Positions 1 through 64,000 of a DNA stretch of 64,000 bases are shown here, piece after piece. This DNA comes from Russula earlei (taxonomy: Eukaryota > Basidiomycota > Agaricomycetes > Russulales > Russulaceae). The notes beneath the pieces are model-generated. The model searched no databases, was not told the origin of the DNA, and saw only the letters and a program-made list of their open reading frames with translations. Positions within the stretch are counted from its first letter, which is position 1. Every line of letters begins with the position of its first letter. The DNA lies in NCBI GenBank assembly GCA_025769875.1, contig JAGFNK010000142.1:1-64000 (forward strand), in the 5' to 3' direction. Position numbers and translations under genes: made by a program.

Positions 1-212
1 GCTCTCGGCTTCACCGGCACGGGAGTTGAATACAACATTCTCACGCGCATACGTGCAAGCGCATTTGGACGCTGCACACTCAAGACTCACTCAATAAACC
101 GATCTCACACATTCTAAGGATCTGATAGTAATTAGATCACCAATGTATATAGTAATTATATCACCAATGTATATACATAGGAATAAGTGATCAAATACAG
201 TCAGAAATCATT
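1..212. other. Unassigned flank
   Basis: No gene recognised. It holds an AT-rich stretch with two near-identical phrases of the type 'atcaccaatgtatata' at about 139-176. This may be the outer end of the Tigger-like element that follows, but I could not match it to a terminal repeat on the other side. Confidence 0.4.
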
Positions 213-2678
213 CTAGAAGGAATATAACCGAGATTGAAAGTTCTGATCTTCAGTGCTGGGATAAGGTATGGGATGGTACAGAGGTAAGGGTGCATTATCT
301 GTGGGATATTGTTGTTGGGTATGAGAGGAGGACGGGGTGCGATATGAACTGGAAGATGCAAGCGTGTTCGGAAGATGTGCAGAGGGATGGAGATTCTGAT
401 CTGGAAATGATGATAAGATCTCATTGCCATCTACTCTTGATTGCTCCTCAGGGTGCATTACTTCATTGTCCTTCTGAGAGCGAGTCGATTTGTTAAATAG
501 TCCAGAATACCTTGAGTTGATCTGAAGATCGGGGGAAATATTAAAGTGATCCGTGATCCGAGATAACAGTTCCGAGTTGGTGCCCTTATCGGATATGTTG
601 AGAGCTTTTGCGAGCGCACGGAGGTCATCCTTCTTGTAGGATGACAGCCGGCCAATGAACACTCTATTATGGGCTTGATATTCCAGATGACGCTCATGTT
701 CTGCATTTTGGGCTTGTTTCTCTTTGGTGGCCTTTTCCTTTTGTAGCTGCTCCTCATCCTCTTGATCAAATTTAGATCGGAGGTCCCTAGATGTGACAAA
801 GCGTGCTTTGATCTTCTTAGATCCGCGCTCTTTTGATTTCCGACTATTTTCAAGTTGTTCCTTGACCATATCAAGCTCTTTGTGAATTGAGGTGCAATGG
901 GCATTGGCTGAGAGAATTTCACTAAGGGCCTGACCCAGAGCTTCCTGAGTGGCAAGGAGCTGCTGCCGGACAGAGCGCAGCTCTGATAAGCGTTCATCTG
1001 GGGAGAGCGCAAGATCCTCTTCAAGCGAGATGATCTGTGGATGTCTTGATGCGATAAGATTGCGATGTGCCGTTTTGGAGCGTGTCCTGTTGACTGCTTT
1101 GGATTCCAAATCTGCCAGGGCACACATAAATCCTGACAATGGCTTGGCTGCAACATCAGTTTGATTGGATTCCAGATGCGCTTGATCTGCGTTGGGATCA
1201 GGATCAGAACCCAGATCAAGACTGGGATCAGGGCTGGAAGATCTGGAACTGGCATCAGATTGTGATGGGACCCAGTCATCATCGGACAGATCAATGGGAT
1301 CTGATGATGGGACATATGTTGGAAATGAATCAGGGAGATGTGTGATCGTTGATGAGGCTTGGCTTGGTGCAAAATCCTCAGGACCAAAGACAGAACGGTT
1401 GACTGGATAGAGACCAGCCTTCTTGAAGGCGCTCTTGATTAACCTTTCAGTGAATACCTCCCGCGTAGCATGAATATACATCGGGATCACTGAATGGCGA
1501 TCGATCTGGATGCCCTTGATCACGCTTGCACTGCAGATCTCCTGCCATTTACGATCAACTGAGGCGAAGATAAGGACATCAAGGGGCTGAGTCCTATGTG
1601 TTGTCTTTGATGGAAAGCACAGTGTGCGGATCTCGATGTCTTGATCATCGAGAAACTTGTAGATTATGCGCTTAGCATCTATGTGTTCATGTGTGCTATG
1701 TCCATCCACAGCAAGGATGATCGGCTTTGTGCAATCCATGACGCGTGCTGCTGCAAAGGGGATAAAGACCTCCTGGAGCCACTGTTGATAGTTCTCTGCA
1801 TTGGTCCATCCAGCATCTGAGAAATAGAGGCTTGAGTAGTTATCTAATCAGCAATCACAAGAGGCAGATCCGATGCGGAGTGCGCACCTTCCCCACTCCT
1901 CATCGCTTAGATTGCGCAGATCCGGGGTAGAGCCTGATTGAAGACAGAATGATGGCGGAACAACTGCCCCAGCAGCTGAGACACATTCTAGGATAGTTAC
2001 CAGCTCAAGATTATCACTCTTCATGATGAGTTTGGTGCGCTGCAATCTCGGAAAGCAGTACTTCCTTCCAGTACTCTTCCGACCCCCACCCATCTGGATA
2101 CCCTTCTCATCCATGTTCCAGATGTGTTCGGGAGGAATCCCATCAAACTCTGCATGGAGGTTATCTAGCTGATCAAAGTAATGATTTATGACCGCAGGAT
2201 TGAAGTGCTTTGCGCGTTTGGGGTCAAGCTTTGAGGGCTTTGCCAGAGATAGATCTGGATGTCTTGCCAAGAACTTCCTGAGCCATGTTTTCCCAACTGT
2301 CTTGCCAGAGATGACAGTTGCGTGCATCTGAATGTCTGCTTTGGATAATGGAATCCCCATTGAACCACGCTGAGCTGCCCATTGTGCAAGCACTTTCTCC
2401 TGATCTGGAGCAAGCTTTTGCCTTTTGGCAGCACTAACACTCAGGGTTTGATGGCGACCTTTGGCCCGATCTGTAAGTGTTGACAATGCGATCTACAGCA
2501 CTTGTTTGATGAGGCAGAATGGGTAGATCTTAGATTCACTCACTCCCGATGCTCTGGTGGCTGATCGGAATGAAACATATCTACCAGCACTGAGATCGTC
2601 TATAATCTCTTGGATTTGGCCCTCATGCCTTGTTTTATTGTCTTGTTGGTATGCAGACCTCTTTCTCTGAGCAGGCAT
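213..2678 (-). pseudogene. pogo/Tigger-like DDE transposase with C-terminal SAP domain
   Basis: This is a cut-and-paste transposase of the Tc1/mariner superfamily, pogo/Tigger branch. The ATG is at 2678-2676. A 51-bp intron (2543-2493, GTGAGT to TAG) joins a psq-type HTH to the phrase STLTDRAKGRH, a typical psq ending. Exon 2 then carries a CENP-B type HTH (about 2430-2190), the first catalytic aspartate in NMDEKG (about 2120-2105), the second in VDGHSTH (about 1705-1685) and the third in QPLDV (about 1590). After the catalytic core comes a charged coiled coil (about 1010-680) and a SAP-like DNA-binding motif (about 660-515, core LSSYKKDDLRALAKAL). The frame is open from 2492 to 213 except for one TGA at 1850-1848, where CGA (Arg) would be one change away. 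The gene would be about 800 aa, longer than most pogo transposases because of the tail. I did not find matching terminal inverted repeats. Confidence 0.85.
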
Positions 2679-3270
2679 ATGGTAATAAACAAAATGACGC
2701 GACGCGACGCGACGTGATACACTAAATTCTGTGTGCACTAGGCCTCCAGAGTGCTAGAGCCATCGTGCGTGATAAGATTAACTGCTAATTACCCTTTTTG
2801 GCCTAATTGACCATTGAGTGGCGTGCGACTCGCGACCAACTAAGAGCTCCGACTCAGACTAAGAGCTCCGACAAGGCATCAGCCGGCAAGCGTGACAAAC
2901 AGCCATTTTTAGATTTTGAAACACAACACGATTTTCATCAAAAAATTTTATTGTGTATGTAGATAAAAGGTACTATATACAGTATGCAAAGTATTGTAGT
3001 GGTTGAGTAAGAGCTACATGAGAAATTGATAGTGTCCGAAGATGGGCGCTGTCCGAAGATGGGCGCAGGGATAGTATCGCATTGCGTGTAGATGTCGACC
3101 TCGCGTGTGTGGCTTTCTTTATTCTTTTCACCCCTTTTTTGGGGGGTTTTCGCTCACTTCTTCCTCTCCTCAGACTTCCCCTCAGAGTGCTCGAGACCAT
3201 TCCCACCTCCCTCTTACGGCGTGCAGTCATTGCGCACCAGTCCAGATCCTCCGTAGGTGTCCACACTTTA
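2679..3270. other. Unassigned spacer
   Basis: No coding region is supported. The phrase 'actaagagctccgac' occurs twice in a row near 2839-2872, and a short run 'gacgcgacgcgacg' lies at 2696-2712. This may include the right end of the Tigger-like element. Confidence 0.4.
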
Positions 3271-3280
3271 CACTGTGCTA

Positions 3281-3760
3281 ATTATGCCTGTTTTTTTTTT
3301 TTTTTTTAACGTCTCTTTCCACCTCTTTCCGATCTGTTCTGAATTGCAGGCTCCATCTTCCCGTTTTTGCGTACACCGTGAAAAAACATTTTCGACCGTG
3401 AAAATAGGGGTCACGCGACGACGACGCATACCGCATCCCTGTCCTGTCCTGTCCTCCCCCTCCTCCCATCTTCCATCTCCCTCTGCCCTCTACTCTGCTG
3501 CCCTCTCCTTGCCCTCTCCTCCAGCCCCTCTCTTGACATTCATGACTGGTCAAGGCCATGCATGTACGCGGCCATTCGCACGCCAAAAAGGGGCCATTCT
3601 TGTGGCTTTCCACATTGCAGGCTCCATCTTCCCATTTTCGCGTACACCGGTTATGTGTTGGTGATCAAGTGGATTCTGGCCGTGATGTGCCTGTTCCCTC
3701 AATTACCATTTCCTGCACGCATGTGCGCTTTTGCACTTTGTGAGGATAATAGAGCAATTG
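3281..3760. repeat. Pyrimidine-rich repeat module shared with the 11-19 kb region
   Basis: It contains a 17-T run (about 3291-3307), long C/T tracts and the phrase 'cattcgcacgccaaaaagg' followed by 'ggccattct' (about 3573-3600). Nearly the same phrase recurs at about 12,778-12,800 and, diverged, at 13,518-13,550. The pieces 'accgtgaaaatagggg' (3396) and 'accacgaaaagagggg' (12,842) also match. The short ORFs here are by-products of C/T-rich sequence. I read this as a scattered fragment of the repeat family described at 11.1-19.1 kb. Confidence 0.55.
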
Positions 3761-3960
3761 GGCAATTATCTTATCTCTTACAAAGTTCACTTTTTTACAT
3801 TGAATCTGTTTCATGCAAGACCCCATCCTATTTCGGCCCATCCCTCTTGCACGTCATCTAGCCATGTGAACGTTCAACAACCAAGGTCAACGTCGCCTGG
3901 AAACAATGGGACTTTGTTCCTCTGGAATTTGAACAATGACGGTTCAAGGAGTTGCAAAGT

Positions 3961-4280
3961 AAGGAGGTCGTCCGTTTGCGAATTCACGTATGACTCTGCT
4001 GAACGGCTGTCGGAGGTGCCGTTTGGCCCATCCTATCATGGCAGCGTGTGTTGCTGCATGCCGCACTAAAAATTGTCTTGGAGGGCCTGCACTACGGCAT
4101 CCAACCTGGGTGGTTCGAGGAATGGCACTGTAGGGAGGTGGTCGGTTCGCGAAGGCACATATGACTGTGCTGAACGGCTGCCCGAGGTGCCGTTTTGCCC
4201 ATCCTATCAAGGCAGCATGGGTTGCTGCGTGTCGGGCAAGAAATTGTCTGGGAAAGCCTGCACTACGACGACCGACCGGG
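3961..4280. repeat. Direct tandem duplication, unit about 171 bp
   Basis: Two adjacent copies begin near 3961 ('aaggaggtcgtccg') and 4132 ('agggaggtggtcgg') and run through matching phrases such as 'gctgaacggctg', 'gaggtgccgttt' and 'cccatcctatca'. A minus-strand frame (4498-3944) is open across both and would encode the repeat twice, with 'RHAATHAA' and 'IGWAKRHL' in each copy. I see no recognisable domain, so I annotate a duplication and not a gene. Confidence 0.6.
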
Positions 4281-5359
4281 CTTCGCATGTCAGACTCAGG
4301 AGATGCAGGGCAAGTGTGGGGGTTCGGTGTGAAACTCGCAGATGAGATTATGATCAGAGGGCCCTTGGTGGAGGACACAGAGCTGAAGGCACTGTAGAGA
4401 GAGCGATGACCATGGGCAACATGAAAATGAGACAGCGGTAGGGTACTTATCTGTAAGAGTCGGTCAAGAATGGGACATGTCTGGGACGGGTTGGTCATAT
4501 AAGTGTACTTACTACTCAGGGGTCAGGGCTCAGGGGGTTTGAGAGGGGGGCTGACCTCAACTCGCACTGCGAGTGTCATTCCCTCCTCCAACCACCATGT
4601 CTCATCCCCCCACATCTCCTCAAAGAATGTCAGTCTGCTGCACGTCAAACTGAGCGTGCCAGTCGTTCCTCAGTCAGTCTTGAACGGCGTAGGACACCTG
4701 CTGGGCATCCTGTTCATTTTGAAGGACGAGTCTATTGTCACTTACCAGACCATTTGGCTGCACAATTGGCTGCCCTGCAACCAATGCCTCCTCAACAGCA
4801 TCGAGGTCGGACTCCTGTGAATTCTCCCCTTGCCCCTCCTTCTGTAAGTGACATCCATCAGAAATGGACAATGGTATTAAATACAAGACACAGATTATCA
4901 CAAGGTCAAATTTGGTTGCCTCGGGCACTGCCAATGGCCCTGGCCCTAGCTCTGCCTCAAGCTCTGCTGCTGCTTCTGCTTCTGCTTCTGCTCATGCAAC
5001 TGGCTCTGGCACTGTTGTTGCTCCTGATCTTACTACTAACCCTCCTCTCCCCCTTTCACATCCTAATGGGCAGTATCATCATTTGCCAGCTGACTTGGCT
5101 GCTCAGCTTGCTGCCATTCCCCCTCCTCCACAAAAGAGAGGACTTCCTGTCCCTGCTTCTGTATGTTTTTATTGTCCAAAATATTTTTTTGGTGCATGAT
5201 TATTAACTTTCCCTACCACAGAGTCATTCAATGACTCCAACACTTTCTAGCTTTTCTTCAATGTCACATTTTCCAGTGAATCAACATTCTAATCCTGTTC
5301 CTGCTCGCAATTTCCCTCCTCTTGCTGTCCCTTCTGGCCATTCTTTTATTAATTTTGCT

Positions 5360-5361
5360 CT

Positions 5362-5424
<63 letters not shown>

Positions 5425-5442
5425 CCCTGCCCCTGCCCCTGT
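5360..5442 (+). repeat. GCTCCT hexanucleotide microsatellite within Helitron exon
   Basis: About 13 tandem copies of GCTCCT/GCCCCT encode an Ala-Pro run in the second of the recognised short exons of the Helitron gene. A related imperfect (TCTGCT)n run lies in the preceding exon at about 4950-5010. Confidence 0.85.
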
Positions 5443-7828
5443 TCCTTCACCTCCCCCTTATCCTCATCCTCAAGTTTATCCTGAAGATCCTTTCCCTGTA
5501 AGTTTCAAAACTTTCAATCTGCAAAATTGAGCCTAAAAAAAAATATAATTTCTGTAGCATCTTGACATTGGCCAAGTTATAGTGCCACCACTTCAGCCCT
5601 TGCCAATTGCACGTCACCCTTTTGATCATGCATGGGCCATTCATGACCTTCAAAGCATGAAGATTGAATGCCCTTCCTGCCATGCACTCCATTGGCTGGA
5701 TGAGCGCCTTGGCCACTCATCTAGGAGAACACCTGTCTTTGGCATGTGCTGCTTGAATGGCAAGATTGCTCTTCCTCCTCTTCACCCATGTCCCCCAGAG
5801 CTCTACAATCTCCTCACTGGCCAACATCCTACTTCTAAAGAATTTCGCCTTCATATTTGCTCCTACAACAATGCTTTGGCCTTTACCTCAGTGGGAAGGC
5901 AGCTGGATCACTCTGTGAATCAGGGAGGACAAGGGCCTTGGGTGTTCAAGTTACATGGGGAGCTCATTCATAGAATTGGGTCTCTTTTGCCACCAGAGAG
6001 GCCTGATGCAGCCCCTTCTTATGCACAGCTCTACATTTATGACCCTGACATGGCCCTTGATGTGCGCATGGCTCATCCCTCCAACTCAGCTCTCAATCAA
6101 AACACCATGCAAATTCTTCAGGATGTGCTATATCGCTCTCATGCTGCAGTCCAGAAGTTTAGGCAGGCTTATGAGCTGACCCGCCACCTTCCCAGAGAGC
6201 AAAACTGCACACTCTCACTTCACTTTGATGCTGCATGTGATAGGCATCGCTATAATTCCCCAGAGGCTGCCATCAATGAGATTGCTGCCATTATTCCAGG
6301 TGATGGGGATGAGCTCAGGCACTCACAGGACATCATCCTTTTCCTCAGAGAGGGCCACCTACAGCAGCATCTCTGATACACACCCCCTTTATCCCTCCCT
6401 GAGATATGTCCTCCTTTTTCCCACTGGCCAGCTTGGTTGGTTCCCAAACATTCCCTATCAGAATGTGGGAGATGGGCCTGCTCTGAATGAGGACAAGAGA
6501 ACTGTGTCTTTAGCTCAGTTTCATTGCTATTGCCTTCATATTCGTCCTCATCAGATTGACTCTCATCACATCTTCCTCTCTGGAAAGCTTTTCCAAGAGT
6601 ATGTCTGTGAGGCATGGGCAGTTGCAGAGCAGTATCGCCTTAACTTCATCAAGCTGAATCAAAGCCAGCTCAGGGTGGAGATCTATCAGGGTCTGGCAGA
6701 TGCTGTTGCTGCCAATGTTGATGTTGATATGAACCAACTAGGCAAGAGATTCATCCTCCCTTCCAGCTTCTCTGGCAGCACCAGAAATATGCAGCAGCAT
6801 CTGCAAGATGCCTTGGCCATCAACCGCTTCTATGGAGGGGGGGATCTCTTCATCACCATGACTGCCAATCCCTCATGGCCTGAGGTCCAGTCTGCTCTTC
6901 TCCCTGGCCAGACTCCTAATGAGCGCCCTGACTTGGTGGTCAGAGTCTTTCATGCCAAGCTCAGGTCCCTCATCAGTGACATTAAGGCTGGCCTGCTGGG
7001 TTCTTGGGCTGCTCATCTGTACACCATAGAGTTTCAGAAGAGAGGCCTTCCTCATGCCCATATCATTGTCTTCCTTCAGCCTCACTCCCAGCTGCACACC
7101 CCTGACCAGATTGACAGTCTCATGTCTTCTGAGTTCCCAGAAGACAATCCTGAGCTGCTTGAGCTTATCAAGAAGTTCATGGTTCACAGGCCCTGTGGCA
7201 ACCAGAACAGAAACTCCCCTTGCATGGTAGATGGCTCATGTTCCAAGGGCTTTCCTAAGCCCTTTAGGGAGGAGACTTCTGTGACTGAGGACTCTTATGC
7301 GCGCACCAGGAGGAGGGACACTGGCCATGCTCATCTCATTGGTGGCAAGGAGATCACAAACCAATGGGTAGTCTGTCATTCCCCTTATCTCATCTGGAAG
7401 TACAGGTGTCACATTAATGTGGAGTCTGTTGCCTCTGTCAAGGCTCTCAAGTACATCTACAAGTATGTCTACAAGGGCCATGACAGGACCACTATGCAGT
7501 TTGGCAGGTGCATGGATGAGGTCAAGCTCTACTTGGATGCCAGATATGTCAGCAGCTGTGAGGCTGTGTGGAGACTCTTTCTCTTTGAGCTACAGGAGCA
7601 GGTTCCAAATGTGGTGCGCCTCCAGGTCCATCTTCCTGATCAGCACAGTGTTGTCTACAATCCTCAAGTTCTTGAGGAGGTCCCAAATAAGCCCACCACA
7701 CTCACTGGATGGTTTGAGGCCAATGCTGCTGCTCCAGAAGGCTCTGACATTCTGGATCTTCTTTACCAAGACTATCCCTCTAAGATGGTCTGGAACAAAA
7801 GCACTCATAGGTGGACTCCAAGGGAGAA

Positions 7829-8789
7829 TGTCAAGACTCACTGTTGAACTATCCAGTTCAAGAGCGAGGGATAAGCTCGAAGACGAGTCGATAGACGTCC
7901 AAGACCGCGTGGGCAAGGAGTAGAACCCAGAGGAGCAACAAATACCAGAGAGGTATTGTTACTGTGAGAGTAGAACAATCACGCAGGGAAGAGGCCAGGA
8001 TAGTCACAAGGGGATGGTCCTTAAAGGAGTATCCCAGGAATGGAGAGTGCCGTAAACAAATGGACAGTCTGAGGACTGTCCGCTACTTTATTGAGCGCTT
8101 ATATACTACAAGAGAACTGCTAAATAAGGAACAAGTCATAACCTTGTTATCAAGCACCATAGAGTGATGAGTAAGAAGTCGGAGGACGCTTACTGAGCAT
8201 GCTCAGTCATGCTCAGTAAGCTGCTGAGTAAGAAGCTTCTCTTGATGAGTAAGAGCTTCCATTGTCCACGTGTTCACTGCTTTAGTGCACGTGCAAACAC
8301 CTGATTCATTTCCTGTTAGTTAGTTTAGGGCCGGTCATTTGAGGACTTGTAGTTTGGTTAGGGAATAGTGTTATCTTATAAGGCCCTTATATAGTTCTAT
8401 TAGGGTCCTTAGAGTCGACCCTAATACTTCTATTAAGGTCCTTAGTGTTGCCTTATAGTTCGTTCTATAGTTATTAGAGTTGGTCTAATAACACGTTGTA
8501 GGGCCTTTGATACTAGGTTAGTACCTATTGTAGAGTTCCTAGGGTCATTCCAAAGGGTCCTTAGAAAGGCCCTAATGCTGTCTTTTGTTGCTAGAAGGGT
8601 TGCCTTTAAGTGGGGCTTGCTGTATGTCGATTGTGCCGAGAATCGCTCGCGCAACAATGCGTGCGCGATATTGTGGACACCTCTACTCACCCCTTTTGCT
8701 CGTGTGAACAGGGTGACACCATAGAGGCTGGGTTTCCTCCTATAAGGAAGGGTCCTTCAAGGGCCCTCTCTGGAGAATGGTTCATGACA
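7829..8789 (-). mobile_element. Solo LTR, family LTR1, copy A (in Helitron)
   Basis: This is a 961-bp retrotransposon LTR without internal region. On the minus strand it runs TGTCATGAACC to GAGTCTTGACA, with 5-bp inverted ends TGTCA/TGACA. It is flanked by the 5-bp duplication GAGAA (7824-7828 and 8790-8794). Its reverse complement shows a TATA-like 'actatataa' and an 'aataaa' signal, as expected for U3 and R. Two more copies of the same length are at 34,120-35,082 and 43,613-44,573. ORFs inside it are incidental. Confidence 0.95.
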
Positions 8790-10757
8790 GAGAAGGGCTT
8801 TGCTATTGGGAGGATGTTTCATGCTCACCCTACTTCTGGAGAGCGCTTCTACCTGCGCCTCCTTCTCACCTCTGTCAAGGGTGCTACCTCCTTTGAACAC
8901 CTTTGCTCATTTGAAGGCACTCTCTATCCCTCTTTCAGAGAGGCTTGCATTGCAAGAGGTCTTCTAGAAGATGATCAAGAGTGGCAGCAATGCTTGGAGG
9001 AAGCCAGTCACATGTGCACAGGTGCTCAGCTGCGCCACCTCTTTGTCACCATCCTCAAGGACTGCATTCCTTCTCAGCCTAGGGCACTTTGGGACAGATT
9101 CTGGCCCTCCATCTGTGATGACCTTCAGCACAAGCTCCAGCAGCATCTCAATATCCTACAGCCAACTGATGAACAGATCAAGGACTATGGCCTCTATCTC
9201 ATTGACCTCCTCCTCTCCCACTCTGCCAAGAGACTTCAGGATTGGCCAACCATGCCTCAGTTTGTTGAGAACTGGGGGGCCATTGCAGGGAATCCCCTCA
9301 TTCAGGAGCAGCTCCAGTATGACCTAGAGGAACAGGCTCTTCTTGCAGCTGAGTCTACTCCCAAGCTTAATGATCACCAGAAGGCTGCTTTTGTAGAGAT
9401 CATCTCTGCTGTCATCAACAAGACAGGGCAGATATTTTTCCTTCATGGCCCTGGGGGTACTGGCAAGACTTATCTCTACAACACCCTCTGCTACCATCTG
9501 CGCTCTCAACACAAGATTGTGCTCTGTGTTGCTTCCTCTGGCATTGCTGCACTCCTTCTCAAGGGAGGGCGCACTGCACACTCCTGTTTCAAGATCCCCA
9601 TTCCCTCCCATGAGTCCACTGTCTGCAACATCCCCAAAAACTCACATTTAGCAGACCTAATTCGCATTACTGACTTGGTCATTTGGGATGAGGCTCCCAT
9701 GCAGCACAGGCATGTGATGGAGACAGTGGACAGGTCATTCAAGGACATCTGTGGCTCTGACAAGCCCTTTGGTGGTCTTACCTTTGTCTTTGGTGGTGAC
9801 TTTCAGCAGATCCTTCCTGTCATTGTGCAAGGATCAAGGCCTCAGATAGTAGGTGCCTGCCTACAGCGCTCCCCCCTCTGGAGATCCATCAAAGTGCTTC
9901 ATCTCCACCAAAATATGCGCCTCAACACTGGCATTCAAGCTGAGGCCAACTTTGCACAGTGGCAGCTGGAGGTTGGCCAAGGCAAGCACACTGATCCCAA
10001 CTCTGTCATCCATCTTCCCCCCTACATGAAGTGCAGAGAGAACACAGTCTCCTCTCTGATTGACAGCATCTACCCTGGCCTTCACACTGGCAATCCTTCT
10101 TCTCAGTACTTTGCAGAGCGTGCCATCCTCTCTAGCCTTAACACTGATGTGGACAGCATCAACAAGGAGGTGCTTAGGAGGTTCCCAGGAAGGGCACAGC
10201 TCTTTCACAGTGCAGACAGCATCCCCCCTTCTGAGCAGAGTGGTGATGCAGATGTGATGCTGAACTATCCAGTGGAGTACCTGAACTCCATCAACTGCTC
10301 TGGACTGCCTCTTGCCAAGCTGGAGCTCAAGGTGGGCTGTCCTGTGGTGGTGCTGAGGAACTTGGATCCAACACATGGTGTCTGCAATGGCAGCAGGGGT
10401 ATCTTAAGGAGGTATACCAACAGGGTGCTAGATGTTGAACTGATCACAGGGGAGCATGTGGGAAAGAAGGTCTTCATCCCCAGGATCTCATGCCAGCCAA
10501 CAGAGGATCAAGTTGCCTTCAAGTTCACAAGGAGGCAATTCCCTGTGAGGGTATGCTTTGCCATGACCATCAACAAGTCCCAAGGGCAGACACTGAAGCA
10601 TGTTGGGCTGGACTTGAGAAGGCCTGTGTTCACACATGGGCAATTCTATGTGGGGGTGTCAAGGGTAACTTCTCTTTCCAACATCAAGGTGATTTGGGAG
10701 GATGAGAAGGAGGAGGCCTTTAGCAAAAATATTGTATATAATGAGGTGTTGATATAA

Positions 10758-11143
10758 CAGGATGTGTGTTCAGTGTATGTATTGTTTGTTCTGCTTTACC
10801 ACATAGAGATATATTTTCCAAGCCACAACAAAGGAATGAATGGGTTGTAGCCCCAGCAAGCTTCAGATATACCTCCTCTCCCTTCATCCCAAAAAAAACT
10901 ACACATGATGAGTCCTTTCTGTCCCTTTGAGCAAAAAAAGGGAGAATGCTCATGGCCCGCCAAAGGCACACCCCTTGGGTGAAGCCCAAGCAAGCTTCAG
11001 CTTACACATGGTGATGATTATGAGATTATGATATACCTCCTCTCCCTTCATCCAAGAAATGATTACGCATGAAGAGAATGCTTAGGGCCTGCCAAAGGCA
11101 CACCCCTTGGGCATAGCCCAAGCAAGCCGATGAGAACGGAGAG
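10758..11143 (+). repeat. Helitron 3' tail region with two hairpin modules
   Basis: Non-coding. The block around 'gaatgctcatggcccgcc', the hairpin CTTGGG/CCCAAG and 'caagcttcagctt' occurs at 10,940-11,003. A near-copy without the last part occurs at 11,030-11,127, with hairpin CTTGGGC-ATA-GCCCAAG at 11,106-11,122. The same block ends the two large repeat units downstream. Confidence 0.6.
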
Positions 11144-11447
11144 TCAGGGTCCGCCCCGAGCTGCCTCCATTTGGATGCTTTTGCTTACCAAGAATTTCCA
11201 TAAATGGATCTTTAAGTTTACTAAGCAATGAAAAAATTCTTTCAGCTGCGGCGTTTTCGTTTTACGAACGCGCGTTCGTTTTTTCGTTCTGCCGTCCTTC
11301 CTCTCTCTGCCTTCCTTCTTCCTCTCTTTCCCCTTTCCTTCCCACTCTTCCTTCCCCAAGGTCCCAGTTCAAGACTCTCAAAACCCCGGTTTCCTCAAAA
11401 TTTCACTGGCCTCATTGGAGTTTTCCTGTGAGCTGTTGTTTCCGCAG

Positions 11448-13990
11448 GTGCGTTTTTTGTTTCGTTTTCACGCGCTCTCTCTCATCCTCTCCCTCTCCTT
11501 ACTACCACTCAAGCTGCTTCCCCACTCCCATATCCTGTGTCACTGCATTGATGACGATGACGACGACTCGGGCATGGCCATAGTGCCCTCGCGACGGCCA
11601 TGAATCGTGAGCGTGGCCCATGGCCACTGTGACGATCTGGCCGCCGTGACGGTGGTGTGCTCATGGCCATGACGACGGCACGTTTGCCCTGGCGAAGCAC
11701 TCCACCCACTGGCCCCCATTCCCCTCCTCTCGCGACGATGACGACGACTCGGGCATGGCCATGGCGACCTCGCGACGGCCACGAATCGTGAGCATGGCCC
11801 ATGGCCACTGTGACGATCTGGCCGCCGTGATGGCGACGTGCCCATGGCCGTGACGACGGCACATCCACCCTGGCGAAATTTCTCTTGCTCTCCCATCATC
11901 ACGCATTCCATTGCACCTCAATGCCCACTGCTTCACAATCTCCTCCAGCACGCGTGGCGACTCCAGTGCAAGACCAAAATGGCCATGAACACTATCCTGT
12001 GCAACCATGAACCCGGTGCGTTTGATCTTTTTTATTTTATTTTTTACTCGCTCTTTTTAACCTCTTCTCACAGCAACAGAATGGCCTGCGCCACGGCGAT
12101 GTCACAGCCATCAGAACGCTGAGGAGTGGAGCATGCGTGTGACACGCATTTCGTGCGTTTTCACCCTTTCTTTATTTTTTTTCCTCTGCCTCCTCAGCTC
12201 TACCTTGCGTCCTTCCCCGACCCTGAAAACCGTGCAAAGTTCGCCCACTTTGCAAGCGGGGTTTTTCGCACATGACCATTCCCGTGTTCGTGTTTGTACC
12301 CCATCTCACAGCAACGGCCCGGGCAGCACTGCGGTGATGACGCAGTCGTCAAGGCAGTCAATGGGTGTCTCACCCTTTGAGTGCGTTTTCGCGTTTTGCT
12401 TTTCTTTTCTTCTTTATCACGCGGTCTCTCTCATCTTCTCCTTCCCACTACACAGTTCCCTGTTGGGCTTCAAGGCGATGCGCCTATGGCCCTCACGGCG
12501 GGGCTCTCCCACCCACTGGCACCCATTCCCCTGCTGGCGACCATGATGACTCGGCCGTGGATACAACGAACTCGCGATGGTCACGACCGCGTGCGTTTTT
12601 TTGTTTTCATTTCTACATGGTTTTTGATCTTTTGATTTCCTCTCCAGCTCCTATACATGCCAGTTCCCCAGCACGCCGCGTTCCTCTCCCCTCCCCTCTG
12701 CTCCGGTCGACCCACGCCGCCAAAAGGGGCCTCCTGTGAGCGACGGGTCAACGGGTCAACGCGGCGCATGGACGCGGACATTCGCACGTCAAAAAGGGCC
12801 ATTCTCGCCGCTTTCAAATCCCTCGCGTGAAAGAAATCTTTACGACCACGAAAAGAGGGGCCACGCACAACGCAGGACCGTATATTTGCGCCTGTCAGCT
12901 TCGTTTCCCTCTCTCCCCTCTCCTCTCCTTTGCACTGTGCTGCTAACTATGCCTTCCAGGTCTTGATCGCGCGGTGCGCATGTACGACGCTGCCGGACAG
13001 ACGTTCACGAGCGGTCGTCCGTTCTCTCAGGCGTTTTGTGTGTCTTCGATTTGGCCCCCTTTTTCGGCTTTCTCTCTCTCCTCGCTCTCCTTTTGTTCTC
13101 TTTTTCTCCCCATTCCTTTGCTTCTCATCGCCCGGGCCCGCATTCCCATCTCTTCCTTTGTCACTTCAGTGGTGACGATGACGACGACACGGGCATGGCC
13201 ATACTGCCCTCCCGACAGTCTGACGCAGCCGTCAACACTCTCGCGAGGGGTCATTGGGTGTCTCACGCATTTTGTGCGTTTTATCCATCTGACCCGGCCC
13301 CTTCGCTCTCTCTCCCCTCCCCCTCTCTCTCCTCCACCCACCGCCCCTGATGATGCAGGCACCATCGCGCGCGTTCATGACGAGTCACATGCCTGGCTCA
13401 TCCCGAACGGATTTTCATGAATGTGCGTTTTGTTTACGTTTTCGTTGTCGCGTTCTCCAACTTTTTTTCTTTCATATTCCTCTCCTCCAGTCACCTATAC
13501 ACAATCATGCCATGTACGCGGCCATTTGCAGGCCCACAGGGGGCCATTCTCCCAGCTTCCAAATCCCCCAAATATTACTGGCCATTATTTCGCCGCGCAC
13601 GCGTGTGTTTTTCCTTTCATTTTCGTGTGTTTTCTTACTTTTCAGTTTCGCTCTTATCCGCTCCACATTCGAATACCTGACCACATGCAGCACGCTTTCT
13701 CCCGCGTGCGCTCTTTTCATGTGTGGAGCTTTGCTTAGTTTTCTCATATTCTTTGCTTTCTCCGTTGCATGCGCGATCTTCACACGTCGCAGTGACGAGG
13801 TGTCTCACCAGTGCGTGCGTGCGTTTTTCCTTTCCTTTCCTCTTGAGTTTCTATCTAACACCCATTTCCGACCGAAGGACGCGCCGCCGGCGAATTCGCA
13901 CAGGAACCGTGACGACACGTGACGGTTTCCCGCGCGCTTGCGAGGTCACCCGTTCAGTTGTGTGCGTTTTCTTGGCCAGCTGTTAGCCCG
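11448..13990 (+). repeat. Array of intron-like GTGCGTTTT modules, unit I
   Basis: The phrase GTGCGTTTT or a close variant occurs at about 11,448, 12,016, 12,153, 12,381, 12,591, 13,274, 13,423, 13,819 and 13,962. Most are followed by a pyrimidine tract ending in CAG or AAG 45-75 nt later, for example 12,016-12,073, 12,153-12,197, 12,591-12,646 and 13,423-13,490. Each therefore looks like a spliceosomal intron (GTGCGT donor, polypyrimidine tract, CAG acceptor). The segments between them are CpG-rich and repeat one another. No continuous coding frame across the presumed exons was found. Confidence 0.55.
11553..11870. repeat. Tandem CATGGCCAT-rich repeat, period about 181 bp
   Basis: Two copies start at 11,553 and 11,734 with 'gacgatgacgacgactc' and 'gggcatggccat'. 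Each carries several near-palindromes around GGCCATGG, the phrases 'ggcccatggccactgtgacg' and 'atctggccgccgtga', and ends near 'tgacgacggca'. Two further copies lie in unit II (about 15,232-15,370 and 15,428-15,560) and a half copy near 13,170-13,205. Confidence 0.75.
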
Positions 13991-14822
13991 TTTCCTTCAT
14001 TCACCATGTGGTTGTGTCACACTAAATGCAATCCAGTTGACTATGTTACTTTCAGTGGACACAATGATCTCATAAGATAATTTTTATTTTCCATTCATAA
14101 ATGAGTTGAATCTATATTCAGTTTAACTGGGCTGAGATGTAGCACTATGGTTGGTTGAGTGATCAACATCAAGGACAGATACTGATTGGCAGTTGACTTG
14201 ACAAGAGGATGAATTGCTGTCTTTGATAGGTTGATGGTAAGAGTTCTGTTCTTGGTTGAGTTAGAGGCAGTTACTAATTGGCAGATGAGTTTCCTGTGCT
14301 ATGGTGAATGGCTCCTCTTTCATAGGATGATAAAAGTTCTCTTGCTTCTCATGACAAGTCTAATAACTGAATGGTGTTCAGGTCAATTTCAGTATCTGCT
14401 ATATAGGTGGTTTGATGAAAGGAAGGGAAGAAGGATGTAGAGGGAAATTCTAATAAAGTAAGTGTAATAGGACATGAATTCAGTGTATTGATGATATGAT
14501 ATGGATTGTTCTGCTAGATGCCATGAAGATTACACATTCACTCAAAAAAGGCATATTAGGGCCTTTTAGAACCTGAATTTTGAACCCAATGTGAAACATT
14601 TGAAACTCAAGGATTTTTCAGAGATCAACAATATAACTGCTAAAATAAGTAAACAGGATTACACATGATGATAATTGTGAGATTATGATATACCTCTGCT
14701 CCCTTTATCCAAAAAAGGAATTACACATGAAGAGAATGCTCATGGCCTGCTGAAGGCGCACCCCTTGGGTGTAGCCCAAGCAAGCTTCAGCTTGTCAACT
14801 AATTAAAAATGAGAATGGAGAG

Positions 14823-17800
14823 TCAGGGTCCACCCCAAGCTGCCTCCACATGGCAATTGCTTATCCAATAAATTTACTAAGCAATGAAAAAACTTTTTTC
14901 ACCTGCGGTCTTCGTTTTACAATGCATGTTTGTTTTTTCATTCGCCGTCGTTCTTCCTCTCCTTCCCCTCACCACTCTCCCTTCCCTTTGGTCCCAGGTC
15001 GACACTCCCAAGCTGCCAGCTTTCTCAAGTTTTCCACTCAAGTGTTTGCTGGCTACACTGGCTTTTTCCCAAGCCTTTTGAGTTTTCCCGTGAGCTGTGG
15101 TTTCTGCGGGTGCGTTTTTTTCGTTTCATTTTCACGCACTCTCTCTCATCCTCCTTCACCTCCTTCTCAACCGTCTTCCACACAGGCCCCTGAATGCTTC
15201 CACCCATTCCTGTCTCCTCCTGTGTCACTGCAGTGGTGATGATGACCACGACTTGGGCATGGCCACAGCAACGTCGCGACGGCCACGAATCTTGAGCATG
15301 GCCCATGAGCCAATGTGATGATCTGGCCGCCGTGATGGCGACGTACCCATGGCCTTGACGACAGCATGGCTCCACTTGCTCTTTCTTCCCCACCTTCTTG
15401 CCATCCCCTGCACCTCCATGCTGCGGTTGTGACGATGACGGCGACTCAGGCATGGCCATGGCGCCATCGCGATGGCCAGGAATCATCAGCATGGCCCATG
15501 GCCACTGTGATGATCTGGCTGCCGTGACGGCGATGTGCCCATGTCTGTGACGACGGCACGTTTGCCATTGCAATCTTTCTCTTTCTTCTCCCACCCTCTC
15601 GCTCTCCTCTGCACTTTGCTTTGCAAGTTCCTTTCAGCACGTCTGACCACTCCAAGCCAAGACAAGACCACGAGAACACCCAGTGACCATCAAAACCAAT
15701 CGTGCAATTGCCAATCACGAATCCGGTGTGCGTTTCATGTTCCTTTCGGTTTTCGTTTCTTTCTTTCTTTTACGTCTCACTATGCACACATTTTCTAACC
15801 CTTTCTCACAGTGACAGCACAACCAGTGTCACAGCGATGACACAGCCATCAAGACGGTGAGGAGTAGTCCATGCGTGTGACACGCGTTTCGTGCGTTTTC
15901 GCCCTGTCTTTTGTTTTTCACGTTACCTCCTCAGCTCTACTTTGCGTCTTTCCCCAGCCCTGAAGACTGTGCCAAATTTGTCTGATTTGCAAGCAGCGTT
16001 TTTCGCGCATGACCACTTGCATGTTCGTGTATGTATACCCCATGTTCTCTTTCTCTCGCTTTCTCTCCCACTTTCCCTCCTTCCTGCTCTTCCTGCCCTT
16101 CTTCCTGCAAGACCAAGAGCCAATGCCAGATGGTTCTTCAGCCAGACTCTGTCTGTGACAGGTCAATGTACTTTTTACCGCTTGCGCATGCGTTTTTTTT
16201 CTGGCAATTTTTTTTTTTCTCTTTTTCTCCAACTTTGTCGACTTCCCAAGCAATGCCCTCTGCCCTGCGATCGACTTGAACACGCGTGGCGACTCCAGGC
16301 CAAGACCTCAAGAATGATATGCAACATGTTTTGTCCCACGCTTCTCCTCCCTCGCCATTCGCACCGCCTTCTTCTGCGCAAGATAACGCTCCAATCGTTC
16401 CCACCGCGTCCTTTCCGCTTCCTCCGCCTGCTGCACCTTGATCTGTGCCTGCCGGGCGGCCTCCTCTCACGGCGTTGCACGAATATTGGCCTCGGCCCTT
16501 CGGCGCTGGGCCTCGCGCTGTTCCAAGTGCGTGAGTGGGTCCCCAAAGTTCGGCGGCCCGTGCATGGAGACATCTCTCAGCGGGCTCTGAGACCGTGCAG
16601 GGTGACTGGCCCCGGCATGGCTGGGAGCGCTTTCTCATGATGGGAAGAAACGTGTGTTTTCTCGCTGCAGCAGTCTTCAGTTTCAGTTTTCATACACGTG
16701 TTCTTTCCCCTTTCCTTCCAGTGCGTTCTCCCTTTTTCTCTTTTTTTATCAGTCTTTTCTATGCACAAGCAAGCCACACATCCCTGCCTCACCTGCATCG
16801 GAATCACACGTGCAGTTCCCTCAAGTATCACTGGCCTCCTTTCTCCCGGGCGCTGTGTGTGTTTCCCTGTGTTTTTCCTCTTAGTTTTTTCTTTTTTTTT
16901 TCCTCTCAAGCAGCGGTGACGACAACAATGTCACTGTCACAGTGGCAACCACAATGCGACGGCCATAATCACGACCATGACCACCGAATGGCACAAGCAG
17001 CCACCGCGAGTGTTCCCGCGCGTTGACCAGGTGCGTTATTCCCTTTCATTTTGTGAACTGTTTCTCATACTCTCCACCCTTTCCTCAAGTGCTCCAAGCT
17101 CCCTCCACACGCGATCGTACAATCCCCACACTCAATACTCGGATGGCAAGAAATGCATGTTTTCATGCATGCGCAATCAGGGATTTTTGGGCCTTACTGG
17201 CGTGCGTTTTCGTTTTCATTTTTGCGCATTCTCTGATCCTCTTTTCCCTCTTCCTCCCCTCAGTGCAATAGCCCATTGTCCCATTTCACAAGCCTCTCTT
17301 CACAGCGACACAGCATGGCCTGGACGCGGCGATGACACTGCAAACTCCCCTCCCGCTGCGCTTTCTGCCGCGCGCGACATGTCATGTATGTGTTTCCCTT
17401 CATTTCTCCCCTCTGTTTTTCTCTTTTTACATTCGTTTTCCTCTCAAGCAGCAGTGGCGACGACTGTCACTGTCACAGTGGCAATCACAATGCAATGGCC
17501 ATGACCACGACTGCGACCACGGAACAGCACAAGCAGCCACCACGAGCCCGCACGTGATCATTCTCGCGTCGACCAGATGCGTTTTTTCAAGACTCTCCAA
17601 GTCTCTGTTTGTGACTTGCCAGTTCCAGCTGGCTTTCTTTTACTGGTGTGTGCGTGCGTGCGCGTGTTTTTCCTTTTCTCTTTCTATTTAACACCCGCTT
17701 CCGACTGAAGGACGCGCGACCGGCCTTCCCCGCGACGTCCACCCCTTCCACCTCCACACTCGATGGTACAATCCCCTCACCTGATACCTGGATGGCAAGA

Positions 17801-19135
17801 AACGCGTGTGCGATTATTGTGCGTTAAACTGTGCCCCTGCATGTTTCTTTTTTTCTCTTCTTCTCTCATATATGCAAGTTCGACACACCACACGAAGGCC
17901 GAACGGCCCCACCAACAACGCCACTCCCTCCCAGCCTCCATCATCCTGCCAACACATGCCGCGCGACTGCGATCACCTTCGCGCGTGCATTCTCCCAACA
18001 ACCGACGCACACGAAGGCGAATGGTCCAGCCCAACGCCACTCCCCCACCTTCATCATCCTGCCCTCAATGCCTGCGTCGCACGCGCCCTCTCAACAAATC
18101 GACACAATACACAAAGGCCTGAATGGCCCGGCCCAACGCCACTCCCTTGCCTGTCTCCATCACTGCCAGCACACGCCGCGCTGATCGCGATCGCCTTTGC
18201 GAATACGTTCTCCCGAGAAAAAGGTGCACCCCAAAATGAAGGCCAAACGGTCCCGCTCAATGCCACTGACCGCGCGGTGTTCTGGCTTTCAGGTACTTTT
18301 CTTTCATTTTCCCTTTTTTTTTTCTTTCTTCTTTCCTTCTCTTTTGTGTTCTTGCTTCTGTCTGTGACTTGCCAGTTCCAGCTGGCTTTTTCTATGTAAC
18401 ACCTGCTTCTGACCGAAGGACTGCGCTGACCGGCCAATTTCCACACCACACTCAAACCCTGCTGTCACGTGACAGCTTCCCTCACGCGATGTCACGCTTC
18501 GAGTTGTGTGCATTTTCTTGGCCAGCTCTCAGCCCATCATTTCCTTCACCATGTGGATGTGTCACCAAATGCAAACCAGACTATGTTACTTTCAGTGGAT
18601 GTAATGTAATGATATTTTTCATTTTCCATTGATATAATAAATGAGTTGCCAGTTTAACTGGAGCTGAGCTGTAGCACTATGGTTGGTTGAGTGATTAACA
18701 TCAAAGACACATACTGATTGGCATTTGACTTGGCCATATGAATTGCTGTCATTGATAGGATCATGGTAAGAGTTCTGTTTTTGGTTGAGATTTAGTGTAT
18801 TGACATGGATTGTTCTGCTAGATGACATGAAGATTACACATTCACCCAAAAAGGGATTATACCCAATAATGATACTAAAGGCATATTAGGGCCTTTTAGA
18901 AACAGAATTTTGAACCCAAAATGAAACTCAAGGATTTTTCAGAGATCACCAATGTAACTGCTAAAATAACTGCTAAAATAGGCCTTATAAGTAAAAAGGA
19001 TTACATATGGTGATGTTTGTGGGATTATGATATACCTCCTCTCCCTTTATCCAAAAAAGGATTACACATGAAGAGAATGCTCATGGCCCGCTGAAGGCGC
19101 ACCCCTTGGGCAAAGCCCAAGCAAGCTTCAGCTTG
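14823..19135 (+). mobile_element. Repeat unit II: second Helitron-like unit
   Basis: It begins 'tcagggtccaccccaagctg', like unit I, and ends 'caagcttcagcttg' after the hairpin CTTGGGC-AAA-GCCCAAG (19,105-19,121). Internal order matches unit I: the phrase 'gcaatgaaaaaa' (14,881), CATGGCCAT repeats (15,232-15,560), then intron-like modules at about 15,110, 15,728, 15,891, 16,185, 17,030, 17,203 and 17,576, then an AT-rich tail (18,540-19,135) that matches 14,010-14,794. It is about 0.66 kb longer than unit I. ORFs on both strands are low-complexity and I do not support them as genes. Confidence 0.5.
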
Positions 19136-19659
19136 TAAAAATTAAAACAAAGTAGCCACAGAAACAAAAACGAAATACCACACGTGCAAATCCATTCCAG
19201 CTGAGTCAGGAATGTGGCTTGCTATGGGTAATGAGGTGGAGGCTTGTCCAGGGAGGTAGTCATGTTGGCCATGGAGAGAGGTTTAGTGGGAAGGAGAGGG
19301 AGGAGAGGATGAGAGAGCGTGTGTGAACGAAACAAACGCACCCGCGGATACCGCTGACACCGGTTGCCATCGGTCCGGTCTGGTTCGATCCGCGGTCCAT
19401 TTTCGGTCCAATGGCAATGGACCGGACTTTTTTTTTTTTTTTCAGCAGGTCCTCACTTATCGGCCCACATTTGTCACATGACCACATCTTTGTAAGCTAC
19501 TATATATGGAAATGTCGTAGTGGGGGGGAGAGGGGTCAGAGCTGATCCAAGCAGGCAAATTGTGGCGGTGGCGGTGGCGGTGGCGGACGTCGCAAACTAA
19601 ACAAGTTGAGTGTGACATGTGACAAGTGACATTTTACTCCTTTCATTCGCTCTGCATTG
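19136..19659. other. Spacer and possible promoter upstream of the kinase relic
   Basis: It holds repeated partial palindromes around 'ggtccggtc' and 'tggaccggac' (about 19,370-19,428), a 14-T tract (about 19,429-19,442), a TATA-like 'tactatatatgg' near 19,498 and a short GGTGGC repeat (about 19,562-19,586). The TATA-like box about 160 bp before the kinase ATG could be its promoter; that is inference. Confidence 0.35.
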
Positions 19660-22079
19660 ATGTCATTTGCGACTTCTCCTGATTCCGGCCATTCAGGCCC
19701 ACATACACCTCCTCGTGGCCAGGTCCCTCCCGTCAAACCTACCAAGTCGTCTCCGGTCGGCAAAGTGTACAAGTATTTTCTTCCCGAAAACCGCGAGCAA
19801 TACCAGAAATTTGGTCACGATGAGCGCTTTATGCTGAAACCTTTTGACGAGTCAGGGTTCCTCGACTTTTTGAAATTAAAAGACCAACTCCCCGAAATTG
19901 TTCTTGGCGAAAACCTGAGAAAACAGGAATCTTTTATTGAATTGGCTAATACGGCGGCCCAAATTATAAAGGACGAGTGTGAGCACCTACCTGTTTCTGT
20001 ACTTACTTGGCTTTCTTGCCGACATATGATTTTCACTTTAGATTTTTCACAGGGCAATACCCTTGAGTTCCGGGACACGGGAAACAGATCACCACCTGGA
20101 CACGTTACGGACACAAAGTGCAATCCCGACATCACGGCTGCCTTTCAGAACAACTGGAAGGATGATGTCGTGCGCTGGCCGTTTATTCAACTTGCCGGGG
20201 AGACGGCATCTAGGGGAAAGCCCCCAAACATCCAGAGGGGACAGGCGATTTCATATCTCCACTACCTGCTTTTAGCTAGACCCGACCTCTACGTCGCCCA
20301 AGGCCTGCTTTCGTCCGAAAAAGGGCCTCACATTCTTTTTTGGGATTGGCGGGGAAGGTATACGGGAATTCCATGTCCAATGGGATCACGAACGCTTCGA
20401 CCAGTTATTATGTGCGTTCATATATCGCCTCTACCAGCCTGGCCACTTCGCAGATTCATCGTATATCAACATCGAGTTCGATAAAGAAACCACGGCCAAG
20501 TATACGATAAACATACGCATATCGGAAAGGGAAAAAAGAGCAGTGTCCGGTTTTTATCCCATATATGCCAGAAATCCATTCGCAACTCGTACACATGTTC
20601 TCTCCCATCCACGCTTCAAACTTGGAGACAAGAATCTTAGCATACTCAAAGACCAGCTTTGCCGAGTTGGAAGACGTTTTGAAGAACTAAAAATTCTCCA
20701 AGAGCATGTTCATAAACCGACGCAGGTGCCTGGCGTGGTGGTAGCCACATATGGTGAAACAATACCAATTGGGGAACCTCTGTCTAAAGAAAGGTGGAAG
20801 CACCGCTTGGGTCTTGGAGAGAGTGGATCCCCTTTCACGAGTATCCCTACACTGTCTCAAGTGTTGGAGACGTTGTTCGACGTTCTAGAAGGTCTTTAAA
20901 TCTCTGTTGCGACGCGATCTGCTGACATTCTTGCCAGTATTGCGGTATTTGCGGCTCCACCGCGAGGTCCTTCATCGCGATATCAGCTCAGGAAACGTGC
21001 TGTATGTCGAGAATTCGTCGGATCGCTCTTCGCCGCCGAAGACTGTGCCTCTTCCTCAAGACCTCTGCTTTGCCAAGTATCTCCTAGGCGAGAGGTATGT
21101 GTATATCGAAGAAATAGGATAGTTGATAACAAAGATTTGATGTAGCAACGATCCCTCGAAAACATCAATGCTCCTTGTTGACTTCAACCTTGCGGAGCAC
21201 TTAGGACCTGAGAATGGTGACAAGCCGCGAATTGACCGAACGGTGAGTTGCGTCGTGATCCTATCCGTTAGGCGCCCTACTCATTTTTACCAGGGAACAC
21301 CTATTTTTATTGCTCGGGCTGTTGAATGGGGCGCACCTGTGCCACCCACTTACGCCCGAGTTCCTGGGATTCCCCAGAGTTGTTCTCCCTATGCTACGGC
21401 CCACCCGGATCGAGTTAAGGAATTCTCGAGCTTAATTGAAAAACAACACTTCGATCCAGATCTCAGATGCATTGATGATAAAAAAGTTAAAAAATCACGC
21501 GATGAGTTCAGGCACGAGCTCAACCACGATGCGGAGTCCGTCTTTTGGCTCCTTCTTTACTGGGCTATGGTCGTGCAGCCTAAGAACTGTGGCAAGGAAA
21601 TGATTGGCACGGTACCCTGGAGCCAACTGATCGGAGACCATGACAGCAGAAACCGCCTCATCCATCGAACATTGCATCCCCACGGCCCTTACCAACCAAC
21701 CTCATCCATTCGCTCTACAATCCCTTGGAACCTTTGATTAGACGATCTCGCTGCCGTCCTTGTTATTGACAGCTATTGGCTTGCTGCGACAGATCCTCGA
21801 AGGGAGGACCTATACTACATTACCGAAGCGTTTCAGCGCTTAATACTCAACTTCATCATCGACAATCGTGGCAAAGAATTCATGCACTGTCGGGTTGATA
21901 AAACCTTCCGTAAAGTGCAGGAGACGCAGGATTCTCACGCATTGTCAGTTAGCGATGTGCAGTCGTTGGATGCACAATCCCGTGTTATCCCGGTGGGTTG
22001 TGTACGTGGATCTATGAATTTCTGTCTGTTCTTATTGTTGTGCTTACTACAGGACACGGATGAAATCGAGATTGATTGA
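19660..22079 (+). pseudogene. FunK1-type fungal protein kinase relic
   Basis: It resembles the FunK1 kinases expanded in mushroom-forming fungi. The ATG at 19,660 opens a frame with a Pro-rich start and the family's N-terminal region to about 20,350. A 1-nt shift near 20,355 moves the frame to one that continues through LLCAFIYRLYQPG to about 20,890. The catalytic loop VLHRDISSGNVL is at about 20,968-21,003, and the DFNLAEHL (DFG-equivalent) motif at about 21,180-21,203. Likely introns are 21,095-21,145, 21,243-21,293 (joining RT to GTPIFIA) and 21,993-22,052. Additional frameshifts fall near 20,900, between about 21,640 and 21,700, and near 21,738. The last exon ends in acidic residues (DTDEIEID). 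At least four shifts make it a pseudogene. It remains CpG-rich, unlike the gypsy and copia elements nearby. Confidence 0.8.
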
Positions 22080-22394
22080 TGGATGGTACGCAATGAAAGA
22101 GGTTGTGAATCGGTGATTAAGGGGTGCTAGAGCTGATTAGGAGAAATGAGGCGAGCGCTGCCGTTTTGGTGTGCAGCGCCAGCCCGTGCCACACACCGTT
22201 CCATATCCGTCTCAATTACTCACTCATCAATTGTGGGAGATTATTGACTATCGTAGGTATCTACGTAGGACAGTCTTTATGTTCAAGGTTTAAGGCTATC
22301 AGATGGAGTCTGTATGAGGAGATGTTGCGGCGGAAGGTTTGAACAAGACCCTGCCTGTCCATTGCCTTAAAGTGTGGGTGTCAGTCGTTTCCCT
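22080..22394. other. Unassigned spacer
   Basis: I see no gene or recognisable repeat between the kinase relic and the hAT-end relic. Confidence 0.4.
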
Positions 22395-22640
22395 ATATAC
22401 GAAACGGTTTCGAGCCGAGCCGGAGACGTTCCTGAGCCGAGGTAAGCCGTTCAACGGCTCGCGGCTCGAAACCGCTCAAAACAGTGCGAGCCGTTTCGAG
22501 CCATTTTGAAGTGCCCAATTTGGAGTTCTGGTTCTGAAGTGCCAGATTTGGATATGGTTGCTCAATTTGGAGAGTTGTCTGCCACTCTGCCTATTCCTGC
22601 AATCTACCTTGCTCCTTGGCTCCTGAGCCAACATTGCCAT
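22395..22640 (+). repeat. hAT left-end relic, related to the 49,550 element
   Basis: The phrases 'tttcgagccgagccgg', 'gagccgaggtaagcc', 'ggctcgcggctcgaaa' and 'gagccgtttcgagcc', then 'gaagtgccagatttgg' and 'atatggttgctc', match the first 200-400 bp of the large element at 49,550-58,057 in the same orientation. The terminal TAGTGCTGTC itself is not present here, so this is a truncated or diverged end. Confidence 0.65.
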
Positions 22641-22725
22641 CCTCAACAACAGCATTCACAACGGGCAGGAAGGGATAAGTCAACTGTGCTTATAGTCAAC
22701 TCAGTGGACAATAAAAGTAAAATAT

Positions 22726-22978
22726 TTCAAGTGCTGAGTAGGCTCTGTTGCGGCCACAAATTATATTACATAAGTAATGACTTTAGTTGAGCACGAAGAA
22801 TGTGACAAAAAAGGTTAAATAAGGACAGTCTACTCATTCCAGGCTAGGGTGAATGTTGTGCCGGAATGAGTAGACTGTCCTAATTTAATTTTTTTTGTCA
22901 CATTTTTCATGCTCAACTAAAGTCATTACTTATGTAATATAATTTGTGGCCACAACAGAGCCTACTCAGCACTTGAAA
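22726..22978. mobile_element. Palindromic MITE (foldback) with TA duplication
   Basis: This 253-bp, nearly perfect inverted repeat has arms of about 117 bp (22,726-22,842 and 22,865-22,978) around a 22-nt loop. The outer ends are TTTCAAGTGCTG and its complement. A TA lies on both sides (22,724-22,725 and 22,979-22,980), as expected for a Tc1/mariner-type non-autonomous element. It has no coding capacity. A transcript would fold into a long hairpin. Confidence 0.9.
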
Positions 22979-22980
22979 TA

Positions 22981-23440
22981 CTGTATGCCACTGGGAACTC
23001 AGCAGTTCACTACCATCTCGGCGATTTCATTTTTCCCTGTATCTGCTCAAACAACTCTATTCAAAACTTTGTAATTATACTATTGAGTACCATTAATGTC
23101 ATTCTAGCAAAGAAAAATTGCAGTCCATTGAGTGGTTCTCGAGTAATGTTTTGGCCTGGGGGTCACGCCTGTATCACACCTGCATCACACCACTGTCATG
23201 GCAGAGGGGGGAGTTTGATTCCAGCTGGGTGATCACATTACCGACAGTACGCTGACCTGGAGGCCTCCAAGGATCTGGGTACTCTCTCAATGTCATGTTA
23301 CAGGTGGTCCAGTTGGCCAGCACAAGACCATACATATGAGCAGTGGCTACAGGCTGCATTGAGTGACTACTGCAATGGGATCTATTGATCATTTACTTGC
23401 ACAGCACTGGCCCATGATGTCAGTGCATTCCATACATGGC
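22981..23440. other. Unassigned; one tRNA-like B-box phrase
   Basis: No gene is supported. Near 23,213 the phrase 'agtttgattccagctggg' resembles a pol III B box (GGTTCGANTCC), but no convincing A box or cloverleaf accompanies it. I regard it as a possible SINE remnant only. Confidence 0.25.
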
Positions 23441-24759
23441 CAATAAGTCAAAATCTTATGCTTTCCAAGGTTTCACGCCAGATGCTACAAGATAGAGCTT
23501 CTGGGAAACATAAGTCATGTCAGGAAGCTCACCAGGATGGCCAGTGTCTCAAGCCAGCCCAGGAAAAGGCATTGCTAGATTGGTGTGACTGTCAAGACAT
23601 GTACTGCTGATCCGTATGGACTCAGGAGCAGGTGGGCAAGGGTCGGAACAGATGGTACATGGCATTGAACAGGAGGACAAGCCAAATGTACCAGATGGGG
23701 ACTGGTACATGTAACTGGAGGCAGAGGCGAAGACTGGAGGCCAGTGCAGCGAGAAGGCTTTAGACAAGGCAGTTGTCGAAAAGTACCTTGGAGGCAAGGG
23801 GAGTCTTTAAACTGAGCGGTCGCAGGGGAGTACCCAGGAAGATGAGAGTATCACAAATGGACAGTCTGACAACTGCCATACTTCATTGGGGCTTATATAC
23901 AGTGTACAGGTTCAATTACAAAGAACTGGGACTATTCTAGACCCCTTGGTACCATCCAATAGGACTACAGAGGCATAAACTTGCTTGTGTCAAGTTTCAG
24001 GCTTACTAAGCACATTACTGATCATTGTGGAGTGATGACATCATTATGATGTCACTGTGGAGCACTTAGTGAGCCTATGAGGTCACTGTGGAGTCGCTCA
24101 GTCAGCCATGATGTCATTGGAGCCTTGATGATGTCAGATGAGTTATGCAACAGTTTCTAAGAGTTTGTGCTGCTGTTTCAGGTTCTTGGTGGCTGGGTGA
24201 CCATGTGGCTGCCACATGATGATTACCTGATTAGGAAATGGGTGCCTGGTGGTGTTATAGTGCCTTTTCCATAGCGATATCTTGCACCACAGGAAGGGTA
24301 GCCCAAGAAATGGAAGGGAGTTGGTAATGCAAAGTGAGAGAGGTCTCACTTGAGTGAAATAGGACAATATACAGCCAGGACCTGGCCTTGGTTCATAACA
24401 GTGACCAGCTGTCTGCAGAGGTGATGCCTTTGGATCAAAAGGCACTGCGGGCTCATGCTCTGGACCTATCTAGCCATTACCCTGGAATAAACTGGCATTA
24501 TCAGTTCATTAAACGCAACTCCAGTCTGACTTTCTCAAAAGCAAGTGGGTTGGATCCAAAGTGCACAAAAAACTTTAATAGGACAGTAGTCCATGACTAC
24601 TTTGCAAAAATACAGGAACTGGTGGACACTAATGATGGGATACCACCGGAACATCAATTGAATATGGACGAGAAGGGAATCCAGATGGGAGGTGGCCATA
24701 AAAATAATGGAAAAAAGTATCTATTCATGAAAGACCGGAAGCAGCGATATCGCATCAAG
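23440..24759 (+). pseudogene. Second pogo/Tigger-like transposase, N-terminal part, split by a solo LTR
   Basis: It belongs to the same family as the gene at 213-2678: the CENP-B type HTH and first catalytic region match, with DPKCTKNFN, IPPEHQLNMDEKGIQMGGG and the first catalytic aspartate at about 24,665-24,670. The frame upstream of the solo LTR (to 23,589, ending LLDWCD) continues after it at 24,406 (QLSAEV) once the LTR and one GTGAC copy are removed. The 3' two thirds, with the second and third catalytic aspartates, are missing because the gypsy element begins at 24,760. The exact start upstream of about 23,470 is unclear. Confidence 0.8.
23590..24400 (-). mobile_element. Solo LTR, family LTR2, copy A
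   Basis: This LTR is 811 bp, reading TGTTATGAACCAAGG to ATGTCTTGACA on the minus strand, with 5-bp duplication GTGAC at 23,585-23,589 and 24,401-24,405. A TATA-like 'gtatataagcc' is visible on the minus strand. A second copy is split across 49,357-49,549 and 58,066-58,701. Its ends resemble LTR1 (…TCTTGACA), so the two families are related. Confidence 0.95.
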
Positions 24760-25352
24760 TGTTATGATTTACCCCTCTTTCGGTTCGTCCCTAACCACTT
24801 CTTATTGTTCTTTACTTTTCACCCTCATCCCCTTGGTTACTGTTTCATCCCTTGATGTTGATCGTCCCTTGTTGTTTCACCTGTCATGTTTCATCTATGG
24901 TCTGATCCCTTTTTGCTATTGGCTCAGTTTTATCTATTGTTCCACATATAGTACTGTACAGCCTCACTACATACAGTATTTAAGTGCCTGTAAAAGCTGG
25001 GGAATGTCCCAAGCTTAGCTTTGTCCCATTTCCTGTCGCATCCCTTGCCCTGTATACTCTCTCAATCACAACTTGCTTGTGCTGGCCTATACTCTGCTTG
25101 ACCTGAGCACACCTCAAGGAACCATTGTGTTCCTCTTCCTCCTCTACCTCTCTCTTATCATCCTCCTCTTCTGTGAAACCAGGATATTGACTCTGTCTGT
25201 GGGCTGAGTCATTGTCTGACTAAGCCTTGAGACACTAAAACCTCTGATCTGGTCTCTTTGAGCCAGCCCCCACTGAACCCTTAAACCAAGTCACAGGGAC
25301 TTGGCCCCACTGAACCCTGAGCTGACACTCCAACGGCTGTGATGCTGTAACA
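24760..25352 (+). repeat. 5' LTR of gypsy1 (family LTR3)
   Basis: It is 593 bp with ends TGTTATG and TGTAACA. It shares 'tttatctattgttcca', 'catacagtatttaagtgcc' (TATA-like 'tatttaag') and the 'cccaagcttagctttg' stretch with the 3' LTR and with a truncated copy at 59,670-60,180. Confidence 0.92.
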
Positions 25353-25809
25353 CAAGCTAAGCTTCCTTACTCCATTCTGGAGATCAACCTTGAACTACCA
25401 CCAAACTGCTGGATCCACATCCAACCTAGACCCTCCCCAGACCTTCCCCAACACATTGTCGGAACCTGCCACCTGGGACAGCTTCCACACCATCCTCTGC
25501 TAGGTCACCACTGAAAACAATGAAGAACTACCTGTTGAATTTATCAACAATTGCTGGTTTGAGCTACAACTCAGAAGAGGACAGCTCTACACTCATCAGG
25601 ACCTTGAACTCATCAGAAACAGCCTTGGATTAGGCTACTGGAGGGAAGACAACCCTCTTTATGAACTGCCATCAGACTCAGAAGCCTCTTCTACAGTAGG
25701 CAACCCCCCTGAACCCCCTGAACCAGGAAACACTATCGAATCTCAGACACTTCTTGAGAACCAGGAACCACACACACCACCTGAAACAGAGAACCCCCCT
25801 GAACCTACC
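25353..25809 (+). other. gypsy1 leader and upstream gag frame
   Basis: The gag frame stays open upstream of ATG 25,810 to a TAG near 25,500, and reads acidic, Glu/Pro-rich sequence. The original gag start is probably upstream of that stop. A clear tRNA primer-binding site was not recognised after the LTR. Confidence 0.5.
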
Positions 25810-26823
25810 ATGGCAGCACAAGCCCCACAAGCTGTGGCGCCAGCCCCTCAAATCGCCACACAACCAATTGTCGCACAAGCACCACAGGCCGCTCAAGGGG
25901 CCAATGGGTCCCTCAGTGGCAAAGCACCCACTGTCTTCACAGGCAAAAGAAACAAAACAAAATGCTTTATCATGCAGTTTAACCTATACTGGGGACTCAA
26001 TGACGACAAAACAGTAATGACTGACCCCGCTAAAAGGGTCGTCTTAGCCCTTTCTTACATTCAAGGAGAGAAGGTGGAAGACTGGGTTATTAATAATTCA
26101 CAAGTAACTGCTCTCAGAGAAAAGATCACAAGAACCCAGAACCCAGTCAACAGAAATGATGAAGTTCTATGGAACGACTTCATCACAGATTTTACTTTCA
26201 AATTCACCAACACTGTGGAGAAAGAAGATGCCCAAGCAGCTCTTGTCAAACTTGAAATGAAGGATTCCCTTGATGACTACATCTCCACCTTTGAACAACT
26301 CCTGACCAAAACAGGATGGCCAGAGACAGACGTAATCACCATTGAAAGTTTCAAGAATGGGCTTAAAAGTGGACTCTACTGTGCCATCTTGACCAGGGAC
26401 ACCTGGCCTACCACCCTCCAGGAATGGAAGGAGGAAGCCAGGAGACAACACCGACAATTTGTCACTATCAGGGAGAAACTCAAAGGAAAAAAGACAACAC
26501 ACTCCCCCTCAGAACACAAGTCCCATCACCCTGACCGAATGCAAGTGGATGCTGCCAAGTCCAACTTTAAGAAGCTCACTGAAGAAGAAAGGAAACAATT
26601 GGCAAAAGAAGGGCATTGCTTCCGATGCAGAGAAAAAGGCCACCTCAGCCAGGAATGCCCCAAAAATACAAACCCCACCACCTCCAAGGCTCACACCACC
26701 GAACCAACTGAAGAACCATCTAAGGAAGAAGAACCAGCTTCCATGGTAGCCCACATGAAAGCCCTACCAGCCAAGGAACAAGCCAAAATCTGGGACCTCA
26801 TCCTCAAAGAGGATTTTCTCTAG
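25810..26823 (+). CDS. gypsy1 Gag-like protein (capsid plus zinc knuckle)
   Basis: It is the structural protein that packages retrotransposon RNA. A Pro/Ala-rich start is followed by the retrotransposon gag domain (about 25,915-26,450, with TGKRNKTKCFIMQFN and DSLDDYISTFEQLL) and a CCHC zinc knuckle CFRCREKGHLSQEC at about 26,620-26,660. The start at ATG 25,810 is the first one after an in-frame stop, but the frame extends further upstream, so the natural product may be longer. It ends TAG at 26,821-26,823, and pol continues in the -1 frame, so -1 frameshifting or a mutation separates them. A second gag of the same family is at 62,116 with SLKGDPPEVFKGDRKKMKYF at the equivalent place. Confidence 0.88.
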   Translation: MAAQAPQAVAPAPQIATQPIVAQAPQAAQGANGSLSGKAPTVFTGKRNKTKCFIMQFNLYWGLNDDKTVMTDPAKRVVLALSYIQGEKVEDWVINNSQVTALREKITRTQNPVNRNDEVLWNDFITDFTFKFTNTVEKEDAQAALVKLEMKDSLDDYISTFEQLLTKTGWPETDVITIESFKNGLKSGLYCAILTRDTWPTTLQEWKEEARRQHRQFVTIREKLKGKKTTHSPSEHKSHHPDRMQVDAAKSNFKKLTEEERKQLAKEGHCFRCREKGHLSQECPKNTNPTTSKAHTTEPTEEPSKEEEPASMVAHMKALPAKEQAKIWDLILKEDFL

Positions 26824-29800
26824 GCCAAAGTGCGACAGTCGGCACAGAGGCCCAAATAGATACCATTGTCAACCATAAAGAAAACTCAATGAAAGTTCCT
26901 TTTATGTTAACAACCAATGGAAAGACTGGCCAGGTGCTCCTTGACAGCGGAGCAACAGAAAATTTCATCAGCCAAGGAATCATGGGAAAGTTACAAATCC
27001 CACTTTGAACCCTCAGAACCCCCTGACCCATCATCAATGTGGATGGCACTAGCAATCAAGGGGGAGCACTAACCCATTATGCTCACATGGCCATACTGAC
27101 ATGGCCCCACCACACAACTTCTCACCTTTTATGTCACAGATTTGGGAGAAGATAGAATGATCCTCAGCTACCCCTTCCTAAAGGCGTTAAATCCCCTTGT
27201 TAACTGGAGCGCTGGTTGCCTGAGAAACCACCTAGGGGTCCTTCTCATCCCTGTACCTTTAACCAACCCACCAAAGATCTGGGTTGCACAAATAAGAACA
27301 ACCACCATCCCCTCAGAATTCTCACGACACCAAAGGGTTTTCTCAGAAGAAGCAGCCAAACAACTCCCACCCAGTCAAGGAGAACTTGACTTCAGAATCA
27401 CCCTGGAACCAGATGCCCCCAAATTCCTTGATTGCCAAATGTACCCTCTCCCCCAGAACAAGAAACAAGAATTATCAAGACAAATACAAGAAGACCTAGC
27501 CAAAGGTTTTATCAAAGATGGTGTCTTAGACTTTATATCTCCTGTCTTCTTTGTCCAGAAGAAGGATGGCACTGCCCCATGAATGGTAGTAGACTACCAA
27601 AAGCTCAATAACGCCACAGTCCCTGACTACCATGCCTTACCAAACATGGAAGAACAGTTGCACCTGACTAAGGGGGAAAACCACCTTCAGTAAGTTTGAC
27701 ATCAGAGCTGGTTACAACAACATCCTAATCCACCCAGAAGATTGGCACAAAGGCACCTTCAAAACTCAATTCGGCACCTTCGTCCCCATGGTAATGGGCT
27801 TTGGCTTTACCAATGCCCCAGCAGCCTTCCAATGAGCAATGAACCACACCCTGCGGCCCTGGCTTCTAAAGTACCCAGAGAACACCTGCAACTATCTAGA
27901 TGATGTGGCAATAGCCACAGGGTCAGGAGAAGAACACCTTCACCAACAAATCACACACAAATTCCTTGACCTCCTCAAAAGAGACTCTTATTTTCTAAAA
28001 GCATCCAAATGTGCCTTTGAACAAGAAGAAATCGACTTCCTAGGCTTCCAAATCAACCAAGGGACCCTCAAAATTGACCCAGTCAAAATGGATGGCCTCA
28101 AAAACTGGCCAAGACCCCCCAATAACCTGAAACAAGTACAACAAATCATGGGCACCCTCAATTACCAATGACCATTTATCCAAGACTTTGCTAAAATAGC
28201 TCGCCCCATCTTCTCTATGATAAAGAAAGGAACCCCCTCTTTCTGGACCCCAGAAGCGACCACAGCCCTAGAAACCTTGATATTGGCAGTCTGTGACGAC
28301 CCTGAACTCTACACTGCCAACCCTGACCTCCCATATGAATTAGAAACTGATGCCTCACAATTCACCACCGGAGCGATCCTATTTTAAAATGATTCAAGGG
28401 GAAAAAGGAAAATGATTGGTAATATGTCACATGCGTTCAACAAAGCAGAAAGGAACTACCAGGTCTGGGATAGGGAATTCCTAGCCCTGATCCTGGCACT
28501 CCAACATTGGCGGTATCTGTTGGTTGGAACAAAACACCTGATCAAGATTTTTACCAATCACTGCCAACCTTGCCCACTACCGACTCCCCCATAAAATTAA
28601 TCAAAGAATTGCAGGTTACATTTCCACACTGGCAGATTATCATTTTGAAATCCACCACAAACCCAGAACTTCTAATTGTGCAGACGCTCTCTCACAACGA
28701 CCTGACCACAATGATGGGTCAGGAGACAACCAAAACATCATGGCTCTTCCTGACAAACTCTTCATTCACACACTCCACATGGAAGACCTGTATGAGCAAG
28801 TCTTGAAAGAACAAAAGAGTTGACAATCAGACCTACTTATGTGGAAAACCAAACACAATCTACAAGAAGAAGACGGCACACTGTTCAAGGATTAAAAATT
28901 GGTTGTACCATATCAAGAACCCCTGTTACAAAAGATTTTACACACATATCATGACAGCATCCTCAGAGGACATACAGGAAATGCCCAAACCTTGTACTTG
29001 ATCCAAGAATCCTTCTGGTGGCCTAAAATGGGCTATTTCATCCAGGACTACATTTGGGGTTGTGCCACCTGTCAGGCCAACAAATCCTCCACGCACCCCA
29101 CTCATCCCCAATTCACCCAATTCCCCCTGAGTTTCAGAAACTGTTTCAAGCCATAGCTATTGACTGGATCGTCGATCTCCCACTGTTGGAAGGGAACAAC
29201 ACCATCATGACCATCACTGATCACGACTCTACCAAAGCAGCAATTCTCATACCATGCCATAAAGACATGGGAACCCTGGAAATGGCCAAATTATTCTCAC
29301 AACATGCCTTCCCTTGGACTGGGGTCCCTTCCAAAATCATTTCCAATTGAGATTCCCACTTCACCTCTGACCTATTCAAAGAAGTCTCTTGAACTCTGGG
29401 GATCAATCAAAATCTAAGTACTGCCTATCACCCTCCAACCAACGGACAATCCGAAAGAACCAATCAAACCCTGGAAATGTATCTCTGCATCTATATGGGA
29501 GAGAAACAAGGAGAATGGGAACACTGGCTCCCCATAGCTCAGTACCACTTCAATGCTCATAAGTCTACAACCACCAAACTGAACCCCCTACGAACTACTC
29601 ATTGGCTTCAACCCACAAGGACTTGGCACCCAACTGAAATCCAAGTTCCCAGGAATTCAAGAACAACTCCAGGCCCTAAAAGACATGTGAGAATCAGCTC
29701 AAGAAGCAATGAAAAAGGCACAAACCAGCTGGGTAAAAGAAACTAAGTTCAAAGGGTTTGAAGAAGGACAGAAGGTTTGGTTGGAAGGGACTAACCTAAA

Positions 29801-30179
29801 AACACCCCATCAGTTTCAGAAGTTCCATCCCAAACAGTTCGGACCTTTTGTCATCACCAAGAAGATTTCCCATGTTGTCTACCAACTTCACCTTCCCCCT
29901 TAATGAAGTATCCATAACATGTTTCATGCCTCCCTTCTTTCCCCAGTCACTGAAACAGTGGAACACAGCCCTAACTTCCCCGAACCTCCCCCTGACCTTC
30001 TCTCAGGAGAATATGAGGTCGAAAAGATTACCACTCAATGTCTCCATAGAAACTGACTACAGTACAGAGTTTGGTGGAAAGGATACTCCACGGCAGAAGA
30101 TACCTGGGAACCCCTCTTGAACCTTAAAAATGCCCAAGATGCCATCACCATCTTTCATCTGCAACAACCCACTAAACTC
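26823..30179 (+). pseudogene. gypsy1 Pol: PR-RT-RNaseH-IN-chromodomain, broken by stops
   Basis: Domains in order: aspartic protease (LLDSGATENFIS, 26,937-26,972), reverse transcriptase (about 27,380-28,170, with YLDDVAIA at about 27,895), RNase H (ETDASQFTTGAIL at about 28,340), integrase with an HHCC finger (about 28,935-29,085, CATCQ) and catalytic core (AIDWIVDL at about 29,155; STAYHPPTNGQSERTNQTLE at about 29,420-29,480), and chromodomain (about 30,010-30,120, QYRVWWKGYSTAEDTWE). In-frame TGA codons occur at 27,006, 27,024, 27,580, 27,833, 28,169, 28,821, 29,348, 29,390 and 30,054; most sit where relatives have Arg. TAA occurs at 28,385 and 28,893. Single-base shifts lie near 27,110 and 27,685. 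It is inactive. Confidence 0.93.
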
Positions 30180-30185
30180 CATGTT

Positions 30186-31866
30186 ATGTCGACCACTAAC
30201 TCTGATCCCACAGAATCTCATCACTTAGGAGAAAGCCTAGATGACTTGGAACACCAATTCCAAGAACTTACGATACAACAACATATATTACTTCCACAAG
30301 TTAATTCATGTAACCCCCCTTCATATTCAGTTAATGACCCCACTGTCCCCGACCGCGGACACACTATCTTCAATATAGCTGCCAGGGAACAACTCTTTTC
30401 CAGAATTCTCTCCCCTAGGCAACTTCCACAGCTTTCAACTTCTCATAATGGACCCCCGTTTTTCAGAATTTCCTCTATCCATATGAAGAGAAGTACTTAC
30501 AGATTTGGTATGGAATCATATTGTATGATCAGCCTCCATAAATACCCCCCCCCCTTCAGAGTGGTCAGCTTGGCACCACAAACATGCTACTTCCACCTAC
30601 AATACCCCTATGTCTTCCCCAGCTCCCCCTTCATCTCCCTTACCTATCCTTACTCCCTCTCATACCATTAAACAAGAGCCTCTCTCACCTGAGGTCATAC
30701 AGCACATCATTGACCAGCATACATTCATTGTCCCCAATGAGGCCAAACTCCAAGACCTTGCCACCACCCTTAACCCACTTGCCATCCATGAAGGAAGCCC
30801 TTCACCCACCCCTACTGAAGCAGACCCCACTCACCCTGGACCCCCTTGGTTTGTCTATGAACCATATATGCACATTCCCCCTTTTTATATCAATGTCAAC
30901 AGGTGGCGACGCCTACTACCTTACTTACGAATTGCTCTATGGAATGACAAACCCATGCTTTTAGGAACTATGGGTCAAGGAGAACCCGCTTATGGGGAAA
31001 AACTTGTCACCCTACCCATCATCTCTGCCCCTCACTTCTTCACCACCACCTCTGATCTCCACCTCCTAGTTGAGGACTACCCCTTCCATTTTGATGTGGC
31101 ACAAGCACTCGAAAACCTCCATGACCCTGGAGCACTTGCTGATGTTTACCGCCTTTGTAATGGCTCACTACAACTGAAGGTTCTGGAGGCTAAGCAAGCT
31201 GCTATTCAAGGAGATATGGACATTCTCCAACAACAACTCGCCAACCAGCTCCATGAAATCCAATCTTACACCAAAGAGTCTGCCACCATCCGTAGTCACC
31301 TCCACACTAATAACACCTCTGTCCGAGTCTGTCACCAACTTGACAACATGATGACCGATGGAGGTCTCACCCATATCACTGGACCCTTCTATTCATTGGC
31401 AGGGAGTTATGACAAAATCAAGGTCTTAAAACAACCCTCCATGCTCTCCACCCCTGTCTCACCAATTCATCCCCCTCTCTCCCTAACCCCTCCACTTGAA
31501 TACCTCCCTTGAACTGTTGACCAGTCTCAAAATGATGCTCCCATGGGGGCCCCTTCCCACTTTCCACAGATGTTTTCTGATGATGCTAGTACCCCCAATA
31601 CCCCTCTTACCCCCACACACATGACCAAGGCACAGCATCATCAACTACAGAAGCGTCAACATGTTTGCAAGCACTGCAATACCAGGGGTCATTGGAACAA
31701 GGACTGTAACAAACCTCACACCAACTGCCTTGGTCAGATGGACTGTATCCTTAGGAGGACTCATAGGAGCTACAGAGGCTACTGCCCCAAGGCGATGGGT
31801 CCTCAAGGCACTTGGCCTGAGGGCGATGGAGACTATGTCCCTGAATCAGGCCCTGAGACTGATTAG
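30186..31866 (+). pseudogene. gypsy1 third ORF with C-terminal CCHC zinc knuckle
   Basis: Downstream of the chromodomain and before the purine tract is an additional protein of about 550 aa. It starts at ATG 30,186 (MSTTNSDPTES), shifts frame near 30,420 and continues from about 30,610 to 31,866, with one TGA at 31,510. It has a Pro-rich section, a conserved-looking middle (PPWFVYEPYMHIPPFYINV), a predicted coiled coil (about 31,180-31,300, KQAAIQGDMDILQQQLANQL) and a zinc knuckle CKHCNTRGHWNKDCNKPHTNC (about 31,668-31,728). Its position is that of env in errantiviruses, but it has no signal peptide or membrane segment; a nucleic-acid binding role is inferred from the knuckle. A second copy of its start is at 32,616. 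Confidence 0.75.
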
Positions 31867-31896
31867 TTCAGAGAACTAAGCATGAGGGGGGCATGA

Positions 31897-32490
31897 TGTT
31901 ATGATTTACCCCTCTTTCAGTTTGTCCCTAACCACTTCTTATTGTTCTTTACTTTTCACCCTCAGTCCCCTTGAATTACCATTTCATCCCTTGATGTTGA
32001 TCATCCCTTGTTGTTTCACCTGTCATGTTTCATCTATGGTCTGGTCCCTTTTTGCTATTGGCTCAGTTTTATCTATTGTTCCATATATAGTACTGTACAG
32101 CCTCACTACATACAGTATTTAAGTGCCTGTAAAAGCTGGGAATGTCCCAAGCTTAGCTTTGTCCCATTTCCTGTTGCATCCCTTGCCCTGTACACACTCT
32201 CAATCACAGGTTGCTTGTGCTGGCCTACACTCTGCTTCACCTGAGCACACCTCAAGGAACCTTTGTGTTCCTCTTCCTCCTCTGCTTCTCTCTCATCATC
32301 CTCCTCTTCTGTGAAACCAGGAGATCGACTCTGTCTGTGGGCTGAGTCATTGTCTGACTAAGCCTTGAGACACTAAACCTCTGATCCAGTCTCTTTGAGC
32401 CGGCCCCCTGCTGAACCCTTGAACCAAGTCACAGGGACTTGGCCCCACTGAACCCTGAGCTGACACTCCAACGGCTGCGACACCATAACA
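31897..32490 (+). repeat. 3' LTR of gypsy1
   Basis: It is 594 bp, TGTTATG to CATAACA, preceded by the purine tract at 31,880-31,896. It is similar over its length to the 5' LTR with small indels and substitutions, so the insertion is not recent or the 5' LTR has another origin. Confidence 0.93.
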
Positions 32491-32975
32491 AATACAGAGT
32501 CTGGTGGAAAGGATACTCCACAGCAGAAGACACCTGAGAACCCCTTTCTAATCTTAAAAATGCCCAGGACACCATCACCATCTTCCACCTGCAACAGCCC
32601 ACTAAACTCTGTGTTATGTCCACCACTGACTCTGATCCCACAGAATCTCATCATTTGGGTGAAAGCCTAGATGACCTAGAACATCAATTTCAAGGACTTA
32701 TGATACAACAACATACTTTACTCCCCCAGATCAGTTCATGTAACCCTCCTTCATACTCCACTAATGATCCCACTATTCCTGCCCATGGGCACACTATTTT
32801 TAACTTAGCCATTAGGGAACAACTCTTTTCCAGAATTCTTTCCCCTGGCAACTTCCATGGTTTCCAACTTCTTATGATGGACCCTCATTTTTCTGAGTTT
32901 CACCTGTCCATATGGAGGGCAGTACTTATGGACTTAGTATGGAACCATATTGTATGGTCAATCCCCTTACTGTCA
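32491..32975 (+). mobile_element. Second gypsy1-family fragment (chromodomain to ORF3 start)
   Basis: Directly after the 3' LTR the sequence repeats the part of gypsy1 from the chromodomain (about 30,057) through the first 130 codons of ORF3 (MSTTDSDPTES at 32,616). It stops near 32,975, where a tandem repeat begins. In this copy ORF3 stays in frame past the point where the first copy shifts. Confidence 0.88.
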
Positions 32976-33573
32976 TTTTCACGTGACCTTGCACTTGCCA
33001 TTTTTGGATGTCATTTTAAGTGCAAAATTAAAGCTGCTATATCTCAACAGCATCTCAACAGATTGCCTTGAAACTTTGATAGTAGAACCTTATATACTGT
33101 ATCTAGGTGCAGCTAAAATATGGGAGCCTAACATCCAGTTCTTGGCATGTCGATTTTCAGGTGCTGACATGAGTGCAAAACTTTGAATTGCCATATCTCA
33201 ACTGTTTCTCAATCAATTTACTTGAACCTTCTGACAGTGGGATGTCATGTCCTGTATCTAGGTGCAGCCCAAGAGTTGGGGTCTAATTCTTAGTTCTTGA
33301 GGCCCCTTTTACCAACCAAGGCCCCATACAGCAACTAAGATTTCTTGAAACTTGAACTTGGAACTTGAATTTCAGGATTAGCCGGGAGTGACAGGAGTGA
33401 CAGGTGTGATGACAGTAACATGTCATATGATTAACTAATATCAGTTGTTTTTGTCTGTTAACTGTAATTCACATATTTGCATATGTGATGTCGTGTAATG
33501 ACTTGGGCTCGGGAACAATTGGTGCGTCAATGATTGGCATCACTTCTTTCTACCCCCACCTCGACCGCCCCAT

Positions 33574-35805
33574 ATGATGCAGACCCACTCATCAATAAGT
33601 CCAGATTCCATTGAAGGGAGTCTAATCTCAGAAAGTAACAAGGCTATATGGACAACTGAAGAGGAAGCTGCATTTCTACTGTTCCTCGTTGAGTGGAACC
33701 AAGAAGGAAACATGACCTCCAACGCCATGTTCAAGGACCATACCTTCAACCAAGCAGCCAATTCTATTAAGCCCATGCATGAGAAGGGTCCTATCAAGAC
33801 TGGACCTATGTGCAAATCAAAATGGCAAACAGTATGATTTTTTTTTTTGCTTTGCCATATCATGCAGCTAACATTGTCCACTACTAGATGAAGAAAAAGC
33901 AATTGGTAATCATTGCTCTCAGGAATGAGTCTGGGTTCAGGCACCTATGGACTGATGAGAATGGAATTGTTGTTCCACCTGAAATGGAATCAGTGTGGAG
34001 TGATCTAGTCAAGGTGCGTACATTACATCTAATTTGTCAATGCCATCTGATCATTATTAAAAACATCAAGAATACAACAAGTACAGGGATAAAGGCTGGC
34101 TGCATCACATCATCATGAATGTCATGAACCATTCTCTGGAGAGGGCCCTTGAATGACCCTTCCTTATGAGAGGAAACCCAGTCCCTATGGTGTCACCCTA
34201 TTCACACAGACAAAAGGGGTGAGTAGAGGTGTCCACAATATCGTACGTGCATTGTCGCACGAGCGATTCTTGGCACAATCGACATACAGCAAGCCCCACT
34301 TAATGGCAACCCTTTTAGCAATAAAGGACAGTATTATAGCCTCCTTAAGGACCCTTTAGGACGACTCTAAGTGCCCTAAAATAGGCACTAACACAATACT
34401 AAGGACCCTACAACGTGTTATTAGACTAACTCTAATAACTATAGAACGAACTATAGAGCAATACTAAGGACCTTAATAGAAGTATTAGGGTCGACTCTAA
34501 GGACCTAATAGAACTATATAAAGGGCCTTATAGACAACTCAATTCCTGGAACCAAACTACAAGTCCCCAAATGACCAGCCCTAAACTAACTAACAGCAAA
34601 TGAATCAGGTGCTTTGCACGTGTACTAAAGCGGTGAACATGTGGACAATAGGGGCTCTTACTCATCATCAGAAGCCCTCTTACTCAGCAGCTTACTGAGC
34701 ATGACTGAGCATGCTCAGTAAGCATACTCCGACTTCTTACTCATCCATCTATTGTGCTTGATAACAAGGTTATGACTTGTTCCCTATTTAGCAGTTCTCT
34801 TGTAGTATATAAGTGCTCAATAAAGTAACAGACAGTCTTCAGACTGTCCATTTGTTTACAGCACTCTCCAACCCTGGGATACTCCTTTAAGGACCGTCCC
34901 CTTGTGACCATTCTGGCTACTTCCCTGCATACCTGCTTGACTCTACCAGTAACTGTACCCCTCTGGTACTTGATACTGCTTTGGACTCTGCTCCTTGCCC
35001 ACACCGTCCTAGACATCTATCAACTTGTCTTCGAACTGACCCCTTGCTCTTGAACTGGATAGTTCAACAGTGAGTCTTGACAATGAAATCTCTGATGCCA
35101 TCAAGTGCAAAAGGCCAACATTCATATGGGGGCATGCAGTTGACAGCCCATTTTACTCCCCCTCAGTCACCTGCATCACTGTCCCCCAATCCCAATTTGT
35201 TTGAACATCAAAGTGGGGACTCCTTGTCATCCCTGGCACCAGATCGCTCTTCCTCCTCATCCAGTGTCCTTCATTTCAAACACAAAGTATCTCAGGTCAA
35301 GGATGTTGCCTCCAAAACATCTTCCTCATTGATCAAAAAACTCAAGTCTGATTCCATGGCAGTTGCTGTCCATGGCATGCAGTCAACCATGGAGAGGTTT
35401 GCCGATAACTTCAACACAACCATGCATGCATTCATTGCTTTGTCCCCACCCCCATTGTCGCTGGCACTCCCCCCACTCCCAATGCCGCTGGCACTCCCCT
35501 CAAACCCAGCCCTGGCCCCACCTCTGGCCATGCATATGCCACCTCCAAATGACATCATAACTATCTTGGCACTTCCCGAGATCACCCATCGGTCACTGGC
35601 AATTCAACATCTTACCAAGGATATTGAACTGAATGGTGAATGGCTCTCCATGGATGATGTTGTCCCTGTGATCAATGTCTTGGGATCTTGTGACATCATG
35701 CATGTAGACAGTTATATTGTGCTTATGACTAATGGGTCAGTGTTGTCACGCAAGATTGCATGCAACTACATCAAGGATCTATTGGAGAATGCCAGGATGT
35801 CCTGA
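33574..35805 (+). pseudogene. Harbinger Myb/SANT-like DNA-binding protein, split by a solo LTR
   Basis: It is the accessory DNA-binding protein of PIF/Harbinger elements, which works with the transposase on element ends. ATG 33,574 opens a Myb/SANT-like (trihelix) domain with WTTEEEAAFLLFLVE, FKDHTFNQAA and GPMCKSKW. Introns are 33,832-33,887 and one ending at 34,070 (donor near 34,014-34,018). The solo LTR at 34,120-35,082 interrupts the next exon; removing it with one ATGAA copy rejoins the frame (…HHIIMKSLMPSS). The rest (35,083-35,805) is Ser/Pro-rich, then a C-terminal section with ALPEITHRSLAIQHL, and ends at TGA 35,803. Except for the LTR it has few defects. Confidence 0.85.
34120..35082 (+). 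mobile_element. Solo LTR, family LTR1, copy B
   Basis: It is 963 bp, TGTCATGAACC to GAGTCTTGACA, with 5-bp duplication ATGAA at 34,115-34,119 and 35,083-35,087. It contains 'aactatataaaggg' and 'caataaagta' like copies A and C. It lies inside a coding exon of the Harbinger SANT protein. Confidence 0.95.
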
Positions 35806-35854
35806 CTGTAGTTGTACTTCTACAGTAATCACCCATCACATGTCTGTATTGTAA

Positions 35855-35965
35855 TTTGTTGAATGCCATGAAGTGTTTCCAATGGTGGACAGCCACAGGG
35901 TGACCAGAGAGGTTTTGCATGGCAACGATATATTTTCTGAAAACATGTGGACATGTGTCTGAACT
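35855..35965 (-). pseudogene. Fragment resembling an F-box/LRR protein C-terminus
   Basis: On the minus strand this reads KYIVAMQNLSGHPVAVHHWKHF. It matches the C-terminal signature of the F-box/LRR relic at 47,590 (KYIKRFIAARKLSGHPVAVHPW) and of the family known in agaricomycetes. It sits just downstream of the Harbinger transposase stop and may have been captured by the element. Only about 35 codons are similar, so this is tentative. Confidence 0.5.
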
Positions 35966-36229
35966 AAATACCTGCTGTGTGATCCTGAAGTGTTTTCTGA
36001 TACTGCTCCCACATCTCACCTGCAATCCTGTCTAACCTGATATTTGCTTGCTCCCTCTCATAGTGCATCACTACTCCTCTTCCCAGTTCACCAGCCACTT
36101 CATGATGACCCACCTGAGGGTCTACCCTGTCATCAAATACGTTGATCTCACTGTGGTCATAATGGTGAATAAAATTGTGAAGGGCTGCAAGTGCCGATGG
36201 GATGTGCACTTGAATATCCATGTTATACT

Positions 36230-36500
36230 TGTCATTGTGATTTATTACTGATGCACTTTAGATATCACTCTGGGGTGTCAGCACAATGCTCCAGATAATA
36301 GTTCCATTATTTGGATCAATTTATGGCTTAGTCAGGTCGATATTACAGGCAGAGGAGCAGTAGTATACCTTAGTCTCAATTGCTCCTCTGCAGGTGTGTA
36401 GTAGTTTGACTCCTCATAACAATACTAGTCTCAATTACTCCTCTGCAGTTCCCTTTGAGTCCTGTGGACATAAGGGTGCTAATAGGTCGCTTATATAACA
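36230..36500 (+). repeat. 5' LTR of the copia element
   Basis: 271 bp; nearly identical to the 3' LTR, with only a few substitutions visible (for example tttagat/tgtagat, gatcaat/gatcgat, ttatata/ttattta). This implies a fairly recent insertion. It contains two copies of 'agtctcaatt…ctcctctgcag'. Confidence 0.95.
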
Positions 36501-36603
36501 GGTTATGGGCCCTGCTGTGCGACTTTAAGCAGAGCTTCACTCTACCCTCCCTATTTCACTTCTAGGACTCTTCAACAACTTCTGCTCTTGCCCAAGCAGT
36601 AAA

Positions 36604-39600
36604 ATGCGTCATAGACGTCCCTCATCACGATCTAAGGCTGTCCCAGCCTCCACTGGTGTCCAAAACACTTCTCAGACGACTCCTGCAGCTCCTCAGTCTG
36701 CCTTCATTGCCTCAGCAACTTCCCTGTTCTCTGCCACCTCTTCTGATGCTCATATCTCATCTTGGAATGCAGATACTGGTGCCTCAGCTCACATGACATT
36801 CAATCGCCACTGGATTCGTAATTTCACACCTCATCGAATCCCAATTCGCCTTGCTGATGGGTCTGTGATATATTCTGAGGGAATTGGGACTGTCAGGTTC
36901 AACCCTTTGGTGGAGGGGCAGGAACTTGCTCCTATAGAGTTCGCCAATGTGCTCTATGTTCCCTCTCTCTCTAGTAACCTCCTCTCTGTGCTATACCTCA
37001 CAATGAGTCGCCATTTTATCACTGTCATTCAAAAGGACACTCTCCACTTCATCAAGAATGACAGGATCATGTTCCAAGCAAAGGTATCCACCTCTAACTC
37101 AGCCTTTCTACTGGGGGAGACCATTCCTGTTGAGCACCATGCCTCCCTCTCATCCACCAGCACTCTCCCAATGAATCTGGACCTCTGGCATTGACGCCTT
37201 TGCCATCACCACCTGGCAGGTGTCAAGAAGCTGCCTTCAGGTAACCTGGTGACAGGACTCAGACTTGATTCTCAAGTTGATCCTGATCCAGTATGTGAAG
37301 CCTGTAAAGCTGGAAAGATGCATGCAGATCCCTTCCCACCTTCATCCTCTAGAGCATCCAGGCCTCTCCAGCTTGTCCACAGTGATGTGCATGGCCCTAC
37401 AAAGGTCCAAACAGCTCAGGGATATCGCTACTGGGTCACCTTTATTGATGACTTCTCTCGCTTTAAAGCTGTCTATCTCCTAAAGCACAAATCAGAGACA
37501 TTCATGGCCTTCAAACAGTTCAAATCTTGGGCTGAGAATGTCACAGGACAGAGGCTAGGCACACTGAGAGATGACAAGGGTGGGGAGTACATGTCTAGAG
37601 AGTTTGACTCTTTCTGCATAGATCATGGCATCCAGAGGCAGCACACAGCTAGGAATCGACCCCAGCAGAATGGTGTGGCAGAGAGGGCCAACAGGACAAT
37701 GGAGGAAGGTGTTATCTCTATGCTCTTTGAGTCTGGGATGCCCACATCATTCTGGGGCGAAGCACTGGCTGCATTCATCTCTGTTAGCAACAGGATCACC
37801 ACTACAGCACTGAGCAACAGTACTCCTCATGAATCTTTCTATGGGACTAAGCCAGATCTCTCTATGGTTCGGGTCTGGGGATGTACTGCTTATGTGCTCA
37901 TTCAGAGGGACAAGAGACCACTTGGAAGCCTAGGAGTGCACATGGAGAAGTGCATCTTCATTGGATACCCTCAGGGGTACAAGGCATGGAAATTCTACAA
38001 TCCTGTCACCAAGAAGGTGATCATTTCAGAAAGAGCTGACTTTGATGAGCGCTTCTTCATGAACAAAAAACAATCAGCACCACAATTACCCCCCCCTCGT
38101 CTCAATTCATTATTGGACTTCCCCCCTCCCTTCACATGTCTCCCAGAGACCCTGGACAACTTTCCAGAGGACTTTTATCGCTCACAGCAGCCAATTCATG
38201 GGGGAGATCAGCCTATGTCTTCTGTCTTGCCTTCTGCTCACTCCCCTTTGCCTCCATCATCTCCCATGTTCCACACTGCTCATCCAGGCCCTCCCAGAAC
38301 ACCATCTCCATCACCCACACCTCCTCCTGTCATCCCAGCTGCCCCTCGTCGCTCTCAGCGCCTTAGGCGACCTAGGGAAGAGTGGCTACCTGAGCAATGG
38401 GTCGTGCCACAGCACTACAGGCAGATCAGAGAACCCACTCCAGCTGTCCCCTCATCAGACGAAGATGAGAGTGACTCAGATGATCCACGCGACCCCCTGA
38501 ATATGCACTCAGCCTCTGTGATTGAGCCACACTCCTACTCACAGTCCCAGAGATGCCCTGATGCCGATCTGTGGCATAAGGCATGCGAAGAGGAGATGGA
38601 GGCCCACAGAGTCAATGGCACTTGGGAAATCGTCACATTGCCCCCTGGGAAGCGTGCCATCGGTTCCAGATGGTTCATGAAGGTGAAACACAATGCTGAT
38701 GGCACCCTGGACCGCTACAAAGCCAGACTGGTTGCCAAAGGCTACTCCCAGCGCCCAGGCTTCAATTTCAAAGAGACCTTTGCCCCCACTGTCAGATATT
38801 CCACCATCAGGATCATCTTGGCCTTGGCAGCTCTGGAGGACCTTGAACTTCGCTCTGTGGACATCTCTCATGCTTATCTCAATGGTGAGCTGGAGGAGGA
38901 GATCTACATGAAGCAACCTGAAGGCTTTGAGATTGGTGGACCAGATCATGTCTGCAAGCTCAGGAAGTTGCTCTATGGCCTCAAGCAAGCAGGGAGAGTT
39001 TGGAACAAGACCCTCCATTCTGTGCTCTTGTCTATGGGCTTCCAGTGTCTCCAATCGGATCATGGACTCTACATTTACCTCAGGGATGGTGTGCGGATCC
39101 TAATGCCTGTCTTTGTGGATGATATCACCCTAGCTGGCAAGGATGGCGCCAAAATCGACACTGTCATCCAAGAGCTGTCTTCCCACTTCAAGCTTTGAGA
39201 TCTGGGCCCAACCACTCAACTCCTAGGCATGGAGATTCACAGAGATCGCTCCCAGCATTGCCTCTCCCTCTCCCAAAGTCATTTCATCACCAACCTTCTC
39301 CAGGAGCTGTTGCGCAGCATAGAGCGCAGCTAACAGGCCAAGCAACCCACCTTAGAGGTTGTGCTAATGCTCAAGTGATATTGGGGTGTAGAGCGATGTG
39401 TATACTCATCTACATGTATGGTATTTATACCTCTATGACCCAGGGCTGTTCCTAAGTCCAAAAGAGGTGACTACAGGTGTCCACTATATTGCGCATTAAG
39501 TGACACGTGATGTGGAAACGTTCTAGATGCAGCATAAGGCTGCATCGTGTGATAGATAGTGTAGTATGCGTAACCCTATTGCCATAAGCACATATACTAA

Positions 39601-40476
39601 AGTTCTGTCTAACACGTAACATCTATGAGCGGATCTTGAACCTTGTATGAAGGTCTTCGCCTTCTTTGATCCGTTCGGGTTCTGGTTCAACAGGAGCTTG
39701 GACTACATGACTGCAAGCCTGTATCAACTCCTCTCAACCCTGGACTTCACCTTTCCACCTCCATGAGCCCTCAGATGGAGGCAGACGCTCTGGAGATGCG
39801 CCAATACCCCTACATCTCTGTTGTGGGCTCCCTGATGTATCTGGCACTCACTACCAGACCAGACATTGCATTTGCTGCCGGAGTCCTTGCCAGATTCAAC
39901 TCCAATCCTGGTCTACCTCATTGGCAAGCTGCAAAGCATGTGCTTCGCTATTTGAAGGGCACCATTGATCTCAAACTTGTTTACAAGCCCTCTGATTCAC
40001 CAGAACACTTCATCACATACTCAGATTCAGATCATGGAGGCAATCCTGACAATGGGAAGTCCACTGGAGGCTATGTAGTCAAGATTGGCACTGGAGCAGT
40101 CTCTTGGAGCTCAAAGCTGCAGTCCCTAGTTGCCTTGTCCACCACTGAGGCAGAACACATTTCAGCTGTTGAAGCTGGAAAGGAGATCCTCTGGTTGCGC
40201 CAATTTATGGGGGAGCTTGGATACAAGATCTCTGGACCATCACTGCTCAGGATGGACAACCAGTCAGCCATTGCAGTAAGCAAGAACCCTGAGCACCATG
40301 GGAAGACGAAGCATCTTTCCCTTTGCCTCTTTTGGTTGAGGGATGCAGTTCAGGATGGCCTGATTGCACCCACATTTGTGACAACACAGGATATGGCTGC
40401 AGACATTCTCACCAAGGCCTTGGATCGGATAAAGGTACTTAAGTGCATTGGTATGCTTGGATTATCATATGGCTAA
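36604..40476 (+). pseudogene. copia Pol: protease-integrase-RT-RNase H, gag absent
   Basis: The frame starts at ATG 36,604 and soon gives the protease motif NADTGASAHM (about 36,768). Then come the GAG-pre-integrase region (LWH…RLCHHHLAGV), integrase (HSDVHGPTKVQTAQGYRYW and DDFSRF at about 37,380-37,460; DDKGGEY; RNRPQQNGVAERANRTM), a Pro/Ser-rich linker, RT (about 38,560-39,200, with VDDITLAGKD) and RNase H (YSDSDHGGNPDNGKSTGGY at about 40,018; DILTKAL at the end). TGA at 37,192 and 39,196 stand where relatives have Arg (LWHR, FKLRDLG). A solo LTR at 39,308-39,692 interrupts the RT C-terminus; removing it with one GGAGC restores LQELGLHD. Confidence 0.93.
39308..39692. mobile_element. Small solo LTR (family LTR5) inside copia pol
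   Basis: It is 385 bp, TGTTGCGCAGC to GGTTCAACA, with 5-bp duplication GGAGC at 39,303-39,307 and 39,693-39,697. Inverted ends TGTTG/CAACA. No other copy was noticed in the window. It is richer in CpG than the copia element around it. Confidence 0.92.
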
Positions 40477-40507
40477 GTGACCAGAGCCTTGTACTGACAT
40501 GGGGGAG

Positions 40508-40778
40508 TGTCATTGTGATTTATTACTGATGCACTGTAGATATCACTCTGGGGTGTCAGCACAATGCTCCAGATAATAGTTCCATTATTTGGATCGATTT
40601 ATGGCTTAGTCAGGTCGATATTACAGGCAGAGGAGCAGTAGTATACCTTAGTCTCAATTGCTCCTCTGCAGGCGTGTAGTAGTTTGACTCCTCATAACAA
40701 TACTAGTCTCAATTGCTCCTCTGCAGTTCCCTTTGAGTCCTGTGGACATAAGGGTGCTAATAGGTCGCTTATTTAACA
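40508..40778 (+). repeat. 3' LTR of the copia element
   Basis: 271 bp, TGTCATTGTG to TTTAACA, immediately after the purine tract 'catgggggag', followed by ATACT. Confidence 0.95.
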
Positions 40779-42311
40779 ATACTCAGGAGGGTACCAAAGG
40801 ATTTTGAAATGCCACTTAAGCATCCCAAACATATGCTCAATGATGTTGCAAGCTTGAGCATGGCGCAGATTGAATAATTCCTGGGGTGTGCATGGCCTAG
40901 GACAAGCATAAAAATTAGTGAGAAGATGGGAAAGAAAGAGAGAACACACCATATGCCAGCATAACCCCACTCAGACAGATGATATCATACACCTTGATGA
41001 GGAACAAGCAGTGTGTTTGATGAGGCAAAGCCTGCATCAGCAAGATAGTATTTCCCTCTTGGGATGGGGAAATTGGAATGATGTGCATCATAGAAAAGAG
41101 TTGAGTCAGCGGTGGAGCCCTCCCAACCAGTCAAAAGATATGTGAAGCAGAGGTCAAATGAGCAAGCAGCAAGGCAGTTCTGTGAGAGAACACCATTGTG
41201 GTCCCTTGTTGCATCACGCTCTGTGGCAGTGGAGTAACAACCGATGTGGGTGCCATCGATAGCACCCAGGGCATCCTTGAAAAAGGGAAAAATTTTGGGA
41301 TTCCCTTGGATAAAGGAGTGAGGAGGGGAATTGGCATCAGGAAGCTGTACAAAGGTGGTGTAGAAAGGGGGGGTTGCAAGAACTCCGAGTATCTTTTTAA
41401 AATATCTGGATATCCATCAGAAGATACATAGAAGGAAACCATGGGATACATACTTTGAGACCGTGCTTGGTGACTGCTAAAAACACTCTCCGATATTTGT
41501 TGTTGACAGCCCAGTGGAAGTGGCATAGAGAAATATGGCATCCTGTTCTTCAATTTGGACATGCTGAGATGACACAACACCAAAGTCGTGGAGAGTCTGC
41601 TGGAGCTTGTGAAACACATGTTTATGGACCCTAAGTTCATTCCAAATGCGTTCTGGGTGGCCAGTGAGTAGTTCATGGACCCAGGCAAGACCAGTGAGGG
41701 CAGAGGTGTGATATGGAATAGGAGGAGAATGGGGTTTGAGTATTGACAGTATGGCCTGGAAGCCATAAAGGGCATAACCTGTAAAATATAAAATCATTAG
41801 AAGTTGTTGGCATTGCTGTTGTACCTGCTGCAGATACAGCCTCTCCTGATCAAGGTAATCAGCCATAGCATTGACCAGGGGATGGACAGGTGACAACTCG
41901 AAATTGGGGGGTAAAAAATTGGCCGTGACCTGGAGGGGCATAAAATGTTTTTGGGCACATCAGTCATTACAACAACAAATATGTGAATTACAGTTAACAG
42001 ACAAAAACAACTGATATTAGTTAATCATATGACATGTCACTGTCATCACACCTGTCACACCTGGCTAATCCTGAAATTCAAGTTCCAAGTTCAAGTTTCA
42101 AGAAATCTCAGTTGCTGTATGGCAGTGTTGGCTGAAGGGCTGAAGGCCTTCAAATGGCTTGCCCTTCAGGAGGCCTTCAGTGAAGCCTTCAAGGCTCGTA
42201 ACAAAATTTTGAAGAGTTGAAGGGCTTCAAGGTCTGAGTGGCTGTGTTGTAGTTAGAAATTTTGTCAACTAATAATTTCAAACTCTTGACTCGTCCGAGA
42301 TGTCAGATGGC

Positions 42312-45300
42312 ACCAAATGCTCAGTCACTTTGGGCATTCTTTCATTGAGGCGAGAAGCAAAATGGAACCCATTATCACATGTACTGCAAGGGTTGTGTTG
42401 CTCAACATGAAGTGATTGGTGATGAAGGACTGGATGACGCTTCAGAATTTATTTCACAGAAGTTGAGATTCGAAACTGGTGAGTAACAATCGCCAACATG
42501 ACATGTCATGTTCACCCTCAATCTCCATATTAACACATACTTCAAAGCTTGCCAAGCAGCGGGCAGTACTCGAGGCTCAAAACTAGCCTTCATTGCACAT
42601 ATAATTGGGGGACAAGGCATTCAACCATGCCTATATGCATCAGATGCAGCAAAAGAAGAAGCAATCACCCAATGAGCCTTGGGAAAGACATCAGCTAAGG
42701 GTAACGTGACATCTGAGCCAACTGTCAACAACAGCAGCAGGAAACACTCCCAACCAAGCTCCACCATTGAACCAAGCTCCCATCCATGCCAGAAGTTGAA
42801 ACAAGCCATGCTGAAGACCTACCGAGGAGTGGACATGCCATTCAGTCAAGAAGAGATGGTTGCTGTCCAGGCCCAAGTCCTTCGAGCTGTTGTTTTGGCA
42901 AACCTTTTGTTCTGAGCAATGGGAAACCCAGAGATGTTGAAGCTCTTTGGGATGCTACAAATGGCTGCACCTGGAATCATACCATCTAGGAAAATAATTG
43001 GTGGTCGGTTGCTAGATGAAGCATCAGGATAGTTGACTCAACGCTTGAAAGAATCCTAACCGGAAAGAACCTTGGTTTATTGTAAGATTGTAACGACACT
43101 AGATCAATATGCAGTGCTGATTTTGGAAGTGTAGGACTGATGGATGGAAATCTCTCATGAAAGATGCTGTGAACGGCATTTGTGCAAATGTGGATTTCAA
43201 GGTATGTGCCATTGTGCCTGTTGTCTGTGATGTATCTCCCACACCATCTAGTCATATACGCTAGAGTTGATTCATTCAAATGCAAATGACAAGGATGGAC
43301 CTGCACAATGTTGGCAATTTGAAGAGATTATTGATCAGATAGAGAAAAAGTATGGTTGCACAGTTATCTACTTCACAACAGATGCAGATGGTGGTAGCAA
43401 CAAGGGTCAGAAATTACTGATAAAGAGTTGGCCGTACTTGATTGGGCCATCATGTTGGGCTCACCAGGTGTGTGCAGCAACATTTCATCATGCCATGTCA
43501 TAAATACTAATGGTTCAATTCACAAAGTTTCAATTGATTCTTGTCAACTACTTTAAGGTCTGCATTTACGTGGTAGAGATTGGAGCATCTGCAACAGCAC
43601 TGATAGGCTGGCTGTCATGAACCATTCCCCGGAGAGGGCCCTTGAAGGACCCTTCCTTATATGAGGAAACCCAGCCTCTATGATGCCACCCTGTTCACAC
43701 GAGCAAAAGGGGTGAGTAGAGGTGTCCACAATATCGCGCGCGCATTGTTGCGCGAGCGATTCTCGGCACAATCGACATACAGCAAGCCCCACTTAAAGGC
43801 AACCCTTCTAGCAACTAAGGACAGTATTAGAGCCTTCCTAAGGACCCTTTGGAACGACCCTAGGAACTCTACAATAGGTACTAACCTAGTATCAAAGGCC
43901 CAACAACGCGTTATTAGACCGACTCTAATAACTATAGAACGAACTATAAGGCAACACTAAGGACCTTAATAGAAGTATTAGGGTCGACTCTAAGGACCCT
44001 AATAGAACTATATAAGGGCCTTATAAGATAACACTATTCCATAACCAAACTACAAGTCCTCAAACAACCGGCCCTAAACTAACTAACAGGAAATGAATCA
44101 GGTGCTTGCACGTGTACTAAAGCAGTGAACACGTGGACAATGGAAGCTCTTACTCATCAAGAGAAGCTTCTTACTCAGCAGCTTACTGAGCATGACTGAG
44201 CATGCTCAGTAAGCGTCCTCCGACTTCTTACTCATCACTCTATTGTGCTTGATAACAAGGTTATGACTTGTTCCCTATTTAGCAGCTCTCTTGTAGTATA
44301 TAAGCGCTCAATAAAGTAGCGGACAGTCCTCAGACTGTCCATTTGTTTACGGCACTCTCCATTCCTGGGATACTCCTTTAAGGACCATCCCCTTGTGACT
44401 ATCCTGGCCTCTTCCCTGCGTGATTGTTCTACTCTCACAGTAACAATACCTCTCTGGTATTTGTTGCTCCTCTGGGTTCTACTCCTTGCCCACACGGTCT
44501 TGGACGTCTATCGACTCGTCTTCGAGCTTATCCCTCGCTCTTGAACTGGATAGTTCAACAGTGAGTCTTGACACTGGCTGAACAACCATGGGAAGGTCCA
44601 TACCATATTTAACGAGGCACAGGCAGATATCAGCAAGGACCATAATAATGGACGTCCTATCATTCTCACATATCTCATGGCCAATCTCACACGATGGATG
44701 ACACATTACATTGCCTTTGTTCGCTTATACACTGTCAAGGAACCACTTCAGCTTGCCGTAATGCTGCATCGAGTAGCTATTATTGCTGCACAAATTGGGG
44801 CAGCCAAGTCAATGGAGAAAGAATGGCTGACCAAAGATGCTGTACAGTTCTGTGACTTAATTAAAATCCACGCGTTCTGGACTGGGCTAGAGACCGTTAT
44901 AGGTGACATTGAGCCCATCTGCTATAGAACAAACATCAATCAGAGCAGCTCTACTTGGGCTGATCAAGTCCTACTTACCTTGGTGGGAATGTTCTTACAT
45001 TTCAAGGGTCATCCTGAGCCCCACGTTGCAACTGCGATGGTCAAACAACTTGAAAAGAGATGGAAGTCTTGTGACCAACCACTTTTCATCCTGGCCTTGA
45101 TTCTTAATCCATACGAGGGTCTATCCTGTTTTGAATCCACTGCAAATCTTAATTACTTCAAGTGAAATAACCTCCTCATTTCAGTATGTCATTTATGTCC
45201 ACTATCTCAAACTATACAGCAATTGATGGGTGTAGATGTATCATTGCATGAAAGCCTGGCCCTCAAACAGTGATATGCCACAGGAGTGTGCTACAAAGGA

Positions 45301-46169
45301 GTGTGCACTTACAAGATCATTTATGCAGTATCTCACCGGAACAGGGCAGTTTGGTGATTGGAGAGGTCAACACGTTGGGTTTGAAGATATTATGGTATGT
45401 ACTTCATATGGCTATCAGTAAAGTATATTGACATGTATTTGACTAGGGGAAGGACCCACTAGCTGTCTGGAGGGCCTTTGAGAGTTCAAATGATACACAG
45501 GAGCTTGCATCCTTCGCAATTATCCTCCTTACTATTGTAGTCAATCAGGCTGGTTGTGAGTGTCTTTTCTCTGACTTGAAGGTTAAGCAAACCCAACAAT
45601 GGAATCGTTTAGGCTTGAAGAAGCTTGAAAAGATGACAAAGGTTAAATTATTACTGCATCTTTCATACAACCCTCACCATTATCAGGTTGGTGCAGATAT
45701 TGCTGCAGATCATTGATGGCTTGGCCTCATTAAAAAGCAAGGAGAGCATAAGAACCATAGTTCAACTGCCACTCTTCTAGCTGTCCCATGATACAGTGAT
45801 TTGCTTGAAGATATAGATGATGAAGACAAGACTGAGCATGGCCAAGCATTGGTGACTAGCAAAGCAGGGTGGAGAACAGAGATGGCAAAGTGGATCAGGG
45901 ATGCATGACTCCAGGCAGAGAATGAGTCAGATGCTGAGCTGGAATCAGACGATGAGGACCTGATTACACCTATACCAGCTGCCCATGCCAGAAAATGGTC
46001 ACCTTGTGAATTGTTGGTGCTATTTGGAGGTGAGGTGGTATGACCAGACAGACATGCACTGATGGAATTTGATGAGGAAGCTGCACTGATGGAAGCTTTG
46101 GTGGACCAAGAGGAGGATGAATACCCTGATGATGGTGCCATGGAGGGATCTGGGGATGACTTCGAGTAG
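42312..46169 (+). pseudogene. hAT transposase (BED, DUF659-like, C-terminal dimerisation), split by a solo LTR
   Basis: It starts with a BED-type zinc finger (WAFFH…YHMYCKGCVAQHE, about 42,328-42,405). An intron probably runs 42,480-42,547 (GTGAGT to AAG). The DUF659-like RNase H fold includes FTTDADGGSNKGQKLL and PSCWAHQ (about 43,375-43,468). After ALIGWL the solo LTR at 43,613-44,573 interrupts, and the frame resumes NNHGKVHTIF. The long frame 44,677-45,165 covers the insertion domain, and the hAT C-terminal dimerisation region lies at about 45,330-45,640 (ECLFSDLKVKQTQQWNRL). The C-terminus is acidic and ends at TAG 46,167. TGA at 42,346, 42,673, 45,789, 45,906 and 46,041 stand where Arg is expected or likely. 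Intron positions between 42,915 and 43,260 and after 45,165 are not resolved. Confidence 0.85.
43613..44573 (+). mobile_element. Solo LTR, family LTR1, copy C
   Basis: It is 961 bp, TGTCATGAACC to GAGTCTTGACA, with 5-bp duplication CTGGC at 43,608-43,612 and 44,574-44,578. It is closer in sequence to copy A than to copy B (for example 'aaaggcaacccttctagc'). TATA-like 'aactatataag' near 44,006 and 'caataaagtag' near 44,310. Confidence 0.95.
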
Positions 46170-47250
46170 AAACTTAAATTGACTGTATCTTAGCTTGAAT
46201 CACCCCTATTGTCGTCAAACTTATGATAAAAGCCATGCAAACATTTTAAACTGTCATTTTTTGATATTAAGGCCTTCAATTGAAGGTCTTGAAGCCCTTC
46301 AACAGCCTTGAAGCCTTCAAGTTTGGCAAAACCTATTTGAAGGGCTTCATGGCCAACACTGCTGTATGGGGCCCAAGAATTCTTGAATCTTGAACTTGAA
46401 CTTGGATTTTGGGATTTTCTGGGAGTGACAGGAGTGACAGGAGTGATGTAAGTGATATGATGTATATAATAAATTAATATGGATTTTTTTCTTGTTCTGA
46501 TTTGCATATTCACATATATGGGGTTACACATGATGTGTCAGTATCAAACTTGGAGTTGAGCTCAACATCTGGGTGCTTGCAGCCCCATTTGCACCAGAGC
46601 TGCACATACAAAAGTTGCACAAAGATGTGCACCCACACATCAGTGACACATTTTCTGCCTTAGTGACATGCTTGCTATACCCCACTTGGAAGGAGTGGAA
46701 GGAGGGGGGCTAGAAAATATATTTTACATATCATATGTAAACCCCATGCATGAATGCAAATCACACTGAAAAATAACTCATATTTGAAATAGACTCATAT
46801 GAGTTTATTATGTCACTTACATCACACCTGTCACACCTGTCACTCCCAGAAAATCCCGAAATCCAAGTTCAAGTTCAAGATTCAAGAATTCTTGGTTGGT
46901 AAAAGGGGCCTGAAGTTTCAATTTTTGGGTGTGACCTGAGTGTGAAATTTTGAACTGCCATATCTCAACCTTTTCTCAATAGATTGTCTTGAAACTTGGA
47001 CAGTAGAACCTTATATACTGTATCTAGGTGCAACTAAAATATGGGAGCCTAATATTCAGTTCTTGAAGTTTCAAGTTTTGGGTGCCAATCTGTGTGCAAA
47101 ATTTCAAACTGCCATATCTCAACCATTTCTCAATGAATTGCCTTGAAACTTGGACATTAGAACCTCATGTACTGTGTCTACATACAACCAAATAATGGGT
47201 TTCACTTGTTGAATTTTCCTGTTTTGGAGTGCTGACTCCAAGCATGATGA

Positions 47251-47589
47251 AATTACATTCCCTACAGTTGAATACATGATATAATACAACTATTTACAAA
47301 TGATGTGACACATGTGTCAAGGCAGCAATTGCAATTGCACATGAATGGGCAAGGGGAGGCAAGGCAAGGTGGGCTGCAATCCCTCACATATGGCAGCAGC
47401 AAATGATGGTAAATGATGAAGGGGTGGCTCAGTAGGTCAGAGCAACGCAGTGAGCAAAAGTGTAATGGTATGGCCTCAAGTCAAATATGATAATTGCCCA
47501 AGAGGTAAATGATAAATGATGTCAGATGCTAATTAGATGGGGTGTGTAAAGAACTCATTGATTCTGCCCAGTCTTGCTCACACCAAGGA
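47251..47589. other. Spacer with a tRNA-like (SINE-like) phrase
   Basis: No protein gene. At about 47,422-47,480 the phrase 'tggctcagtagg' equals the pol III A-box consensus and is followed about 45 nt later by 'ggcctcaagtcaaa', a weak B-box match. No cloverleaf can be folded with confidence, so this may be a decayed tRNA-derived SINE. Confidence 0.3.
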
Positions 47590-49356
47590 TGGACAGCCAC
47601 AGGGTGACCAGATAGTTTTCATGCGGCAATGAATCGCTTAATATATTTCAGAACTGATCCCAATGGCTCGAGGCCCTCCAAGAAAATGTTCTGGAGCATG
47701 CATAAGACTTCTGTTACTCTTTCTCCCATGAGCTCTTCCAGGGCTTGGCAGACATGTGGCACAACTTGATGGGTTAGGTGCAGATCCTTCATAGCAGTGA
47801 ATGGGACCAGGAGTTCCAGCCATTGAGTGGTTTCCACATCATCTTTCCAGTGTGATTGAGGAACATTATCATCCATGATGTCAAGCTTTACTAAAGTGGA
47901 GAGAAAGGGAAAGTATGAGTTGCAGGCTTGGGCCAGCAATGCAAGCTGCCAATCCAACTCTCTGCAGCTAAGAACTCCAGAAGCTGATTCATACCTTTGG
48001 AGATTGTGAATTCAATTCCATGACCAAAAGTGTGCATGGTTGCTCTGTCACATGAAATGAATGATTCTGCTTGACTGATCAACTGGTGGAGTTGTGGGAG
48101 GATAAGGTTGAGGTCCATGGAAAATGTTACATAGAGTCTGCTGAGAAGGGGAGCCTCAATTTGGGCCACTAAGTCCTCCAAGTACTCATGAACACCTTTG
48201 AATTCAAGTTGTGTGAGTGCGGGGAAGAGTGTGTAAATGGAGGTGGAGGTTGACTTTGAATCCAATCCAGAAAACAGCCCCTCAGAGACAGGAGTGGTGG
48301 TAGCATAAGTGCATGGTGACAGTATGAAGTGCAAGATCACAAGACGAGGTTGAGCAAGCTGGTCAAACTTCGTGTGCACCATGCTTGGAGATGGCATCAG
48401 CATGACAGCACTGGGTGGAGTAGGTGTGGGTGGGTAGGTGTGTGTTGAGGAAAACTGCCTGCTTGATGTGTCTGTGAGCATCATGTCCAAATCTGTAGCA
48501 GAATGTGAGGCCAGATGAGATGACAGAGTTGCTGATGTATGTGCCTGGGACTCAGTTATGGCACTAGTACAGCATGAAAACTTGAGTGAGCCAGGACAAT
48601 GGTTTGGCAAGCTCACAGGTACAGGAACAAGTGAGACAAAAACATTTGGTGGAAAGTGAGGGGATCACAGGCAGATGTACCACCCACGCAAGGGCCGGTG
48701 TATCTCCCACAACACAGTTGAGTTTGCATTGTCCTGTAGTTATGATGGTTAGGCACAACATGACAGTCTTTCCATTGCTGGGATGCATGATAACATTCAC
48801 TATGATCTCTTCTTCCAATAGAAGTTTCTCCTGTCAAGGCCCAGCTGAGCATCAATCAAACAACTGGGATGAGGGATCACACTGTGACGCACCAGACAAG
48901 ACAGAAAAGGTGGTGCCCAAATCCTGGGGAGAAATGTAACCAGAACTGGTAAAATTTGAAAGGCAAAGAATGACAAGTTGATTCACAGACAAAAGTAGTT
49001 TTGGGAGTCCTTGAAACAGACAATTCACCAACAAGAGTTCTTGCAGAAGTGGATTGGATCCACCCAAGAATGAATATGGAAGGGAAATCACAGTGTTTTT
49101 TGGTACCCAAAACTGCTGATGTGTCAGCTCAGGGAATACTTTCTGCATTGCTGCTGTGAATATTGTGATGTTGGAATGTAGGGCTATATTGATGGCCGAT
49201 ATGAGTGAGCTCTTTGCAGATACAGAACACCATCCATGCTTTCGCTCAGGCAATATAATGCTTGCACTGGTGTTTGATGTGTGTGGGGAACCAGTGTCTT
49301 CACGTTCACAATCATCCCATGTGTAAGCAGAATGCATCAGGGGAACAGGCCTTGGT
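47590..49356 (-). pseudogene. F-box/LRR-like protein relic (C-terminal part)
   Basis: On the minus strand the pieces QHPRL-type leucine-rich segments appear in order: ELTHQQFWVPK, LLVNCLFQGLPKLLLSVNQLV and GYISPQDL (49,130-48,910), then FPALTQLEFKGVHEYLEDLVAQIEAPLLSRL (about 48,220-48,135) and VTEVLCMLQNIFLEGLEPLG (about 47,725-47,665), ending KYIKRFIAARKLSGHPVAVHPW (47,650-47,590). This order is characteristic of the F-box/LRR-like family that is greatly expanded in agaricomycetes; such proteins are thought to be substrate receptors of SCF ubiquitin ligases. The frame is broken in several places (near 48,870, 48,600 and 47,950). The N-terminal part, with the F-box, would lie to the right and is cut off by solo LTR2-B at 49,357; 55 bp remain at 58,702-58,757. 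Confidence 0.75.
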
Positions 49357-49560
49357 TGTTATGAACCAAGGCCAGATTCTGGCTGTATAGTGTCCTATTT
49401 CACTCAAAGAGAAACCTCTCTCACTTTGCATTGTCAACACACTTCTGTTTCTTGGGCTACTCCTCCTGTGGTGCAAGATATTGCTATTGCAAAGGCACTA
49501 TGACACAATCAGACATCCATTTCCTAATCAGGTAATCATCGCATGGCAGTAGTGCTGTCG

Positions 49561-49595
49561 CCGGCTCGGCTCGAAACCGTTTCGAGCCGAGCCGG
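49561..49595. repeat. Perfect subterminal palindrome of the Pack-hAT
   Basis: Two 17-bp arms (49,561-49,577 and 49,579-49,595) are exact complements around one C. It begins 11 bp inside the left end. A partial version ('cgaaacggtttcg') is in the relic at about 22,401. It is probably part of the transposase binding region. Confidence 0.9.
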
Positions 49596-49974
49596 AGCCG
49601 TATCTGAGCCGAGGTAAGCCATTCAATGGCTCGCGGCTCGAAACAGCGCGAGCCGTTTCGAGCCGTTTCGAGCCGTTTGAAGTGCCAGATTTGGGTATGG
49701 TTGCTCGATTTGGAGAGTTGTCAGCCACTCTTGACTCTGCGTCTGGAATCTACCTCGTCCCTTTCTGCTATCCTCAGTAGGATCCAGTTACCGTTGTGGT
49801 CCTGTACCTCATATTTTTATCTCTATATCCATCTTGACCCAAGGGTCACTCATAAACAATTGCACTGGTTCCTCAGAAACAGCTCAAGCCGTTTCGAGCC
49901 ACTTTGAAGTGCCAGATTTGGATATGGTTGCTCAATTTGGAGTCGTCTGGAATCTACTGGCAGCAATCCCCCCA

Positions 49975-51412
49975 CGCCTTGCTCACCCTCCCCATATCTG
50001 CGTAAATCATCTCTTCCTACTGGAGCTCCCAAAGCCGCCGCTACCCAGCGTACCTCAAAGACTCATCAAAGACTTGTCGAGCTCCTGTCCGACCCCCAGA
50101 CCCGCCCCCTCCCCGCAGAACCGCAGAACAAGGCGAAGATGACGAGATCCATCGCTACGAGACAGACGCAGGCGTGCGCATGCGCGAGCATAGGAGCACC
50201 ACGGAACGCATGACCAAGGCAGAGCGCCGCCGAGCTGGGTGCCGCCGCATCACCGCTTACTGGCTCGCGGATGGCTTTCGCATGAACCTGCTTGCCAACT
50301 TTCTCAAGCGCGAGCACAATGTTGTCCCTCGTTCGTTTGATGAGGCTCTCTATGTCGTACGTTCCTCGTCGACCCCTTGTCCTTCAACTTTTCCCCCTTG
50401 CCCCCGTCCCTTGCACAGTACACGTGGGGCTGGCCACCTCTCCCAAATGTATCACCTCCCGTTGCTTCCTGGTTGCGGCCCCGCGGCTACAGTGCGCTCC
50501 TCGGTTCCCACTCCGTCGCACAGGTCTCAGGCTGAAGAAGACGGCTACCCGGGCTCATACTTCTTCCCGGGACGCGCACCCGAGGATGGATTCGTATCGC
50601 ATGATGGCTATATCGCGCGGAGCTTGACGAGCGAGCCACCCATCGAACGGCCCATGCACGAGCCCGAGGAAAGCGAGGTCGACGGCGAGTCGCGTGAACG
50701 TGGCCAGCGCGTGGACACCCCTTTGCTCGCGTCCCATAGCCCCAGCCCAGCTCCTCCTTTTGTGCCAGTGGGCGAGCCCAGAACACCGGTGGCGACGTGG
50801 CCGAGATCGTGTTCTTTAAGTATGGAGTCGCTGTCTTCTTTGGATTCCACGAGATGCAGGAGCGCAATATCCTCGAGGACGTCCATGGTGCAGGCACACT
50901 CAAAGGTGCACGTGTCGAGAGCGAATGGAAAGTTGAGGAATGTCATTTTGCATTAAGTAATTCTGCCCCCCCCTTTCTTGGTTCAGCACTATACCTCGTC
51001 GTAGTATGATTCAACGATTGGCTATCCGCGCATTTACAACGATTTTTTCAGTGAGTTTAGCTCATCTCCTTTCCGTGGGAGAAAAAGCATTCACACTGTC
51101 TTTGGTAGCATTCAAATCCCCGTCGCACCTTCTCACGCTCTCACTCTCGCATGCGCTTGCACGTCGACACTCCTCGCACACTACGAATCGCAAGCACATA
51201 CCATCCTCCAACATCCGCGCACGCAAGCCTTGCCACGCACGCGCGCACTAGCACTCTCGCGACGCGACGCGATGCCGCTCACTGGGAAACTCTTCACGTT
51301 GCGCCGCGACTTCGTGCTCGTGCGCAACGTTCTCGACGTGCCGAGTACCTTCTGGGAAGAGGCGAGCATGGGCTGGACACCGTTGGGCATAGAATGCCTG
51401 CGAGCACGAGTA
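49975..51412 (+). pseudogene. Captured fragment of an RMD1/Sif2-like (DUF155) gene
   Basis: RMD1-type proteins are conserved fungal proteins (DUF155) linked to meiotic division and to mitochondrial or Sad1-interacting functions. Here, upstream coding (SSLPTGAPKAAATQRTSK) leads to GEDDEIHRYETDAGVRMREH, then RITAYWLADGFRMNLLANFL and KREHNVVPRSFDEALYV (to 50,358). An intron probably runs from 50,359 (GTACGT) to about 50,420 or later, then YHLPLLPGCGPAATVRSS. The next block, AEIVFFKYGVAVFFGFHEMQERNILEDV (about 50,797-50,885), is the DUF155 core, and after introns near 50,955 and 51,052-51,110 come SHLLTLSLSHALAQST-like and TGKLFTLRRDFVLVRNVLDVPSTFWEE (51,275-51,360). The C-terminal helices are missing or diverged. 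Frame changes near 50,790 and 51,160 indicate decay. CpG content is high. Confidence 0.8.
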
Positions 51413-51915
51413 AGGCGCGCTAAGTTATGCAGTGGTTCCGCTTGAGCAGCAGGGGCCATGGTCTCGACGACGACGGAGAAACATCCGTTCCATCTGTACG
51501 CGATGCGTTCGTCGTCAGCGCGAACGATTTCATGTGACTGATTTGAACTCTTTGGCACTAGGATTGTGACAGATCTGAATCCACAATTCTGCCTCCAAAG
51601 AAGCCGACTATGGAGCTGCAGGAGCTGGAGATGTTGAACCGCATCCGGATGACCAATCTGCTTTAACATCGACAAGTCAACTGCTACACAGTTTGGCAAG
51701 CCGTCGACGTTGAAAGAAGACTTGTGCCTTTTTTCTTCTTGTCGACTTTCTCCCTCCTTGGCTTGCTAATGATTGGTATCTAACATCGTGTGTAAATCTG
51801 TCGAATGGTACAAGTCCTTTCCGAACAACCACCCTGTGCATTGCGTTATCCGCTCGTCCCCATCCTCCCCTCCGCTAGCATTTGTAAACTTGGCTGACTT
51901 GTCTGCGCTTATCAG
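51413..51915. other. Junction segment between captured fragments
   Basis: No convincing gene. A short stretch near 51,620-51,660 reads EMLNRIRMTNLL on the plus strand, loosely like the helix that follows FWEE in RMD1 proteins, so decayed RMD1 sequence may continue this far. Confidence 0.35.
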
Positions 51916-52860
51916 AATGACGTGCACATAATCGCTTACATGTTGCTATTCCGGATTGCTAACAAATTCCACCAAGAAGTTATCTCAGATCCCACCATAC
52001 CCAATAGCTTGAATCGCTCAATTGACTTCCGGGCAGTGACGCTGGAGTATGATTGGCTATTGACCGACTGTCGTCAGGAGTGGGCAGAGCGCTTCGAACA
52101 GGATTCGGACCACTCCGGTACATGGCACCCGTCGTTTTGGCTATCTTGGACTCGTCTGATGTTGCCCCCGATCTTCTTACATTACAGATGCCGCCTGTGA
52201 GTTCCACATCAAGCTTCTTCTATTGTATGTCTCCGGCATTTGTTTTGCCAGATTCGCTGGCTCACCTGTGTTTCTTTCGCATTACAGCTACACCAATTAC
52301 GCGAGGCTCGTCATGTTCTCTTTCAAGTTCCAAAATGCGTTCCAACGGGGCCTTGAAGCCGATGATGAGGTCTTCTTCACAAGGGTGAGAGATTTCACGT
52401 TATCGTGTATTGTTGGCATGACACCGGTATTCTTCAAGAGCCTGGAGAGCGCCAAGACTGTCGTCACGGTTCTCGTCGATTCCTTGGTCCCGACAGGTTA
52501 CATACATTTTGCACCAGATGGTGCATGAAACTCTGGGCCACTTTGCTCTGCGCAAGACTAACATTATTTTGTATTTGCCACGTTTGCCTCGGCGTTCGTG
52601 CTCAAGGTGCGCTGTCCCGCTTTCTATCGCCCCATGGTCTTGGTCGGAATTTTTGACTTGCATCTACTATAGCTTCTACGCCCAGAATGCTCAAGGTTTA
52701 TCACCCCGGGGCTTGAAACAGAGCTCTGCCAAGTGATCGAACGCCTCATTGCCATGATCGGGTCTCCCCAAAGTGCAATTGATGAGCGCCACACACCAAA
52801 GTTGTACTCGCGCTTCCTGGCAAGCTTACTGGCGAAACATAAACATGATGGCACGGCCCA
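51916..52860 (+). pseudogene. Captured C-terminal fragment of a Zn2Cys6-type transcription factor
   Basis: The segments WLLTDCRQEWAERF (about 52,052), SHYSYTNYARLVMFSFKFQNAFQRG (about 52,279-52,353), DDEVFFTR, SAKTVVTVLVDSLVPTGYIHFAPDG (about 52,447-52,523), FVFATFASAFVLK (about 52,568-52,606) and IGSPQSAIDERHTPKLYSRFLASLLAKH (about 52,758-52,843) appear in the order seen at the C-terminus of basidiomycete fungal-specific transcription factors. Introns are suggested at about 52,384-52,437 (GTGAGA to AAG) and 52,524-52,560. The zinc cluster and the start of the fungal_trans domain are absent, so this is a 3' fragment. It shares strand with the RMD1 piece. Gln/Asn/His-rich sequence follows to about 53,000. 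Confidence 0.75.
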
Positions 52861-53373
52861 AGGACATATGCCTCAACAGGGATCACCACCACAGCAGATG
52901 CAGACCGGTTCGAATACGCCAAGGTCCAACAACCACCACAACCACCACAGCAACAGCAACAATGATGGCAGCAACCAGCCCTCCCGCTGCAGAACACAAC
53001 CTCGTCGTTACTATCCTTTACTGTTGTGGTTGTTTCCTTGTCTCTGCATTGGCTTTCGGTGTTGTAATCGTCATTTATTGCTTTTTGAATGTATACAAGG
53101 TATCGTCAATGACTCAAATCCACATTTATAGATTTCTCTAAACGGGTTGTGTTATCTGGCTCAGCAATCGCCGTCTTATAGATATCAGAGGAGTTCCTGT
53201 CCTCGCAATTACCGAACCCACTCCTGCTACTATAACATCCCATGCCGACCTCTAAATGGATCCCTGGAGTAGTGCTGCATTTGCATTTGCAGTTGAGGCA
53301 GGGCGCGTGCTTGCCCTCGGTTTGAAGCTAACGTTCATTGGCGACAAATATGTTGTCGATGTCGTGTTCGGGG
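52861..53373. other. Unassigned segment in the Pack-hAT
   Basis: A CAA/CAC-rich stretch lies at 52,926-52,975, and a plus-strand frame with a hydrophobic segment (about 53,010-53,095) reads LLWLFPCLCIGF. No family recognised. Confidence 0.35.
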
Positions 53374-53871
53374 TCATTGGTATTCCCGGTTTCCACAGGG
53401 TTGCGACTTGTGTGCAGATTGTGAGTTCGTAGATGGTGTCGACTGAGGGGTCGCAGACACGGCGGGCGTCGGTTGCGGCTTTGTATTGGAATTCGGTGCG
53501 GAGTCATGAGGCCGCGATGATCCCTGAGCCTGCCCCGACGCCGGAAATTTATTCGCCTGCATCACTTTCATCACGAACTCACGACCCTTTTTGTACACGG
53601 CCATCTACTGAGCGAGCGTGGTGTTGTACTGTTTCGCCTCCTCGGTATGCCCGGCTTGTGCAGCCCCCATTTGCCTGTTACGCATCTCGGTGATGCGTAT
53701 CTCCACTTGCTTGAGTTTAGCCTGCAAATCTGCAACATCGGCATTTGCCATTTGCCCTAGATTGAGGGGTAGCGACGGAGATTGAGATGGGGGTTGAGGT
53801 TGAGGTTGTATTGGCGGTTGTACTTGGGCTGTGATGTAGTCAGTGGTTGACTTTGGGTGCCCGAGAACCAT
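53374..53871 (-). pseudogene. Unidentified Gln/Pro-rich coding fragment
   Basis: Two minus-strand frames abut at 53,604/53,605 in the same phase, separated by a stop. They read a Pro/Gln-rich start, an amphipathic helix (ADLQAKLKQVEIRITEM) and KKGREFVMKVMQANK, then low-complexity Ser/Thr/Gln sequence. It looks like part of a nuclear regulatory protein, but I do not recognise it. It follows the Nup188 piece on the same strand and is in a different frame. Confidence 0.4.
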
Positions 53872-56212
53872 GCTAGTTCCAGCAGCGCCAGAAGGATCGC
53901 TAAGCGAACACCATGAGCAGTGAGAATGATTTCCCCAGAGCGCTTCTCTTTCGCGATTGAAGCAGATATCGATGACGCAAGCGACATTACGACAGGACGA
54001 AATTTGATATCACCTTGTAAGAAAGGTGCAACTTCGACTAGAAATACTTGCCACGATTGACCAAGTTGGGTTGATGCATACGCTAGGGAGAGGTTGAGGT
54101 TGATGGAGAAGAGGGTATGAATAAGTTCGTCGGCACGGGCTACAGTTGTGTCCAAAGAATCAATGTTGGAAAGCTCATTCGCAACTGAAGAGGCTCGCTT
54201 GTGAAGGCAAAGTCATCCCCCAGCTCGTGCTCTCCGACCAGCTCCCTTGATTCATAGTGTTCAAGAACCAAGTCCGGAAAGTGTCCTTCGGCTTTCTCTG
54301 CAAAATCTGCATAAAGAGTCGTAAGCATTGAAGATCGCTTCGTGGAGTTCATTCGAAAACTGCTCCTCGGATTTGAGAATGCTTTCGCTAGCCTGGTAGC
54401 TTTGGGGCTTTGCTCGATGTTCCCTGGCTGACGGGGCCGGGTCCAAACCGATATCGAGTGCGATGATCCGTATTGCAAAAGCTTTGGATAGCACCCGACA
54501 CGAATGAGATGAGATGCTCTCGTGGTATGCAGCACGCGGATATCCGGCCATCTCAACCAGCTCCTTGCTCTTGTACTCCGGCGCTGGGGATATTTCTTCC
54601 TTGGCAAGTGCGGCGAGCTGACTCCAGAACTCCGAATTCTTCCTGATATTGGTTAATGTCGACTGATGATCCCACCCGCGTTGCCATACAACTGTCAGGA
54701 AACCCAAAACAGCCGAAAGCAGCTGTGGATTTGTCTCCCAGTACTTGTTCCAGTTCGCAAGCATCTCCCTAGCAGCATCGAGTGCGCTCACACGTTTACT
54801 TTTCCCTTTATCCTTAGTGGATTCCTCTTTGGGAGCCTGAAAATGGCCCACGATGAAAGGGTGACCAAGGGCAGGCTCTGCTTCAACGGCGAGCGCCATA
54901 AAACGCCATACACCTAAGCCACACGTCCAAGTTGTGGTATGGATGTCGAGCCACACCCACCAGTGCCACGACTGTTGCTTCTAGATTGGATAATTGACCA
55001 ACCATGGACGGGCCGGAAAACTTCCAAGTCGACAATGATGAGCATAGTGCGTATAATAAACGGATGGATTCCTAGTGGAACCGTGGAATCGGTAGAGGAT
55101 TCTTCGACAAACCCTGCGAGGACATCGAGAGGGTCCGACTTGTGTCGTCCTCCGTCGAACGACCAACACAAGGCATACTCCAGCAAGCAAGGCCCCTCCT
55201 CTACACAAATGCGCTGCTTGAAAATCAGGGAGAGACGCAAAGCACGGAGGTGGGATCAGAGAACAAGGTGTAGGCCAAGAAGATCGCTAAGGCGACGGGA
55301 TGCACGAATCCGGCGTGAGACAACAGCGAAGCTGGTGAACATGGAGATCAGAGGCTCAACAGTGGAAGTCGTTGCCTTGGACACTACGGCCCGACTAACT
55401 ATTGACAAGGGACCCTCCCTATCCGGCGGTACTTGATCGAGGACATCGGCATACAAGCCTGACACGAGCTTCCCGAGCTCGAAACGCGTCCCCAGCTGCG
55501 CGTATTTCCACCCTATGTGCTCAACGCACACTTCGACGTGAACGAAACGCAGCGCATGAAGGAGTGCCTCCTTGATCTCAATCAAGCGAGCTTTTCCATC
55601 GTGTGGTGCAAGTAAAGTACCGGATGCTTCAGTGCCACAACGCATGAACGAGATGGAGCAGTGCCCGCGTGGTTGCATAGTTCCCACTGCACGCTCAGCG
55701 GCCATGGCGCCACGACTGCATGGAGAGTCGAATAATGCAGTCGATGCGCGCGCAAATAACCATATGTGCGGAGCATACTCTGGGAGTGAGAGCAGTCCTG
55801 CAAGTAGACCCATTGCCGACGTTATAAGGGCAGATTCTGGGGGTGTTCCGCTATGCTGCCGCACAGAGCGCATAAGTGCGTCCTCGAGGATGGGCATCAT
55901 CAGTTGCACCAGGCCCAGCGAGTCGCCATCAGTCGTGATCCCAACATAGTTGCTGTTTTGGAGCGAACTGAGAACCTGTGCTGCGAGGACTTGATTGTCT
56001 GATATGACGGCACAAAGCAAGTTGAGTGTGGCGGCCACAACCGAACCATCTCCATCAGGTTCAAGTTCAAGTCCAATATCTTCTAGGCAAAGAACTACGG
56101 GTGGTTGCGAGGCCATGCGATTGACAGGAGCACTTGCAACAGGGGCAGATAAACCTGGTATTAGGTGTTTGCGTCGGACATAGCCATATAGGACCTTGAC
56201 AGGAGTTTCCAT
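53872..56212 (-). pseudogene. Captured fragment of nucleoporin Nup188
   Basis: Nup188 is a large alpha-helical scaffold protein of the inner ring of the nuclear pore. On the minus strand the fragment shows VLCLEDIGLELEPDGDGSVVAATLNLLCAV (about 56,110-56,020), GLVQLMMPILEDALMRSVR (about 55,910-55,855), HIGWKYAQLGTRFELGKLVSGLYADVL (about 55,520-55,440), then after a gap DAAREMLANWNKYWETNPQLLSAVLGFL (about 54,783-54,700) and LSLAYASTQLGQSWQVFLVEVAPFL (about 54,090-54,020). This order and the last blocks match fungal Nup188 C-terminal halves. It is interrupted by frameshifts (near 55,660, 55,250, 54,960, 54,400 and 54,150) and possibly introns. The N-terminal half is absent. Assignment rests on remembered family features, not on a search. 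Confidence 0.65.
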
Positions 56213-56751
56213 CCAGAGTGCTCACACTGCCATACGATGATGAAATCCTCCCCATCCTGACTAAGGAGACGACCGGTCGACCGGGCAGGGAGAATGGAAT
56301 GGTTCTACCTGGGAGCTTTAATGGCCGCGAATTGGTGGAGGTAGGGCCCAACGCTTTGGAAGATAGCATATCGCTCGGGAACCTTCTCGTATAGCGCTTG
56401 TGACCCTGTGCACGCACTTGTGGGTAAAATTTGTGTGTACGTCGGCAGATTCTCGAAGAAATATGAAACTTCTTGAGCACATTGTGCCCGTGCCTCCATC
56501 AGCGGAGGCTGAGTAGGCTGTGGTGGTCATGCCAGATTAGGCAGTGAGGGCGCCTGCTGTGGCGGGTTTGGTTTAGAGGGAAGGGGACGATTCTGCACCA
56601 ATGCGGGCACAAGTTCTGGTGTGGGTTGAGTGAGATCAATGACATCTGATTCTGGTGGTTCGAGGGAAGGAGGTTTCGGTGGAGAGGCTTGAGGCGCCGG
56701 GGAGGCTAAGGCAGAGGATGGTGGAGCAGGGGCGGGGGCTGGAGGGACCAA
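56213..56751 (-). pseudogene. Unidentified Pro-rich coding fragment
   Basis: A minus-strand frame from 56,751 is Pro/Ala-rich with VIDLTQ, reaches TGA at 56,529-56,527, and continues in the same frame as PPQPTQPPLMEARAQCAQEVSYFFENLPTYTQIL to about 56,305. It looks like a disordered nuclear protein joined to a helical segment. It is probably another captured piece, upstream of the Nup188 fragment and in the same direction. Confidence 0.4.
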
Positions 56752-57929
56752 GGGACTAGATTGTGGGATTGTTTTTTTTTTCAGTGGCCAAGGCCGGGGA
56801 CGCGGTCTGTGAGGGAAGTTTTACAAATTTCGGGCCAGGTAAGCGTTGCTCAGCAGGAGTTTCTGCAGGATGCTTGGCGGGGATTGTAGGTGGGACTGCG
56901 GCTGAGATAGAACCATGAGTGGCCTTATGGAGTGGGAGCGATGGGTCAAGGCTGTATCTGTGGGTTTAGGTGACGACGTAAAGCCCGATAGTAGGACGGT
57001 GTGATGAGGGCGGGTAGGAAACCATGGTGGTAATCACGCATCTGAGATCTATTGGATGAGATGCTGTAAGTGAGGGGGAGGTGATGTGACGCTGACAAGG
57101 AGTGACGCAGAGTGGAAAACAGCTCCGAGAATTTGGGAGAGGGGTGGACAAGCAGCATTGAACAGTTGATGTCGTGCTGTCAAGGGATCATAAGTCCATA
57201 AAGTTCCGCACGGCGAGGGCAGTGCATTCACCTTCAGCTCAGCAGGAACCGTCGTCCATGTGAGGTTGTCAAGAGCGGGTGAGGAATTCCAATACAGGTG
57301 CTTGGCATCGTCCAGCCGTGAAGTGCCATAAGTAACAAGAAAACTTATCTTTAGGCTTGTCGCGAGACTCGTTCAGAGTTAGGGGATGTAGGGGCTTCTG
57401 ATTGACACCATTCTTGAGGTTGTCAAACATCTGGCAATACTAAGGACGCATGCATCGAGACAGACAGAAATCCAGATACATCTATTGCCGCAGCATAGCC
57501 CTCAAGTGCAGCCATCCCCAAGGACCCACCGGTGACAGTGCGACCTATTGTGAGTCTCGTCGGGTCTTCCTTCAGCTCATCAGGCATGCCCGAAGCGAAG
57601 AAATGATTGATGAAAGGCGGGGACCCATGGCGATCGGGGGACCCTTATGTGATGATTCTGAGGCGGAGTTGCTGAGAAGATGGAAGATTTAAGAGCGAAT
57701 TCGAAAGCTGGATAGGAAACAGAGCTATACATGTGGGGAGGAAGTACCTCCTGCAAGACGATGAAGGAGTTGAGGCAGGTAGACGTGAAGGACGTGGTGC
57801 CATTCCGATGCGAGGGTATTAGGTAAGGCGAGCAGAGCCAACGTCACCTACAAGAGCATTACAGTGGCAAGTGGCAACAAGAGTTCTTTGGTGTTCTAAA
57901 AATGGAAAGTAGATCCAAAAGTAGACATG
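56752..57929. other. Right interior of the Pack-hAT, no gene recognised
   Basis: Several short minus-strand frames (for example 57,231-57,049 with NALPSPCGTLWTYDPLTARHQLFNAACP) look coding-like and may be further captured pieces, but no family was recognised. A 9-T run is at about 56,771. CpG is frequent. Confidence 0.35.
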
Positions 57930-58057
57930 GCCCAAATGGGACGGCTCAAATCGGCTCAAGCCGCAAGCCATGGCTTGGCTCGGTCCGGCTCACCCAATCT
58001 GGCCAAGCCGTTGCTGAGCCGAACCGAGCCGAGCCGAGCCGAGCCGTGACAGCACTA
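57930..58057. repeat. Right subterminal repeats of the Pack-hAT
   Basis: Multiple copies of 'cggctca', 'gagccga' and four consecutive 'gagcc' units (58,026-58,046) precede the terminal 'gtgacagcacta'. They mirror the 'ggctcg' repeats of the left end. Confidence 0.85.
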
Positions 58058-58701
58058 CATGGCAGCCACATGGCCACTCAGCCACCAGGGACCTGAAACA
58101 GCGGCATGGACTCCTACAACTCATTGCATAACTCATATGATGTCATTTAGCTCCAATGACATCATGGCTGACTGAGCAACTCCACAATGACCTCATGGGC
58201 TCACTAAGCGCTCCACAGTGACATCATAAAGATGTCATCGCTCCACAATGATCAGCAATATGCTCAGTAAGCCTGAAACTTGACACAAGCAAGTTTATGC
58301 CCCTGTAGTCCTATTGGATGGTACCGAAGAGTCTAGAATAGTTCCAGTCCTTTGTAATCAACCCTGTACACAGTATATAAGCCCCAATGTAGCATGGCAG
58401 TTGTCAGACTGTCCATTTGTGATACTCTCATCTTCCTGGGTACTCCCCTGTGACCACTCAGTTTAAAGTCTTCCCTTGTCCTCAAGGTACACTTCAACGA
58501 CCACCTTGTCTAAAGCCCCCTTGCTGCACTGGCCTCCAACCTTCACCTCTGCCTCCAGCAACATCTACCAGTCCCCTTCTGGTACCTCCTTGTCATTTGG
58601 CTTGTCCTCTTGTTCAACGCTGTCTATGCCGCGTACCATCTGTTCCAACCCTTGCCCACCTGCTCCTGAGTCCTTAGTGATCAGCAGTACATGTCTTGAC
58701 A

Positions 58702-58757
58702 TTGGTGGTGGTAGTGGTGGCTGGGTGGTGTAGGGCATATACTGCATGGGCTCCAGG
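58702..58757 (-). pseudogene. Remnant of the F-box/LRR relic beyond the solo LTR
   Basis: These 56 bp lie between LTR2-B and the next LTR. They would directly continue the 47,590-49,356 relic, and on the minus strand read Pro-rich sequence (QPPLPPP). The rest of the gene is cut off by the LTR that begins at 58,758. Confidence 0.45.
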
Positions 58758-59669
58758 TGTTGTGATCTCCCCTTGTTCATCACTAACTGTTACACCATTT
58801 TCCTTTTATGTTTACCTCTTACCTTTTGCTATGGACTGCTTGCTTTTGTACATCCCTTTGCTTACTAGTCTTGTGATCTCTTACATCTTGTGATCCCTTC
58901 TGCATTATCATGTGATCCATACATGTCCAGGTAACACTGGATTGCTGTTACTTTCCTTTTGTTTGGTTCTCTTTCCATTTATATTCACTTCTTAGTTTCG
59001 GCTGTGCAATGCTGTGCACCTACTGTGCAGCACAGTTACTTGGTTCTGACTCATTTGTGGCCTCATTCCTATGACTCCTACATATTATGACTCCTACTAT
59101 ACTAGTAGCACAGTCAAAGCACAGCTATTGCTGCGCTTCTCCTGTATATATAAGCTCAGTACTTTGTGACCAAAGCCCTAAGCTTGGTCTCTTGTAGAAT
59201 CCAACCTACTCTTGTCCAAACATATTTGCCTGCAACCCACTTCGCTCCTAATCCTCAAACCACATCCACCTCTCCATTTCATCAACTCTCAACACACCAT
59301 CCACCATCCACTCTTCGCCTTTCCCTTCCTTCCCTAAGAGTCTCTCTTCACTCCCCTGAGAAGAGCTCTCCTCCTTTAAGACCTACTTTCCTCTACTCTC
59401 TCTGCATTGTTCAAGGTCCCCGATGGACTTGAACGCATATAGCTAGTGGAACCAGCCCTAGTCTATCCCATTACAAACTTACCCTAGCTTCTCAATGGAC
59501 TGAGTCATACTAGGAAGGGTCTATTGGCCATAACCTGTTTAGCATAAAACACTTCGACCGCTGCAGGGATCCTTACTCATTATACACGGGAACCAGCCCG
59601 TTTCTTGAACACCTCTCTATCACTGACTTGTTTTCTGCTTGTGAACTGACACAGCTAGTTACCGTGACA
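58758..59669 (+). mobile_element. LTR of a further retrotransposon family (LTR4)
   Basis: It begins TGTTGTGATC and probably ends near CCGTGACA at 59,669 (912 bp). A TATA-like 'tgtatatataagctc' lies near 59,143, followed by C/T-rich R-U5-like sequence. No matching duplication was found on the two sides (CCAGG against CTAAC), so the right boundary may be a deletion junction with the LTR3 fragment that follows. Confidence 0.55.
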
Positions 59670-60180
59670 CTAACCCTTGTTCCTATTTTTGTACACCACC
59701 CCCATCCCCTTTATTACTGTTTCATCCCTTGATTGTGATGAACTAGTCATTGTTTCACCTACTATGTTTCATCTATTGTTCTTGATCCCTTTCCATCATT
59801 GGTTTACCTTTATCTATTGTTCCACATGGTACTGTACAGCCTCACTACATACAGTATTTAAGCACCTGTAAAAGCTGGGGAATGCCCCAAGCTTAGCTTT
59901 GTCCCAGTTCCTGTTGCATCCCTTTGCCCTGTATAATCTCAATCACAACTTGTGTTGTGCTGGCTTATACTTTGCCTGACTTAAGCTTGTCACAAGGGAC
60001 CTTTGTGTTCCTCTTCCTCCTCTGCTCCTCTCTCATTGCCCTCCTCTTCTGTGAAACCAGAAGACCAACTCTGTCTGCAGATTAAGTCATCCTTAACTTA
60101 GTCTTGAGATGCTAAACCTTCAAACCAGTCTTCTTGATGCTGATCCCCATTGAACCCCTGAACCAAGTCACTGGGACTTG
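59670..60180 (+). repeat. Truncated LTR3 (gypsy1-family LTR) copy
   Basis: It matches the gypsy1 LTRs from about base 34 ('taaccactt' against 'taaccctt') through 'cagcctcactacatacag', 'caagcttagctttgtccc' and 'aaccaagtca…gggacttg'. It stops at 60,180, where the second gypsy element begins, so the last 45 bp or so of this LTR may lie beyond the window. Confidence 0.85.
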
Positions 60181-60386
60181 TGTTACCGAGTGGTTTGGGG
60201 TCCGGAAGATGCCGGAACACCTGAACTATGGGCTGCACTGTTTGCATCATGCAGTGCATCAGATTTTGATCGTTTATGTTTGTTGATATCACGTTCGGAA
60301 CGCGTTGATCGTATCTGTTTTAAGAAGTATGGAAGAAGCAATGAGTAGCATTGCTTCTGTTCCAGATGTTCCTATACTGCCATGTA

Positions 60387-60878
60387 CAGTGACCCAAAAA
60401 ACCGTTCAAATGTTTTGTACATTTTCATTGTATTGACCATATCTAGAGAACCACTGCAGCTAATAATATGTAACTAGGTGTGTTTTCAAGCTCTACATCA
60501 TAGCTTTGTAATGGTATACTTTATACAGCATAAGCATAATTATTTAGGAATATATAAGGTATTTTTGCTGGTGTACCCATTTGAACAGTTTTTTGGCCTT
60601 GGTAAGTGAATTCATTATTTCTCAGATTAAGATTCATATTCTTTCCCCAGAGGGCTAAAATCGAACATGGAGGTCATGTGACCTATGGATACACTGGAAG
60701 AAATACCTTATATCTTCTTACATAATTATGTTCATAGTATATATAGTATTTCATTACAAAGCTATGATGTAGAGCTTTAAAACAAGCCCACTAACATGTT
60801 ATCAGCTGCAGTGGTTCTCTAGATATGGTTAATACAATAAAAATGTACAAAACATTTGAATGGTTTTTTGGGTCACTG
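60387..60878. mobile_element. Tc1/mariner-type MITE with long inverted repeats
   Basis: This 492-bp element has ends CAGTGACCCAAAAAAC and its complement, with inverted repeats of about 175 bp (60,387-60,560 and 60,700-60,878) and TA on both sides (60,385-60,386 and 60,879-60,880). It is non-coding and inserted in the gypsy2 5' LTR. Confidence 0.92.
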
Positions 60879-61099
60879 TATGTCGCTTCCTTGATTGGGA
60901 AAGTACTTATGACACCAAGATTGCTTCTAGGGAAGCACTTAATGCTTCCAGCACCGAGATCGTTTACATAGAAGCAACCTCGCTTCTACGAGCCATGTTT
61001 TGCTTCTATAGCACCAACCAGTACTACAGTAGTACAAACCTTATCCCTGTAAGGCTATATAAAGCCCCCAGTCGTAACAGTTGAGCCTTAAGCTCGACT

Positions 61100-61950
61100 T
61101 AGTTTGCCAATCCCAAACAGTTGACTCCTACCCCGTCTGCAGAGCCCCTCTCATCTTGTTGCCATACTCCAGAAGGATCTAACACTCCTTCCCCTCCATG
61201 AGTATTGCTTGCTTGACTCAAGCATATCTGCATTGGTAGGATGCATTCATGTTAAGATCTGATAGATCTTAGTACCGACTCTTCTGGTGAAAGAGTTGCT
61301 TGATATAATTCAAGCACTAGACTTCGAACCCTTTGATATTATCTCAGGAAGATTGAATGTAGAAAAGAGAGGGGCCTCTTTCAGGTAGAGTCTGCACTAT
61401 AGTTGTGTTTTAGATATGTTGACAAGATGATTGTCTTGTTAAAAGTGTAAGTCAAGCGTAAGGCTCGACTTCTTGGTACCACAGACTATTTATACGATAT
61501 CTCAATAACTACTGATCCGATTCGTATGAAACTCGGAGTGTACACAGCTGAGAACCAGTAGTATCCAAATACAGAAAGCGCAATTCAGAATGTTAGAAAT
61601 GACTCACGCGTGAGTCATTCTTTCCTAGTATCTGTCATCAATCAGTAAGCAATGAGTAATCAAATCTGTAAGCAATCAGTAAGCGATCACTAAGCTAGAT
61701 TAATAAGCAGACATATGAGTAATCACAGACGAGTCAGCAGAAATAGATGCCAGTCAGGAGAATCAAGAGAATCTTAACAATTCATAGATGCAACCATTGA
61801 TCTTATTTAAGGCACTTTGGAGCCTTAACATAAGTCGAGCTTCTATCACAGACATCGCTGTGAAAGCGAACCAGAATAGGCAGGAAGCCTAAAGACTAGG
61901 ATCTAGTCATCATACGGTCAGCAACCTACGCTGAAGTAGTCAAGGGGGAG
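61100..61950 (+). other. gypsy2 LTR end and leader
   Basis: No protein gene before the gag frame. Tetranucleotide-like clusters of 'cagtaagc' and 'gtaatca' occur at 61,640-61,730. Primer-binding site not recognised. Confidence 0.35.
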
Positions 61951-63942
61951 AATCTATACAGACCTCTCCACGTCAAGAAGAAGGTGTACTACGTGACTCT
62001 CGACGAGCAGCATGGTTGGACACATGCATACTTCTGTAAAGACCCCTACTGTCATTGGCATAGACAGTGGTAAGAGGGCAGACAAGTCCCGACTCCCTAG
62101 GAAAGGCAGTGGCAAGTGGACAAACTGGAAATCGAAGGAGAACATAGCATACGCATAAAGTTCAACCAGAAATCAAAGCAAGGAACCAAATTTGGTTGGT
62201 TCAAAGCTAGAGAGAGGGACGATCTACCCTCAGGAGTCAAAGGAACTGCCATCTGGTGTTGGGCAGACCAGGAAGGGCCTAACAGATACGAGGTCCGATA
62301 CAAAGGAAGCTACCTTCCTTGTGAATACATCAATGATCAGTGGTACTTTGTTGATTACCACAAAGGATGTCCCTACGCAGGAGAGGACGAAGACATCAAC
62401 AAATATAAGGTCCTAGGTTTAGGAACCAAGACAGATCCTTATACTACTCATTGGGAACCCAGAGACCCAGTAGTAGACGACCCAGCTCCATTGATACAAA
62501 AGTCATCAAGTGGAGAAACAGAACAGTCGGACCCTCCGACTACAGATCAGAAAGCAGAAGCACCAGAAGTATTGGAGCTAGCTGAAAAACTAGAGCAGAC
62601 AGTACACGTCTTGCCCATTGAACCAACAATAGTTGAAGAGCCAGAAGAATCAGTCAAAATGGCTACCATTGCAGCAACGCAGACAGCCACCATTGCCACC
62701 CAGACAGCAGGTGGAAGAGCAGGGCCCACCATTGTAGTAAACCCTGGAGGTGGTCCACCTGGAGCAGGAGGACCACCTGGAGGTGGAGGAGTCCCCTTCA
62801 GACCTGGAGGTCCACCAGTACCAGGAGGAGGCCCACCCAGAGGAGGCCCTCCAGCAGGGGGACCACCGGCAGCACCTCCTGTAGGACCAGGGGCGAATCT
62901 GGCACCTCAGCCGGCACCAGGCCCCCATGGGGGCAACAGATCTCTAAAAGGAGACCCTCCTGAAGTCTTCAAAGGAGACAGGAAAAAGATGAAGTACTTT
63001 GTCCAGGATTTCAATCTATGGAATCTACTCAACAGCGACAACCCGACCATGACTATTCCAATGAAGCGAGTAGCCCTAGCTCTCACCTACATCAAAGGTT
63101 GGAAAGTACATGAATGGGTGGTCAATCAAACGAACCTGGTAGAAGCAAAAAGAAATGGGGACCCGCCATCTCCTTATGCACCAGTGCAGCTAGATCCAAC
63201 TGACATGCTCTTTTGGACTGAATTTGTGGATGATTTCTTCAGAGAATTCAAAGACACCACAGAGCCTGAAGACGCTTTCATGGAGCTACAACAATTGTCC
63301 ATGTCTAAAGCAGCATCGCTGGATGACTATACCAGCAAATTCCTTGTTCTGCTCAGTAAAGCAGGATGGGACCAGAATTCACCAGGAGCAGTAGAAGCCT
63401 ACAAGGCTGGCCTAATCACCTGGCTGGTGCGACAAATCTACAATCGACCAGTCAGAGACATACCTGCCATCAATGATCTATGAGCATGGATCAATGCTGC
63501 TAGGGAAGAACAGGCCAGAGACCAGCTCATGAAAGCCAATATTGGATCTGGAGGTGGATCGTTGACCACCAGGGAAAATCGCATGAAATCCCTACAGGTT
63601 GGGAAAAGGCAAAACCAAAGAGATCCGAATGCAATGGAAGTGGACTCAGTATCCACTGATGCAGCAAGGAACAAGCGATGTCCTCCCCTGACAGAGGAAA
63701 AGAAGAAACTGCTAGCAGAAGGGAAATGCTTTATCTGCAAGAAAGCAGGACATATCAGTCGGAACTGTCCTGACAAGGACAGAGTCAAGAAGAAATCAAG
63801 TAACCCAAGGGACAAAGGGAAAGCTCGAGCTCTGGAAACAGCGAAGGAGGACGACTCAGGGGACAGTGGAAATGAAAGCACTGTCTCTGGGCAATCTACA
63901 TCTCCTCCTCCTACCTATAACAAGAGCTCCTCCTCAGCATAA
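61950..63942 (+). pseudogene. gypsy2 Gag-like protein with internal stops
   Basis: The frame is traceable from about 61,950 (VKKKVYYVTLDEQHGWTHAYF). It passes TAA at 62,071 and TAG at 62,098 and is then open to TGA at 63,481 and again to 63,942. It has an N-terminal domain with several Trp/Tyr residues, a Gly/Pro-rich hinge (about 62,740-62,935), the gag domain (LKGDPPEVFKGDRKKMKYFVQDFN, VALALTYIKGWKVHEWVVNQ) and a CCHC knuckle CFICKKAGHISRNCPD (about 63,727-63,775). The TGA at 63,481 falls within conserved gag (NDL…AWINAAREEQ), where Arg is likely. Compared with gypsy1 gag the hinge is much longer. Pol would follow beyond the window. Confidence 0.82.
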
Positions 63943-64000
63943 AGAAGATGTCCACCAAACAGAAGGAGGACTTGTTGGAAGAACTGATGGAACAGGGTTT

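Follow-up and report, generated by a model that had tools for sequence, protein, structure and literature searches.

Plant hAT transposons give rise to 8-bp target-site duplications. Ideas on how DNA transposons capture genes come mostly from work on plants and animals; here we describe a fungal case. Pack-hATs have been named in plants, and hAT ends have been surveyed in rice and maize (PMC8903248). For the Pack-TIRs of animals, including Pack-hAT-N8_XT of frog, gap filling together with fork-stalling template switching has been proposed (PMC8277862). Within fungi, hAT transduplication of histone H3 has been described in Pyrenophora tritici-repentis (PMC3538342) and Pseudocercospora fijiensis (PMC6710886), and an account of TET/JBP-carrying fungal DNA transposons, hAT7 among them, saw no signature sequence where the shared segments end (PMC12730594). 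Our literature search found no paper on Russula earlei.

The window, that is, the whole 64-kb stretch of R. earlei DNA analysed, contains at 49550–58057 a confirmed complete non-autonomous hAT element. Its interior was likewise confirmed to be a mosaic of four host-gene fragments. The features are as follows:

24121..24352, minus strand: unfilled paralogous copy of the host repeat, with the counterpart of the insertion site at about 24209–24216
49542..49549, no strand: left target-site duplication CATGGCAG, from sequence
49550..49559, plus strand: left terminal inverted repeat (TIR) TAGTGCTGTC, from sequence and a shuffle test
49562..49675, plus strand: left subterminal zone with 10 CGGCTC sites on both strands; similar sequence at many other genome places
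49969..51370, plus strand: fragment of an RMD1/DUF155 gene, lacking both gene ends but keeping its intron; source C119
51376..51536, plus strand: family segment of about 160 bp outside the four gene fragments; C284, C261 and C54 match all or part of it
51537..53256, plus strand: Fungal_trans (PF04082) transcription-factor gene fragment from a multicopy gene; relative C480
53257..53858, minus strand: MED25-like gene fragment, first part; source C35/C552
53859..56502, minus strand: Nup188 gene fragment, a blunt insert within the MED25-like fragment; source C123
56503..57817, minus strand: MED25-like gene fragment, second part, joined to the first part in C35, C552 and C87
57942..58046, minus strand: right subterminal zone with 8 CGGCTC sites; similar sequence at many other genome places
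58048..58057, minus strand: right TIR, from sequence and a shuffle test
58058..58065, no strand: right target-site duplication CATGGCAG, from sequence

The TIRs are 10 bp long and perfect at both ends, and we take them to fit the end consensus of the hAT superfamily. TAGTGCTGTC occurs exactly twice in the window, in inverted orientation, and none of 100 dinucleotide shuffles of the window contained two copies. The element is flanked on both sides by the exact 8-bp CATGGCAG. Eighteen of the 26 CGGCTC sites in the window lie in the two end zones; this clustering is striking, while the total alone is not (shuffle mean 16.69, with 26 or more in 5 of 100 shuffles). Inverted ends, duplication and subterminal repeats thus all stand as the preliminary description had them. 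That description had also suggested looking for an empty insertion site. One is present in the same window as a paralogous host-repeat copy, not as the orthologous site of another strain, and it is identical at 188 of 228 aligned bases to the element flanks joined over one copy of the duplication. The presence of TIRs and duplications rules out a Helitron.

The ends are shared by a family. Copy and donor searches were made within this one genome, and the end pattern was matched at 60 places or more, against none for the reversed control. Exact 8-bp duplications flank 12 of the 15 end pairs tried and span five cargo types, so that further copies sharing these ends but differing in cargo do exist, and neither ends nor duplication are unique to the window element. 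Copy numbers are lower bounds, as the best 40 of 78, 128, 181, 748 and 154 candidates were taken in the genome searches. Cargo of other members includes MAP-kinase, histidine-kinase and a different DUF155 piece. The cargo of C788 and C366 is 99% identical to that of the window element. The left flank of C788 has no similarity to that of the window element, and the left flank of C366 comprises only 44 bp. C788 has seven of eight duplication bases (CTACGTG), the eighth possibly being merged with the TIR. A guessed end pair in C110 had no common duplication, and joining C110 97056/111123 as one 14-kb element was rejected since the flanks differ. No canonical right end was seen at the place read in C609, or in the stretches examined of C962 and C366.

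A six-frame Pfam scan (E 0.01) found no transposase domain on either strand of 49550–58057, in agreement with the preliminary description. On the plus strand DUF155 was matched in two exon-like pieces, one over and one under the cut-off, as expected from the RMD1/DUF155 piece reported earlier. The Nup188 piece, also reported earlier on the minus strand, was unlisted in the six-frame scan of the element; its match on the window (PF21093, E 0.0039) is below the cut-off, and the match on the donor locus C123 is above it. The remaining Pfam listing, DUF3439, is below the cut-off. A Zn2Cys6-type factor had been proposed for the third piece. The kind of gene, a transcription factor, was right, with a PF04082 match in its genomic relative C480, but there was no Zn2Cys6 match on the window piece itself. 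Compared with C480, this piece lacks about 760 bp at 53015, and the same deletion join is found in C54 and C87. The claim of at least three host genes was sound as to the reality of the fragments and their presence on both strands, but a fourth, MED25-like, had been missed. Pfam gave no identification for this gene, and the label comes from protein matches, in which the candidates sharing most words were scored (PF11265 in 8 of 19, a "Mediator" label in 4 of 19). Its best match reached only 81%, and the intron borders of its spliced model are provisional because that model needed looser splice sites than strict ones. Short extra matches of the element interior were seen in C32, C857, C1238, C234 and C707.

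The source loci are found on separate other contigs of this genome (C119, C480 and others, C35/C552, and C123), so the parental genes are not contiguous here. The search for parents proposed in the preliminary description recovered RMD1 and Nup188, and also MED25-like. The RMD1 piece is 94.4% identical to C119 over ungapped sites; identity is 95.1% for Nup188 and C123, where open frames of 562 and 1266 aa are seen, and 93.5% for the MED25-like piece and C35/C552. The largest indels in the alignments with these donors are 18, 21 and 9 bp. Neither the TIRs nor CGGCTCGG are present in the stretches read at these three loci, which still carry their genes. For the transcription-factor piece the source belongs to a multicopy family, with no single parent fixed. 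Together with the 12 duplicated loci and the unfilled repeat copy, the separate source loci rule out both chance ends and ordinary genomic DNA.

The pieces could in principle be retrocopies of transcripts, a route published for histone H3 in the hATs of P. fijiensis and stated in the same paper for P. tritici-repentis (PMC6710886). Apart from one gap of 3 bases and a small number of changes, the intron adjoining the DUF155 exon of RMD1 aligns with its donor. In the MED25-like and Nup188 donors, the introns predicted fall within continuous alignments with no gap above 21 bp. Retained introns rule out retrocopying for three of the four pieces, and as an account of the cargo it is extremely improbable. 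Since the predicted introns are kept and the donors still hold their copy, capture was DNA-level copying, as the intron-like gaps had suggested.

hAT elements are able to use the ends of neighbouring copies, as is known from Ac/Ds. In a macrotransposon, two hAT ends with host DNA between them would have moved as a unit, and the cargo would be a single ancestral host region that involved no piecewise copying. This is very unlikely here, as the pieces map to different contigs, end within genes and lie on both strands, the donors are still in place, and Nup188 is nested in the MED25-like piece while composites without it persist. The same arrangement agrees with the several capture events that had been proposed.

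The order of capture can be read at the Nup188 insertion. The site GACTTTGGGT^CGGAGGCTGAG is intact in the donor C35 and has one change in the composite C87. C54 shares the transcription-factor/MED25 join of the window element but has no Nup188, and at the Nup188 site it carries a 29-bp deletion and one added base. Judged by their sequences, C87 and C54 are related composites without Nup188, and because of them we regard Nup188 as the later capture. The insert is 2.64 kb long, and both joins are blunt, with no target base lost or duplicated, although divergence of about 5% could mask 1–3 bp of homology. A 3-bp microhomology suggested by BLAST overlaps was dropped once the bases were read.

Such joins bear on how the fragments were added. 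In one variant within the model preferred here, free fragments of the genome (filler DNA) were end-joined into breaks in the element, as opposed to being copied in by template switching during gap repair. This would explain the blunt joins in an unaltered target, and the deletion and added base of C54 at the same site fit an end-joined break. On the other hand, microhomology is reported at one or more breakpoints in 67.6% of Pack-TIRs (PMC8277862), blunt joins fit template switching as well, and one well-bounded event was read here. We give this variant somewhat less than an even chance.

A transposase-bearing relative with the same ends, which the preliminary description had proposed to search for, was found in C19. 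This element of 10,120 bp carries host-gene pieces and a spliced, multi-exon hAT transposase model of 784 aa with PF05699 (best 150 of 260 candidates in the genome search) and uncertain exon borders. Residues 681–741 of the model match Hermes, and the model also matches fungal hAT proteins among the best-scoring candidates; its RNase-H-fold match is below the cut-off.

Taken together, the window element is very probably a Pack-type hAT that was moved by the transposase of its relatives and whose cargo was built stepwise from unlinked host genes. In the most likely scenario, a C19-type transposase recognises the ends common to the family and acts in trans, with cut-and-paste movement leaving the 8-bp duplications. 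Genomic fragments of unlinked host genes would have been copied one after another into the interior, most likely during repair of element breaks or excision gaps with ectopic templates or filler DNA. One of these steps is directly visible, in that the Nup188 fragment was added into an already resident MED25-like fragment; the composite probably kept transposing while its cargo decayed.

The cargo might instead have been kept for a function, as a chimeric gene or as a source of small RNA acting on the parents. The lineages have survived several transpositions, with about 90% similarity between cargo types A and B, each of which has several copies. The cargo is decayed, however, with stops and frameshifts; in the Nup188 piece substitutions are nearly even over codon positions (37/25/41) and 9 of 14 indels are not multiples of 3. 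A retained function is thus unlikely.

It is also plausible, at somewhat less than even odds, that pickup of host DNA is routine in the family rather than accidental. Its large members, including the one with a transposase, would then be multi-gene mosaics whose fragments are added, lost and reordered through break repair and which spread afterwards. In that case mushrooms would have a gene-shuffling system comparable in kind to plant Pack-MULEs. Donor genes, composites that lack the later capture, descendants that have received it, transposed copies, and a transposase gene with an open model inside the shared ends all occur in a single genome. This lets the sequence of captures be followed, and the mechanism be put to the test, within one fungus. 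The element and C19 illustrate gene copying and shuffling in fungi, and gene copies annotated in genomes like this one may in fact be carried by transposons.

Like plant Pack-hATs and other Pack-TYPE elements, the window element is a TIR transposon without transposase that has host-gene fragments inside. Unlike these, which are defined as non-autonomous (PMC8903248), the family lives in a fungus and its transposase-bearing relative also carries host pieces; lack of an own transposase holds for the window element and not for C19. Animal Pack-TIRs are likewise TIR transposons that duplicate genomic DNA, and are both single-copy and multicopy (PMC8277862), whereas this family has multicopy composites combining as many as four genes, alongside composites without the later capture in the same genome. 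With the P. ostreatus (Pleurotus ostreatus) Helitrons the family shares capture of gene fragments by mushroom DNA transposons, but those are rolling-circle elements (PMC4289320) and ours are of the cut-and-paste type, with TIRs and duplications. The TET/JBP carriers, too, are fungal DNA transposons, hAT included, with a captured gene; rust hAT7 has a recurrent enzyme gene and 7-bp duplications (PMC12730594), in contrast to the decayed pieces of unrelated host genes seen here. The preliminary description knew of no well-described fungal hAT counterpart, but the case is less unprecedented than that: the histone H3 hATs also carry and amplify a host gene in fungi (PMC3538342, PMC6710886), with 8-bp duplications stated for P. 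fijiensis. Those are elements of ascomycetes with one gene, in P. fijiensis from an intronless transcript (PMC6710886), while three pieces here lack the mark of spliced capture and several genes with introns are carried in a basidiomycete. A multi-gene, intron-retaining fungal hAT family with a transposase-bearing carrier appears to be a new form of such elements, and extends this kind of hAT capture to basidiomycetes.

The window element is a complete element of 8,508 bp (49550–58057). Its terminal inverted repeat (TIR) TAGTGCTGTC occurs twice in the 64-kb window, inverted and once at each end of the element; two copies were found in none of 100 shuffles. The 8-bp target-site duplication CATGGCAG borders the element on both sides. 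The motif CGGCTC has 26 sites in the window, 10 of them at 49562–49675 and 8 at 57942–58046. As 5 of 100 shuffles reach this total, it is the clustering at the element ends and not the number that is notable. The element interrupts a host repeat, and a paralogous copy of this repeat on the opposite strand (24121–24352) matches the element flanks joined across one duplication copy (188 of 228 aligned bases); it is an unfilled site.

The window also holds a truncated relic at 22400–22588, which represents the left subterminal region of the same family with the TIR missing. It lies near a 123-bp inverted repeat pair (22718–22840 and 22863–22985, 93%). Long repeats at 7829–8790, 34120–35082 and 43612–44573 (both orientations, up to 962 bp, 85–98% alike) are probably other transposons.

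The end pattern TAGTGCTGTCN{0,3}CGGCTCGG was found at 60 places in the 66.6-Mb R. earlei assembly and at none with the reversed control. Fifteen end pairs were tried, and 12 have an exact 8-bp duplication.

Exact 8-bp target-site duplications (C-numbers denote other contigs of the assembly)
Window: CATGGCAG
C261: ACCTTAGT
C367: CCATGAGT
C18: GTACACTG
C19: CATGGACG
C284: CAGGAGGG
C205: AACCCAGC
C587: ATTGATGG
C173: GCTGTCTT
C25: CCATGTGG
C586: GGGTTGTT
C1032: AAATGGAT

The C788 pair has 7 bp in common (CTACGTG), and for C609 the canonical right end was not found at the place read. A guessed end pair on C110 was rejected as one element, with no duplication in common between its flanks. When the 1.5-kb left flank of the window element was compared with those of 10 copies, nine were without similarity and C173 shared 193 bp at 84%. 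Given these unlike flanks and the duplications, the copies have therefore spread by transposition. We assigned the members to cargo types labelled A–E.

Cargo types
A: window, C788, C366; partial in C861, C735, C389 and C223 (among the matches listed)
B: C261, C962, C367, C18, C1304; 89–90% like A
C: C284, C173, C587, C29, C25, C586 (among the matches listed)
D: C205 type, at least nine contigs
E: C19, with transposase

The cargo of the window element could be traced to source loci elsewhere in the genome.

Cargo pieces (element coordinates, i.e., window position minus 49549)
420–1821, plus strand: RMD1 piece, matches C119
1988–3466 and 3466–3707, plus strand: transcription-factor piece, matches C480-type loci
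3708–4309 and 6954–8268, minus strand: MED25-like piece, matches C35 and C552, in each of which the two parts are contiguous
4310–6953, minus strand: Nup188 piece, matches C123

Frames of the C119 gene cover positions 1–52 and 64–174 of the 174 in DUF155. C123 has two frames (562 and 1266 aa) matching Nup188 profiles above the cut-off, and the longer one has a match to a protein of R. earlei (98%, with 95% of the query covered). Pfam scans of the MED25-like gene were negative; its spliced model matches at least 19 proteins (best R. earlei, 81%), of which, among the matches listed, 8 of 19 have PF11265 and 4 of 19 are labelled Mediator. C35 and C552 are 99.3% identical over 4.3 kb, either through recent duplication or because the assembly includes both haplotypes. 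A similar case is that of the left ends on C1003 and C462, whose ten flanking bases are identical. C480 matches Fungal_trans (PF04082), and about 760 bp of it are absent at the join in the cargo (element 3466). This transcription-factor gene is multicopy, with more than 20 places among the matches listed (83–89% to the cargo). C480 is 95–97% alike over more than 4 kb to both C81 and a second C480 copy, and since this likeness extends into the flanks the gene seems to be part of a larger repeat, which may be a further element that carries genes.

The donor alignments are continuous through the predicted introns, with largest indels of 18 bp (RMD1), 21 bp (Nup188) and 9 bp (MED25-like), and the RMD1 intron beside the DUF155 exon aligns to its donor with one 3-base gap. 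On these alignments, the RMD1, Nup188 and MED25-like pieces appear captured at the DNA level.

The captures are nested. Donor C35 reads GACTTTGGGT^CGGAGGCTGAG, where ^ marks the Nup188 insertion point, and at the corresponding coordinates C552 is uninterrupted too. The Nup188 piece of the window element (2,644 bp) is placed precisely at ^; its joins are blunt, and no bases were duplicated or lost. C87 and C54 are composites, not donor loci, and both are without Nup188. In C87 (94908–99456) the MED25-like piece is uninterrupted over ^ with one change in the ten preceding bases, and the transcription-factor piece adjoins in a relative orientation unlike that of the window element, so that C87 is either a reshuffled or an independently joined composite. 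In C54 the order of the two pieces and the join between them are those of the window element, and across ^ there are a 29-bp deletion and one added base. Because the 760-bp deletion join is common to C54, C87 and the window, these composites are kin. Nup188 would thus have joined after the transcription-factor and MED25-like pieces, since C35, C552, C87 and C54 are all without it and the window insertion is blunt and exact. The uninterrupted C87 piece could instead reflect Nup188 loss, but this would have had to be exact and is less likely than the later gain. The sequence of type B members runs unbroken through both Nup188 joins, and this capture therefore preceded the A/B split. The window element and C788 differ at 37 of 6,305 aligned bases, far less than cargo and donors (4.9–6.5% ungapped divergence), which places the spread of type A long after the captures.

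The cargo has decayed. CpG transitions exceed those at other C/G in the Nup188 (0.118 vs. 0.024), MED25-like (0.156 vs. 0.025) and RMD1 pieces (0.059 vs. 0.026), as would be expected of methylated DNA. Nup188 substitutions at codon positions 1/2/3 number 37/25/41 (second donor frame), somewhat fewer at position 2, and of 14 indels 9 have a length that is not divisible by three; the piece thus gives no clear indication that it encodes a functional protein.

Host-gene pieces are present in all five members fetched in full.

Host-gene pieces
Window: DUF155 domain match
C261: stretch that aligns to the Nup188 and MED25-like part of the window element
C284: DUF155 and HAMP matches
C205: Pkinase and HATPase_c matches
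C19: HATPase_c match

The DUF155 piece of C284 has no DNA match to that of the window, which suggests that the family took up two different DUF155 genes. Fragments of DUF155 occur dispersed through the genome (30 matches). The cargo of C205 comprises an MPS1-type MAP-kinase piece and HATPase_c. Pieces of both C284 and C205 match locus C75, which is probably the histidine-kinase donor. Type C cargo includes a 1.46-kb stretch that matches C405:45958–47438 and C141:95849–97331 at 88–89% and is perhaps a fragment of another gene.

A transposase gene lies between the same ends in C19 (10,120 bp, exact duplication). A search with PF05699 gave at least 147 places (best 150 of 260 candidates scored), one of them within C19. 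The predicted model (element 6419–3263, minus strand) has 16 short GT-AG introns, with uncertain exon borders, and is open for 784 aa. It matches PF05699 (E 6.8e-16), and residues 681–741 match Hermes (E 3.8e-7). At least 54 proteins match the model (best listed Pleurotus pulmonarius, 40% identity), and 39 of the 54 listed are, by their names, from mushroom-forming fungi and their class. Related transposase stretches occur in C1344 (97%) and C110 (99% over 774 bp), and C1366 has a PF05699 match and the left 1.7 kb of C19 in common at 98.7%. C19 also carries an RMD1-like left piece, a histidine-kinase piece and a 283-bp stretch common to the kinase part of C205. C205 and C19 have both end regions in common at about 95%; the transposase region is absent from C205, where no hAT domain was found on either strand.

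A C19-type enzyme probably mobilises the window element in trans, and host genes are probably captured when breaks or excision gaps are repaired. Such capture fits template switching, as proposed for Pack-TIRs (PMC8277862), and also end joining of filler DNA; the blunt Nup188 joins, as one event, lean slightly to end joining.

Pack-hATs have been described under that name from plants (PMC8903248) and, in one case, from a frog (PMC8277862), and rust hAT7 elements bear TET/JBP genes (PMC12730594). Among titles and abstract openings, with subscription papers mostly outside this scope, we found no fungal family of hATs in which several host genes are carried with their introns. Transduplication of histone H3 by a fungal hAT has been published (PMC3538342; PMC6710886). 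The histone H3 of P. fijiensis is intronless, whereas predicted introns are retained in the RMD1, Nup188 and MED25-like pieces of the window element.
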